Positions 1-64,000 of a stretch of 64,000 nucleotides of DNA are shown one piece after another. Source of the DNA: Neoarius graeffei (lineage: Eukaryota > Chordata > Actinopteri > Siluriformes > Ariidae). The stretch is taken from positions 48,939,521 to 49,003,520 of the forward strand of contig NC_083587.1 of the NCBI RefSeq assembly GCF_027579695.1, given 5' to 3'. The position numbers were made by a program, and so were the translations under genes. Within the stretch, counting starts at the first letter, position 1. Every line of letters starts with the position of its first letter. Under the pieces are notes generated by a model that was given only the letters and a program-made list of their open reading frames with translations, was not told the origin of the DNA and made no database searches.

Positions 1-153
1 CACTGGATCCAGTGTAAATAGCTGCCGGAGCCAACGTCCGAGCTTGCCGGAGCTAGCGCGCTCGGGCAGGCTGGGAGCTAGCGCGCTTGGGCAAGCTGGG
101 ACGTCGGCTCCGGCAGCTATTTACACTGGATCCGGTGTAAATAGCTGCCGGAT
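1..153. repeat. Foldback (inverted) repeat with a partial third copy
   Basis: The first about 48 bases pair with 90-137 as an inverted repeat with few mismatches; both arms carry the core GTAAATAGCTGCCGGAGCC or its complement. The loop (49-89) and the arm edge hold a direct duplication of a GGAGCTAGCGCGC block (about 49-72 and 73-97). The arm motif then starts again at 128-153 in direct orientation. The window begins inside or at the edge of this structure, so its full extent is unknown. It could be a foldback transposon end or a satellite unit. Confidence 0.75.
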
Positions 154-1400
154 CATAATTACAGTAAACTAGTAAATACAGTAAAGGAAAAACTTGAGAC
201 CGAAAGGTTTTAACAGTCATCCAAATGACTGAACGTAAACATTGCTACAGTAACATACCAGCTACTGTTGTTGACATTAGCTAGCTTGACCTTCAAAATG
301 GCGGACACCGGGGCGTCACGTGACCCTGTGACGTCAGGTGAAAAACCTCAATTACTACTACATTGACATTTCAGGAATTGCACCAGTGGCTGTAAGTATA
401 AGATGGGTTTGTAATCAGTATGCAATTATTGTAATCATTCAAGGAATAAAATTTGACGGGACTTGATTTTCCAATAACAGTACATCCTGAAGTGTTGTAT
501 TACTGTTATACCGCATCAATTTGGCAGTGAATACAATTTTTGATTTGTTTCATTTATTTCAATTTGTCTAACTGCTCATTAGTGATACCGTACTATTGTT
601 CATCCTTCGGGGTCGAAAATGACCATGACTTCAATTTGGTGGGTGTCGGTTGTGGGTCCGGAGGTGAACGATAAGGCCAATCCGGGCTTTGAAGGTATGC
701 CTACATGTCAACTTTCCATGTGCCAAGGTTAAGTACCTTCACTATCTTTTTGTTGTATTTCGACCGCTGAGTGGGATCCCTGCCAGCCACAGTGTGCTGG
801 CCAGGATGAGGTGAAGTAGGCTATGTTTGGGGCACCTGTTCTAGCCCCTTCCTCCATGGAGGTGAGCAGAGCGAATCCTAAACAGGACATCCAGGGGGCT
901 GCCAAACTCCGCTGCTGCTTCATTCCAGCAGAAAGCAACTAAATGCCCTGGCCACCTGTGTGCAGGTTTGTGACTACAGCTTCCAGTGTTTCCACACCTG
1001 CTGCTTTGCCACTTGCCCATTGCCACAGGACTTGAATTTGAAGTCATGACTTGGATTAGAGCGAGGGAGAGTTGCGCAGCTGTCAGCCTCACTCTCTCAT
1101 CCCAACCTAACTGGGTCCAGGGGCAAGACAGAATCAAGACAGCTGGAGCTAGGTCGGGATGCAGTGGATGGCCAACAGTGTTCTACGGTACATATTGCAC
1201 TGTGCCCTGATCGTACTCCACAAACACTTTGCTGGGTCCACCTTCCTGCCCGTTGAACCACCAGGTGGTGGTCTCCTCTGCACAATCTGCCAAGTCTGGT
1301 CTTCAGTCGTGATCTTGACCAGGGGGAGCGAGGGGTTGCTCGTGCTTGCTCAAGGCACCACCCTAGGCTAGTTGAGGGAAGGAGACACATTACTACTCCA
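154..1400. other. Unassigned intergenic DNA
   Basis: No supported gene. Around 298-345 there is a short GC-rich patch with an E-box-like CACGTG and a CRE-like TGACGTCA motif next to AAAATGGCGG, a pattern that can mark promoters or transposon ends. Positions 600-1390 read like degenerate repeat DNA with overlapping open frames on both strands, but none matches a family I recognise. Confidence 0.4.
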
Positions 1401-1863
1401 TTGCATGGCGGTCAAGGACGGCACATGCCCACTGCCCTAAATGGTGATACTAATGAGGCTTCATTGACCCACGTGAGACAAGCCTGTTTATTTTCTCAAC
1501 ACTTGTTGAAATGATCTCGAAAAGTTTCATCCAGCTTGTTGATTTACTAATCTTAAAAAAGGTGGGGAAGTACCAACTCAGCCATACATGGGATCAGCTG
1601 ATTTCTAGGTCACATGCACCATCCGGCGGTGGCCAGAGATGCCAAGCGTTAGATGTGATCAAGATGTCAGCTAAGAAAGACATCGAAACGTCATAAGTAA
1701 GTGAAAATTTCTTCAGTTGTGTATTATAACAACTTTTTTAAGACTTGTTGAAATGCTTTTTTTTTTTTTTTAAGTTATTCTATCAAATGCTAGCATTCAC
1801 TAGCACTGCTCAATACTCCAAGGTAACTTGTAATACTTCGTGATCATAGATATTTTTACTTGA

Positions 1864-2255
1864 AGCCAATCCCTCATTCAGAATGGTCAATGTTCTTAGA
1901 CCTTTTCACACTTGCTGAAGAAGTTTGACACCACAGGAAGACCCTGCGAGGCATATCATGTCTGTGCAAAAATGGAAAAGCTGTCCCAATATAGTCCTAG
2001 TCTCAGACACTCCGAGCATAAGAGATCTTTTATGCACTTTTCTGGTCACAACCTTCAGAATCTTTTGATCCCAGTGAGCCTTTTAGGAGAGGTATAGGAT
2101 TGAAAAGGTCCACAAAATCTCATCTTTATTTATCTCTTTATTACAGAGATTAGTATAAGGCATCCAATCCCTCATTCAGACATATCATGAATGTTCGGAG
2201 TCCGTTTCTTTTTGAAGACTCATGGTGTCACAGGAAGCCACTGCGAGGATTTCTG
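1864..2255. repeat. Diverged direct duplication of about 90 bp
   Basis: The block beginning AATCCCTCATTCAGA at about 1867 recurs at about 2165. In both copies a CACAGGAAG..C..CTGCGAGG segment follows at a similar distance. A weaker third match (ATCCCTCATGCGCC) begins near 2364. The function is unknown. A frame at 2346-2645 (+) is open but unrecognised. The rest of 1400-2980 shows nothing assignable. Confidence 0.4.
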
Positions 2256-3075
2256 TTTCTGTAGATCATTATATCAGCTTCTGAAGCCACAGCCTGTTCC
2301 ATAGGGTTCAGTCTAACCATTAAAGTATTTTCCCTCGTCAGCTACATGTGTGACATATGGAACAGATCCCTCATGCGCCAAAGCGACTCACCCTCTGAAA
2401 AGCTGCATAATTGTGTCAAAGATATAAAACATAAAGTTTTCATCAAGCTCTCATATAAAGGAAGTTTTGGCACTACATCAAACATGACATTTGACTCACG
2501 TTCAGTGGTACAGTACGATGAATTCACAGGCCAGATTATAAAAGCTCAGGGTCTGTGCTGCACTTGTGCTTTCAGTATAATTTTTCTTCAGGGATTTTGT
2601 CCTCAGTTGCATTTTAACCTAATTGAAGAGAGAGATCTGAAATAGTGTACATATTTATAATTGACCAGGTACAGGTGACTACAGCATCCACAGCAGAACT
2701 AAAAATTAATGTTTCTACACTAGGGGTGTAACACAACACCAGCTGGATGTACCTGTATCTCTGGAACTTTCTAGCAAGATTTCTATCTTCTATTTAAAGG
2801 GGAACAGAGGGCAATATATAGAGTAAATATAACAATAAAACACACATTAACGAACCTTATTCAAGACTTACAAAAGTTTTTTGTTCTAAGGTTGGAAAGT
2901 TATAGTGTTTTGAAAGTAGCTCGAGCAAACTATTTCCGCAGTTTGAACAGCCCGCCATGATATTAATTTTATCCAATCAGAATGCACGTTCATTTTCTCT
3001 GCGTAACACTCATGACGTATGTATGTGCCCAGTTGTGTTGGCTCATTGAGGTTGGGAATAGCACGTGTGAAATAC

Positions 3076-4432
3076 CTGTTTCTGCCTCTTGCGACGATTT
3101 CGCAAGTCCACGGGTGGCGCCTATCTCATTGCAGCAAATAAATTCTGCTGGACTCGTGAGCAACTCCATGTTACATTTTCCGCACGAGCACCACGCCGTG
3201 TCACCTGCACGCAGACGCTCTGCCCCACGCTCGCCATGCCCATGGTCAGCATCAGTCTCATCCAGGCCCCGCGCCAGGAACAGTTTACTAAGGGGGCAAT
3301 TAGAAATCGCAAGGGGGCAAATATTTTTCATATAGTGTGTAGTAGTGATGGCGGTCTGACAACGTGTTTCAAACAATTAACTGCGCCAACCACAAAACCA
3401 CGGCCCCGAAGGTTGCTTTAGTATGGGAAAATCATGTGACATATTACCAGGGCAGTTTTATCAACACCCCGTGCCCACCTGTTAACCCTCCCCTCCAATT
3501 TTCTCACAGACACGCGGTACAACCGGAAAGATGCCAAACATAAAACAACACACACAAACCTACAGGCAAGTCCTTTACATTTAAAATACATACAAATAGC
3601 TCCGCGGCATGAAAACAAAACGTCAATGCAAGTCTAAGGTACTTGGCTCGGCGGCCAAAATCATAATTTAAAAAAAAAATCAACAGACCCCGCGGCTGCA
3701 CCAGTAATAGCCTTCCTGACTCGCACCGAGTCAACGCTAACCACTTAATCCGCGATCCCAGTTTAGGCGTGTAGGGGACTAAACACTCTGAAGTGATGAA
3801 TTTTCACCCCCGCTGCATGGGGGGTGACGTCAACAACACACATTCTTACGCTATTTGCGCACAAAGCGGACCATATATGAACACATACACCGACATAAAC
3901 GGAGATAAACTTAGCCTACAAAGAAAGAAAATGGATTCACAATATTGTGATTGAATTCGTTTAATTCGGTGGGGGAAAGACTACTCCCGTAAACTGACTG
4001 CATATTACAGGATATTGCAGAGACAGTGCACTTGTAAGTGTAGACTACATGTAAAACCCCCGCCCGCCCGCACGACCCCTCCCCTTGTCCTTATCACAGG
4101 TCTGTGTGTGCGCGGCTGTGTCAGCATTTCACACATACACCCACAATAACAATTAAGAAAACAATTAAGTGATCTGAGTCTCCGTTGAGGGGGCAGGGCT
4201 GTAGCCACAAGGGGGCGATGCCCCCTTTCGCCCCCCCCACGGCGCCGGGCCTGTTCTCATCCTCGCCGTCATCTGAGCTTTCTTCTCTTATTTCATCACC
4301 GGAGTCGAGAGTACCTCTCCGAGGTTCAAACTGGTACCCTTCTAAGCCATAGCCTGCTTGCAGTGTGTCTTGCGGGATCTCTTCGTATGATTCGACAGAG
4401 CTGTCGCTTTCACTTGATGCGCCCGACGCCAT
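3076..4432 (-). pseudogene. P2X7-C-terminal-domain-like gene, first exon split by a hAT-like element
   Basis: Reading from ATG at 4432, the protein opens with an acidic, Ser-rich leader. It contains GLEGYQFEP (like the PYQFEP motif of fish proteins often labelled P2X purinoceptor 7-like) and runs in frame to DDGEDE at 4254. The same frame resumes at 3262 with DETDADHGHGERGAERLRAG, then the zinc-ligand signature WCSCGKC and FICCNEI of the P2X7 cytoplasmic C-terminal domain. A good donor (ACAG|GTATTT) ends the exon at 3076. Between the two parts lies a 991-bp element with an 8-bp target duplication. Removing it and one duplicate leaves one open exon of about 119 codons. The ATG context (ATCATGG) is acceptable. 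I found no second exon carrying the rest of the domain. No membrane segments are visible, so this is the small soluble type and not a channel. The present allele is probably null unless the element is spliced out. Confidence 0.72.
3263..4253. mobile_element. hAT-like DNA transposon (non-autonomous) inside a P2X7-C-like exon
   Basis: The ends are CAGGCCCCGCGCC and, reversed, CAGGCCCGGCGCC. Both sub-ends carry GGGGGC-rich blocks. The element is flanked by the 8-bp duplication GTCTCATC (3255-3262) and TTCTCATC (4254-4261), 7 of 8 identical, which is the hAT pattern. No transposase is visible inside. One mismatch in the duplication suggests a moderately old insertion. Confidence 0.75.
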
Positions 4433-4488
4433 GATTACATGCTTATCTCCTCTATTTTGGAGAGTTCCGCTAGTGCAGTGGGTAGCGC

Positions 4489-4496
4489 TGACGTCA
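4489..4496 (-). promoter_or_regulatory. CRE-like TGACGTCA upstream of the P2X7-C-like ATG
   Basis: A perfect palindromic CRE (TGACGTCA) lies about 60 bases upstream of the - strand start at 4432. A second TGACGTCA occurs at about 330-337. A promoter role is inferred only from position. From 4500 to 5090 I see AT-rich DNA with no gene. Confidence 0.35.
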
Positions 4497-5335
4497 CGGT
4501 CTTTTAAAAATGGTGACTCTTGTGCGGTTTAGCATATAAAGTATTATATTTACAATTACCAAGATATTTCGTTGTTTTCTAGTATATAAATTTTATAGAA
4601 TACTTAAGAATACGTTACTTTGTCACATCAGCAACTGTATATATTATATTTGGTACCCCTTTAAAGGACATAACTGGAACACCACATGCACCTTCCCTGG
4701 TAAAAGACGTGTACTAAAGGTGCAAAAGGCATACCCTTAATGGTACCAACAATGTATATTTTGGCACCTTTATTTCTGAGAGTGTAGGTTTGCGTTTAAA
4801 AAATAAACCTGTAATATCAGGAATATAGAACGATGTTTGTTTATCCATTCTAACTGAAAGCTTCCATTTACACTCACCTGTTCTTGGCTGGCAGGAGTGG
4901 AACCCAATGTGGTTTTCTGCTGTTGCATGCTGAGATGCTTTTCTGCTCACCACGGTTCTAAAGAGTTGCTATGAGTTACTATATGGCTAAGAACAAGTGT
5001 AGTATCTGTTCTTATCAGTTTAATATCTGATATGTTCTCTCAATGAGAGTGTTTATATTAAACAGAGTTTTAGAACAGGGAGCTAAAATAGGGTAGGGCT
5101 CTACACTAACTTTTTTTTTTTTCAGGAGCACACGTGCTCCTAAGTTAAAAATTTTAGGAGCACAGGGAAAAAAATGGGGGCACAAGTAGGTTTTCATTTT
5201 AAAGGTTTATTGCAGCGCAAGCCTTAGACACACCAACACATATAAAACGCAAAATTCAATTGAGAATGAATGAATGAACAAATGAATGAATGAACAAACA
5301 AATGAATAATGAACAACTGAATGAATGAACAAACA

Positions 5336-6110
5336 GTAGCTAAACAGAGAGCAGAGCTCAGCAGAGCTAACAACATCATCAAGGACAGCTCCCACCCTGG
5401 CTCTGAGTTCTTTGACTTGCTGCCCTCAGGCAGGTGTTATAGGTGCATCAAAGCAAGGACCAACAGACTCAAAAACAGTTTTTTCCCCACAGGCCATAAC
5501 CACCTTGAACAATTAGCCTTTTTCACATTACGTCACTTGCAGGGGAACTCGTATCTGTTTTCAGCCTTTTGAATGGAAGAAGAGGTATATGGCGGCAACA
5601 TATGTTAACAAAACTGTGTCATTCACAGATAAGATTGATAATAATATTGCGCATTGTTGTTTATCATTACATATTGTTAGCAACCATTCCAGTCACCTAT
5701 CTGCCTTGTTTTGGAAAGGAAGTTTACTGACTTTCTATGGTTGCTACTTGTTAGCCAGCAGATTAGCATGCCGCGTCTTCTTCCATTCAAAAGGCTGAAA
5801 ACGGATGTGAGGTTCTTCTGCAAGTGACGTAATGTGAAAAAGGCTAATTACATGCACTGACTGATGCCACTTCTGGCAGGTGCAACAATGAACCAACAAG
5901 GACCTAAAAGGACAATATTCTCACACTTACCTGATACAGTGCAATACTTAGTACAGTGCAACCTCACAGAGCAACTTTTTAGTTTTTATAGCTTTTGTAT
6001 ATTTTATATTTATATTTCTACACTTTTACATCCATACCCAATACAATGCAATACCAAATACAGTGCAATATCCTGAGTTTTGTAGCTGAACTGAGTTTCT
6101 ATAACTAACT
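5336..6110 (+). pseudogene. LINE reverse transcriptase C-terminus and 3' region (Rex1/CR1-like)
   Basis: The frame at 5336-5500 encodes the residue string HPGSEFFDLLPSGRCYRC, followed by KARTNRLKNSFFP. This is the conserved tail of fish CR1/Rex1-type LINE polyproteins. The frame is then broken by a foldback MITE (about 5516-5845). The LINE 3' region resumes with ACATGCACTGACTG and runs to about 6110. It is 5'-truncated, with only the last roughly 50 residues left. The clade assignment is from memory of the motif. Confidence 0.6.
5516..5845. mobile_element. Foldback MITE with inverted repeats of about 70 bp
   Basis: The left end GCCTTTTTCACATTACGTCA and the right end are inverted copies. They continue through CAGCCTTTTGAATGGAAGAAGA on both sides (5548-5583, and reversed 5779-5805). 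The insertion splits the LINE tail. The flanks share AATTA, so the duplication is 2-5 bp and A/T-rich, but its exact length is ambiguous. Confidence 0.75.
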
Positions 6111-6256
6111 AGAGACAATTCCCCTGGGGGAAGTTGTGAGAGTGATGCAGTGGCTGTAAGAGTCACAGTTGCAGGAGCTGCACTGAACTGTGTGAATGTG
6201 TGACTTGCCATGAAGCTACAAGGCTGTGTCTCTCTGAGAGCGAGCAGCCCCTCCCT

Positions 6257-6258
<2 letters not shown>

Positions 6259-6326
<68 letters not shown>
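6259..6326. repeat. (TG)n microsatellite, about 34 units
   Basis: Uninterrupted TG dinucleotides abut the left end of the Harbinger-like MITE. Open frames here made of Thr-His or Cys-Val runs are translations of the repeat, not genes. Confidence 0.97.
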
Positions 6327-6327
<1 letters not shown>

Positions 6328-6328
<1 letters not shown>

Positions 6329-6841
6329 GGCCAATTTATGCCGACAACCCAGTCCTCGCAGATGGCGTCTGCAAAGCCCCCCCACCTTCGCAGACGCTCT
6401 GCGCGCACCTCCCAAAAATTGTGACCACCGCAGACAGCCTCGCAGACAGCGTCGCAGACAAGAGGGCTCTGATTGGTCCACTCTACATCCGCTGTACATG
6501 CACTTCCACTTCCCTACTTTCCCGGTTTGGTTTGTTTTCACGGCCGCCATTTTTAAAAACACGAGCGAAGATGGAGCAGCACGAAGAGCGGTTGATCGAG
6601 GAAGTGAGGAAGTACGTACATCTATACGACTCCAGTTCTAGTCATTATAAGTAACCGGAGGATAAACACTCCACTAACCACACCCACCAACTACTCCTAG
6701 CGATTTTGCGACTTCGCGCCCCCTTGCGTTGTGGCGGTGAATAACATCGCGCACGCCTATTGCTCCCCGCTCAACGATAAATTACAACTGTCTGCGAAAA
6801 GCTATCTGCGAAAGCCTTGTCGCAAGAGCATGCAGAGGCCT
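6328..6841. mobile_element. Harbinger-like MITE, copy 1
   Basis: The element begins AGGCCAATTTATG, ends GCATGCAGAGGCCT, and has 3-bp duplications TGA (6325-6327 and 6842-6844), consistent with PIF/Harbinger-type insertion. A second copy in inverted orientation lies at 46207-47386, in integrin intron 1. Both carry a conserved stretch reading ATGGAGCAGCACGAAGAGCG that could be a residual coding fragment. Confidence 0.75.
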
Positions 6842-7438
6842 TGAGAGCGAGCAGCCCCTCCCCCACCCGTGCGCTGCGAGCAGAGACACAGAGTGTCACA
6901 CAGAAACAGTGTTACCAGATACTGCTGACGTTTTCCAGCCCAAAATATGTTCAAAACCCTCCAAAATGCACTTAAAACTGCAACAAATCTGGCAACACTG
7001 CACAGAAAGTGCAGGATTTTCTCAGAGTGCTCCCTCCAAACAACGGGATTTACACGAAAACGGAAGGAGATACTCACAAAATTCTTTCACATTGAGCACT
7101 ACAAGGCTCTGATGAACACATTGATGTAATTTTCTTGTCTCTTGTGTAAAAAATTATATTAGGTAGGCTATCCAGCGCTGGATTTACATACTTTGCAGTT
7201 TAATGTCTGATACATTTTAGAATGTTAAACTCGTTGCGTCTGTGCTCAGTGCTTTCCTAAATTGTCGGCCGCAAGAAGCCCTCGCACGAATGCGCGGTTT
7301 TTTTTTTCTTCATTCGCATGCTGAAAAATTCGCTCGCAAATGCGAGTGAAATGTGCGCACTGTAGAGCCCTGAAATAGGGGTTTGCTCCTTCTGCTTCAC
7401 GCATCAACCTGGTATTGCAGTACCTCCAGGAATGGTGG

Positions 7439-7800
7439 GGCGGCACGGTGGTGTAGTGGTTAGCACGGTTGCCTCACAGCAAGAAGCTTCCGGGTTCAAG
7501 CCCAGCGGCCGGCGAGGGCCTTTCTGTGTGGAGTTTGCATGTTCTCCCCGTGTCTGCGTGGGTTTCCTCTGGGTGCTCCGGTTTCCCCCACAATCCAAAG
7601 ACATGCAGTTAGGTTGAGTGGAGTGGCCTTGAGCTGAGGTGCCCTTGAGCGAGGTACCTAACCCCTGACTGCTCCCCGGGCGCTCTGGTGTGGCTGCCCA
7701 CTGCTCTGGGTGTGTGTGCATGTGTTCACTGCTTCAGATGGGTTAAATGCAGAGGATGAATTTCACTGTGCTTGAAATGTGCATGTGACAAAGGTTTCTT
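7439..7800 (+). mobile_element. tRNA-derived SINE with TTC-repeat tail
   Basis: The head GGCGGCACGGTGGTGTAGTG contains a pol III A box (TGGTGTAGTGG). The B-box-like GGTTCAAGCCC lies about 40 bp on. The body shared by all copies here (CTTTCTGTGTGGAGTTTGCA, then the CAAAGACATGCAG block) follows. This copy then diverges to another 3' end with CACCTAAC-type SINE text and finishes in (TTC)n. A Rex3 fragment is inserted in the tail at 7812. Confidence 0.85.
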
Positions 7801-7811
7801 CTTCTTCTATA

Positions 7812-8455
7812 GCGTCTCATCTCGTCTTCATCCGCTTATCCGGGGCCGGGTCGTGGAGGCAGCAGTCTGAGCATGGAAGCCCAAACTTCCCTTTCCCCAG
7901 ACACCTCAGACAGCTCCTCGGGAAGAACACCGAGGCATTCCCAGGCCAGCCGAGAGACATAGTCCCTCCAGCGTGTCCTGGGTCTTCCCCGGGGCCTCCT
8001 CCCAGGGGGATATGCCTGGAACACCTCCCCAGGGAGGCGTCCAGGAGGCATCCGAAAGAGATGCCCGAGCCACCTCAGCTGATTCCTCTCGATGTGGAGG
8101 AGCAGCGGCTCTACTCCGAGCTCCTCCTGAGTGACTGTACGTCTCACCCTATCTCTAAGGGAGTGCCCAGCCACCCTGCGAAGGAAACTCATTTCGGCCG
8201 CTTGTATCCGCGATCTTGTTCTTTCGGTCATTATCCAAAGCTCATGACCATAGGTGAGAGTCGGAACGTAGATCGACCGGTAAATCGAGAGCTTCGCCTT
8301 TTGGCTCAGCTCCTGCTTCACCACGTTGGACCGGTAAAACGGCCACATCACTGCGGAGTCTGCACCGATCCGCCTGTCGATCTCACGCTCTATCCTTCCC
8401 TCACTCGTGAACAAGATCCCGAGATACTTAAACTCCTCCACTTGAGGCAGGACTA
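7812..8455 (-). mobile_element. Rex3 (RTE-clade) LINE, 5'-truncated
   Basis: The - strand encodes the C-terminal part of Rex3 ORF2, open over about 200 residues: VEEFKYLGILFTSEG, YVPTLTYGHELW, LLHIERNQLRWLGHLFRMPP, RPRGRPRTRWRDYVSRLAWE. Upstream RT motifs are missing. An 11-bp duplication CTTCTTCTATA (7801-7811 and 8456-8466) frames the insertion, so it is a clean target-primed 5'-truncated copy sitting in a SINE tail. Confidence 0.88.
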
Positions 8456-8489
8456 CTTCTTCTATATCCTTCCTGGCAAAAAAAAAGCT

Positions 8490-8850
8490 CAAACCAACCT
8501 GGCCATTTTCCTCTGACCTTTCTTCTCAACAAGATGTTTGTTTCCACCCACAGAACTGTTGCTCGCTCACTCACTCAGTGTTTTTTGTTTTCGCACCATT
8601 CTGTGTAAACTCTAGAGACTGTTGTATGTGAAAACCCCAGGAGATCAGCACTTTCTGAAATACTCAAACCAGTCCATCGGGCTCAAACCAACACACATGC
8701 CACAGTGAAACTCACACTTTGAGATCCCAATTTTTCCATTTGAACTTTTACCGAAGCTCTTGATTTGTATTTGCATGATTTTATGCATTGTGCTGCTATC
8801 AAGAGATTGGCTGATTAGAGGAGCGTATAAAACCAGCAGGTGGATGTATT
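8490..8850. repeat. Dispersed DNA-element fragment (probable)
   Basis: Phrases such as CACCATTCTGTGTAAACTCT, AGAGACTGTTGTATGTGAAA and GCATGATTTTATGCATTGTG match, from memory, a repeat widespread in fish genomes. No ends or target duplication are visible. From 8850 to 10187 I see no gene or clear repeat. Confidence 0.4.
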
Positions 8851-10187
8851 TTTCTTTTTTTTTGGAACAAAGTTTCAAGGTCGATCATGATTTAAATCCC
8901 CCTTCCTTCACCCACATTGCAGTACTTCAATTTACCAGCCCAACCTGGCCCAAACACCAGGTTCATATATCCAGCGTGATCAAAAATCAAACCACCAAAC
9001 CTGGCAACACTGTTTATTTGACAAACTGATCAGATCATAAACAGTGTGAGCGCCTCATGTTTTGTTTGAAGAGGTTTCGTTCCAGCCAGTCTCTGACGAG
9101 CATAACACTATAATTACTCATTAAAAAGGACTAATGTTTGACATATGGGCTCAAGTTAGGAACAACCACAATAATAATATCTTCCAGGGAATGTGGGGTG
9201 TTTAAACCTTGTCACTGACTCTATTTAGCCGATTAGTCATTTAAAGCTTGATAAATGGAGAGAAATAAAATCTGGAATAGAGACAACCTGTTCCAGTGAA
9301 GGCGTAAGAGCTATTTTTAAGTCCAGGAAATATTTGGGTCTCTTTATATGTTGATGTGCTGTGATGGTCATCATAAGGTGTTGAATAAGCTCACAATTTT
9401 TATTAAAGCACATATTTGGACAAGAAGAACGATGTAATGAATCTTTAAAACTGCATAGCAAAGCTTGAAATGGGTTTATTACAATGTAGTTACATATAAA
9501 TGGTTCCTTTAATGTAGACTAAGCTTCATTACACCCTGTGTTCAATACAGCCTTCATCTTTGGGAGTTGATCTGTGAGGAGAATTTCGGGAACCTTCTCC
9601 TGCTCTCAATACTCATTCTTTCGTCAGGTCTGACAAGATTCCTTTCATATACACACACCATAAATAAACCCAAAAGGCTTTAGAAGTGTGGGTGGGTGTA
9701 TGTGTGTGTTTTGGCCGTGCAAAGAAATCAGAATCCTCCAAAGGCACTAAACCATAAAAGACTCAACAAAAGATCTCAGACTCACTTTGTGCCATCCAGA
9801 GCAGGGAAACTATGAACAGATGGGATAATGTTCAGATCGCTGTCCTTTGGAGAGTGTTGAATTACACAGTGCCCACGCTTATGGTGCTGAGTTGCTTGTT
9901 TTGGCATTTCATGGAAAACAAATCACAGCTCATGATTTGGCATATTGGATGAAAATGTGTGAACCACATAAACCTCATCACTGAGATATTTTATTCTCCT
10001 GGGTGTTTTGTTTTGTTTTTATTCAACTCCTGAACTTTTACAGTTCCTCAGTTATTTTCATCCAAGTTTATCATCAGTCTCAATTAGATATCTTGTGGGA
10101 CTTTGTCAACTTTTCTATCTAATGTGCCTGAGCAAACGAGGAACTATATTTCAAAACAAGTGTATTTCCAAATTGAGGAATGTTGTT

Positions 10188-10648
10188 TATGGCCAATAAT
10201 TTGTGGACACCTGACCTTCACACCCATATCATCCCATTTCAGATTTAGCCTCCTTTGGCTGTTGCTCTTCTGGGAAGGCTTTCCATTAGACTTTGGAGCA
10301 TTCGTGAGGTCAGACACTGATGTTAGGCAAAGAGGCTTGGAGTGAAATCAGTGTTCCAGTTCATCCCAAAGGTGTTCAGTTGGGTTGAAATCAGGGCTCT
10401 GTGCAGGACACAAGTTCTCCCACTCCAAACTTGGCAAGCCAGGTCTTCTTAGAGTTTGCTTTGTGCACAGGAGCACTGTCATGCTGGCACATATTTGGCC
10501 CCTGTAGTTCCTGTGAAAGCAAATGATGATGCTACAGCATACAAAGACATCCTATACAGTTTTGTGCTTCCAATTTAACAACAGTTGAGGAAGAACTACG
10601 TATGGGTGCAATGGTTGGGTGTCCACATACTTTTGGCCATATAGTGTA
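10188..10648. mobile_element. Tc1-like non-autonomous element
   Basis: The ends GGCCAATAATTTGTGGACAC and, reversed, TATGGCCAAAAGTATGTGGA form imperfect inverted repeats. The interior has the text of a Tc1 transposase remnant read on the - strand (TTCATCCCAAAGGTGTTCAG corresponds to the LNPIEHLWDEL region in related copies). The transposase is mostly deleted. It is related to the element at 41974. Confidence 0.65.
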
Positions 10649-10661
10649 GTTGACCATAATA

Positions 10662-11011
10662 TCTATTATCCGTAACCGCTTATCCTGTGCAGCGAGCAAG
10701 CTGGAGCCTATCCCAGCTGACTATGGCCGAGAGGCAGGATACACCCTGGACAAGTCGCCAGGTCATTGCAGGATTGACACATAGAAACAAACAACCATTT
10801 GCATTCACACCTACGGTCAATTTAGAGCCACCAATTAGCCTAACCTGCATGTCTTTGGACTGTGGGGGAAACCGGAGCACCTGGAGGAAACCCACACAGA
10901 CACAGAGAACATGCAAACTCCGCAAAGAAAGGTCCCTGTCGGCCACTGGGCTTAAACCGAGAACCTTCTTGCTGTGAGGCGACAGTGCTAACCACTACAC
11001 CAGTGCACCGC
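10662..11011 (-). mobile_element. tRNA-derived SINE
   Basis: A full-length reverse copy: the + strand reads from the 3' tail (ATCCGTAACCGCTTATCC) to the head (complement of GCGGTGCACTGGTGTAGTGG). The flanks CCATAATA and CCACAATA look like an 8-bp target duplication with one change. Confidence 0.85.
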
Positions 11012-11342
11012 CCACAATAACAACCAAGTAATAATATTTGATCAAATTTATTACAGTTTTGGAGTTTGTTACATTCCAGAAAGATCCAAAATATTCACTG
11101 GAAACTGGAAAACTATCAGAACCTAGTACGAACCTGGGACACAGTCCTGTTGCTCATCAAAATGGGGTCCTTTTGATTGTAATGCCTGTATGATTTTCCA
11201 AGAAAATTTTCTTGTCATAACAAAGGTTGAACAATCACATACGAATGAAGAAAAACACATTCGACATTAAATTTCATATATATATATATATATATATATT
11301 TTTTTTAAATGAATTATTATTTTTAGAGAGCTATGTATAAAG

Positions 11343-11713
11343 AGAGGGCAGCATGGTGGTGTAGTGGTCAGCACTGTCGTCACACAGCAAGAAGGTCCTG
11401 GGTTTGAGCCCAGCGGCCGAAGAGGGCCTTTCTGTGTGGAGTTTGCATGTTCTCCCCGTGTCCGCGTGGGTTTCCTCCGGGTGCTCCGGTTTCCCCCACA
11501 GTCCAAAGACATGCAGGTTAGGTTAACTGGTGACTCTAAATTGACCGTAGGTGTGAATGGGAGTGTGAATGGTTGTCTGTGTCTATGTGTTAGCCCTGTG
11601 ATGATCTGGTGACTTGTCCAGGGTGTACCCCGCCTCTCGCCCATAGTCAGCTGGGATAGGCTCCAGCTTGCCTGTGACCCTGTACAGGATAAGCGGCTAC
11701 AGATAATGGATGG
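11343..11713 (+). mobile_element. tRNA-derived SINE, full length
   Basis: The head has an A box (TGGTGTAGTGG) and B-box-like GGTTTGAGCCC. The body is standard and the tail is GGATAAGCGGCTACAGATAA followed by TGGATGG. A perfect 10-bp target duplication ATGTATAAAG flanks it (11333-11342 and 11714-11723). An AT dinucleotide run lies just upstream (11276-11300). Confidence 0.92.
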
Positions 11714-11799
11714 ATGTATAAAGTGGCTACCCTGTCCACAGCACATGGTCTGTGTGAGCAGTAGTAGGCAAGTTCAGTCTCGAGAGACCATTTGATTTC

Positions 11800-12830
11800 T
11801 GGAGGTTGAGCTACACTTTTTCTGTTGCTATAAAGTCCTATATGAGGAGCTCTTGTAGCCTAGTTTGTGGGCTGATGTTGAGTGTATCCCTACGACCACT
11901 TTTCTTCTGTTGCCTTGGCCTGTGCATTCTCAAACGTAGCAAGGCCACGCTTCATTGTTTGCTTCCAGGAGCCTTTGTCCCTTGTGCACTCTTGTCAGGT
12001 GTTCACGTCAATGTGTGTTTCTTTGAGATCATGTTTGAAGACGTCCTTGTAGCACAGGTATGGCATACCAACTGGTCTTTTTACCTGAGCAAGCTCGCCA
12101 TACAGAAGACCCTTGGGCATCCTACTGTCTGCCATTATGAACCACGTGACCCATCCAACGCATATGTCTTGCTTCAAGGTGCTAAACATTGATGTAGTGC
12201 CTGTGCATTCCAAGACTGATTTGTTTGGGATTTTATCCTGCCACTTAATGTTGAGGATTTGTTGAATATTTCACACGTGGAACATATTTAGCCTTTTCTC
12301 CTGACGGGCTCTAAGTGGGGGTGGCACGGTGGTGTTGTGGTTAGCACTGTCACCTCACAACAAGAAGGTTCTGGGTTCAAGCCCGGTGGCCTTTCTGTGT
12401 GGAGTTTGCATGTCTCTGCATGGGTTTCCTCTGGGTGCTCCAGTTTCCCCCACAATCTAAAGGCATGCAGGTTAGGCTAATTGGTGGTTCTAAATTGACC
12501 GTAGTTGCGAATGAGAGTGTGAATGGTTGCTTGTCTCTACATGTCAGCTGTGCAATGATCTGTTGACTCATCCAGGGTGTACCCCACTTCTTGCCCATAG
12601 TCAGCTGGGATTGGCTCCAGCTTGCCTGCGACCCTGTACAGGATAAGTGGTTACGGATAATGGATGAGTTCTAAGGGTCCATGTCTCATTACTGTATAGT
12701 CGAGTGCTGACAACACGTATTCTAGACCTTGATCTTTGTACGTACAGTTAGCTTTCTGTTGTTCCAAACTCTTTGCAGAAGATCCTTGGGCATTGCGGTA
12801 GTGGCCTGACCAATGTGAGCAGTGGTGCTA
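11800..12830 (-). pseudogene. LINE ORF2 C-terminal relic, interrupted by a SINE
   Basis: Reading leftwards from 12830: RLWNNRKLTVRTKIK (matching the common RVWNNRKLT..TK motif), then a TW-TL strand broken at TCTAAG by a + strand SINE. It then resumes ARQEKRLN, IKWQDKIPN, MADSRMPKGLLYGELAQVKRP and YKDVFKHDLK, which is the GH-RMDDSRIPKQLLYGEL region of a vertebrate LINE. There are several stops and frameshifts. The clade is uncertain. Confidence 0.7.
12316..12665 (+). mobile_element. tRNA-derived SINE inserted in a LINE relic
   Basis: A diverged copy of the same family: head GGTGGCACGGTGGTGTTGTG, B-box-like GGTTCAAGCCC, tail GGATAAGTGGTTACGGATAA. The flanks share TCTAAG, part of the target duplication, and the LINE frame continues across it. 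Confidence 0.85.
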
Positions 12831-12839
12831 TAAATAAAA

Positions 12840-14086
12840 GTATATCTCTTTTATGAAATTTGGGACAGTTTGTACAGAAATATACTGTAGTAACATTTTG
12901 AAGCTCACTAAGACAGAGTTTCGGTTGGGCAAATGAAACAAATCTCTGATGATAGACGGGGGAAAATAGTGTGCATCCTATTCACATTATGTTAATGGTC
13001 TTTGTCCCAAGAGCTTTAAACTTGCACCTTTCAAACTCGCACCCACATTGCATAAAAGCAAGAATCTCCTACTTGCAAGATTTTCCAAAACAGGAGAGTC
13101 TTCCAGAGGGAGGACTTTGCTCTTTTCTCAGTAATAAGACGTTTTTTGTCTGTTCCACAATGTTAGACGGAACTGTAACAGATGGAAATATGGTGTATTG
13201 ATCTTTAATCGATACAAATTGTTAGTAGTGGCAGATTGTGTCTTTCAGTGAGTGTGTGCCTTTGTATATGCGTAATAGTTTTATGCCTAAATTTCGACTC
13301 CATGCTATAAGGTTCAGCCATAATAGTTTCATAATAATAATAATACTGATAGTTAGCTCTCGTTGCATCCAACAAAGCTATAGTTGGGAAAGAGTAGGAT
13401 GAAAAGCAGGTCAGAAAACCAAACCTTACAGCAACCACAAGCTCATGCAGCAGAGCCAGTGCTGAAATTTATGAAATACACATATATCATCTGGCCATGT
13501 TTGTGCTGGAGCCAATATCTTCCTTCTCCATTTGATCTCAGGAGCCGTACATTATGTCAGGAAATATTCTTGCCAGCTCTGTTCTTCTCGATCCCTTTGG
13601 TGTGCTTCAAGACCAGAGGATGAATGGAACTAATATTTAATAGCCAACATTCTGCCTGCTGTTTTATTTTCAGCTTTTCTTATGGCGAGAGGTTCTTCCT
13701 CAATTTACCTGCGTTCATTTGAGGAACACCAGTCCTCATCTCAGTCCTCCTCCTCACTGAGGTCACCCTCATTTATTTGTCGTCTTGTGTTCACTTTCAT
13801 TATTTCTCAGTCCAGCTGTTTCTCTTCCACCCTTCCTTTCTACTTTTCCAAACTGGATTCTAGTTCAAACTTTTCAACCCCCGATTTTCAATCTTTTCTG
13901 GGGTCTTGAGGAGGAAAGTCAGATGAATGCAGTTCTGTTCTCCCAGGGTTTAAAGAATGTGTCACACCTGGCTTACATTGTCCCTTGCATTCTTCGTGCA
14001 CTAGTATGCGCGTGTTCAGCGTGTATCTGCTCTTCTGAGACCATTTTACATTTGTGAAACATGTGTGCTCTACAAACACATCCAGG
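12840..14086. other. No gene or clear repeat seen
   Basis: Unique-looking DNA. A Ser-rich open frame at 13682-13909 has no recognisable motif and no splice context, so I do not call it. Confidence 0.4.
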
Positions 14087-14087
14087 T

Positions 14088-14414
14088 ACAGTGGGGCCCC
14101 AAAGTCTGAGAGCATGAGTGGAAATGCTTTCATACAATAATTTTCATTACAACTTATATCATTGACAACAATCTGAGTGAAAGGTCGAATCTTTGCAATA
14201 TTTACATGAATTTCAGGGTTTCTTAGTATTTGCCACATCCCCTTTTTGCTTTAATGACGGTGTGCACTTAAGATCCACAAATTTGTGCAAAACCTTATGA
14301 TCTAATTTAGATCAAATCCATTGGAGTGTCATTTGAGCACATGCTTGTTCATGTGGAAATAGTCCAATTGTAAATAAATCCCAGATATTCAATGTGGTCT
14401 CAGACGTTTGTACA
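14088..14414. mobile_element. Short Tc1-like MITE
   Basis: It begins CAGTGGGGCCCCAAAGTCTG and ends near GGTCTCAGACGTTTGTACAT, the inverse of the left end in part. It abuts the next Tc1 element at a TA. Confidence 0.6.
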
Positions 14415-14416
14415 TA

Positions 14417-16013
14417 CAGTGGTGCTTGAAAGTTTGTGAACCCTTAAGAATTTTCTATATTTCTGACCTAAAACATCAGATTTTCACACAAGTCCTAACA
14501 GTAGATAAAGAGAACCCAGTTAAACAAATGAGAGAAAAATATTATACTTGGTCATTTATTTATTGAGCAAAATGATCCAATATTACATATCTGTGAGTGG
14601 CAAAAGTATGTGAACCTTTGCTTTCAGTATCTGGTGTGACCCCCTTGTGCAGCAATAACTGCAACTAAACGTTTCCGGTAACTGTTGATCAGTCCTGCAC
14701 ACTGGCTTGGAGGAATTTTAGCTCATTCCTCCGTACAGAACGGCTTCAACTCTGGGATGTTGGGGAGTTTCCTCACATGAACTGCTCGCTTCAGGTCCTT
14801 CCACAACATTTCGATTGGATTAAGGGCAGGACTTTGACTTGGCCATTCCAAAACATTAACTTTATTCTTCTTTAACCATTCTTTGGTAGAACGACTTGTG
14901 TGCTTAGGGTCGTTGTCTTGCTGCATGACCCACCTTCTCTTGAGATTCAGTTCATGGACAGATGTCCTGACATTTTCCTTTAGAATTCGCTGGTATAATT
15001 CAGAATTCATTGTTCCATCAATGACGGCAAGCCGTCCTGGCCCAGATGCAGCAAAACAGGCCCAAACCATGATACTACCACCACCATGTTTCACAGATGG
15101 GATAAGGTTCTTATGCTGGAATGCAGTGTTTTCCTTTCTCCAAACATAACAGTTCTCATTTAAACCAAAAAGTTCTATTTTGGTCTCATCCGTCCACAAA
15201 ACATTTTTCCAATAGCCTTCTGGCTTGTCCACGTGATCTTTAGCAAACTGCAGATGAGCAGCAATGTTCTTTTTGGAGAGCAGTGGCTTTCTCCTTGCAA
15301 CCCTGCCATGGACACCATTGTTGTTCAGTGTTCTCCTGATGGTGGACTCATGAACATGAACATTAGCCAATGTGAGAGAGGCCTTCAGTTACTTAGAAGT
15401 TACCATGGGGTCCTTTGTGACCTCGCCGACTATTACACGCCTTGCTCTTGGAGTGATCTTTGTTGGTCGACCACTCCTGGGGAGGGTAACAATGGTCTTG
15501 AATTTCCTCCATTTGTAGACAATCTGTCTGACAGTGGATTGGTGGAGTCTAAACTCTTTAGAGATGGTTTTGTAACCTTTTCCAGCCTCATGAGCATCAA
15601 CAACACTTTTTCTGAGTTCCTCAGAAATCTCCTTTGTTTGTGCCATGATACACTTCCATAAACATGTGTTGTGAAGATCAGACTTTGATAGATCCCTGTT
15701 CTTTCAATAAAACAGGGTGCCCACTCACACCTGATTGTCATCCCATTGATTGAAAACACCTGAGTCTAATTTCACCTTCAAATTTACTGCTAATCCTAGA
15801 GGTTCACATACTTTTGCCACTCATAGATATGTAATATTGGATCATTTTCCTCAATAAATAAATGACCAAGCAGAATATTTTTGTCTCATTTGTTTAACTG
15901 GGTTCTCTTTATCTACTTTTAGGACTTGTGTGAAAATCTGATGATGTTTTAGGTCATATTTATGCAGAAATATAGAAAATTCTAAAGGGTTCACAAACTT
16001 TCAAGCACCACTG
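14417..16013 (-). mobile_element. Tc1-like transposon, full length (family I, copy 1)
   Basis: The termini CAGTGGTGCTTGAAAGTTTG are inverted at both ends, embedded in inverted repeats of about 210 bp. The element is flanked by TA (14415-14416 and 16014-16015). At 1597 bp it has the size of complete Tc1 elements. A second copy lies at 55428-57017. Confidence 0.95.
14624..15646 (-). pseudogene. Tc1 DD34E transposase with two in-frame stops
   Basis: A DNA transposase of 340 codons that would cut and paste its own element in the nucleus. From ATG 15646: paired-like HTH (residues about 1-60, SVVDAHEAGKGYKTISKEF, VRQIVYKWRKF), a GRPTKITPRARR hook, a second HTH (HESTIRRTLNNNGVHGRVA), then the catalytic core. 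The triad is visible: D in NVLWTDETKIELFG, D in WVMQQDNDPKHTS, and E in LNPIEMLWKDLK, with 34 residues between the second D and E. The glycine-rich [13 protein letters not shown] box is present. The frame has a TAA at about 15386-15388, where copy 2 has CAA, and a TGA near 14720, where copy 2 has TGG. It is therefore inactive as sequenced. Confidence 0.92.
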
Positions 16014-16838
16014 TATGCCTTTTTTTTAAATACACATCCTGTTTTGTTCAATATGGTGTTTTGACATTGTGTATTGTCTTGTGCAGTATATTGTCTGCTG
16101 TGTGAAATTTGTATGAACAATTTTCATTGTGTTGTGCATTTTAACTTCTGTTGTTGGTGCACCCAAACCACCTGGAGTCAATAAAACCCATCCATCTGTC
16201 CATCTGCCTATTTTCAGTGGCCATGAAATTGATCACAAGACTGTTGACATTAGTAACTGTTACTGTGGTAGAAATGAAGTATGGAAAATAAAGGATACAC
16301 AGCTGTATCATTGAGACTATCCAGTCAAAACTGTGGAATGGTATAAGATAAAGGTTTGAAATGTTTTAGAAATTTGAATACAAGATATATATCATGCTCA
16401 AGGTAGGGATTCATTCACACCTTCTCGCAAACGAATTCTGACAAACCCCACCTGCCCTGCAGACGCTCCTGAAGACTTGCACCTGCAGTATTTTCTGAAG
16501 AACTGAGTTGGTTCTTTTTCTCACAAATTAATAAACAAATTCATTACATTTACAGATTGTGAATGAATGAACATTGAGATTGTCCTCACTGCAAAACCAA
16601 AAGTCCAGGGGGTGGAGCTGGATCTGCTCTTATAAGCCTGACCCAAATCCTATCCAAACATTAAACATCGTGTTAAACACACTTATCAAGCCTGAAAGAC
16701 AGTCTACCCCCAAGACATCTGGCTGGATTCTGTCCAGGTAAGAGGAGCTGGTTCAGGTTCAGGTCCAGGTCCAACTCCACTCCATGGACTTTCTGTTCTG
16801 CAGTGAGGGGATATCTACTGTATATGAGATGGAAAGGC
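16014..16838. other. No gene seen
   Basis: AT-rich DNA. A TCCATGGACTTTCTGTTCTG patch near 16780 leads into an old SINE. No supported coding. Confidence 0.4.
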
Positions 16839-16839
16839 A

Positions 16840-17072
16840 TCCTGGACAGGATATCATTCCATCACAGGTCACTATGCGCACACATACACATTCAAAACCT
16901 GAACCCTCAGCCCTAGGTCCAATTTAGAGCGGTCAATTCACCACCTAATCTGGTGGAAACTCTTATAGACACAGGGAGAGTATGCACAGAAACTCCACAG
17001 AGACAGTAACCTGAGTTCAGGATTGAAACAGGGAACCTTGAGTGATGTGACCCTTAGCCAATGATGTGCTTT
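16840..17072 (-). mobile_element. Old, diverged SINE
   Basis: The order of landmarks is that of the reverse SINE (CAATTTAGAGCGGTCAATTC, then GGTGGAAACTC, ACAGGGAGAG, GCACAGAAACTCCACAGAGA), but with heavy divergence. It is probably an older subfamily. From 17072 to 17790 there is nothing recognisable beyond a poly-T at 17668-17683. Confidence 0.55.
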
Positions 17073-18424
17073 TGACTACAGTCTTGGTACATCTACCATA
17101 GTGACTGTGCGATTGAAGGTCCTCAATCCCTCAGTGTATTGGAACCATTGGCACCTTCTAATATCTGGTAGCCACCACAAGATGCTCATCTTAACTTTAA
17201 CTCTGGAATTCATGTGAACACATTCTTGAATGCAGGAAGTCCGCAGTGCTCAGGTTACATTTCATTAAACGAACCAATACTTGCCATCTGGTGTGTGGTC
17301 AAAGCCAGGGCCATAACAAGGGGGTATGCAGAGTATGTAGGACATAGGGGCCTATGGCTATTAGGGAAGGTGTGAGAATAACTTGGGTGGAAAAATGAGT
17401 TTGGGTTTCAAACATTGAGAAAAATATATGTTAAGCTCATAAATGTATATCAGCTAAAAATGGTTTTAGAAAATATGACTAGATTGCATTGTCATACTAT
17501 CAGTCATTGTTGAGGTTAGTGGTCATAATCTTTGACAGTTTTATTTACATGAAATTAAATAATTTGCAACCATTTTGCCATTACTTGATCAAATTTGTAC
17601 AAATTTCTCATGAGAGCAGGTTCAACCATACAAACTCCACATCAATAAACATGCTACGCATACAGCTTTTTTTTTTTTTTTTTGCACTTTGAAAAAGAAT
17701 CTGTTTCATTTGGTTGAAGGAAAACACAAAATGTATGCTGGCAAGGAAAAACCTAAAAATGGCTAGTGTGAATCATATATGAAATAAAAGTACAACCCCA
17801 ATTCCAAAAAAGCTGGGATGCTGTGTAAACGCGAAATAAAAACAGAATGCGATAATTAATTTGCAAATCATGGAAACCCTATATTTTATTGAAAATAATA
17901 CAAAAACAACATATCAAATGTTGAAACTGATAAATTTTATTATTTTTTGAAAAAAAAATATGCTCATTTTGAATTTGATGTCAGCAACATGTTTCAGAAA
18001 AGTTGGGACAGGGGCATGTCATCTCTACTTTTAACAACACTCTGTAAACATTTGGGAACTGAGGAGACTGATTTGCTGTAGTTTTGAAAGAGAAATGTTG
18101 TCCCATTCTTGCCTGATATACAATTTCAGTTGCTCACCAGTTCGGGTCTCCTTTGTTGTATTTTGTACTTCATAATGTGCCAAATGTTTTAACTGAGAGA
18201 CAGGTCTGGACTGCAGGCAGGCCAGTTTAGCACCCGGACTCTCTTACTATGGAGCCATGCAGTTAATATGTGCAAAAAGCGTTTTGGCATTGTCTTGCTG
18301 AAAGAAGGAAGGTTTTCCATGAAAAAAAATTTGTCTGGATGGCAGCATATTGCTCTGAAACATGTATATATCATTCAGCATTAATGGTGCCTTCCCAGAT
18401 GTCCAAGCTACCCATGTTATGTGC

Positions 18425-21400
18425 GTGTTTGTTTGTTTATTCACACAAAAAACAAACAGTGAAGTAATGAAATGAATTTTTTTAAAAAACAAAGTGCAGG
18501 AGGAGAGAAGAAGCCTAACCAGGCTTATGCTAAGCCCTCCTCCTTTAAACTAAACAAATACTATCACAATACTAATGAGAGAATTCTCAGATGAATTAAC
18601 AGAACATACGGTAGATATAACAAAAATCGAATACAGTTCAATGGATTGCAAAATAAGCATATACAATTAAATCAATGACAAAAAATAATACAAGATGAAA
18701 ATGCATTCTAATAACATACTATAAATCAAAAACCTAAGTACATATGATGAAATAGAGGATTTAGAAGTGGTTGGGATTGGATAGCAGATGGTTTTTAAGG
18801 TTACGTTTGAAAGTCATCTCATCTCATTATCTCTAGCTGCTTTATCCTGGATGATCATTCCATACATTGATGCATTTGTATTTCACACTCATTTGGGCCA
18901 AGGAAGTTCTGAATAGGGGAATGTGTAATTGAGTGCTTTGGCGAGTTAGATAATTGTGAAACTGTGAACGAAAATTAAGAAAGCTGTCAAAAGTGTCAGG
19001 CAGATTGAGATTTATTAATTGAGCTGTGAAAAGAGCTAGTTGAAATCTGTTAATATCCAAAATATTCAAAATTCTAAGCTTTTCAAACAGCAGTGATGAG
19101 TGAGTGTAGTATCTGGAACTGTTGGCAATACGTACAAATTTTTTCTGTAGTATTAATATAGGGTGAAGGGAAGTTCTGTAGGCACATCTCATCTCATCTT
19201 CTTCCGCTTATCTGGGGCCGGGTCACGGAGGCAGCAGTCTGAGCATGGAAGCCCAAACTTCCCTCTCCCCAGACACCTCGGACAGCTCCTCGGGAAGAAC
19301 ACCGAGGCGTTCCCAGGCCAGCCGAGAGACATAGTCCCTCCAGCGTGTCCTGGGTCTTCCCCGGGGCCTCCTCCCAGGGGGACATGCCTGGAACACCTCC
19401 CCAGGGAGGCGTCCAGGAGGCATCCGAAAGAGATGCCCGAGCCACCTCAGCTGATTCCTCTCGATGTGGAGGAGCAGCGGCTCTACTCCAAGCTCCTCCT
19501 GAGTGACTGTGCTTCTCACCCTCTCTCTAAGGGAGCGCCCAGCCACCCTGCAAAGGAAACTCATTTTGGCCACTTGTATCCACGATCTTGTTCTTTCGGT
19601 CATTACCCAAAGCTCATGACCATAGGTGAGAGTTGGAACATAGATTGACCGGTAAATCGAGAGCTTCACCTTTTGGCTCAGCTCCTTCTTCACCACGACG
19701 GACCGGTAAAGTGACTGCATCACTGCGGAGGCTACACCGATCCTCCTGTCAATCTTGCATTCCATCCTTCCCTCACTCATGAACTAGATCCTGAGATACT
19801 TAAACTCCTCCACTTGAGGCAGGACTTCTCCACTAACCTGAAGAGGGCAAGCCACCCTTTTCCGGTTGAGAACCATGGCCTCCGACTTGGAGGTGCTGAT
19901 TCTCATCCCAGCCACTTCACACTCAACTGCAAACCGCCCCAGTGCATGCTGAAGGGCCTGGTTTGAAGAAGCCAACAGGACAACAACATCCGCAAAAAGC
20001 AGAGATGAAATCCTGTGGTTCCCAGACAGGATTCCCTCTGGCCCCTGGCTGCACCAAGAAATTCTGTCTATAAAAATTATGAACAGAACCGGTGACAAAG
20101 GGCAGCCCTGCCGGAGTCCAACATGCACTGGGAACAGGTCTGACTTACTGCCAGCAATGCGAACCAGACTCCTGCTCCATTCGTACAGGGACCGGACAGC
20201 CCCGAACCCCATACTCCCAAAGCACCCCCCACAGGATACCATGAGGGACACAGTCGAATGCCTTCTCCAGATCCACAAAGCACATGTGGACTGGTTAGGC
20301 GAACTCCCATGGACCCTCGAGCACCCTATGAAGGGTATAGAGCTGGTCCAGTGTTCCACGACCAGGACAAAAACCGCATTGTTCCTCCTGGATCTGAGGG
20401 TCGACTATTGGCCAAATTCTCCTCTCCAGTACCCTGGAGTAAACCTTCCCGGGGAGGCTGAGAAGTGTGATTCCCTTATAATTGGAGCACACTCTCTGGT
20501 CCCCTTTCTTAAAAAGAGGGACCACCACCCTGGTCTGCCACTCTAGAGGCACTGTCCCCGACTGCCACATGATGTTGCAGAGGCGTGTCAGCCAAGACAG
20601 CCCCACAACATCCAGAGACTTGAGATACTCAGGGCGGATTTCATCCACCCCTGGTGCCTTGCCACCGAGGAGCTTGCAAACCACCTCAGTGACTTCGGCT
20701 TGTGTAATGGACGAGTCCACCTCTGAGTCATCAGCCTCCGCTTCCTCAATGGAAGACGTGACGATGGGATTGAGGAGATCCTCGAAGTATTCCTTCCACC
20801 ATCCGACAATATCCCCAGTTGAGGTCAATCGCTCCCCACCCGCACTGTAAACAGTGTTGGCACAGTACTGCTCCCCGCTCCCCCCCCCGAGGCGCCGGAT
20901 GGTTTGCCAGAATTTCCTTGAGGCTGACTGATAGTCCTCCTCCATGGCCTCACCGAACTCCTCCCAGTTCCGAGTTTTTGCCTCCGCAACTGCCCAAGCT
21001 GCGGCACACCTGGCCTGCCAAACAATAGGCACATCCCCAAACAATATTACAATAGATGAGGTGAGGGTAGATTAAGCTGTTATATATAGTAATAAGGGTT
21101 CTCTGTGTTAGAAAGTGTCTAATTTTTCCCCATGATCCCAATAGTTTTGGAAATTTTATTTACTAGCATAGCAATGTGGGCCTTCCATGTCAATCGATCG
21201 TCAATCAGTATTCCTAGGAATTTTGCCTGACATTCTTGGGAGAGGGGAAGGTTCTTTAAGAAAATATTGGCATTTTTTCTATTGTACATCTTGTTTTTAC
21301 TACAAAAGATAAGGTAGTACATCTTTTTAACATTAATGGACAGCTTGTTGACTTCAAACCGAGTAATGACTTTTTCTAATTCTTGGTTGGCTGGTTGTAT

Positions 21401-21450
21401 TAAAGAATCAAAGTCTGTGTGTGAAAGGAAAAGATTTGTATCAAATTAGT
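18425..21450 (-). mobile_element. 5'-truncated LINE of uncertain clade, itself split by Rex3
   Basis: On the - strand the fragment starts exactly at the reverse transcriptase catalytic box (DTNLFLSHTDFDSLIQ). It continues FEVNKLSINVKK, KFLGILIDDRLTWKAHI, SLIYPHLIYCNIVWGCAY. After the Rex3 insertion it resumes CAYRTSLHPILILQKKFVRI, ending NVWND near 18845. A T-rich 3' region reaches about 18430. It resembles CR1/jockey-group LINE C-termini. The protein is broken by stops. Confidence 0.75.
19189..21025 (-). mobile_element. Rex3 (RTE-clade) LINE, 5'-truncated, 1.8 kb
   Basis: A perfect 10-bp target duplication TAGGCACATC (19179-19188 and 21026-21035) frames it. The protein, read in three frame segments (21020-20295, 20359-19784, 19780-19223), covers the RT thumb-side N-terminus, GKAPGVDEIRPEYLK, the motif A region FVDLEKAFD, VGLRQGCPLSPVLF, and the Rex3 C-terminus. 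Motif C reads LLFADVVVLLA where FADD is expected, so a catalytic aspartate is lost. The + strand phrases CGGTGACAAAGGGCAGCCCTG and ACCACCCTGGTCTGCCA agree with sequences I recall from Rex3 surveys. It is dead as sequenced. Confidence 0.92.
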
Positions 21451-22494
21451 GTCTGTGCACTATGCACCCTCGTACCATCATGCTGGCTTTTGAACTGTGC
21501 ACTGATGACAAGCCGGATGGTCCCTCTCCTCTTTAGCCTGGAGGACGTGGCGTCCATGATTTCTAAACAGAATTTCTACTTTTGATTTGTCAGACATCAG
21601 GACAGTTTTCCACTTTGCTTCAGTCCATCATAAAAGATCTCGGGCCCAGAGAAGGTGGTGGTGTTTCTAGATATTGTTTATATCTGGTTTTAACTTGTGA
21701 TCCCCAAATCCTTTGCAATTTTACATTGAATAATGTTAAATTGTTGCACTGTTTGCCCACGCAGTCTTTCACAGAGCAGTGAACCCCTCCCCGTCTTTAC
21801 TTCTGAGAGACTCCACCTCTCAGGATGCTTTTTTTATACCCAATCATCTTACTGACCATTGCCAATTAATCAAATTGTTTTTTAGCATTACACATTTTTT
21901 TCAGTCTTTTATTTGCCCTGTCCCATCTTTTCTAAAATGTGTTGCTGACATCAAATTCAAAATGAGCATATATTTTTCAAAAAACAATAACATTTCTCAG
22001 TTTCAACATTTGATATGCTGTCTTTGTACTATTTTCAATTAAATATAGGGTTTCCATGATTTGCAAATCTTCACATTTTGTTTTTATTTGTTTTACACAG
22101 CGTCCCAACGTTTTTGGAATTGGAGTTGTATATAATGATCATGCTGTGCTGAGAATATTTATGACACTGTAATATTATTGCCTACGGACAGGAAGTTCAA
22201 CAGCCTTTAACGTACTTGGCAATAATCCAAGTGTGCATAAGAGGGAAATCTTGTTTGGACAAATATTATTTTGTTGTATAAAGTGGCAGTCAGCAGTGAC
22301 ATTTCCACAATATGGCCAGAAAACACAGGAATGACAAATCTCCTACATGACATCCATAAGTCACGCCTGGGCTGAATTAAAAAGTGATTGACTGGTTGTG
22401 GCTTCCTGAATGTGCCATGTCTTTTTTTTTTTTTTTTTTAAGAGCAATAGGTTAAAGTCACATCTGACCACTCTAGATCACAAGGTATTCATGG

Positions 22495-22690
22495 GGAAGC
22501 CATGGCATAATGGTTAGAGAAGCAGTTTTGGGCTCAAAAGGTTGCTGGTTCAATTCCTTGCCTTGCTTCAGCCAAGTGCTCCCTGGGCTGCTCTGGGTGC
22601 ATCATACTTGGCTATTGAGGTGTCTGTGTCCTGATCATGGACCTATTGATTGGCCCAGCACCTTATGTCAAATATGTGGTTCTACCAGTG
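22495..22690 (+). mobile_element. Second tRNA-derived SINE family, copy 1
   Basis: The head GGGGAAGCCATGGCATAATG has an A-box-like CATGGCATAATGG. The B-box-like GGTTCAATTCC follows about 40 bp on. It is unlike the GGCGGCACGG family. A reverse copy with the same head lies at 60396-60527. The 3' limit is unclear, and 22690-22958 holds diverged SINE-like text. Confidence 0.7.
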
Positions 22691-22960
22691 CATTTCTTCA
22701 ATGATATCGGAGTTATTTTATTCTTCATTCATTCATTGATGAGTGCTTTATCCTCATCTGAGTTCCATATTTCTGTGTGTCTATCCCCAACTACTCACTG
22801 CATATCTTCTCTATTTTGTTCATTGATTTATTCATTCATCTTCTGTCAGCACTTTATCCTGGTCAAGATGGTGATGGACCTGACGCCTATTCCAGGAACA
22901 CTGGATGCAGAGGAGGAAAACACCTCAAATGGTCCAACAGTCCATTACATGGCAAATATA

Positions 22961-24563
22961 CAACCCCGATTCCAAAAAAGTTGGGACAAAGTACAAATTG
23001 TAAATAAAAACAGAATGCAATGATGTGGAAGTTTCAAAATTCCATATTTTATTCAGAATAGAACATAGAGGACATATCAAATGTTTAAACTGAGAAAATG
23101 TATCATTTAAAGAGAAAAATTAGGTGATTTTAAATTTCATGACAACAACACATCTCAAAAAAGTTGGGACAAGGCCATGTTTACCACTGTGAGACATCCC
23201 CTTTTCTCTTTACAACAGTCTGTAAACGTCTGGGGACTGAGGAGACAAGTTGCTCAAGTTTAGGGATAGGAATGTTAACCCATTCTTGTCTAATGTAGGA
23301 TTCTAGTTGCTCAACTGTCTTAGGTCTTTTTTGTCGTATCTTCCATTTTATGATGCGCCAAATGTTTTCTATGGGTGAAAGATCTGGACTGCAGGCTGGC
23401 CAGTTCAGTACCCGGACCCTTCTTCTACGCAGCCATGATGCTGTAATTAATGCAGTATGTGGTTTGGCATTGTCATGTTGGAAAATGCAAGGTCTTCCCT
23501 GAAAGAGATGTTGTCTGGATGGGAGCATATATTGCTCTAGAACCTGGATATACCTTTCAGCATTGATGGTGTCTTTCCAGATGTGTAAGCTGCCCATGCC
23601 ACACGCACTAATGCGACCCCATACCATCAGAGATGCAGGCTTCTGAACTGAGCACTGATAACAACTTGGGTCGTCCTTCTCCTCTTTAGTCCGAATGACA
23701 CGGCGTCCCTGATTTCCATAAAGAACTTCAAATTTTGATTTGTCTGACCACAGAACAGTTTTCCACTTTGCCACAGTCCATTTTAAATGAGCCTTGGCCC
23801 AGAGAAGACGTCTGCGCTTCTGGATCATGTTTAGATACGGCTTCTTCTTTGAACTATAGAGTTTTAGCTGGCAACGGCGGATGGCACGGTGAATTGTGTT
23901 CACAGATAATGTTCTCTGGAAATATTCCTGAGCCCATTTTGTGATTTCCAATACAGAAGCATGCCTGTATGTGATGCAGTTCCGTCTAAGGGCCCGAAGA
24001 TCACGGGCACCCAGTATGGTTTTCCGGCCTTGACCCTTACGCACAGAGATTCATCCAGATTCTCTGAATCTTTTGATGATATTATGCACTGTAGATGATG
24101 ATATGTTCAAACTCTTTGCAATTTTACACTGTCGAACTCCTTTCTGATATTGCTCCACTATTTGTCGGTGCAGAATTAGGGGGATTGGTGATCCTCTTCC
24201 CATCTTTACTTCTGAGAGCCGCTGCCACTCCAAGATGCTCTTTTTATACCCAGTCATGTTAATGACCTATTGCCAATTGACCTAATGAGTTGCAATTTGG
24301 TCCTCCAGCTGTTCCTTTTTTGTACCTTTAACTTTTCCAGCCTCTTATTGCCCCTGTCCCAACTTTTTTGAGATGTGTTGCTGTCATGAAATTTCAAATG
24401 AGCCAATATTTGGCATGAAATTTCAGAATGTCTCACTTTTGACATTTGATATGTTGTCTATGTTCTATTGTGAATACAATATCAGTTTGAGATTTGTAAA
24501 TTATTGCATTCTGTTTTTATTTACAATTTGTACTTTGTCCCAACTTTTTTGGAATCGGGGTTG
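22961..24563 (-). mobile_element. Tc1-like transposon, full length (family II)
   Basis: The ends CAACCCCGATTCCAAAAAAG are inverted, embedded in imperfect inverted repeats of about 200 bp, with TA duplications at both flanks. The length is 1603 bp. It is the best preserved of the four family II copies here (others at 17793, 30098 and 32624). Confidence 0.95.
23181..24257 (-). pseudogene. Tc1 DD34E transposase with a single visible stop
   Basis: About 358 codons. From ATG 24257: an HTH region (IVEQYQKGVRQCKIAKSL, SSSTVHNIIKRF), then a TGA at 24048-24050 where the copy at 32624 has AGA (RES-E-R-IS). The frame then stays open to the end: [33 protein letters not shown] with the first [14 protein letters not shown] with the second D, and [12 protein letters not shown] with E. 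The D-to-E spacing is 34 residues. Only one disabling change is evident, so the family was active recently in evolutionary terms. The copy is presumably inactive now. Confidence 0.92.
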
Positions 24564-24565
24564 TA

Positions 24566-24940
24566 TTAATTTAATAACATAACACCACTGCTCTTAAAAG
24601 TAGATGGCCTTTCAATTTCATAAAATCGGTGAAATTTAGTTCCGTCTGAAATTTGGTCATTGTGATGTATGTTTATTTCTGTAATAGCTAAAAAAAAAAA
24701 AGCACAAAAATACGGGCCATTCTGTGGCTGAGAAGTTATTTAATTTGAGGGGATTCCCCTAGCAAATAATGTGCATGAAATCACTCGTTTCACGCAGTCA
24801 AGCAGACAGAGGAACTCCGTGTGAGCATGTGCACGCTTACCGTTGTCGTCGTCGTTCTTCTCTATCTTTTGGGTTTTACGGCAGCTGGCACCCAGTGTTG
24901 CATTACTGCCATCTACAGGTTTACCTTGACCATGCACTGA
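24566..24940. other. No gene seen
   Basis: AT-rich spacer between a Tc1 element and a SINE, with no recognisable feature. Confidence 0.4.
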
Positions 24941-24949
24941 CAGTTACAT

Positions 24950-25334
24950 CATCTCATCTCATCTCATCTCATTATCTGTAGCCGCTTTATCCTGTTCTAC
25001 AGGATCGCAGGTGAGCTGGAGCCTATCCCAGCTGACTACGGGCGAAAGGCGGGGTACACCCTGGACAAGTCGCCAGGTCATCACAGGGCTGACACATAGA
25101 CACAGACAACCATTCACACTCACATTCACACCTACGGTCAATTTAGAGTCACCAGTTAACCTAACCTGCATGTCTTTGGACTGTGGGGGAAACCGGAGCA
25201 CCCGGAGGAAACCCACGCGGACACGGGGAGAACATGCAAACTCCACACAGAAAGGCCCTCGCCGGCCACGGGGCTCAAACCTGGACCTTCTTGCTGTGAG
25301 GCGACAGTGCTAACCACTACACCACCGTGCTGCC
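24950..25334 (-). mobile_element. tRNA-derived SINE, full length
   Basis: A young-looking reverse copy: tail (ATCTC)n, CGCTTTATCCTGTTCTACAG, body, and head at the right end. A perfect 9-bp duplication CAGTTACAT flanks it (24941-24949 and 25335-25343). From 25344 to 25860 nothing is recognised. Confidence 0.92.
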
Positions 25335-25864
25335 CAGTTACATTATTATGTCACTAAACGAACAGCTGATCACACCGAGGTGCTTGCTGACCACCGATAT
25401 TCATTAGTTTGGTCCTGCGTTTCCTTTCCTTCACAACATATCTCTTCTTCTCGCTTTCTGTTACTGTAGTCGGTCTTTCATGTTTCATTTGCATCTTCCA
25501 TTTTTCTCTCCTGTTTCAAATTTGTATCCCACAATGCCTTGCATGAACAGGGAAAGCCCACCATGTGATGCATGATGTAGTATCTTGAATTGGGTCACGG
25601 TGAAGCAAGAAAAAAATAGCTGAGAATTTAGGGCCACGTGGCCCTAAATTCATTAATTGTTCTATTAAAAAAAAATTATAAAATTGGAAGTCTGTGATTC
25701 GATTTCAGTAGCTTTTGGTCCGCTAAACAAAAATAATTGGGTGGCAGAGAAAATTATTTTTATGACCTTAACTTGAAAAATCTGAAAGGCAGTATAGCTT
25801 TAATTCTCCTAACATATAGGAAGTATATTGACCACTTTTTACTGCAGCTGTAGAATATCATCAT

Positions 25865-27595
25865 CAGATTTTCCCACTAGACACGTGAATGGTCATGGGG
25901 CTTGCAACTTAAATAAGTTGCATGATGTCCTTTTTGTCCATGCATGTTTTTATCAATTGTCTTTTTTCAATGTTCCATATTTTCTCCATTTTACCCCAAT
26001 TTCACCTTTTATCGAATAGGACCTGTTTGAGGGAAGTATTGTCCATTCTACATAGATGACCAATATAGTGGAGATGTTGAATATGGCAAAATTCTTCAAT
26101 TCGTTGGCTCTGGGTCATCTCATGGAGATGAGAGTTAGAGATTTAGGATCTGTGTTCTTCCTGGCAAACCCGCCAGCAACCATTTTCCTAAGAAAACTGT
26201 TCCAAATAACGTCCAGTCTCTTGGCCTCTGCTGATGAGAGTTGCCATGCTTGGACACTATATAGTAATCTGCTCCGTACGCACACGTTTAATATCTTTAT
26301 ACGTGTAGAAAGATATATCTCGCGGTCCGTCAGAAATTGTTTCAGTTCATTCCATTTTTCAAAGGCCAAGGATATGCGTTGGTGAAGAAAGGCCGAAGAA
26401 TTGCTGGTGTTTGTGTCCAAGATAGCGAAATTGCCTTACGTTTTTCAGTGGAATCCCATCTACCATAATAAGGCTCTTCTGGTCTTTCAAACCCTCACTG
26501 ACATTAAAAGCCATGGTCTCAGTTTTTTTGTATGACATACATAGGCCGTATCGCTTGAAAGTATTATCGTAGATCTCAAGTATTTCTTGAAGCTCACTTA
26601 TGCTTTCGGAGAAAACATCATCATCAGCATATAGAAGTTCTGTAACTCTGATCGTGCCATATGCCTTTCCAGTACGTAGATCACGTGGAGACGCCTCGTT
26701 TGGTATAACACAATCTATTTTTGCTCCAGACTCCAGAAACTTTTTAGAGATCTCATGCTTGGCGCAACGCATCACAAAGTCCATATAGATGTTAAACAGG
26801 TTAGGGCTTTCAAGTGCCCCTTGTCTACATCCGACAAATGTATCGAAGAAGTTCCCCGTGTTCTTAATGCAGGCTTTAGTACCTGTATATAAGGCTTTTA
26901 GGATTGATATAAGTTTGCAACACCTTAGGCGGATTTCAAGTACTCTAAACAAAGCTTCGCGAGGAACCCAATCATAGGCAGCTTTGAAATCTATAAAGCA
27001 TGCGAAAAGTGGTTTTCGTTCTTGTTCTAGTACGTGTCTGACAATGAAAATGGCATCACATGTAGATCTATTTTTTCTAAATCCAAACTGTGTTGGCATT
27101 ATGATGGCTTCATAGACTGTTCTTATTCTTTCCACAATGACCATAGAAACGAGCTTAGACAGAGTGGCAATGATGGATAGGCCGCGGTAATTCTCTGCCA
27201 GGAGTCTCGATCCCTTCTTATAAAGGCATGTTATGGAAGATAACCATGTACAGGGAACTCTTGCATGATTCCAAATCATGCCCAGCAGTATAACCAAATA
27301 TACTAAAAGCTTCTGGGAATTAGAGTATTTTAGGTGTTCACCAGTGATTCCATCAGTCCCTTGGCATTTGCCATTTTTAAACATTGAAAGGCATTTCTTT
27401 TACCTCAGCAGCTTCTGGTGCCTTTTCATCAATTGAATTTAGATCTTCTGGAGGCAAAATATGCTGGTATTCCTCGGGATGAGATAGTTCTGGTTGCATT
27501 TTGAAATCTCTCTTACCCAAGTGATGGGTAAAGTGTTCCTCAAGCTTTTGGGGTTGGATCAGCTGCTGTTTGACATTAACAATACTGGGTTACAT
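25865..27595 (-). pseudogene. Non-LTR retrotransposon reverse transcriptase, clade uncertain
   Basis: The open core (27384-26359, 341 codons) carries RT landmarks in order: GKCQGTDGITGEHLKYS; TQFGFRKNRSTCDAIF; motif A FACFIDFKAAYDWV; motif B-like GCRQGALESPNLFNIY; motif C ELLYADDDVF; then QFRYLGHK. After a frameshift the thumb and tail continue (26420-26115), with KILNVCVRSRLLYSVQAWQL, and further decayed text to about 25870 (KIWNIEKRQLIKTCMDKKDI). Upstream, 27595-27385 reads EEHFTHHLGKRDF and HPEEYQHILPPEDLNSIDEK in another frame. It does not look like Rex3, L2 or the other LINEs in the window. An endonuclease domain is not visible. Confidence 0.8.
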
Positions 27596-27599
27596 AAAA

Positions 27600-27830
27600 A
27601 ATAGCCTTGGTGAAATTCACAAAGACAAAAGCATGTCACTGATCCATGCAATAAACATACGATAATTAATGTCCTGTTTGACACCAACCATGCACACTTT
27701 TGTTATTCTTCTCCATGTAATGTGGGGCTCTGACCTCCCTGTAACAAATTAGTGGCACTTATTTTGATTAAAACATTTCACAAGTCAAAATAAGAGACGT
27801 TTATGCTTGTGATTTACAGCCCAAATTTCC
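27600..27830. other. No gene seen
   Basis: A spacer with no recognisable coding or repeat structure. Confidence 0.35.
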
Positions 27831-27899
27831 CTGCATGTTCAGCAGCTCTGAAGTTCATACATTGTGGACCTTGATGCACAATTCCCACTCACTTGTTCC

Positions 27900-28241
27900 A
27901 GCTTGTCCCACTTGTGCATGTAGGGTTGCTGCCATCTGGACCCTATTGATCCACATGTCATATCTTAATTGGAGCATAGTTTTACACCAGATGCCCTTCC
28001 TGCCGCAACCCTCCCATTTCTAGGCTTGGGAAACAACCATTGACTAAGGACAATTTAGAGTAGCCAGTTAACCTACGGTAAGTGCATGTCTTCGGACTGT
28101 GGGGGAAACCAGAGCACCTGGAGGAAACCCACACAGCATGCAAACTCCGCACAGAAAGGCCCCCGAATGCCACTGGGCTCGAACCCAGAGCCTTCTTGCT
28201 GTGAGGCGACAGTGCTAACGACTACACCACCGTGCCACCCC
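27900..28241 (-). mobile_element. SINE, head shared and 3' end of another subfamily
   Basis: The right half (28043-28241) is the reverse standard body and head, ending ACTACACCACCGTGCCACC. The left half has a different tail (TTTTACACCAGATGCCCTTC, CTGCCGCAACCCTCCCATTT), also seen in part at 48600-48785 and 60830-60990. It therefore belongs to a tail-variant subfamily. Confidence 0.75.
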
Positions 28242-28859
28242 TTGATGGTCCAAGAAATGCCTTTGTAGATAGTCCAGTTTCTTTAGCTGCCCTGCTGAAT
28301 AATGAATCTTGGTCTAGCCTGACAATAACATCAGAATTAGCAGGAAGATCAGATGTATGTCACATGATCATATTTTTCAGATTTTGAACCTCATTTAAAT
28401 GTGGGCAGTATGGCCGCATTTACATTATAGGGCTTGATGCACAATTCTGATATTTTGACAGAGATCGGATTTGATTTTGCATTAGGCTGAAAACTTTTTT
28501 TACCAGAACCATCATTGTGATTTGAACATACCTCAATCGCGATCATTTTCTTAGCATTTCTACAAAATACTGAACATTAAGAGGTCATTATAACATCATA
28601 TGAGTTATAATGATGAGATACAGGAGGACAAAAGACTCCTTTCAGCTGCTCTTGCAAGCACTGCAATAATCTGTTTTACTAACCTCAATCTCATGGAAAT
28701 GTGGTTGAACCTAGATGTCAGGAGTCGGGGAATGGACACAACAACTTTCACATCAACAGTGCATTGCAATGGTAATGTGCTGGTTTGGAATGGGAGATGG
28801 TTATTGCATTCTGGTGCTTTGATTTCTTTCATAACAAGATACAAGGTATGTGATTCTTT

Positions 28860-29060
28860 TATTCAAGATTCAAGAGAGCTTTATTGCCAATACACCCATG
28901 TACAAATATACAGCGCATTGAAATCCCATTTCCCTCAGGCTCCCCATGGTTTATTGCCATACAATAGTGTTTGGGGGTAATTTGGATTGGTATAGCTCAT
29001 GAGTCAATAATAAACAGGAAACAATACACAAAACAAAACAAGATAATTAAGTAACTCAGC
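28860..29060 (-). repeat. LINE 3' end fragment
   Basis: The phrase TTCAAGATTCAAGAGAGCTT, then TATTGCCAATAC, is a common reversed 3' end of fish CR1/Rex1-type LINEs. No coding part is attached. From 28245 to 28860 there is nothing recognisable. Confidence 0.55.
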
Positions 29061-29112
29061 ATAACAATGACAATAATGTCAGCATTAACAGGCAAATTGG
29101 ATGTGATGGGGA

Positions 29113-29180
29113 GTATAATGGTGCAATGGTTAACATTGTTGCCTCACAGCATACAGGTTCTGGGTTCAAACCAGGGCTGT
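29113..29180 (+). mobile_element. SINE head fragment
   Basis: Only the pol III promoter part remains: ATGGTGCAATGGTTAACATT (A-box-like) and GGTTCAAACCA (B-box-like). The body is absent. From 29180 to 29760 I see open but unrecognised DNA. Confidence 0.55.
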
Positions 29181-30097
29181 TTCTAGCTATTGAAAAGACC
29201 AGGGCTGTCAAGTTTTCCTGGGGCTTGTATTTGTCAAGGGAGATTGGCATTGATAGGTTGGTGAGGTTATATCTAACTTTACAAGAAATATTATCACCCA
29301 CACACAGTCAAAGCCGATGGCATCTTTGAGTGATATTTGCATTGCGCTTTTTAAATTGACGTTCACTTCAGTTTCTGTCTCCTTATTGTTATCATCGTCA
29401 CTGGCTGTCCATCGCTAGCGATGCTTCATTACGATGTGCAGAAATCTCCTTTCCTATAATGAAGCACCTTGCACAGTATGGTCAGACAAACAATGTCGTG
29501 TCCCCATCGTGTTGTCTCTCTGGACCTCCAGACCTGATGCCAAGTGGTGCACAAAAGTGCTACAAACCTGACAGGTATGGAAGTTGTCCCGCAGTGACAA
29601 CTGACTTGCCAAGTGATGCCATCCATTGGCCATTTGAGTGGCTCTTCTGCATGTCATCTGGTGGTGTGCCATTGACCTTGTTGGGTTCATCTGCCACATT
29701 GCACCAAAAAGCACCCTGCTGCCAGCACCTTATTGGTGATGTTTAACAGGCTAAACCGACTGTCTGCTAGCTGCACAGAGTCGTCACTCAGGGTCCACTA
29801 CATCAAGACTGTGTCTGTTCCCAGAGCTAAACAAAAAGGTGGAAATATATTCAGAGAGTTTGTTCCAGTAACCTAATCAATATAAAATTAGATCATACTG
29901 ACTGTACAGCTGCTGCCAGCACCTTTGATCTAAAGGTGGGGCTATTAAATATTAGATCTCTTACATCTAAAGCGCTAATGGTTAATGAACTCACTACTGA
30001 TCAGGAGTTTAATGTACTTTGTTTAATTGAAACATGGATTAAGCCAAATGAATATATAGCATTAAATGAAGTGAGTCCTCCTGGATACAGTTATATA

Positions 30098-31639
30098 CAA
30101 CCCCGATTCCAAAAAAGTTGGGACAAAGTACAAATTATAAATAAAAACGGAATGCAATGATGTGGAAGTTTCAAAATTCCATATTTTATTCAGAATAGAA
30201 CATAGATGACATATCAAATGTTTAAACTGAGAAAATGTATCATTTAAAGAGAAAAATTAGGTGATTTTAAATTTCATGACAACAACACATCTCAAAAAAG
30301 TTGGGACAAGGCCATGTTTACCACTGTGAGACATCCCCTTTTCTCTTTACAACAGTCTGTAAACGTCTGGGGACTGAGGAGACAAGTTGCTCAAGTTTAG
30401 GGATAGGAATGTTAACCCATTCTTGTCTCATGTAGGATTCTAGTTGCTCAACTGTCTTAGGTCTTTTTTGTCGTATCTTCCGTTTTATGATACGCCAAAT
30501 GTTTTCTATGGGTGAAAGATCTGGACTGCAGGCTGGCCAGTTCAGTACCCGGACCCTTCTTCTACGCAGCCATGATGCTGTAATTGATGCAGTATGTGGT
30601 TTGGCATTGTCACGTTGGAAAATGCAAGGTCTTCCCTGAAAGAGACGTCATCTGGATGGGAGCATATGTTGCTCTAGAACAGGGGTGTCAAACCTGATCC
30701 ATAAAGGGCCATGTGGCTGCAGGTTTTCATTCCAGCCATGCAGCAGCACCCTGATTTGGCTTATTCAATCAACTGACACACCCACCCTTTAATCAAGGGT
30801 GGGTGTGGCTGCAAGTATTTGACTGTGTGAAGACAGTTCAGTTGATTGAATGAGCCAAGTCAGGTGTGCTGCTGCATGGCTGGAATGAAAACCTGCAGCC
30901 ACAAGGCCCTTTATGGATCAGGTTTGACACCCCTGCTCTAGAACCTGGATATACCTTTCAGCATTGATGGTGTCTTTCCAGATGTGTAAGCTGCCCATGC
31001 CACACGCACTAATGCAACCCCATACCATCAGAGATGCAGGCTTCTGAACTGAGCGCTGATAACAACTCGGGTCATCCTTCTCCTCTTTAGTCCGAATGAC
31101 ACGGCGTCCCTGATTTCCATAAAGAACTTCAAATTTTGATTCGTCTGACCACATAACAGTTTTCCACTTTGCCACAGTCCATTTTAAATGAGCCTTGGCC
31201 CAGAGAAGACATCTGCGCTTCTGGATCATGTTTAGATACGGCTTCTTCTTTGAACTATAGAGTTTTAGCTGGCAACGGCGGATGGCACGGTGAATTGTGT
31301 TCACAGATAATGTTCTCTGGAAATATTCCTGAGCCCATTTTGTGATTTCCAATACAGAAGCATGCCTGTATGTGATGCAGTGCCGTCTAAGGGCCCGAAG
31401 ATCACGGGCACCCAGCCTCTTATTGCCCCGTCCCAACTTTTTTGAGATGTGTTGCTGTCATGAAATTTCAAATGAGCCAATATTTGGCATGAAATTTCAA
31501 AATGTCTCACTTTCGACATTTGATATGTTGTCTATGTTCTATTGTGAATACAATATCAGTTTTTGAGATTTGTAAATTATTGCATTCCGTTTTTATTTAC
31601 AATTTGTACTTTGTCCCAACTTTTTTGGAATTGGGGTTG
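30098..31639 (-). mobile_element. Tc1-like transposon (family II) inside the L2, with deletion
   Basis: CAACCCCGATTCC ends with TA duplications (30096-30097 and 31640-31641). The transposase frame (- strand, 31436-30918) keeps the first catalytic D ([14 protein letters not shown]). It is interrupted at QVLEQ by a 256-bp hAT MITE and lacks the N-terminal HTH because of a deletion near 31415. Its remaining half reads on from 30670 to 30330. Confidence 0.93.
30680..30935. mobile_element. hAT MITE nested in the Tc1 copy
   Basis: The ends CAGGGGTGTCAAACCTGATC are perfectly inverted, inside a nearly full palindrome. The perfect 8-bp duplication CTCTAGAA (30672-30679 and 30936-30943) shows hAT-type integration. 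The uninterrupted Tc1 copies give the empty site (TTGCTCTAGAACCTGG). Confidence 0.96.
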
Positions 31640-32623
31640 TACACCAGCCTCGTCTAACTGGCAGAGGAGGGGGCATTGCGGTTATTTATAATGATTATCT
31701 AGGTGTAACACACAAACCTGGTTATAAATTTAACACATTTGAAGTTCTTCATACTCATATAATGTATGTAGCCTCGAAAAATAAGTCTACCCAGTTAATT
31801 CCGTTACTTATTATTTACAGGCCCCCGAGGCCATATTCTGAGTTTCTTTCTGAATTTGCAGATTTTATCTCAGATCTGGTTATTTCCTTAGACAAAGCTT
31901 TAGTTGTCGGAGATTTTAATATTCACTTTGATAACCCAGAAGACCCTTTAAAAACAGCGTTTGTGTCCATTTTAGATTCAGTAGGGATTAATCAGAATGT
32001 CGAGACCGACCCACAATGGTGGTCACACCCTCGATCTAATACTAACATTCGGGTTAAACGTAGAAAATATAGTCACTCTTCCATAGTCTGAAGTTATCTC
32101 AGATCATTATCTCATCTCATTCAAACTATGTCTGAGTAATAATATATGCACCTCACCATGCTACTGTATTAAACGTACATTCACGTCAACTACTGCACAG
32201 AGCTTTATAAATGATTTCCCAGAGTTATCAACTTTGATTGGGTCACTGTCAGCCCCTGCAGAACTTGATCAGGCAAGTGAATGCTTAAAGTCAACATTCC
32301 GCCATATTTTAGAAAATGTAGCTCCTCTTAAAAGGAAAATAGTCAGAAACAAAAAATTAGCACCCTGGTATAATGATGACACTCGCACATTAAAACAGAC
32401 CACTCGAAAATTGGAACGTAAATGGTGTCAAACGAAGTTGGTAGTGTTCAAATTAGCATGGAAGGAGAGCTTCCTGAAGTATAGAAAAGCTCTTAGTGCT
32501 GCTAGATCAACATATCTCTCCTCCCTAATAGAAGATAACAAAAATAATCCGAGATTCCTATTTAATACTGTAGCAAAATTAACCAGGAATAAGTCCACTA
32601 CAGACACATGCACACCTGTAGTA

Positions 32624-34211
32624 CAACCCCGAGTCCAAAAAAGTTGGGACAAAGTACAAATGTAAATAAAAACGGAATGCAATAATTTACAAATCTCAAA
32701 AGCTGATATTGTATTCACAATAGAACATAGACAACATATCAAATGTCGAAAGTGAGACATTTTGAAATTTCATGCCAAATATTGGCTCATTTGAAATTTC
32801 ATGACAGCAACACATCTCAAAAAAGTTGGGACAGGGGCAATAAGAGGCTGGAAAAGTTAAAGGTACAAAAAAGGAACAGCTGGAGGACCAAATTGCAACT
32901 CATTAGGTCAATTGGCAATAGGTCATTAACATGACTGGGTATAAAAAGAGCATCTTGGAGTGGCAGCGGCTCTCAGAAGTAAAGATGGGAAGAGGATCAC
33001 CAATCCCGCTAATTCTGCACTGACAAATAGTGGAGCAATATCAGAAAGGAGTTCGACAGTGTAAAATTGCAAAGAGTTTGAACATATCATCATCTACAGT
33101 GCATAATATCATCAAAAGATTCAGAGAATCTGAAAGAATCTCTGTGCGTAAGGGTCAAGACCGGAAAACCATACTGGGTGCCCGTGATCTTCGGGCCCTT
33201 AGACGGCACTGTGTCACATACAGGCATGCTTCTGTATTGGAAATCACAAAATGGGCTCAGGAATATTTCCATAGAACATAATTCACCGTGCCATCCGCCA
33301 TTGCCAGCCAAAAGTCTATAGTTCAAAGAAGAAGCCGTATCTAAACATGATCCAGAAGCGCAGACGTCTTCTCTGGGCCAAGGCTCATTTAAAATGGACT
33401 GTGGCAAAGTGGAAAACTGTTCTGTGGTCAGACGAATCAAAATTTGAAGTTCTTTATGGAAATCAGGGACGCCGTGTCATTCGGACTAAAGAGGAGAAGG
33501 ACGACCCAAGTTGTTATCAGCGCTCAGTTCAGAAGCCTGCATCTCTGATGGTATGGGGTTGCATTAGTGCGTGTGGCACGGGCAGCTTACACATCTGGAA
33601 AGACACCATCAATGCTGAAAGGTATATCCAGGTTCTAGAGCAACATATGCTCCCATCCAGACGACGTCTCTTTCAGGGAAGACCTTGCATTTTCCAACAT
33701 GACAATGCCAAACCACATACTGCATCAATTACAGCATCATGGCTGCGTAGAAGAAGGGTCCGGGTACTGAACTGGCCAGCCTGCAGTCCAGATCTTTCAC
33801 CCATAGAAAACATTTGGCGCATCATAAAACGGAAGATACGACAAAAAAGACCTAAGACAGTTGAGCAACTAGAATCCTACATTAGACAAGAATGGGTTAA
33901 CATTCCTGTCCCTAAACTTGAGCAACTTGTCTCCTCAGTCCCCAGACGTTTACAGACTGTTGTAAAGAGAAAAGGGGATGTCTCACAGTGGCAAACATGG
34001 CCTTGTCCCAACTTTGAGATGTGTTGTTGTCATGAAATTTAAAATCACCTAATTTTTCTCTTTAAATGATACATTTTCTCAGTTTAAACATTTGATATGT
34101 CATCTATGTTCTATTCTGAATAAAATATGGAATTTTGAAACTTCCACATCATTGCATTCCGTTTTTATTTACAATTTGTACTTTGTCCCAACTTTTTTGG
34201 AATCGGGGTTG
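32624..34211 (+). mobile_element. Tc1-like transposon (family II) inside the L2, + orientation
   Basis: CAACCCCGAGTCC begins and GGAATCGGGGTTG ends the element, with TA flanks (32622-32623 and 34212-34213). At 1588 bp it is nearly full length. Its orientation is opposite to the copy at 30098, so recombination between the two would invert the L2 segment between them. Confidence 0.95.
32934..34009 (+). pseudogene. Tc1 DD34E transposase with stop and deletion
   Basis: The N-terminal part reads TGYKKSILEWQRLSEVKMGR, meets a TGA near 33022 (LH-stop-QIVEQ), then opens again from 33030 ([33 protein letters not shown]). A small deletion near 33275 removes the [11 protein letters not shown] reading. 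From 33347 the catalytic half is open for 231 codons: [26 protein letters not shown] and [12 protein letters not shown], giving an intact DD34E triad. Confidence 0.9.
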
Positions 34212-34213
34212 TA

Positions 34214-35913
34214 TGTAGTAGCGACGATTTCATGAATTTTTTTTAATGACAAAATTGAGAATATCCGACAAAAAATTCAAACTACTAATTTAAGGTCAGA
34301 CAATGTAAGTGACCCTGTAGTTAACAACATAACTGTATCAGATCAGCAGTTAGAATGTTTTACTCCCCTAAAAGAAACTGAATTACTTTCATTAATCTCA
34401 GCATCAAAAGCCTCAACTTGTGTACTAGATCCCTTACCTACACGTCTATTCAAACAGATAATACCTGAAGTAATAGAACAGCTTCTAAAAATAATAAATT
34501 CTTCTCTTACAATTGGCTATGTACCCAAATCCTTTAAACTAGCAGTTATCAAACCCCTGAATAAAAACCTGACCTTGATCCCTGTCAGCTGTCCAATTAT
34601 TGGCCAATATCAAGCCTCCCCTTTTATCTCCAAGATCCTTGAAAAAGCTGTAGCACAGCAGTTATGCTTATATTTATATAGGAATAACATCCATGAAACG
34701 CATCAGTCAGGATTTAGACCTCATCATAGCACAGAGACCGCTTTGGTTAAAGTAGTAAACGACCTACTGTTGGCGTCTGATCAGGGCTGTCTCTTGCTGC
34801 TTATGTTGCTTGACCTTAGTGCAGCGTTTGATACCATTGATCATTCCATTCTTCTGGATAGACTAGAAAATGTGGGAGTAAAGGGAACGTCCCTCTCCTG
34901 GCTCAGCTCTTAACTGATTGCTATCAGTATGTTGATGTAAATGGTGATATTTCTAGACGTACTGAGGTAAAGTTTGATGTTCCACAAGGTTCTGTCTTGG
35001 GTCCACTGCTTTTTTCTTTATATATGTTACCTCTGGGTGATATTATTCGTAAACATTGTATTAGTTTCCACTGTTACGCTGATGACACACAGTTGTATGT
35101 TTCTGCAAAACCTGATGAGAGACACCAGCTTAATAGAATTGAGGAATGTGTGAAGGACATTAGACACTGGATGCTTATTAACTTCCTTCTGCTTAACTCA
35201 AGACTGAAGTACTTGTACTAGGACCACATGCAGCTAGAAGTAAGTTTTCTGATTACACAGTAACTCTGGATGGCCTTTCTGTTTCTTCGCGTGCAGCAGT
35301 AAAAGACCTCGGAGTGATTATTGACCCCAGTCTTTCATTCAAAACTCGCATTGATAACATCACCCAGATAGCTTTCTTTCATCTCAGAAATATTGCTAAG
35401 ATAAGAAATTTAATGTCACTACATGACGCGGAAAAACTGGTTCATGCTTTCGTTACCTCCAGGTTGGATTATTGTAATGCCTTACTGTCTGGATGTTCCA
35501 ATAAGTGCATAAACAAGCTCCAGTTAGTTCAAAATGCAGCAGCAAGAGTCCTTACTAGAACTAGAAAATATGACCACATCACCCCTGTCTTATCCACACT
35601 GCATTGGCTCCCAATCAAATTTCGTATTGATTATAAAATACTACTATTGACCTTTAAAGCACTGAATGGTCTCGTGCTACAGTACCTGAGTGAACTTCTG
35701 GTCCTCTATGACCCACCACGCCTACTTGGATCAAAAGGTGCAGGCTATCTGCTGGTACCTCGTATAGTGAAGTCTACATCAGGGGGCAGAGCCTTTTCTT
35801 ACAAAGCCCCACAGTTATGGAACAGCCTTCCAAGTAGTGTTTGGGAATCAGACACAGTCTCAGTGTTTAAGTCTAGGCTGAAAACATATCTGCTTAGTCA
35901 AGCCTTGTGTTAA
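34214..35913 (+). pseudogene. L2 LINE reverse transcriptase, with frame breaks
   Basis: The RT copies L2 RNA at the target site. Landmarks in order: LDPLPTRLFKQIIPEV; SGFRPHHSTETALV; motif [21 protein letters not shown] (34805-34864); motif [16 protein letters not shown] (34980-35024); motif [13 protein letters not shown] (35066-35101). Then come KDLGVIIDPSLSFKTRI, LDYCNALLSG, ITPVLSTLHWLPI and PQLWNSLPSSV, ending at TAA 35911-35913. Stops or frameshifts near 34230, 34911 and 35215 disable it. Catalytic residues are kept. Confidence 0.9.
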
Positions 35914-36809
35914 TGGTGTTTATGAGGTAAAGGTGTAGATCTGGAGGGTCCTCAGACATAGTGTTTTGGTAAACTGGGATGTATGGATGCTGTCAGTCCC
36001 CACTCGCTTGCTCACTCGAGTTTGTTGATGGTGTAGTGGCTGGCTGCTTTATGTCCCGGGGCTCCCTCATGCCTGTGTTACCTTTTGGCTCTCCCCTTTT
36101 AGTTATGCTGTCATAGTTAGTTGCCGGAGTCCTTGCCTGTACTCAGTGCAATATGTATAATGTTCCTACTTATTCAGGTGACATTGGGCATACCTAACAA
36201 CCTGTGTTTTCTCTCTCTTCCCCCCCCTCCCTCAAAATCTGTCCCTCTGAGTTACATGTTGGTCCTGGGATCGAGATGCTGGCCTCTTCTGCTCCTTGGA
36301 CCTGCCTGGTCCATCCTGGTGCCCTGTGTCTGGTTGGAGTCTCATTGCATCGCTCCTGTGGAGGGCGGCCCCATGTGGACAGTTGGGGGTTGCGCCTGGA
36401 GGACGCTCTGGATTCTTGCAGTGGTGTTTTTGTGGCTGGGGACTGCAGGTGACCTGCTGACTTTGGGACTGCGGTTGTCGTGAACGGTTTTGGACTCGGG
36501 TTTCCGTTGGTGGGGGGTTTATAGCATCAACGAAGCTGACTTTGTTAGGACTGTTAATGTTATAGTCATGCTGTCTGTTGTTGCCTGGATGGGGATGGGT
36601 TCCCTTTTGAGTCTGGTTCCTCTCGAGGTTTCTTCCTCGTGTCGTCTGAGGGAGTTTTTCCTTGCCACCGTCGCCACAGGCGTGCTCGTTGGGGATAGAT
36701 TGGGGATAAAATTAGCTCATATTTTAAGTCGTTCAAATTCTGTAAAGCTGCTTTGCAGCAGTGTTTATTGTTAAAAGCGCTATACAAATAAACGACTTGA
36801 CTTGACGTA

Positions 36810-37215
36810 CTATTTAACCCATAGCTGGAACCCAGGCAGGTGCTACCACTCCAGGTCAGAGCAGACCTGGGAGCAATGGTGATTAAGGGATAACTCCATT
36901 TTCCCCAATACTCAAGTCCTTCTGGACCTTGACACTCACCACCAGTTGCAGTTTAAAGTCTGGACTATAAGTTATTATCAACACCCATAATGTCTCAGGA
37001 AACTGACGCATGTATCAATTGACTATTAAATATCACTGGTCAAATTTATCATCAGTTTAATAAAAATATATAATTTCTTACCTACATCTCTCTCCTTTAG
37101 GACAACAAAGACAAATTCTAAACGATATTATTATATTACAACATTCAAAATCCCAGATGACTTCCCATCTAACAAGACTCTGATCATATAAACGTGTCTT
37201 CCAAGTTTCTCTCTT

Positions 37216-37253
<38 letters not shown>

Positions 37254-37760
37254 GCATGCACATAAACACCATTTTCTCCAGTGCATCCAGGCTCAGCTGA
37301 CTGCAGCTGCTCATTTGTAGCATCTGGACAATGCAAATTTATGTTGACATTAATATTGCATGGCAAAACAAAAGCACTGTTTTATCCCTATATGTTACTG
37401 ATATGCTAAAGGCTGGCTATGGTCTGGTCGGCTGGATGGTCCGGCGTAGGCTACATGTAGCATTAAAACATATGATTAAATTATGTCAGGGCAACTATTG
37501 GTGTCTACATGAACATAAATTGTTGTTGACCTGTTAAATAAACTTAGTCGGGGCAAATAGGCCACCTCTGTTGATATTCATTAAACCACTCGAACTTTTG
37601 AGCTCGCCTGGCACACTAATCATACAGACCCTATGCTGTAAATTCAACATAACCAGGCTACACGGAGCAGGTTTTTGTGCATCAACGTAATTCGATAGGT
37701 TACACTGTTGATACATTCTATATACACCCAAGGTCGATGACTTACCACCTGTTTTCATCT
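36810..37760. other. Spacer with a CT/CA microsatellite
   Basis: No gene is recognised. A (CT)n(CA)n microsatellite lies at 37209-37253. Confidence 0.6.
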
Positions 37761-37859
37761 TGAAAAAGCCAACAATAGTGGATTGTTTTGGGGTTTTTTA
37801 AGTCGTCTTCCAGTCCGTTCTGAATGTTGTTGTTCTGTTGGTGGTTACCAACATTTTAA

Positions 37860-38066
37860 ATGTGCAGCACTCAATTATGTCCCCCCAATCACCACTTCCC
37901 CCATGTTTCCCCCTCCACCCTCGGATGGCGCCAGTCAAGTTCCAATCTGTTTCAGTGAGTTGTTTTTTATTAATCTCTTACTTTTTTTGAGGGCAAAAAT
38001 ACACAGGGCGAGGCTCAAAATACCCAGGGCGATAGCCCCAAATGATAGGCCCTAACAACGCCACTG
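37860..38066. mobile_element. Probable hAT element right end
   Basis: GGCCCTAACAACGCCACTG ends at 38066. Reversed it starts CAGTGGCGTTGTTAGGGCC, a typical hAT terminus. It joins directly to SINE text (GTTTGAACC), as if inserted at the SINE B box. No matching left end was found, so the extent is a guess. Confidence 0.45.
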
Positions 38067-38207
38067 GTTTGAACCTGCCGGTTCACCACAGCCTTTCTGT
38101 GTGGAGTTTGCGTGTTCTCCTCGTGCTTGTGTGGGTTTCCTACAGATTCTCTGGTGTCCTCCGACAGTCCAAAGGCATGAGGATTAGGTCACCTGGCAAC
38201 TCGAAAT

Positions 38208-39109
38208 CCTTGACTTGCAAGTGACGTCAAAGCAAAATAGAAACCCAGATGTCAGCCATGTTGGTGGAGATGCAAATGTGAGGTCAAGGAACATTCCATA
38301 CAAAGCATAGTCACGCTACTCTCTTTGTTTTTCCACTGCTTTAAGTGTTCTTTTAGCTTTGCCATATCTTTGTGCTGTATATGGTTGTGGTCACAACAGT
38401 ACTCGTGACCGTGGCACGTTCTGATTTTTTAGAATTCCATCCATGATTCGGAAAGAGGGCGAGGAAACTCTTTTGGAAACTTTTGGAGAGGAGATGAGCA
38501 CGGCTGAACAACATCGGCAGGGCTGATCTAACAGAGACTAAAACCAAAACTGCTCGCGTTTGCAGTAATCATTTTATCTCAGGTGGGATTCAAAAGCTTT
38601 CTCGATAATATCATGGAAGAATTTTATTTCGTGTTGCTAGAATTTTGCTATAAAATGAGTATTCTCTTGTCGTGCTTCACTCGGTCGTTGTTAGAATTTT
38701 AACACGTATATTACCATTTCGCTTCTAGGAGCACCAGCAAAATTATATGATAGAAACAATCCAGACTGGGCACCTGCTCAGAACATGGGCTATGTTTCCT
38801 CCAAGATCGGACTTGATTCTTCGGCAGCCAAACCAGATAGAACGCGATATCTGGGTACTCGATGGTCGGAAAAAGCGTCTTATCTTCAGAAAAGTCTGAC
38901 TTTTTTAAATAATATGGGCCAAAACCACACATAGCTATCTTCTCTTTGTATCAAATCTTCGTTCGACCGTTCAAATCGTGGTAATACTGAGAAAATTCAG
39001 CATTGTTTACAGACATGCTTTCAGCGGCTGCCGTCCTAGTTGCTTTGTATATCCACCATCATGGCGGACGCTCATGACATAGCACGTTTTGATCACATGG
39101 TTGCAAGTC
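38208..39109 (+). mobile_element. THAP/P-element-like transposon remnant
   Basis: The ends TTGACTTGCAAGTGACGTCA and the reversed right end GATGACTTGCAACCATGTGA share TGACTTGCAA. Both sub-ends carry a CCAT..TGGTGG segment. It sits in a SINE. Inside it is a two-exon THAP coding remnant. The target duplication is too diverged to define. Confidence 0.65.
38371..38934 (+). pseudogene. THAP zinc-finger domain remnant in two exons
   Basis: THAP domains are C2CH zinc fingers that bind DNA and include the P-element transposase type. The first pair is in CAVYGCGHNSTRDRGTF (38371 on). It is followed by a stop codon and a frameshift, then in another frame GRADLTETKTKTARVCSNHF with the last C and H. The exon ends ATC TCA G at 38582 before GTGGGA. 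Exon 2 starts at 38729 after a pyrimidine-rich TTCTAG. It restores ISG-APAKLYDRNNPDWAPA in phase and ends at TAG 38932-38934. The PAKLYD-NPDWAP text is usual downstream of fish THAP domains. There is no catalytic domain. Confidence 0.72.
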
Positions 39110-39269
39110 ATCTATTGCTCATGAGTGTGAATGGCTGACTGTTTCTCTGTGTTGCCCTGCAGTAGATTGCTGACCTGTCCAGGATGTACCCCACCTCTTG
39201 CCCAGTGTCAGCTGAGATTGGATCGAGCTCATCCACAATGAATAAGTGGCATAGAAAATGAATTGGATG

Positions 39270-39825
39270 TGAGCACTGAGATGTATGTGCTTTGGATTTA
39301 ATGTTTTGATTTGAAATGTTGCCCATATTAGGTGTGAAAACAATTTGTCTGCACATATGCAACGAGATCCAAATTGTGTTGGAAGTCAGCAAAGAAACTG
39401 GCAATGTTGCCAATATAAATGCACTCACCAAAGTGAATGTTATTCTGTCATCAGTTACCCAGATTTAATGAGTGGGCTGTGTCTCAAACCACATACTACC
39501 ACAATAAACTGTATGTAAGGTGTTGCTCTATTTTAACACCAACTTGCTATTTGGGCTATACCATGTGGTTTTGTGCGTAATCTGACTTCCGGGCGGTTGG
39601 TCCACGTCTGTCAGCAAGATGTTTTCTGCTCTTGGATGTGAGGATCTATTTTTAGTTTTTCCTTCGGAACAAGTCAGTGAGGTTGTGTGATTTCGGCTTG
39701 GCATCAAAACACCCACAGTGCTTGTGTTTATACGGTACAGGGTTATAGTCCCACTTAACGCGCATTTTACGTGTTTCCCTAATTTCCGGTAATTATTTTC
39801 ACCTTGCACACATTTGAAAGCATCT
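39270..39825. other. No gene seen
   Basis: No supported gene or repeat. The - strand frame at 39528-40010 overlaps the next repeat and has no known motif. Confidence 0.35.
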
Positions 39826-39829
39826 GGTA

Positions 39830-40525
39830 GAGTGTATATATATTTAACAGTTATTCTATGAAATCGAGTCGTACACGAGTTGATAGCCGACAAAGCACGT
39901 AACGCCGAGTTGGTTATAAGCCATGTGTGATGAGACTGAATGGAATTAACTGCTTTATTATATTCACATTCACTGGATTTTGTGAAACAGAGCATTTTTA
40001 TTTTTTGCAAATTCGATAAATGAAAACTTGATACAAAACGTCCAACAGAATCATTTCCACTTAGAATGTAAACAAACCGGTGAAATGACAGTTGCGATTT
40101 GTGAAAAATGCTATAATAATAATTCTTGAAAAATAAAAAAGTATGCTCTTACTGTACCATCAAATACTTTTATTCCATATTTTGTTGCTTTTTTTTGTAT
40201 TTTTGGGGGTTGTATTTTCTTCTTTTTTAGGGATTTTTTGGTGGTTGGCAAACCAACTTCAAAGGTACATTACCGCCACCGACTGGGCTGGAGTGTGGAA
40301 CAGGCGCTATTGGAGGGGAAAACTATATTCTTTTCACTATTTCTGTTAAACAAAACTTGATAATTTTTGGGATTTTGTTTCTGAGTAGGGTTTTTATTTC
40401 GTCCTCGGTTGGTTCAGCAACACGCACCACCATTTTGTTTTTTTCTACTCATAGTATACGAGCTGATATCCTGGTAGTACAGTAGCCAGTCAGAGTGTGG
40501 GATTGCTCATATCCAGTGAATGTGG
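39830..40525 (-). repeat. Dispersed element, copy 1, with short conserved coding start
   Basis: Read on the - strand, the same landmarks occur as at 62560-63090: CACTGGATATGAGCAATCCC, then a frame opening MVVRVAEPTEDEIKTLL, then AATTATTATAGCATTTTTCAC, TTTACATTCTAAG and GGCTTATAACCAACTCGG. The frame is broken by about 120 bp of foreign DNA (40225-40350). It is a probable decayed transposon or Crypton-like element, and the family is not certain. Confidence 0.6.
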
Positions 40526-40634
40526 ATAGAATATATATGCATATTGCCATCATCACTGCTGAAACCGGTTCAGGATTCAGATGAACCATGTTTGGTTGAC
40601 TTGGCCAGAACTGCAGCAGTAGGGTGGCCAGTTC

Positions 40635-41148
40635 CTTTCTTCACACTCATATGAACGAAACCCTGAGGAAACCCAGGGAGAACATGCAAATTCTACACAG
40701 AAAGGCTTAGCTGCAGGGCGGCACGGTGGTGTAGTGGTTAGCACTGTCGAATCACAACAAGAAGGTCCGGGTTCGAGCCCTGTGGCCGGCGAGGGCCTTT
40801 CTGTGCGGAGTTTGCATGTTCTCCCCGTGTCCGCGTGGGTTTCCTCCGGGTGCTCCGGTTTCCCCCACAGTCCAAAGACATGCAGGTTCGGTTAACTGGT
40901 GACTCTAAATTGACCGTAGGTGTGAATGTGAGTGTGAATGGTTGTCTGTGTCTATGTGTCAGCCCTGTGATGACCTGGCGACTTGTCCAGGGTGTACCCC
41001 GCCTTTCGCCAATAGTCAGCTAGGATAGGCTCCAGCTTGCCTGCGACCCTGTAGAACAGGATAAAGCAGCTAGAGATAATGAGATGAGATGAGAAGGCTT
41101 AGCTGCTGGGCTTGAACCCAGAACCTTCTTGCTGTGAGGCAACAGTGT
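40635..41148 (-). mobile_element. Old SINE hosting a younger SINE
   Basis: The reverse SINE text CAGGGAGAACATGCAAATTC to AAAGGCTTAGCTGC is interrupted by a + strand SINE at 40715. It resumes GGGCTTGAACCCAGAACCTT to CAGTGTTAACC at 41148. Another SINE tail follows immediately. Confidence 0.85.
40715..41093 (+). mobile_element. tRNA-derived SINE, full length, nested
   Basis: Complete: head GGCGGCACGGTGGTGTAGTG, B-box GGTTCGAGCCC, tail TAATGAGATGAGATGAG. A perfect 13-bp duplication AAGGCTTAGCTGC flanks it (40702-40714 and 41094-41106). Confidence 0.95.
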
Positions 41149-41967
41149 TAACCATCCATTATCTGTAGCCGCTTATCCTGTCCTACAGGGTCGCAGGCAA
41201 GCTGGAGCCTATCCCAGCTGACTATGGGTGAGAGGCGGGGTACACCCTGGACAAGTTGTCAGATCATCGCAGGGCTGACACAGATGCCCCTTTTCTACCA
41301 AAGCAGTTCCAGGGCTGGTTCGGGGCCGGTGCTGGTTCACAACTCGTTCAACTTGCGAGCCAGCTGAGAATCAGTTTGCTTTTCCATAGCTCGGGGTGCT
41401 AAGGGGAGCCACGTCATTGCATCGCTGTATACGTCAGTTGTGTTGCTGTATATGTCAGTTACGTCGCTGCATTTGCATAAACCTTGGCGCGAACATCGAA
41501 GCAGCAGCAACAACAACAACAATAATAATGGATGACTTCGCGTTTGTACAGCTGCTGCTTCTCGTCGCTTAAAAATGGCGACCTTTTACGGTCTTGCTAT
41601 TGTTGTTGGTCTTAGCAACTCTGCCCCCCTGACATAAGTGGTTCTTTCCTCTGGCCCAGCAGAGAGTTGGTGCTAGCCTGGAACCGGTTTTTCTGGCCCC
41701 AGAGCCAGTTCTTTGTCAGTGGAAACAGAAAACCCGGTTCCAAACTAAGTACTGGCCCCGAACCAGCCCTGGAACTGCTTTGGTGGAAAAGGGGCAAGAA
41801 AGACAACCATTCACATTCACACCTACGGTCAATTTAGAGCCACCAATTAGCCTAACCTGCATTTGGGGAGAACATGCAAACTCCACACAGAAAGGCCCGA
41901 GTCGGCTGCTGGGCTCGAACCTTCTTGCTGTGAAGCGACAATGCTAACCACTACACCACCGTGCTGC
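41149..41967 (-). mobile_element. SINE interrupted by a MITE
   Basis: The tail and 3' body are at 41149-41285 (CCATTATCTGTAGCCGCTTA to GCAGGGCTGACACAGAT). The 5' body and head are at 41796-41967 (ACAACCATTCACATTCACAC to ACTACACCACCGTGCTGC). Confidence 0.88.
41286..41795. mobile_element. MITE with inverted repeats of about 42 bp
   Basis: The left end GCCCCTTTTCTACCAAAGCA matches the reversed right end with one mismatch across about 42 bp, through GGGCTGGTTCGGGGCC. It is 510 bp long with no coding. The target duplication is unclear. The insertion point is within about 15 bp of the equivalent position where a hAT element entered another SINE (44016). Confidence 0.85.
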
Positions 41968-41973
41968 TATATA

Positions 41974-42501
41974 CACTATATTGCCAAAAGTATTTGCTCA
42001 CCTGCCTTGACTCACATATGAGCTTAAGTGACATCCCATTCCTAATCCATAGGGTTCAATAGGACGTCGGTCCACCCTTTGCAGCTAGAACAGCTTCAAC
42101 TCTTCTGGGAAGGCTGTCCACAAGGTTTAGGAGTGTGTTTATGGGAATTTTTGACCATTCTTCCAGAAGCGCATTTGTGAGGTCACACACTGATGTTGGA
42201 CGAGAAGGCCTGGCTCTCAGTCTCCGCTCTAATTCATCCCAAAGGTGTTCTATCGGGTTGAGGTCAGGACTCTGTGCAGGCCAGTCAAGTTCATCCACAC
42301 CAGACTCTGTCATCCATGTCTTTATGGACCTTGCTTTGTGCACTGGTGCACAGTCATGTTGGAAGAGGAAGGCGGCAGCTCCAAACTGTAAAAACAGTCT
42401 GCATGCCGAGGTGCTTGATTTTATACACCTGTGGCCATGGAAGTGATTGGAACACCTGATTCTGATCATTTGGATGGGTGAGCAAATACTTTTGGCAACC
42501 T
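41974..42501 (-). mobile_element. Tc1-like element, internally deleted
   Basis: It starts CACTATATTGCCAAAAGTAT after TATATA and ends GGTGAGCAAATACTTTTGGC, the inverse sub-end. The - strand keeps the transposase C-terminus at 42400-42056: FLFQHDCAPVHKARSI (second D), LNPIEHLWDELERRL (E), and VDSLPRRVEAVLAAKGG. The N-terminal half is missing, so it is non-autonomous. Confidence 0.88.
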
Positions 42502-42545
42502 CAAAATCAGACTTAGTCATGAAACAAATTTGTGAAATCTCTTAT

Positions 42546-43281
42546 GGGTTGTTTTACAATCAGGGTACGCAAGCTAAAAATCACATTTAACATTTAATAT
42601 TATCTTCAATATCAAAAGGCTTGACTAAATAAACTTGGTTGTTTATTGTAGCCCTGTGATGGCTCTATTTATCATGCAAAAATGTTATTTTTGGTGAATG
42701 TATGGCAATATGTGTCATATTTAGCAAAATTACTCGTGTCGTTTAGAAAAAGTGCTTTTTTTGACCACAGGCAGCTCCAAAAGGGATGCACTTAAATCAT
42801 TCTTTATACCATAAAACACATATTTGGTTCCATATCATTGGAAATATAGTTAAGTTTTAATGTTGAATGCCAGTAAGTTTTCAGACTATTTTGATCAAAT
42901 TAGTATGTAATTGTGTCCAAAAAAAATGTCCTCTCCGAGACAGCTAATTTTTCAATATTAAATAACATATCTAAAATGATTATTTTCATCCTAAAATGTG
43001 CTCAAGATATTGGGACATAAATATGAGAGACAAGCTTACAGCCTTATATTTAAAAGCACTATGGAAGTAGTGGATTCTGAATTGTCAAAAAAAAAAAAAG
43101 TCCTCTCCGAGAATCACTTCATTTGTTTCTCCCATCTTGTAGCAGATTACACAAAACTACCATCAAAAAATTACCTGAAATCTGTTCTTTAACTTAAAAA
43201 CTGGTACAAGAACCAGTTTGAATCAATTTGAATTTTGGACCCCTGTGACACAAACTTTGTACCCTGATTGTAAAACAACCC
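42546..43281. mobile_element. MITE with GGGTTGTTTTACAATCAGGG ends
   Basis: The left end GGGTTGTTTTACAATCAGGG at 42546 is perfectly repeated inverted at the right end (to 43281), and the next bases GTAC also match. An internal direct repeat GTCCTCTCCGAGA occurs at about 42929 and 43102. No coding is seen and the target duplication is not clear. Confidence 0.75.
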
Positions 43282-43302
43282 TCATATGAATTAGTAGTTT
43301 GT

Positions 43303-43655
43303 TTGTCTCATTATCTGTAGCTGCTTTATCCTGTTCTACAGGGTCGCAGGCGAGCTGGAGCCTATCCCAGCTGACTACGGGCGAAAGGCGGGGTACACCC
43401 TGGACAAGTCACCAGGTCATCACAGGGCTGACACAGACAACCATTCACACCTACGGTCAATTTAGAGTCACCAGTTAACCTAACCTGCATGTCTTTGGAC
43501 TGTGGGGGAAACCGGAGCACCCGGAGGAAACCCACGCGGACACGGGGAGAACATGAAAACTCCACACAGAAAGGCCCTCGCCGGCCACGGGGCTCGAACC
43601 CGGACCTTCTTGCTGTGAGGCGACAGCGCTAACCACTACACCACCGTGCTGCCCC
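43303..43655 (-). mobile_element. tRNA-derived SINE
   Basis: A reverse copy, from CTCATTATCTGTAGCTGC to the head CCACCGTGCTGCC. TTTGTTTG-like flanks lie on both sides, and the right flank has grown into a (TTTG)n run. Confidence 0.88.
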
Positions 43656-43776
43656 TTGTTTGTTTGTTTGTTTGTTTGTTTTTATCACGATTGTGGACAT
43701 TCCGTAGAACAAGTCGATATTTCTGTGTATCTTTTTAAAAGGTAAAAGTTATAAAATATCAAATAGTTTCCTGTCC

Positions 43777-44949
43777 GGCGGCACGGTGGTGTAGTGGTTA
43801 GCGCTGTCGCCTCACAGCAAGAAGGTCCGGGTTCGAGCCCCGTGGCCGGCGAGGGCCTTTCTGTGCGGAGTTTGCATGTTCTCCCCGTGTCCGCGTGGGT
43901 TTCCTCCGGGTGCTCCGGTTTCCCCCACAGTCCAAAGACATGCAGGTTAGGTTAACTGGTGACTCTAAATTGAGCGTAGGTGTGAATGTGAGTGTGAATG
44001 GTTGTCTGTGTCTATGTGTCAGCCATAGACGTCGCCAGACCCATTTTAGGGTAGCTCCAGCCACCCTATCTTATGGCAAAGCCACCCTATATTTTTTGCC
44101 CTTTTTAAAATTATTTATATTTTTATTTTTTTTTCCCAAAAAAAACAAAGGCAGTAAAGCACTGAACATGAGCCATCAAGAACGCAAGTTAATCCGAACA
44201 ACAGTTTCTGCTTGCTTATTTATTGTTTAATGCAATATTATTAATATCGTTATGATTCCTCCTCATTGGCTCTGTGTCAAGCGTCACGTCGAGTGGTAGG
44301 CTAGTAGGACTTAAAAAACTACGCGGGCATTCTGCAGCAGGCGCGGTGCGGGCTTCCATTGAGTTGGGTTTGCAGAGAGTCAGAATTCTATGCTTTCATT
44401 TGCAGACACACACGGTGAGATTGTAATTTGATGTCAGTGGTTTGCATTTGCTTAACTTTACCTAGGCTATATTGAGTCTTCTGTAGAATGTTTACATGAT
44501 GATTTGTGAAGCACTTGCCCTCTTCAGTTTGCGCAGGAATGCATGACACCTACCATTGTTTTTTTTCCACATTTTTGTAGTTTAGCTGGTGAAGTTGCTT
44601 CAGCAAGCAATTAAATGATGAAAGCAATTTTAAAATAGAATAGAAATGGTGGGAAGTGTGTCCCCAAGGTGTGATGCTCTTGAAATAATGAATTGATTGA
44701 CAGCCTTAGTAGGTGCTCTGAAAAATGTTCGGCGCGCGCTGCGCGCGCACAATACCTTTTCTCCTCTGGGTGCTAAGCTACCCCTGTCTCTCAAACCTAG
44801 TGACGTCCCTGGTGTCAGCCCTGTGATGACCTGGCGACTTGTCCAGGGTGTACCCCACCTTTCGCCCGTAGTCAGCTGGGATAGGCTCCAGCTCGCCTGC
44901 GACCCTGTAGAACAGGATAAAGCGGCTAGAGATAATGAGATGAGATGAG
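43777..44949 (+). mobile_element. tRNA-derived SINE interrupted by a hAT element
   Basis: The head and body are at 43777-44023, the 3' body and (GAGAT)n tail at 44812-44949. A perfect 10-bp duplication TTTCCTGTCC frames the SINE (43767-43776 and 44950-44959). Confidence 0.93.
44024..44811. mobile_element. hAT-like element inside a SINE
   Basis: A perfect 8-bp duplication GTGTCAGC (44016-44023 and 44812-44819) flanks it. The ends CATAGACGTCGCCAGA and, reversed, CAGGGACGTCACTAGG share GACGTC. A GCGCGCGCTGCGCGCGC palindrome lies near 44733. It is 788 bp with no transposase. Confidence 0.88.
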
Positions 44950-44979
44950 TTTCCTGTCCACGCTGATGATCAAACTTCA

Positions 44980-45340
44980 ATCACATCACATTTTCCCACC
45001 TCGCTCGCGCGCGCTTCTCATTAAGTGGCCTGTCTCCTTATAAGGACTTCGCCGGATGACGTATTGAGGGCTCGTGCTGTATGATGTGGTGTAGGAGTCC
45101 GGGCTCGCGCGCAGCTCGTTATAATGGTGTGCGCGCGGACAGGACGAGCAGAAACACACACACACACGTTCCGGGTGGGAAAGAGGCGCGCGCGGCTGAA
45201 TGAAACGGAGCGCATGGAGCAGCACGCGCAGGAACTCTGACAGCTGAGCCGGTGAAGAGAACGGTCCGGGCTGCGCGAGCTGCATCCTTCCTCTTACTGC
45301 TCACGGAGACCGGTTTGGGTTTGACACCAGGAGTGCAGCG
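44980..45340 (+). promoter_or_regulatory. CpG-rich promoter and 5' UTR of the integrin gene
   Basis: GC-rich DNA with many CpGs (GCTCGCGCGCGCTTC, GGCGCGCGCGGC) begins abruptly after SINE DNA and extends into exon 1. A TATAAGG at 45039-45045 is a possible TATA box about 300 bases before the ATG. The transcription start is unknown. The context GTGCAGCGATGC is a moderate Kozak match. Confidence 0.6.
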
Positions 45341-45540
45341 ATGCTGGCGCGGCGGGCTCGAGCGTCTTTCCGTGACCTTTTTTGTCTTCTCATCCCGGTT
45401 AGTCTGATCTGCTGCGGTTTTCTTTGCGGAATCGTTGCTTTCAACTTGGATTTGGAGAAACCCGCGGTGTTCGGTGGACCCGGTGGGAGCTACTTTGGAT
45501 ACTCAGTGGACTTTTATCACCCCACGCAGGACAGGAGGGC
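45341..45540 (+). CDS. Integrin alpha subunit, exon 1 (RGD-binding class)
   Basis: Encodes the start of a cell-surface receptor for extracellular matrix that pairs with a beta integrin. Residues 1-33 form a basic then hydrophobic signal peptide ([20 protein letters not shown]) with likely cleavage before FNLD, the conserved mature N-terminus of the alpha-5, alpha-V, alpha-8 and alpha-IIb group. Next comes the first beta-propeller repeat: [16 protein letters not shown]. The exon closes AGGGC|GTGAGT, a strong donor, in phase 2. Exon 2 at 48204 supplies the missing base and continues [12 protein letters not shown]. Only the N-terminal about 110 residues of a roughly 1000-residue protein lie in this window. 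The mix of residues (PAV and FY-P like alpha-5, GSYFGY and IPFD like alpha-8, [11 protein letters not shown] like alpha-V) stops me assigning one symbol. Confidence 0.93.
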
Positions 45541-45598
45541 GTGAGTTCCACGGGCATTTTGCATTCGACTGTTCAGTCATATATATATATATATAATA

Positions 45599-46122
45599 CT
45601 ACCGTTCAAAAGTTTGGGGTCACCCAGACAATTTTGTGTTTTCCATGACAAGTCACACTTTTATTTCCCACCATAAGTTGTAAAACGAATAGAAAATCTA
45701 GTCGAGACATTTTTCTGGCCATTTTCAGCATTTAATCGACCCCACAAATGTGATGCTCCAGAAACTCAATCTGCTCAAAGGAAGGTCAGTTTTATAGCTT
45801 CTCTAAAGAGCTCAACTGTTTTCAGCTGTGCTAACATGATTGTACAAGGGTTTTCTAATCATCCATTAGCCTTCTGAGGCAATGAGCAAACACATTGTAC
45901 CATTAGAACACTGGAGTGAGAGTTGCTGGAAATGGGCCTCTATACACCTATGGAGATATTGCACCAAAAACCACACATTTGCAGCTAGAATAGTCATTTA
46001 CCACATTAGCAATGTATAGAGTGGATTTCTGATTAGTTTAAAGTGACCTTCATTGAAAAGAACAGTGCTTTTCTTTCAAAAATAAGGACATTTCAAAGTG
46101 ACCCCAAACTTTTGAACGGTAG
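45599..46122. mobile_element. Tc1/mariner-type MITE
   Basis: The ends CTACCGTTCAAAAGTTTGGG are perfectly inverted, with TA duplications (45597-45598 and 46123-46124). It is 524 bp with no coding and is bordered by AT and TG repeats. Confidence 0.93.
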
Positions 46123-46134
46123 TATGTGTGTGTA

Positions 46135-46165
<31 letters not shown>

Positions 46166-46402
46166 GACATTTTTAAGTGGATTTCCCAAAAGCCTCTTAA
46201 CACTAAAGGCCTCTGCATGCTCTTGCGACAAGGCTTTCGCAGACAGCTTTTCGCAGACAGTTGTAATTTATCGTTGAGCGGGGAGTAATAGGCGTGCGCG
46301 ATGTTATTCACCGCCACAACGCAAGGGGGCGCGAAGTCGCGAAATCGCTAGGAGTAGTTGGTGGGTGTGGTTAGTGGAGTGTTTATCCTCCGGTTACTTA
46401 TA

Positions 46403-47063
46403 GGCTACGTTCACACTGCAGGCTGAAGTGACTCAAATCCGATCTTTTCGCCCATATGTGACCTGTATCCGATCTTTTATTGACAATATGAACGACACAG
46501 ATCCGATTTTTTTTTCAAATCCGACCCAGGCCGTTTGGATATGTGGTGCTAATTCCGATTCCTATCCGCTCTTTTCATATGCGACTTCAGTCTGAACCGC
46601 CAGGTCGCATTCATCCGACTTACACGTCATCAACAAGCCACAAACGTCACTATTCTGCGCTGAAGTAGGCGGCGGGTCTCTCAGAAAAAGTTACAACAAC
46701 ATGGCGCATGACATCAATGCGAGGGACGCTTCGGGCTGTGAAGGTTCTGAATCTTCTCAATGGAAGGACGCAGAGGTTAGGGAGCTGATTTCCATTTGGG
46801 GGGATGCAGCTATTCAAGCTAGATTGGATGGGTCATACCGCAACCGGGCGGTTTTACTTCCGTAAACACTGGCCATGCTTACTGCGTGTGACGTCGTCGT
46901 ATCCTGCAATGCGCATGCGGAACACTTTTAGGTCGCTTTTCGTTCATACTGAGGATCACATACAAGTCGCATATATTTGTTAATGTGAACGACCTCACAA
47001 AAAAATCGGATTTCACAAAAAAATCGGAATTGAGCATTAAGCCTTGCAGTGTGAACGTAGCGT
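46403..47063 (+). mobile_element. Nested TIR element carrying a Myb/SANT fragment
   Basis: The left end GGCTACGTTCACACTGCAGG matches the reversed right end CGCTACGTTCACACTGCAAG. Comparison with copy 1 of the host element (CTTATAATGACTAG uninterrupted at 6639-6655) gives the empty site and a TA duplication. Sub-terminal AATCCGA-type repeats occur on both sides. Confidence 0.85.
46701..46865 (+). pseudogene. Truncated Myb/SANT-like DNA-binding domain
   Basis: A 54-codon frame from ATG 46701 reads acidic N-terminal text and then WKDAEVRELISIWGDAAIQ and RLDGSYRNRAV, ending at TAA 46863. The spaced W, the EV-LI-IWG-IQ-RL-GS-RN pattern and the position suggest the Myb/SANT-like (trihelix) domain carried as a second protein by Harbinger-type transposons, or a captured host domain. 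It stops inside the second helix, so the domain is incomplete. It is too short to be called by length alone and rests on the motif match. Confidence 0.65.
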
Positions 47064-47507
47064 TAATGACTAGAACTGGAGTCGTATAGATGTACATACT
47101 TCCTCGATCAACCGCTCTTCGTGCTGCTCCATCTTCACTCATGTTTTTAAAAATGGCGGTCGTGAAAACAAACCAAACCGGGAAAGTAGGGAAGCGGAAG
47201 TGCGTGTACAGCGGATGTAGAGTGGACCAATCAGAGCCCTCTTGTCTGCGACGCTGTCTGCGAGGCTTCTGCAGTGGTCACAATTTTTGGGAGGTGCACG
47301 CAGAGCGTCTGCGAAGGTGGGGGGGCTACGCAGACACTGTCTGCGACGCTATCTGTGAGGACTGGGTTGTCAGCATAAATTGGCCTTAAGAGCATCTTAA
47401 CTCAGAGAGAGAGAGAGAGAGAGAGAGAGTGTTCATTGTGCTGCTCGCTCTACCATTTAACGATGATCTTTGTGCTACGATGCTTTTAGGAAACTCAGGC
47501 TAGCTTA

Positions 47508-47989
47508 GGCCCTGTCCACACGGCAACGGATTCAGGTGAATCCGATAAAATTGTTTATCGTTTCGGCCTGGCGTCCACACAGCACCGGCGTTTTGGGTGC
47601 CCCAAAACGCTATTTTTTGAGAACGGTTTCCAGCGTGGAAAAATCTGGCAACGGCGCCGTTGCGAAGTCGTCTGGATGAGTAGAACGGATTTGTTTACGA
47701 TGACGTCACAACCACATGACTAGAATAAGCAGCACTCAGTCATTCACGCCGGGTAGAAGAAGGGGTTTATGCGCATGCGTCCTAACTCTTCTATTGTTCT
47801 GGTGTCTCCGATGGGACCGTCTTACAGCGCACATAGAGGTGTGGCATGTGTATTGCATCGTTTTCAGCAAGCGTTGCATTACCATATGTACCTGATATTT
47901 TACTGATCCGTTGCCCATGTGGACACAATATATATATTTTTTTACCCGCTAAAAAAAAATCTCGTTGCCGTTGTCGTGTGGATGTAGCC
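47508..47989. mobile_element. MITE with TTA duplications (Harbinger-like)
   Basis: The left end GGCCCTGTCCACACGGCAAC matches the reversed right end GGCTACATCCACACGACAAC. TTA flanks both sides (47505-47507 and 47990-47992). It is 482 bp and GC-rich in the middle, with no coding. Confidence 0.85.
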
Positions 47990-48203
47990 TTAGTTAAGAT
48001 GATGCACCTCCGGAATAAACATTTTGCAATTCGGTCTTGAAATCAAGATGTTGATTTTCCTGATGATGTTGTGCCTGACCTGGATGTATCATCAGTAGTT
48101 TACTACAAAGCACTGTGTGGCTGAGAACACTTTTTTTTTAATTACTGACTTCAAAGTCATGTATCCTGCTTTCTGTGCTCTCTCTCTCTTTCGCTCTGTG
48201 CAG

Positions 48204-48341
48204 TGTGTCAGTGCTGGTCGGGGCTCCCAAAGCCAACACCACTCAGCCGGGGATTGTGGAAGGCGGTTCGGTTTATTACTGCTCCTGGCCCCCATCTGAG
48301 CAGGACTCCTGCCGCGAGATCCCTTTCGATAAAGCAAGTGG
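48204..48341 (+). CDS. Integrin alpha subunit, exon 2
   Basis: Acceptor CTCTGTGCAG precedes T, which completes the Ala codon begun in exon 1. The exon reads [20 protein letters not shown], then GSVYYCSW with PPSEQDS, then CREIPFD. This is the conserved first-blade FG-GAP text of alpha-V, alpha-5 and alpha-8 integrins, with the C-W-C disulphide pair. Two donors are possible: after 48337 (GCAA|GTGGGT, the stronger match) or after 48341 (GTGG|GTACAC, which preserves the Gly usual at this junction). I give the longer limit. No exon 3 (the QWFGA-V motif) is recognisable to 64000. Confidence 0.92.
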
Positions 48342-48446
48342 GTACACGTTTAATTTTTAAACCTTGTCATGTTTCCTGTATTGCATAATGCATGCAATGC
48401 ACACACGTATTTTAGTTCATAGCTCAAAGATCATGCATGTCATGAT

Positions 48447-48785
48447 GTTGTGGTTAGCACTGTCATCTCGCAGCAAGAAGGTTCTGGGTTCAAGCCCAGC
48501 AGCCGACGGGAGCCTTTCTGTGTAGAGTTTGCATGTTCTCGCCGTGTCTGCGTGGGTTTCATCCGGGTGCTCTGGTTTCCCCCACAGTCCAAAGACGTGC
48601 AGTTAGGTTAACTGGCTACTTTAAATTGTCCAGAGGTGTGAACGGTTGTTTCCCAAGCCCGGAAACGAAAGGGTTGGAGCAGGCGTAAAACTATGCTCCA
48701 ATTAATATGACCTATGGATCAATAGGCTCCACGTGGACACCGACCTGGCAACAGTGCTGCACAAGTGAGAAGATGATGATGATCA
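48447..48785 (+). mobile_element. SINE, tail-variant subfamily
   Basis: The head has ATGTTGTGGTTAGCACTGTC and B-box-like GGTTCAAGCCC with the standard body to about 48615. It then has the other 3' end (GTTTCCCAAGCCCGGAAACG, GGCTCCACGTGGACACCGAC) ending in (GAT)n. It lies in integrin intron 2. Confidence 0.8.
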
Positions 48786-48789
48786 AGGA

Positions 48790-49570
48790 TCATGCAATAG
48801 AGTCCAAATCCCTAGTCACTCGTCCTCCCTGATAGAATTTAATATGCACGTATAAAATTACCATCTGTTTTATTCAATCCTACCTGTTTTTGGATATTTG
48901 CTCAAAGCTTGGTTTATACACATTCCGGCTCTGACAATAAAAAGATCAAAACCCACATCTAAGACCGAGCTGATTTCCTCGCATCTGGTTTGGTTTAGAC
49001 CAGGGGAGAGCGGAGTAATTACCACGTGCTCCCTGAGAAAGGCGCGTAACTTTACCTCAATGCGTAAATGTGGCGTAGTTGACATCCTGATGCACAAGAG
49101 GTCTCACATGCATATTCCCCAACACGAAGTTTTTACCATTTTAAGCGTTACTTATCTCTAGGCTCGATTTCTGTGATGCATGAGGCATGACAGTAGGTTT
49201 TGCGCAGTGAAAATGAATGAGTCAGACCGGCTTAAGCGGAGAAGGAAAGGAACTGTGAGGTCATGTTGAAATTGCGCTTGTCATGTGGGAAGCAGATGCC
49301 AAGCTCGCTGCAGGCCCAGTGCTGCTTGTGGTTTCTGGGCTGTTTGCGATACATGTGACTTGTCAGAAGTATTGTGCCGCTAAATGTGAGTTGTTGTAGT
49401 GGTAGGGTCGGAGATAAGAACATTTTACCTTTAATGTCGGAGTCGGTCTTCTAGATTTTTGCTCGATGTGAATACAGCATCAACTTTGACCATTCTTCTC
49501 AGGGGAAAGTTCTTAATGCATGCTCAAAAAGTCACCAAATGTCACCACAAACTAATTTGCATCTTCGCTG
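48790..49570. other. Integrin intron 2, no feature seen
   Basis: No coding or repeat structure recognised. Confidence 0.4.
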
Positions 49571-49574
49571 ACTC

Positions 49575-49805
49575 CATGCAGCATTTAGTGTCAGTGCTGC
49601 ACAGCTCTACGGTTCCTGGTTCCATCCTGAGCTCGGGTTAGTCTCTGGGCTGAGTTTTTGTCCATGAGGGTTTTCTCCAGTTTCCTCTCCTGTACTGAAA
49701 TGTCCCTCGGTGTGAATGAGTGTGTGAATGTTTGAGTGCATGGACTTTGCATTCTATTCAGGATAAATTCTCCTGCCTTGTACCCAGTGCTTGTGCAACA
49801 TGTCA
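49575..49805 (+). mobile_element. Old diverged SINE
   Basis: The order of GGTTCCATCCTGAGCTCGGG, GGGTTTTCTCCAGTTTCCTC and GAATGAGTGTGTGAATGTTT is that of an ancient teleost SINE body. It belongs to the same group as 16840-17072, in the other orientation. Confidence 0.55.
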
Positions 49806-49817
49806 TCAGTGCTCACC

Positions 49818-50035
49818 CAAATGAGGATGGGTTCCCTTTTGAGTCTGGTTCCTCTCGAGGTTTCTTCCTCATGTTGTCTGAGGGAGTTTTTCCTTGCCAC
49901 CGTCGCCACAGGCTTGCTCACTGGGGATAGATCAGGGATAAAATTAGCTCATGTTTAAAGTCATTCAAATTCTGTAAAGCTGCTTTGCGACAATGTCTAC
50001 TGTTAAAAGCGCTATACAAATAAACTTGACTTCAT
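49818..50035 (+). mobile_element. L2 LINE 3' end fragment
   Basis: Nearly the same text as the long L2 at 36594-36806: ATGGGTTCCCTTTTGAGTCT, CTCGAGGTTTCTTCCTC, GGGATAAAATTAGCTCAT, AGCGCTATACAAATAAACTT. Only the 3' UTR is present, which is usual for L2 retrotransposition. From 50036 to 50290 there is no feature. Confidence 0.9.
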
Positions 50036-50293
50036 TAACACAAGGGCCAATGAATACATGAGTCAAAAAAGAAAGTTTTATCTGAATAGAAATAACTGAT
50101 TATGATTTATTTTTTACAGAAATAAATTGTTTTTGTTCATGGCACCACAACCAAACTATTTACATATCTACAAAATAAGAATTTTTATCAAGAATGTAGA
50201 CAAAATGAAGTGGTGGTACTGAATGGTTGGGAGATAGACACTGAATGAATAGGTTATGGATGGAATAACTCACCTTTAGTACTTTTAGCACTA

Positions 50294-50994
50294 GGCCAAG
50301 TTTACATTAGACCGTATCTGTCTCGTTTTCTTCGCGGATGCACTGTCCGTTTACATTAAACCACCTGGAAACGCCGGGAAACGGGAATCCGCCAGGGTCC
50401 ACGTATTCAATCCAGATCGTGTCTGGTCCGGTGCTGTGTAAACATTGAGAATACGCGGATACGCTGTGCTGAGCTCTAGCTGGCGTCGTCATTGGACAAT
50501 GTCACTGTGACATCCACCTTCCTGATTCGCTGGCGTTGGTCATGTGACGCGACTGCTGAAAAACGGCGCGGACTTCCGCCTTATATCACCTTTCATTAAA
50601 GAGTATAAAAGTATGAAAATACTGCAAATACTGATGCAAATACTGCCCATTGTGTAGTTATGATTGTCTTTAGGCTTGCCATCCTTCCACTTGCAAGTGG
50701 TAAGTGATATGCGCTGGGATCACACACACAGCGGCTCAGTCCCGAATCACTGCTTGTGCACTTCACTCGCGCGCTCTGTGAGCTGCGCAGGGCCGGAGTG
50801 CGCACCCTCCAGAGGGCACTCGCTGTTCAGGGCGGAGTGATTTGGAGCGCAGGATGCCTGCGGAGCCGAGCGTATCCGTGTATTGGCGTTGCTGTGTGCA
50901 CGCAAATCGTGTATTGGTGTTACTGTGTGCACACTAATCGTTTTAAAAACGTTAATCTGATGATCCGCTGATATGGTCTAATGTAAACCCCACC
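50294..50994. mobile_element. MITE with TTTACATTAGACC ends
   Basis: The left end GGCCAAGTTTACATTAGACC and the reversed right end GGTGGGGTTTACATTAGACC are flanked by TA (50292-50293 and 50995-50996). It is 701 bp with no coding. Confidence 0.85.
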
Positions 50995-50997
50995 TAG

Positions 50998-52190
50998 TAT
51001 CAGCAGTGGGCCATTGCAAAACAATGGTGATCAGTGATTGGTCATTGGGAAATAATTGTGATGAGTGAGTGGTCATTGTAAAAGAGGGGTGATTTGTGAT
51101 TGCTCATTAAGAAACAAAGGTGATTGGTTATTGAGCAACAATGGGAATCAATGAATCCTCAATGTAAAAATGATGATTAGTGACTGGCCATTGCAGAAGA
51201 GTAGTGATCAGTGATTGGTCATTGGGAAACAATTGTGATCAGTGATTGGTTATTGAGAAACAATGGTGATCAGTGATTGGTTATTGTAGAACAACAGGGA
51301 TCACTGAATCCTCATTGCAAAACAGTGGTGATTTGTGATTGGTCATCGCAAAAAGAGTGGTGATCAGTGATTGGTCATTGGGAAACGATCATGATGAGTG
51401 TTTGGTCATTGAAAAACAGCGGTCATCAGTGATGGGTCCTTGAGAAAAAAAATGATGGCCAGTGTTTGGTCATTGCAAAACAGTGCTGATCAGTGATTGG
51501 TTATTGATAAACTGTGGTGATCAGTGATTGGTTATTGTGAAACACTGGTGATCAGTGATTGGTTATTGTAGAACAACAGGGATCACTGAATCCTCATTGC
51601 AAAACAATGGTGATTAGTGGTTAGTCATCGCAAAATAGTGGTGATCAGTGTATGGTCATTAAGAAACAGTGGCCGTCAGTGATTGGTCCTTGAGAAAAAA
51701 ATGATGGTCAGTGTTTGGTCATTGCAAAACAATGCTGATCAGTGATTGGTTATTGTGAAAAAATGGGGATAACTGAATCCTCATTGCAAAACAATGGTGA
51801 TTTAGTGATTTGTCATTGTTAAACATGGGTGATGAGTGACTGTTCATTGAGAAATAGCGGTGATTGGTTATTGAGAAACAATGGTGATCAGTGATTGGTT
51901 ATTGAGAAACAACGGTTATCAGTGATTGGTTATTGAGAAACATTGGTGATCAGTGATTCATCATTGAGTAACAGTGGTGATCAGTGATTGGTTATTGCAA
52001 AACAACAGTGATCAGTGGTTGGTCATTGAGAAACAATGGTGATCAGTGACCGGTTATTGTTAAACAATGGGGATCACTGAATCCTCATTGCAAAACAATG
52101 GTGATCAGTGATTGGTAATTGGGAAACAATGGTGATGAGTGATTTGATCATTGCAAAACAGGGGTGATCAGTGATTTGATCATAAGGAAT
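50998..52190. repeat. Minisatellite, unit about 31 bp, roughly 38 copies
   Basis: Imperfect tandem copies of GTGATCAGTGATTGGTTATTG followed by (A/G)AGAAACAATG fill about 1.2 kb. Variants (CATTGCAAAACA, ATCACTGAATCCTC) recur as higher-order blocks, for example GGGATCACTGAATCCTCATT near 51299, 51580 and 52072. It lies in integrin intron 2 directly after the MITE. Confidence 0.95.
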
Positions 52191-52295
52191 GTTGGCTTGC
52201 ACAAGCTCAGCTCGGTCTCGCCCTCTGCACACTGCTAAATCAACCAAACCTGCTTTCTCAACTCACTTAACCACCAGCTGTGATGTGAGCTAGAG

Positions 52296-52956
52296 CAGCG
52301 TTTCTCAACCTTTTTTCAGTCACGGCACCCTTCAGAAGTATGGAAATTCTCAAGGCTCTCATCTCATTATCTCTAGCCGCTTTATCCTGTTCTACAGGGT
52401 CGCAGGCAAGCTGGAGCCTATCCCAGCTGACTACGGGCGAAAGGCGGGGTACACCCTGGACAAGTCGCCAGGTCATCACAGGGCCGACACATAGACACAG
52501 ACAACCATTCACACTCACATTCACACCTACGGTCAATTTAGAGTCACCAGTTAACCTAACCTGCATGTCTTTGGACTGTGGGGGAAACCGGAGCACCCGG
52601 AGGAAACCCACGCGGACACGGGGAGAACATGCAAACTCCGCACAGAAAGGCCCTCGCCGGCCACGGGGCTCGAACCCGGACCTTCTTGCTGTGAGGTGAC
52701 AGCGCTAACCACTACACCACCGTGCTGCCCTCAAGGCACCCCTATATAAAATATACGCAGTCACGCTGACCATACGCTGACCCCGGCAGTGACGTTGTGA
52801 CATGGAAAAGGGGGCCGTGAGACAAATTTTGATGATGCATGAGGTGGCGATGATCTGCGTTAGTGTAACTATAATTTTTTGGAATTTTAATTCATTTTAT
52901 TTATTTCAATGTTAGAATATATAATTTTTTAACGGCACCCCGGTTGAGAAAGGCTG
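52296..52956. mobile_element. hAT MITE hosting a SINE
   Basis: The ends CAGCGTTTCTCAACC and, reversed, CAGCCTTTCTCAACC are flanked by the 8-bp duplication AGCTAGAG (52288-52295 and 52957-52964). Confidence 0.92.
52357..52729 (-). mobile_element. tRNA-derived SINE nested in the hAT MITE
   Basis: A full-length reverse copy with little divergence. The 8-bp CTCAAGGC duplication is at 52349-52356 and 52730-52737. Confidence 0.93.
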
Positions 52957-52964
52957 AGCTAGAG

Positions 52965-53612
52965 AGTTCTGTCAAGTGCCATACAGTCCCCATGATACAC
53001 TTAAACTCACTCGATGTATTTCTAGGCTCTTATTTTTAGTAAAACCACTAAAGGGGTCTAAAAAGTCAAAAAATCTCTCAACAAAGGTGGTAATTTTTTT
53101 TTTAATGGTTTATTTCTGGCTTTCCAAATACAATTTTGGCTTTTCATCCAGAAAATCTAATCAAATCTATATAACTATATAAAAATACTATATAAATACT
53201 GTATAAATACTATATAAAAGGTACTAAAAACTATAATAGAAGATAAAGAAAAAAAAAATCTGTGGAAGGAGCTGATGTGAAATTTTTTTCACCTCAGTCT
53301 CTGTCCCATCACTTGAGGTAAAAGTCTCTCTGGCATTTAAACATGAGCCTCATCATTGTCTCTGAACTCAGCTGATCTCTGTTCATGCTAACATCTGTAT
53401 GGAAATAGTCACTGATTCATTCAGCCTGTTCTGATGGCTCAGTTTCTTGTTATTAATGTCTTTTTTTTTTTTTAGATCATTTAAACATTTTAACTTTGTC
53501 CACTGTCATCTGTACCATACATGATCTTTGCAGGCAGCCATGGCAAAGTTAGAAATTTAAAAGTTGAATGAAAAACACTTCCATGTAATAAAAAAAAATT
53601 ATATATATACAT

Positions 53613-53617
<5 letters not shown>
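52965..53617. other. No gene seen
   Basis: AT-rich spacer. A TATAAATACTATATAAA run lies near 53170-53215. Confidence 0.4.

Positions 53618-53649
<32 letters not shown>
53618..53649. repeat. (CA)n microsatellite
   Basis: About 16 CA units abut the left side of a Tc1 relic. Confidence 0.95.
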
Positions 53650-53653
<4 letters not shown>

Positions 53654-54174
53654 CAAGCCAGAAAGTCTGCACACCCCTTTCACCGTCTCCACGTTTTATA
53701 ACGTTACAGACTTGTTCTACAATAGATTGAGTTCATTTTTGTCACAAAATTCTACACAAAATAGCCCATAATGACAAAGTGAAAGCAAGTTTTTAGAAAA
53801 TATGCAATTTTATTTTACTGACAAAAATAGGTTATTTAGGGGTTACATATTTGTCCACACCCTTAGCCTAATACTTGGTTGATGCACCTACGGCAGCAAT
53901 TACAGCTTCAAGGCATCTTGGGAAAGAAGCTATGAGCCTGGCACTAGGGTTATGACTGTGAAAGTGTTTTCAAAATTTCTACTTTCCTGATGTTGCATTT
54001 GGTGAACTTTTACTCATATATTACTTTTTTGAAGTTATTTTTATTGGGTCATGCAAAAACCTCCAGCACCCAACATCACCTCACTTTTGATAAATACATG
54101 TATATTAAATAAATAAATCATGATTATAAAATAAATTCATTGAAAGATGTGTAAAGTACTTTTATATAACAATA

Positions 54175-54231
<57 letters not shown>

Positions 54232-55425
54232 ATAACAATAAATTGCTTAACAATTGTTGTAATAATTATAATTAATACAAATTTAATATTAAATATTACA
54301 TTTAATATTAAATTTGTATTAATTAACAATTATAATTATTATTACAACAATTGTTAAGCAGTTTGTTATATAAAAGTACTTTACACATCTTTCATTGAAT
54401 TTATTTTATAATCATGATTTATTTATTTTTATTATTATTATTTTTTTGTTGCAACTTTATTGGGCTACTTACAAAAAATTACATCAATGAGAAATTAACA
54501 TTTACAAAAATATAAGCAATAATAAAGAAAAAAAAACAAGAACTAAAATTAAGGTTAGCCCAAAAGGGTGAGCACGAACGGGAACAAGTCCCATGCTGGG
54601 TGCAACCCTTAGCCTTACAAAAGCAATAAAATTATATAAAAATTCAATTAAATATGTCTGAAACTAGTTACAATTTTTAAATATACATGCATTTATCAAA
54701 AGTGAGGTGATGTTGGGTGCTGGAGGTTTTTGTATGACCCAGTAAAAATAACTTCAAAAAAGTAATATATGACTAAAAGTTCACCAAATGCAACATCAGG
54801 AAAGTAGAAATTTTGAAAACACTTTCACAGTCATAACCCTACCTGGCACACTTGTTTCTGGACATTTTTGCCCATTCCTCTTGGCATATCCTTGCAAGCT
54901 CCGTCAGGTTGGATGGGGAGCATCGGTACACAGCCAGTTTCAGCTCCTTCCACAGATGTTCAATTGGATTCAGGTCTGGGCTCTGGCTGAGCCACTCAAG
55001 GACATTCACAGCCTTTCTCCGAAGCCACTACTTTGTTCTCTTGGCAATGTGCTTTGGGTCGTTGTCATGTTGGAAGGTAAGCCTTTGCCCTCGTCTGAGG
55101 TCCAGAGCACTCTGGAGCAGGTTTTCTTCAAGGATCTCGGTGTACTTAACTGCATTCATCTTTCCCTCTATCAGGACTAGTTGCCCTGTTCTCGCTGCTG
55201 AAAAACATCCCCACATCATGATGCTGCCACCGCCATGCTTCACTGTAGGGATTGCATTAGCCAGGTGATGAGCGGTGCCTGGTTTCCTCCAGACGTGACG
55301 CTTGGTATTCAGGCCAAAAAGTTAAATTTTGATTTCTTTCAGACCAGAGAATCTTGTTTCTCATGGTTTGAGAGTCCTCTAGGTGCCTTTTGGCAAACTC
55401 CAAGCAGGCTATATATACAGTGGTG
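53650..55425 (-). mobile_element. Tc1-like element (family III) split by a hAT MITE, truncated
   Basis: The left part (53650-53944) ends GGGAAAGAAGCTATGAGCCT. The rest resumes at 54850 (ACTTGTTTCTGGACATTTTT) and stops at about 55415, where a family I Tc1 begins. The - strand transposase relic at 55243-55028 reads [16 protein letters not shown] and [17 protein letters not shown] (second catalytic D). The DNA near 54960 encodes the LNPIE region. The first D and the HTH are gone. Confidence 0.8.
53945..54841. mobile_element. Long-inverted-repeat hAT-type MITE with inner palindrome
   Basis: A perfect 8-bp duplication CCTGGCAC (53937-53944 and 54842-54849) flanks it. Inverted repeats of about 170 bp start TAGGGTTATGACTGTGAAAG. 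Inside, 54110-54425 is a second AT-rich palindrome with a (TA)n run at 54181-54228. Positions 54430-54690 carry separate DNA (GGTTAGCCCAAAAGGGTGAG) that resembles a LINE 3' region. Confidence 0.9.
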
Positions 55426-55427
55426 CT

Positions 55428-57017
55428 TAAAAGTTTGTGAACCCTTTAGAATTTTCTATATTTCTGCAAAAATATGACCCAAAACATCATCAGATTTTCA
55501 CACAAGTCCTAAAAGTAGATAAACAGAACCCAGTTAAACAAATGAGACAAAAATATTATACTTTGTCATTTATTTATTGAGGAAAATGATCCAATATTAC
55601 ATATCTGTGAGTGGCAAAAGTATGTGAACCTTTGCTTTCAGTATCTGATGTGACCCCCTTGTGCAGCAATAACTGCAAGTAAATGTTTCCGGTATCTGTT
55701 GATCAGTCCTGCACACCGGCTTGGAGGAATTTTAGCCCATTCCTCCGTACAGAACAGCTTCAACTCTGGGATGTTGGTGGGTTTCCTCACATGAACTGCT
55801 CGCTTCAGGTCCTTCCACAACATTTCGATTGGATTAAGGTCAGGACTTTGACTTGGCCATTCCAAAACATTAACTTTATTCTTCTTTAACCATTCTTTGG
55901 TAGAACGACTTGTGTGCTTAGGGTCGTTGCCTTGCTGCATGACCCACCTTCTCTTGAAATTCAGTTCGTGGACAGATGTCCTGACATTTTCCTTTAGAAT
56001 TCCCTGGTATAATTCAGAATTCATTGCTCCATCAATGATGGTAAGCCGTCCTGGCCCAGATGCAGCAAAACAGGCCCAAAACACGATACTACCACCACCA
56101 TGTTTCACAGATGGGATAAGGTTGTTATGCTGGAATGCAGTGTTTTCCTTTCTCCAAACTTAACGCTTCTCATTTAAACCAAATTGTTCTAAAGCCGTCC
56201 ACAAAACATTTTTCCAATAGCCTTCTGGCTTGTCCATGTGATCTTTAGCAAACTGCAGACAAGCAGCAAGTTTTTTGAAGAGCAGTGGCTTTCTCCTTGC
56301 AACCCTGTCATGCATACCATTGTTGTTCAGTGTTCTCCTGATGGTGGACTCATGAATATTTAACATTAGCCAATGTGAGAGAGGCCTTCAGTTGCTTAGA
56401 AGTTACCCTGGGGTCCTTTGTGACCTCGCCAACTATTACACGCCTTGCTCTTGGAGTGATCTTTGTTGGTTGACCACTCCTGGGGAGGGTAACAATGGTC
56501 TTGAATTTCCTCCATTTGTACACAATCTGTCTGACTGTGGATTGGTGGAGTCCAAACTCTTTAGAGATGGTTTTGTAACCTTTTCCAGCCTGATGAGCAT
56601 CAACAACGCTTTTTCTGAGGTCCTCAGAAATCTCCTTTGTTCGTGCCATGATACACTTCCACAAACATGTGTTGTGAAGATCAGACTTTGATAGATCCCT
56701 GTTCTTTAAATAAAACAGGGTGCCCACTCACACCTGATTTGTCATCCCATTGATTGAAAACACCTGACTCTAATTTCACCTTCAAATTAACTGCTAATCC
56801 TAGAGGTTCACATACTTTTGCCACTCACAGATATGTAATATTGGATCATTTTCCTCAATAAATAAATGACCAAGTATAATATTTTTGTCTCATTTGTTTA
56901 ACTGGGTTCTCTTTATCTACTTTTAGGACTTGTGTGAAAATCTGATGATGTTTTAGGTCATATTTATGCAGAAATATAGAAAATTCTAAAGGGTTCACAA
57001 ACTTTCAAGCACCACTG
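55428..57017 (-). mobile_element. Tc1-like transposon, full length (family I, copy 2)
   Basis: CAGTGGTGCTTAAAAGTTTG and the reversed CAGTGGTGCTTGAAAGTTTG ends, with TA flanks (55426-55427 and 57018-57019). It is 1590 bp and inserted in the family III Tc1. Confidence 0.95.
55638..56649 (-). pseudogene. Tc1 transposase with first catalytic region deleted
   Basis: From ATG 56649 (ARTKEISEDLRKSVVDAH), the N-terminal HTH and linker are open to about 56350. Then come frameshifts (56366-56160 in another frame) and a stop near 56160. The region that should read LWTDETKIELFG reads LWTALEQFGLNE, so the first catalytic D is missing. The C-terminal half is open (56108-55638): KHGGGSIVFWACF, WVMQQGNDPKHTS, where D has become G, and LNPIEMLWKDLK. 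Two of three catalytic residues are therefore lost. In contrast to copy 1, the C-terminus is uninterrupted. Confidence 0.88.
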
Positions 57018-57019
57018 TA

Positions 57020-57440
57020 ATGTGTGTATATATGTATGTGTGTTTTCTTGAAGAAGAGTATTTCATTTTTAGCTTTTTTGCAGAATTCAACCACAGCAAC
57101 GTCTACTGGGTTTTAGTAGACCAGCATTATTACAATTGTAGCAATATTTTGGCAGTTATTTTCATCGCAAGTAACATAATATGATCACACATCCATTATC
57201 TATCCTGCTTATCTGTCATGGTCACGAATATGATAATCCAACACCGCAAAATAAATGCAAATGAGGAGGTTTTATTTTTGGCCGGTGTTATAAAAACAGA
57301 TACTTTTTGCCTCAAAGTGAGGAAAAATAGCCCAGGTTGATAATCTGGTGTCAAAAAAGTTGGCCCTGTTTGAAAGACTCAACAATGAGCTATGTGAATA
57401 AGGATAGAGCGTCCTTTTACCATTTCAATTTTTAATTCTA
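57020..57440. other. No gene seen
   Basis: Spacer without recognised features. Confidence 0.35.
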
Positions 57441-57445
57441 CACTA

Positions 57446-58225
57446 AGTAACTTTAAAAACGCACATTGATAAAACTTGCTGAATTCGTGCTGAGTTTATC
57501 TCAAGAAGAAAAGAAATATATCACAATGGAAAAATAACTTCGTTCCGCCCGAATAAGTTCCAAATCTGTGCTCAAATCAGAATTTAAGGGAGTTGTACTC
57601 AATAACGTACAATATCACTCGGGTAGTCAGTGACATGGACAGGCTTTAATTTTCAAACAAATTTTGCATACACTGTACACACACAATCTTGCCTATAAAT
57701 ACCCGGGGGAAATGATGGGAAAATTGTCATTATTGAAGATGCCACGCCTAAGCCAAAATCAACGTGAACAGGCCATCGGGATGTTGCGTGCCGGAAGTAC
57801 ACAGACAGAGGTCGCCCGGCACTTCGGTGTTCATCATTCGACCATTTCCCGTTTGAGTCAGCGTTACAGACAGACAGGGAGCACCAGGGATCGTCCACGC
57901 CCTGGTCAGCCTCGAGTCACGACGCCAGTTCAGGATCAGCACATCAGGCTAGCTCACCTCCGTGACAGATTCCTGACACCCTCAGTCACTGCTGCTGAGA
58001 CCCCTGGACGACACAGACCCAGAATCTCCAGCATGACGGTCCGAACATGGACCAACTGTCACTTTGAATTTTTTTTATTGTGAATTAATTCTTGAGTTTG
58101 ACAATAAATGTCCTTTATCGATGTTTCAAGATGTGTGTGCATTACATACAATATCATAAATTTCAAATATATGCATGGATCTAAAGTGATATCGTGTTGA
58201 ATTCCATTGTGCGTTTTTAGTTACT
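57446..58225 (+). mobile_element. Internally deleted Tc1-like element
   Basis: AGTAACTTTAAAAACGCACA at the left and, reversed, AGTAACTAAAAACGCACAAT at the right are imperfect inverted ends. TA precedes the left end, while the right flank is less clear. Inside is a short transposase-derived frame. Confidence 0.65.
57739..58083 (+). CDS. Tc1 transposase DNA-binding domain only (114 aa)
   Basis: The frame from ATG 57739 reads PRLSQNQREQAIGMLRAGST, then EVARHFGVHHSTISRLSQRY, a paired-type HTH, then DRPRPGQPRVTTPVQDQHIR (the GRPR-like hook) and the second HTH start. An internal deletion joins RTWTN to CHFEFFLL and a stop, so the DDE catalytic core is absent. No stop interrupts the 114 residues. 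AATAAA-like sequence lies at 58105. If expressed, it could bind the inverted repeats of full-length relatives without cutting them. It may equally be a neutral relic. Confidence 0.65.
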   Translation: MPRLSQNQREQAIGMLRAGSTQTEVARHFGVHHSTISRLSQRYRQTGSTRDRPRPGQPRVTTPVQDQHIRLAHLRDRFLTPSVTAAETPGRHRPRISSMTVRTWTNCHFEFFLL

Positions 58226-58342
58226 TGGTATATATTTGGTTAAAATTAGTTACAAAATTTAATACACATTTATTATTAAAAATGCAGGCTCTTGGTTTTT
58301 CATTCAAATTTTTTGCTACGTTCAGTGCCTGTAATTTTTGTG

Positions 58343-58367
58343 CCCCCCCCCCCCCCCCCCCCCCCCC
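58343..58367. repeat. Poly-C tract, 25 bp
   Basis: An uninterrupted C run, with potential for i-motif or G-quadruplex formation on the other strand. It is also a likely assembly length error. From 58226 to 59388 there is no gene; a (CA)n is at 58893-58916. Confidence 0.95.
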
Positions 58368-59388
58368 ATTTCCAGAGTTTCTGTTTAGTGTGTGGAAGGA
58401 AGGAGCCTGTATCTGTTTACAGGTAATAAGCTGGAGTTATAGGTCTATACATCGACATGAAAGAAGTACTGGTGTGTTATTTAGATGGGGGATAAAGTTG
58501 AAGAGGTGGGGAAAAGGTACAGACAGGAAGACAGCGAGGGGACAAAACGTTTCAAAGAGCAGTGAACACATGGGGAATTAGTGGAACTCCGCCAGCAAGG
58601 TTGGCTCACATGGAGAGGTATCTGCTTTTTATTAGACACCAAGAAACACTTTAGACACCCCCCACCCCGGGCCTTTCTGCTTAGCCAACTCGGAGTCCGT
58701 GCACATGCGTTATCAGATTCATTAGTCACATTGTCGTGACCCCGGTCTCACCATGGCATCCAGAAATCCTTCACGGGAATTTTACATCTTTGGTCAACTT
58801 TGATAAATGACCAATGTAGTAAAGACAAAGCGAGTTAAATTCATTTGATACACCGGATACTACCACATACCTGAAGTCACTGTTTTGATGCGCACACACA
58901 CACACACACACACACAGAGACCTATAAAGTGATGTATTGGAATCTTCTCAAGTTACACCAGACACATTCCATCAGTTTAAGAGAAAAGCTCACTCTGCAT
59001 TATTTCCACATTTGTAATGTCTTGAGGCATGTGTTGATAATTTCTACTAACTCACCATTGTTTATAAACATTATCATGGTTTCGTATTTCCTAAAAATTG
59101 CTAGGCATTTAAATGGGCTGCGTTTCACCCGTAAAGGGACCTCAGATCTTGAGGCACAATACTTTCAGTGCACATCATCATTTCTAGCGCATTGGACATT
59201 TGGATGGATCCACAATTTCATTTTGCTCTGAAATGACGAACAGGGTTAAAAGTAACAGGGTTGCTAATAGTATGAGGATAACAGCGTTTAAATGATGTAT
59301 CTAACAAGTAAGGAGTATGTTCAGGGACGTCACCACTTAATTTTACAGTATCATTGAAAATAAACTATACTTTACCCTGTATATGGCC

Positions 59389-60255
59389 CATTCTGTAATT
59401 GCGGGTACATTTCAAGTGTTGAAAGAAAACAAAAAAATTAGTCATCGTCAGCTCTGTTATCGGTAAACCGGGCAATCCATGAACAGAATTGACGATAACA
59501 GAGTTGACGTTTCCCACCATTTTGTGTCTTAACTCCACATGCTAACCTCAAACTAGCTACCACAGGGCACATATACAAACATAATTGTATGGATTTTAAT
59601 CATATTATTGGTGTTTTTTTTTTTTTTTAAATGAGTGAGATATTCACTTCAATATCACAATAACAGATTTGACAAATAATTAATCTACTGTTGATGCATC
59701 CTCAACATTTTGTTCAAATTAATGAGAGAAGCAACAGAACACGCCTCACTGCCTTTCTGAAGCTTCCCGCCAGAAGAAGTGACATTTCTCGGTGTAGGTG
59801 TCATGCGTGTTATTAAAAGTCTTTGTGGATTTTATGCGGTTTTATAACAGAGTTGACAAGAACATTGGGACAGATAAAAAAAATTTTTTTTATTACTGAA
59901 ATTTCACATAATACAGAAAATAGACTTTCTATCTATGCAATTGATTTTATAACAGTTAATAGAATGAGCCCCCCAAAAACCAGGTCGTTAGACTGAATCG
60001 CTTCATGTTTATTCAAGTTGAATGTATGAATCAGTAGTCAAAGACAGCCAATAATGTGGGGGGAGGGGTGGGAGTCATTTAGTTAATGTTTTATGGATAA
60101 ATTGGGTCTAAAATGTACATCAAGCATTGCTACTGGTGACCGTTTGTCATAATTTGCATTATTGTTCAAAACTGATTCAATGAAGATTTCTTTTGTGGAA
60201 AATAACAAAAGGTTTATCTTGGAGACGCGAAATGTACCCTGAATTCCAGAATGAC
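59389..60255. mobile_element. Possible MITE with CCATTCTG ends
   Basis: CCATTCTGTAATTGCGGGTA followed by CATTTC at 59389 is repeated inverted near 60226-60255 (reversed: CATTCTGGAATTCAGGGTAC). The interior has the repeated phrase AACAGAGTTGAC. No coding and no clear target duplication. Confidence 0.5.
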
Positions 60256-60395
60256 GCATATGCAGTTATAATATCAATGGGACACAAACAGCATCCCAAT
60301 CATGGAATCACAGGTTTGTTTACATGTAATTGTTTGCTAGATTCTTGGTTTAGATAGTAACCCAAGTATGCCTTTTGGTTGTAAATATGATTAGC

Positions 60396-60527
60396 TCTCC
60401 CAGAGCAGTCTGGGGAGCAGGTGCATTGCTTAAGGCCACTTCAGCCATTCCTGCTGGTCCAGGGAATCAAACCAGCAACCTTTTGGTCCCAAAGCTGCTT
60501 CTCTAACCATTAGGCCATGGCTTCCCC
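60396..60527 (-). mobile_element. Second tRNA-derived SINE family, copy 2
   Basis: The reverse of GGGGAAGCCATGGCCTAATG, with A- and B-box-like segments (GGTTTGATTCCCTGG). It is short, covering head and part of body, and matches the head at 22495. Confidence 0.75.
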
Positions 60528-60651
60528 AGTTCTTGATGTTCTTGTGGTCACTGCAGGTACTACAGATGTCTGAGGTTCAGGGTCCTGCTGTTCCCCCCCA
60601 TGCTGTCCATGTCACAAAGTTTTAGCAAGAAGGGCAAGACTCTCAACGGGC

Positions 60652-60996
60652 AGCATGGTAGTTAGCACTGTTGCTCCAACAGCAAGAAGATTTCGGGTTC
60701 AAACCTTACAGCCAATGGGGGTCTTTCTGTGTGGGGTTTGCATGTTTTCCCTGCGTCTGCTTGGGTTTCCTCCTACAGTTCAAAGACATGCAGATGAGGG
60801 AAAACACCCTGCCATTGGGGTTGCACAAGCCGGTGTATACTTAGCGCTGGTTCCAAGCCCAGATAGATTGGGGAAGGTTGCATCAGGAAGGACGTCTGGT
60901 GTAAAAAGGAAAAAAAACAAACAAAACAATGCCAAATCAAATATATGATCATGATGATCGTTTGTGGCGATCCCTAACGGGAGCAGCTGATAGAAG
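60652..60996 (+). mobile_element. SINE, tail-variant subfamily
   Basis: The diverged head GGCAGCATGGTAGTTAGCAC and B-box-like GGTTCAAACCT, a standard body to about 60795, then the alternate 3' end (CCGGTGTATACTTAGCGCTG, AGGACGTCTGGTGTAAAAAG, GGGAGCAGCTGATAGAAGAA). Confidence 0.8.
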
Positions 60997-61009
60997 AAGC
61001 CAGAGTCTT

Positions 61010-61356
61010 CATCTCATCATCTCTAGCCGCTTTATCCTGTTCTACAGGGTCGCAGGCAAGCTGGAGCCTATCCCAGCTGACTACGGGCGAAAGGCGGGGT
61101 ACACCCTGGACAAGTCGCCAGGTCATCACAGGGCTGACACATAGACACAGACAACCATTCACACTCACATTCACACCTACGGTCAATTTAGAGTCACCAG
61201 TTAACCTAACCTGCATGTCTTTGGACTGTGGGGGAAACCGGAGCACCCGGAGGAAACCCATGCACGCACGGGGAGGCCCTCGCTGGCCACGGGGCTCGAA
61301 CCCGGACCTTCTTGCTATGAGGCGACAGCGCTAACCACTACACCACCGTGCCGCCC
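61010..61356 (-). mobile_element. tRNA-derived SINE, full length
   Basis: A reverse copy with a perfect 13-bp duplication AAGCCAGAGTCTT (60997-61009 and 61357-61369). It inserted at the tail of the previous SINE. Confidence 0.94.
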
Positions 61357-61369
61357 AAGCCAGAGTCTT

Positions 61370-62555
61370 AAACTTGGGGGAAAAAAATTATGTTCAGAAA
61401 AATTAGTTGCTAAGAATAAGAACGTTAGCTAAAATGTTTTTCAAGCATGTGAGTGTACTCTTACAGCCACTGTAGCTATGAAGGATAATTGCTTGATCAC
61501 ATTTTGGTTTTAAAACAACTTCACCCCGAGATATACTGGTTTTCCGACATTTAGATATACTGACTTTAGATGTACTGAAATTCTGACATTTTATACAGAA
61601 CAGGAGGAATAGAGAAAAGGAGATCAGTGAACTATTTGTGACTTATCATGGGATTAAAAAAAAAAGCAACAACTTTTGAGCACGAATCTAGAATCGGACA
61701 CAGTTAAACGGACGCGGTGTGAATGCTTCCAGACATGACTTTAATACTAAGAAGACCTACACATATGGACCCCAATAAGTCTGATACTTAACACACTACA
61801 CTCTGGTTTGTTTAAAGGTATTAATGAAATTGTCATGACTCATTATTCCAACAGTACAAGGTGATAATAACAGCAGAGTCCTCCAGCTTTTAAAAGCAGC
61901 TGATGTTGTTTGGCTTGTATTTTGGAGTGTGCAGTAAAAAGGTCACTGAGCACTGAACTCTTAAATGAACCCCTGCTGTTTGTTTATGCAGTTTGTTGAG
62001 GGGAAACCAGCAGAATGGGTTTAATTAACACATGAGGTATTGGGATGCTTGGGATGCATGTTTCTTGTCCGTGTTGGAAGACAACCTTGATATTTTTTTT
62101 GGTTGTTTGATGGTGTAGTGTAGTTTTTAATGCAATTTCAGCCAAATATTTCCACATGCAATGACCATTATGGTCACTGAGCAATGATTCCTACACTTCC
62201 CTGATGTATTGGTCAAACTGAAGAGAGTTTCTAGCAGTAGACTGAACCAATCATGAAGCAAGAAGCACGACAGGATGGCATTATTGGACTTTATACCACA
62301 GCGCTGTGAAATTTTCAAGACTGACTGGTAGGCATGTAACGAGTCACCAAATCGTTTGTACTACCTCCATTTGCTTCTCTTTTCTTTAGCTTTCAGCAGT
62401 CTGTAAAAAGAGAGGTCTGATTTCTTGTTAAATCTATTTGTACAGTCAGTCACATAACAGCTCTTTCCAATTTTAGGTCTGTTTTTGTGTGTTTTTGCAG
62501 CATTAGAGCTGTGTTACTTCCGCCTCCAGTGAAGTCGCATGCATTCCAGCTGTTT
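61370..62555. other. No gene seen
   Basis: AT-rich DNA, presumably integrin intron 2. No integrin exon motif found on the + strand. Confidence 0.4.
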
Positions 62556-62559
62556 TACG

Positions 62560-63090
62560 TCATTCTATCCATATTCACTGGATATGAGCAATCACACACA
62601 CTGATTGGCTACTCTACTACAAAGATATCAGCTCATATACTGTGAGTAGACAAAAACAAAATGGCGGCACGTGTTGCTGAACCAACTGAGGATGAAATAA
62701 AAACTCTACTCGAAAACAAAACCCCAAAAATACAAAAAAAAAACCAAAGCAACAAAATATGAAATGAAAATATTTGATGATAATAACATGTATCTTTTTT
62801 ATTTTTCAATAATTATTATAGCATTTTTCACAAATTGCTACTGTAATTTCGCCGGTTTGTTTACATTCTAAGCGGAAACGATTTTGTCGGACCTTTTGTA
62901 TAACGTTTTTATTTATCGAATTTGCAAAAAAATAAAAATGCTCTGTTTCACAAAATCCAGTGAATGTGGATAGAATAAAAGTTATTCCACTCAATCTTGT
63001 CATACATGGCTTATAGCCAACTCGGTGCTACACGCCTCATTGGCTATCAGCTCATGTATGACTCGATGTCATGGAATAACTGTTAAATAT
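62560..63090 (+). repeat. Dispersed element, copy 2, with short conserved coding start
   Basis: It matches 39830-40525 in inverse orientation. CACTGGATATGAGCAATCAC leads to a frame from ATG 62662 (AARVAEPTEDEIKTLLENK), then a poly-A frameshift and KATKYEMKIFDD in the next frame. The pattern E-N-K..N-KK-TK..A...F recalls the N-terminal helix of Crypton or DUF3504-type proteins, but this is a weak match. The decay ends with GGCTTATAGCCAACTCGGTG and GGAATAACTGTTAAATATTG. Confidence 0.6.
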
Positions 63091-64000
63091 TGCACCCTCA
63101 GCTGCTGAAAAACACTCCGAAAACTAAGAGATTACGCAGCCTGATGATAACCTCAATTTTTTATTTCATTGATTTCGAATTGTCACAAATTTGTATCATT
63201 GTATGATATCGTTACATGCCTACTGAATAGTCAGTCAGTAGGCATTTATTAATTTTCTAAAACCCGTGAAAGTAGTTCCAGCTACATGGAATGATCATTT
63301 CTATCGTACCAATTCATTCACATGGAATTGTATGGTGGACGGTTCCCATAATAAGCCTGATATTAAACAGATTAAAAAGCACAGTGTTATTTAACATAGA
63401 AAAAGTCCAACCATTGATGATGTATAGGTTCCATAAGGAGATATTTAACATTAACAGAAGGAGTCTTCAGTGTCTCTGCTTTGTAACTGTCTTCTGAGGA
63501 CAGAGAACTTTGCACTTGCATTTCCCCCGTAATATAACAAACTGTTTTTTTTTTTTTTTTTTTTTTGTCTTAATAATTCCAGTAGATAGAGAAAATGAGA
63601 GGCTGGTGAGGGAATAACTGTTTACACTTGCTATAATGTAAGTGATGAGAGAAATTTGTCTCATGGATGTTTCATAACATTAAACGTAAACCGATAAAAT
63701 GGATAAAACTATAAACTGAAAAAAATGTGTGATTTGTCATTTATTATTACATTTTAAAAATGGAATCATTGACAAGTCGCAGTGGTATGAGAAGAATAAA
63801 AACTTTTTGACAGTCCTGTTAAGAGAAACTAATCAAATTTTGGATAATAACAGTAATTACAATTCTCATCATTGATTATTTGAGCACGTAGCATGTCGTT
63901 TTATTCTTTGGCTTATGTTAGTCTGGAAGTGGACAATGTCCATAGTGGATGCAGCCTCAACCCTAAATTCTGTGTTATGTGACTAATGAGTAACAGATGG
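63091..64000. other. No gene seen
   Basis: AT-rich DNA with a poly-T run at 63546-63566. No recognisable coding or repeat ends. Confidence 0.4.

Follow-up and report, generated by a model that had tools for sequence, protein, structure and literature searches.

In the window, by which the whole 64-kb stretch of DNA analysed here is meant, two minus-strand reading frames are separated by an insertion, and the question raised by the locus is whether a host gene has been broken there by a transposon. The earlier note had read the frames as a P2X7-C-like exon interrupted by a hAT element. The analysis supports this interpretation in part: the exon and the insertion stand, and the apparent gene disruption becomes a case of nested transposons, very probably a hAT within a nonautonomous KolX-bearing Kolobok, with composites that probably spread from two founders.

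The split exon and its insertion

The observation that 3263-4253 splits a minus-strand exon with WCSCGKC...CCNEI is confirmed. The features of the locus are:

4262..4432, minus strand: KolX exon 1, first part, with the ATG at 4432 and an acidic stretch with GYQFEP
3076..3262, minus strand: KolX exon 1, second part, with WCSCGKC...CCNEI at 3122-3193
3074-3075, minus strand: GT of the exon donor CAG/GT after 3076, phase 1
3263..4253, unstranded: nonautonomous hAT-like element, 991 bp, without a transposase match
3255..3262, unstranded: hAT target site duplication GTCTCATC, an 8-mer flanking the insert
4254..4261, unstranded: second duplication copy TTCTCATC, its first base altered privately in this copy

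The minus-strand frame from the ATG at 4432 reaches the insert at 4253 and, with the insert and one 8-mer skipped, resumes at 3262. After their removal the frame is open from the ATG to the CAG/GT donor and onward, giving a 147-codon ORF; the two frames are thus one exon, which carries, as had been claimed, the WCSCGKC and CCNEI motifs and a good splice donor. The whole stop-free frame comprises 179 codons. It is longer than expected by chance: when the 864-bp element (the outer element described below) was dinucleotide-shuffled 1000 times, this length was reached in only 4, and only 7 of 2000 exon shuffles stayed open in frame 0. Codon position 1 of the exon is G-rich (45% G).

The hAT superfamily is characterised by short inverted ends beginning with CAG. 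The termini of the insert, CAGGCCCCGCGCC and GGCGCCGGGCCTG, are complementary at 12 of 13 positions, and CAGGCCC-type starts were found in eight copies inspected. The flanking 8-mers are identical at 7 of 8 positions, in keeping with the 8-bp duplication of hAT elements; across the 64 kb a duplication of at least 7/8 accompanies 16 of 4573 near-perfect 13-nt inverted pairs, the 3263-4253 insert included. No Pfam transposase match was obtained for the two ORFs inside the insert or the three crossing its borders. A first look at the genome gave 1019 candidates, and copies elsewhere share the borders of the window copy. The identification as a hAT-like insertion holds; among the best 40 read, the duplication is 8/8 in 32, 7/8 in four, and less or unreadable in four. 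The duplications of copies elsewhere have no common 8-mer, except in L064-L066, which share a flank. The mismatch in the window is a T at 4254, where the other readable composites have G (L052, with an unreadable left 8-mer, is outside this comparison). The 7/8 duplication is a private change of the window copy and therefore says little about age, which weakens the argument formerly drawn from it against a very recent event.

Relationship of the exon to the P2X7 ballast domain

The joined exon matches the Pfam family P2RX7_C at profile positions 72-101 with E=0.003, although its 17.9 bits lie below the family cut-off of 23.5. A phmmer search against PDB chains did not find P2X7 and gave an unrelated weak match only, and an HMM built from three mammalian P2X7 tails failed to distinguish it: the joined exon (E=12) and the uninterrupted second part (E=7.8) are both outscored by other frames of the window. 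Two loci of the same genome that score with P2RX7_C align with the joined exon in tblastn searches (L073, 7.8e-7; L072, 1.6e-6), run with composition correction off on partly acid-rich sequence. The alignment with L073 spans GLEGYQFEP and WCSCGKC...CCNE, with one stop within the L073 stretch, and GYxFEP is common to the window exon and other KolX-like loci. The alignments with these two same-genome loci are stronger evidence than the Pfam, PDB and mammalian-profile tests. A pattern scan of IMG/VR matched five stretches, none of which encodes a relative.

All three cysteine clusters of P2X7 lie within one exon, exon 13, as described in PMC7016195. From this layout the window exon holds only cluster 1 and the CC; it has neither cluster 3 nor the CIT half of cluster 2. 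The KolX content of the element is limited to exon 1, with 17.9 bits against the cut-off of 23.5, which two related loci exceed.

Scanning the genome with P2RX7_C at E<=0.001 produced 245 candidates, and of the 150 scored at least 124 were matches; 0 of 14 control genomes gave any. The best match, C18:32477945-32478322, is a single-exon ballast with all three cysteine clusters, the layout of P2X7 exon 13. The remaining matches mostly extend over one part of the profile, its first (ending at 110-129) or its last. In a fully read pair on contig C1, the first exon carries WCVC...CC...CIS and the second IPSCAVWRIR, and the window exon is laid out like the first of these. Four match regions (L071-L074) were inspected. 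In such genomes, exons that resemble P2X7-C may belong to KolX transposons, and a warning to this effect is in order.

As a separate observation, six matches to the second part of P2RX7_C (L071 and C1:85039063-93924402) are spread across about 9 Mb of contig C1, and two of the six have a match to the first part some 1.4-1.9 kb off; these could be a cluster of two-exon ballast genes.

The outer element

The exon lies inside a second, larger element with the following features:

2794..2797, unstranded: TTAA target site duplication, left
2798..4660, coding on the minus strand: nonautonomous Kolobok element, 1863 bp long including the hAT and 864 bp without the hAT and one 8-mer
2798..2825, plus strand: left terminal inverted repeat AGGGGAACAGAGGGCAATATATAGAGTA
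4633..4660, minus strand: right terminal inverted repeat AGGGGTACCAAATATAATATATACAGTT
4661..4664, unstranded: TTAA target site duplication, right

Of the inverted repeats that surround the exon, the longest joins 2793-2824 to 4634-4665. The element ends, AGGGG...CCCCT, match at 19 of 28 positions and start directly at the TTAA on both sides; among Markov-simulated flank pairs, 1 of 3000 reached the observed 19/27. The motif TTAAAGGRR occurs four times in the 64 kb, and two of the four flank the exon, facing inward. Koloboks have TTAA duplications and RR...YY termini (PMC9587614), and AG...CT is present at 2798 and 4660, which distinguishes the element from piggyBac. Xenopus Koloboks likewise combine TTAA with AGGRR ends, for example AGGGGAACTATCATGA (PMC6004289). 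According to PMC9587614, KolX is an accessory protein of Kol0-lineage Koloboks, similar to residues 476-595 of human P2X7, and has been proposed as the origin of the P2X7 tail, or ballast domain.

A DDE transposase with THAP, as in an autonomous Kolobok, was not found inside. The element is filed as nonautonomous only, because its longest frame (in the 864-bp form) is the 179-codon exon frame and no transposase lies within. A putative membership in Kol0 is drawn from the ends and KolX rather than from a transposase, as no autonomous element sharing these ends came to light. Relatives of the Kolobok or the hAT element were absent from the 64 kb at E<=0.01.

Genomic copies and drift of the exon

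The window's own genome (2.34 Gb, 38 contigs) was searched with the right half of the Kolobok, which yielded 1291 first-look candidates, the best 40 scored being 98-100% identical. The 40 scored Kolobok copies and the 40 scored hAT copies are the best-scoring ones, more diverged copies being missing, and the fractions below are therefore not a census. Altogether 45 distinct Kolobok copies were read: 25 lack the hAT, 17 hold it reversed and three hold it as in the window. L036 (the same place as L045) and L009 (the same place as L001) were left out of the set; L034, a local duplicate of L035, is counted among the 45 and the 17 and was excluded from the four-gamete and divergence analyses. The TTAA is present at both ends in 40 of the 45 copies, and the bases beyond differ, except in the pair L034/L035. 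The empty site that the earlier note had expected can thus be found, in the form of paralogous transposon copies (25/45).

By alignment, the exon frame is open in 35 of the 40 testable copies (20/22 empty, 13/16 reversed, 2/2 in window orientation) and broken in five; the test set is the 45 copies less five that are split by other insertions. Non-CpG substitutions in the exon give N/S = 43/11 = 3.91 against 2.83 expected, and CpG substitutions 41/35 = 1.17 against 1.35. The exon drifts near neutral expectation across the sampled copies, and the open frame probably reflects a young family rather than maintenance. Given the youth and neutral drift of the sampled copies, the open frame can be explained without either of the two options offered previously, a gene hit recently or a gene that was dispensable. 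Without CpG, divergence in the Kolobok part is 0.68% among empty copies against 1.07% among reversed composites; the lower value may be an effect of sampling, because the empty copies were picked as the best Kolobok matches.

A different insertion, about 380 bp long, is common to L024 and L038, where it lies at one site (Kolobok left-half positions 323-336) with a 14-bp overlap. This may be another example of a nested insert that recurs at one position.

What was interrupted is KolX exon 1 within a multicopy, TTAA-flanked Kolobok, not a host gene. If the hAT had disabled a ballast gene of the host, of nanor or P2X7 type, this would account for the open frame, the ATG, the zinc-ligand motifs and the donor, and domesticated KolX genes such as nanor have been proposed in fish (PMC9587614), but this reading is highly improbable. 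The same exon recurs, almost unchanged, in many TTAA-flanked copies across the genome and drifts neutrally. Inspection by eye of the 3 kb downstream showed no exon 2 and no other ballast exon, nor did a mammal-only HMM, itself a weak detector of the window exon. Of the clusters united in P2X7 exon 13 (PMC7016195), the exon has just cluster 1 and the CC, and a full single-exon ballast sits elsewhere, at C18:32477945-32478322. Copy number, TTAA ends and neutral drift speak against a host P2X7 or nanor gene for this copy.

Composites with the hAT in both orientations

Forty-three hAT copies were read (the best 40 together with L022, L034 and L035, which came from the Kolobok search). Twenty-three lie elsewhere and 20 in the Kolobok, all 20 at one 8-bp site, three in window orientation and 17 reversed. 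A junction pattern search found nine places, against none with the control pattern: six with at most one mismatch, all in window orientation, and three with two mismatches, one of them the reversed copy L058. Three further window-orientation composites from this search bring the total to at least 23, six in window orientation and 17 reversed.

Two deletions in the hAT are specific to orientation. A 10-bp deletion occurs in 16/17 reversed copies, 0/6 in window orientation and 7/23 elsewhere, and a 5-bp deletion in 4/6 copies in window orientation, 0/17 reversed and 0/23 elsewhere. These indel markers were used because a tree of the 43 hAT copies did not separate the founders, the copies being mosaic: over 42 copies, the four-gamete test fails for 135 of 190 site pairs. 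Their distribution favours two founders, each multiplied with its own Kolobok. Among 15 reversed composites, the differences between copies (without CpG) are about equal in the Kolobok (1.07%) and the hAT (1.22%). Seven sites distinguish 10 haplotypes among 15 reversed copies, all carrying the 10-bp deletion and chosen without L034 and L047, and many site combinations of reversed copies occur outside composites too. The mosaicism could come from gene conversion among copies or from repeated insertion; we infer the former, because the orientation-specific deletions were retained.

For the presence of both orientations at one site, the presumed spread of two founder composites by Kolobok transposition has to be weighed against two other routes. 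Perhaps one in-place event would suffice: a single founder insertion might later have been inverted, through aberrant excision and rejoining or through recombination between the 13-bp ends. Both orientations do occupy the same site with mostly perfect duplications, and the reversed L047 lacks both the 10-bp deletion and the 5-bp insertion, like four of the six window-orientation copies. Apart from L047, however, the orientations carry different hAT subtypes; this route is regarded as unlikely. A perfect flip without a footprint is not known as a standard hAT product, which also counts against it.

Repeated, independent hAT insertion in both orientations into one site of already dispersed Koloboks is less plausible still. 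It agrees with the shared 8 bp of the two orientations, with the many composite hAT haplotypes also found in hATs elsewhere, and with the lack of any hAT at other Kolobok positions among the 43 read. It would demand an implausible target preference, given that about half of the hATs read sit in about 0.05% of the genome (some 1300 candidates x 864 bp / 2.34 Gb), whereas the duplications elsewhere, L064-L066 aside, have no common 8-mer; the rare orientation-specific deletions point to common descent. If true, it would represent a natural, near site-specific targeting of another transposon by hAT.

Proposed origin of the locus

The reading of nested DNA transposons remains by far the most probable, with composites that probably spread from two founders. 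The outer element is taken to be an internally deleted Kolobok of the Kol0/KolX type, which keeps its TTAA-flanked ends, the 5' region and KolX exon 1 with its donor and has neither exon 2 nor a transposase. It presumably multiplied recently by means of a transposase supplied in trans from a source copy not identified in this analysis. The inner nonautonomous hAT-like element would have entered the exon at GTCTCATC, after which the composite of Kolobok and hAT presumably moved as a unit by Kolobok transposition, so that copies of it now stand at TTAA sites with no relation to one another. There are two such composite lineages, with the hAT opposite-oriented at one site.

The borders, the duplications, the multicopy state, the empty copies, the neutral drift and both orientations are observed directly, and the order of events, trans-mobilisation and the choice of two founders over a founder plus a flip are deduced from them. 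As the exon belongs to a multicopy Kolobok with a hAT inside it, the locus consists of mobile elements nested in one another and is no disrupted gene of the host; the exon most likely has no function in the window copy. Several points count against the explanation. The 10 haplotypes among reversed copies are not predicted by simple two-founder amplification without gene conversion, and the exon scores below the Pfam cut-off and is missed by the mammal-only P2X7 profile and the PDB search. The Kol0 assignment draws on ends and KolX rather than on a transposase, and the empty copies diverge less than the reversed composites, which may be a sampling effect.

Other features of the window

Several further sequences were recorded in the window. 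A U2 snRNA-like sequence at 4965-5158 covers the full model with 75.4 bits (cut-off 46) and is probably a pseudogene. A cluster of large inverted repeats occupies 22958-34217, in which 23160-23914 pairs with 33261-34015 (755 nt, 97%) and 23906-24488 with 32700-33282 (98%). Inside this cluster, a 256-bp element at 30680-30935 with inverted ends CAGGGGTGTCAAA and a perfect duplication CTCTAGAA is likely a hAT MITE. Two hAT-like candidates, at 52296-52956 and 53945-54841, have perfect 8-bp duplications, AGCTAGAG and CCTGGCAC. Dispersed repeats at 11400-11684, 24957-25335, 40715-41089, 43777-44024, 52357-52731 and 61009-61275 pair at 95-98% in both orientations and are read as SINE-like. On the minus strand, a 229-codon frame at 7839-8525 appears to resemble the C-terminal region of a LINE-type reverse transcriptase, with no convincing Pfam match.

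Comparison with known systems

The WCxCx2C and CC clusters are common to P2X7 exon 13, with its ballast domain, and to the window exon; unlike exon 13, the window exon terminates in a splice donor and is apparently not joined to a P2X channel in the window (PMC7016195). TTAA duplications and RR...YY ends are shared with the Kol0 lineage of Koloboks with KolX (Kojima and Bao 2022, PMC9587614), as is, putatively, a P2X7-ballast-like protein; the window copy differs in being reduced by deletion to 864 bp, in having no more of KolX than exon 1, and in having no transposase.

The Xenopus XKol subfamilies and T2-MITE likewise combine TTAA with AGGRR ends and include amplified nonautonomous derivatives (PMC6004289). 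The start of XKol subfamily A5, AGGGGAAC, is shared by the left end in the window, the ends diverging beyond these eight bases. In contrast to the window element, a KolX exon is not mentioned for XKol or T2-MITE in the available part of that source.

The core of the finding, a hAT nested in a nonautonomous KolX-bearing Kolobok, is ordinary, and no literature on such composites of Kolobok and hAT was found, which is not a claim that they are unpublished. Less ordinary is the filling of one insertion site in both orientations across many copies. The window hAT has the 8-bp duplications and CAG...CTG ends of other nonautonomous hAT elements, but it differs in that many copies of it lie, in either orientation, at a single position within a different transposon. 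Such composites offer a multicopy system for the study of nested-element spread and sequence exchange.
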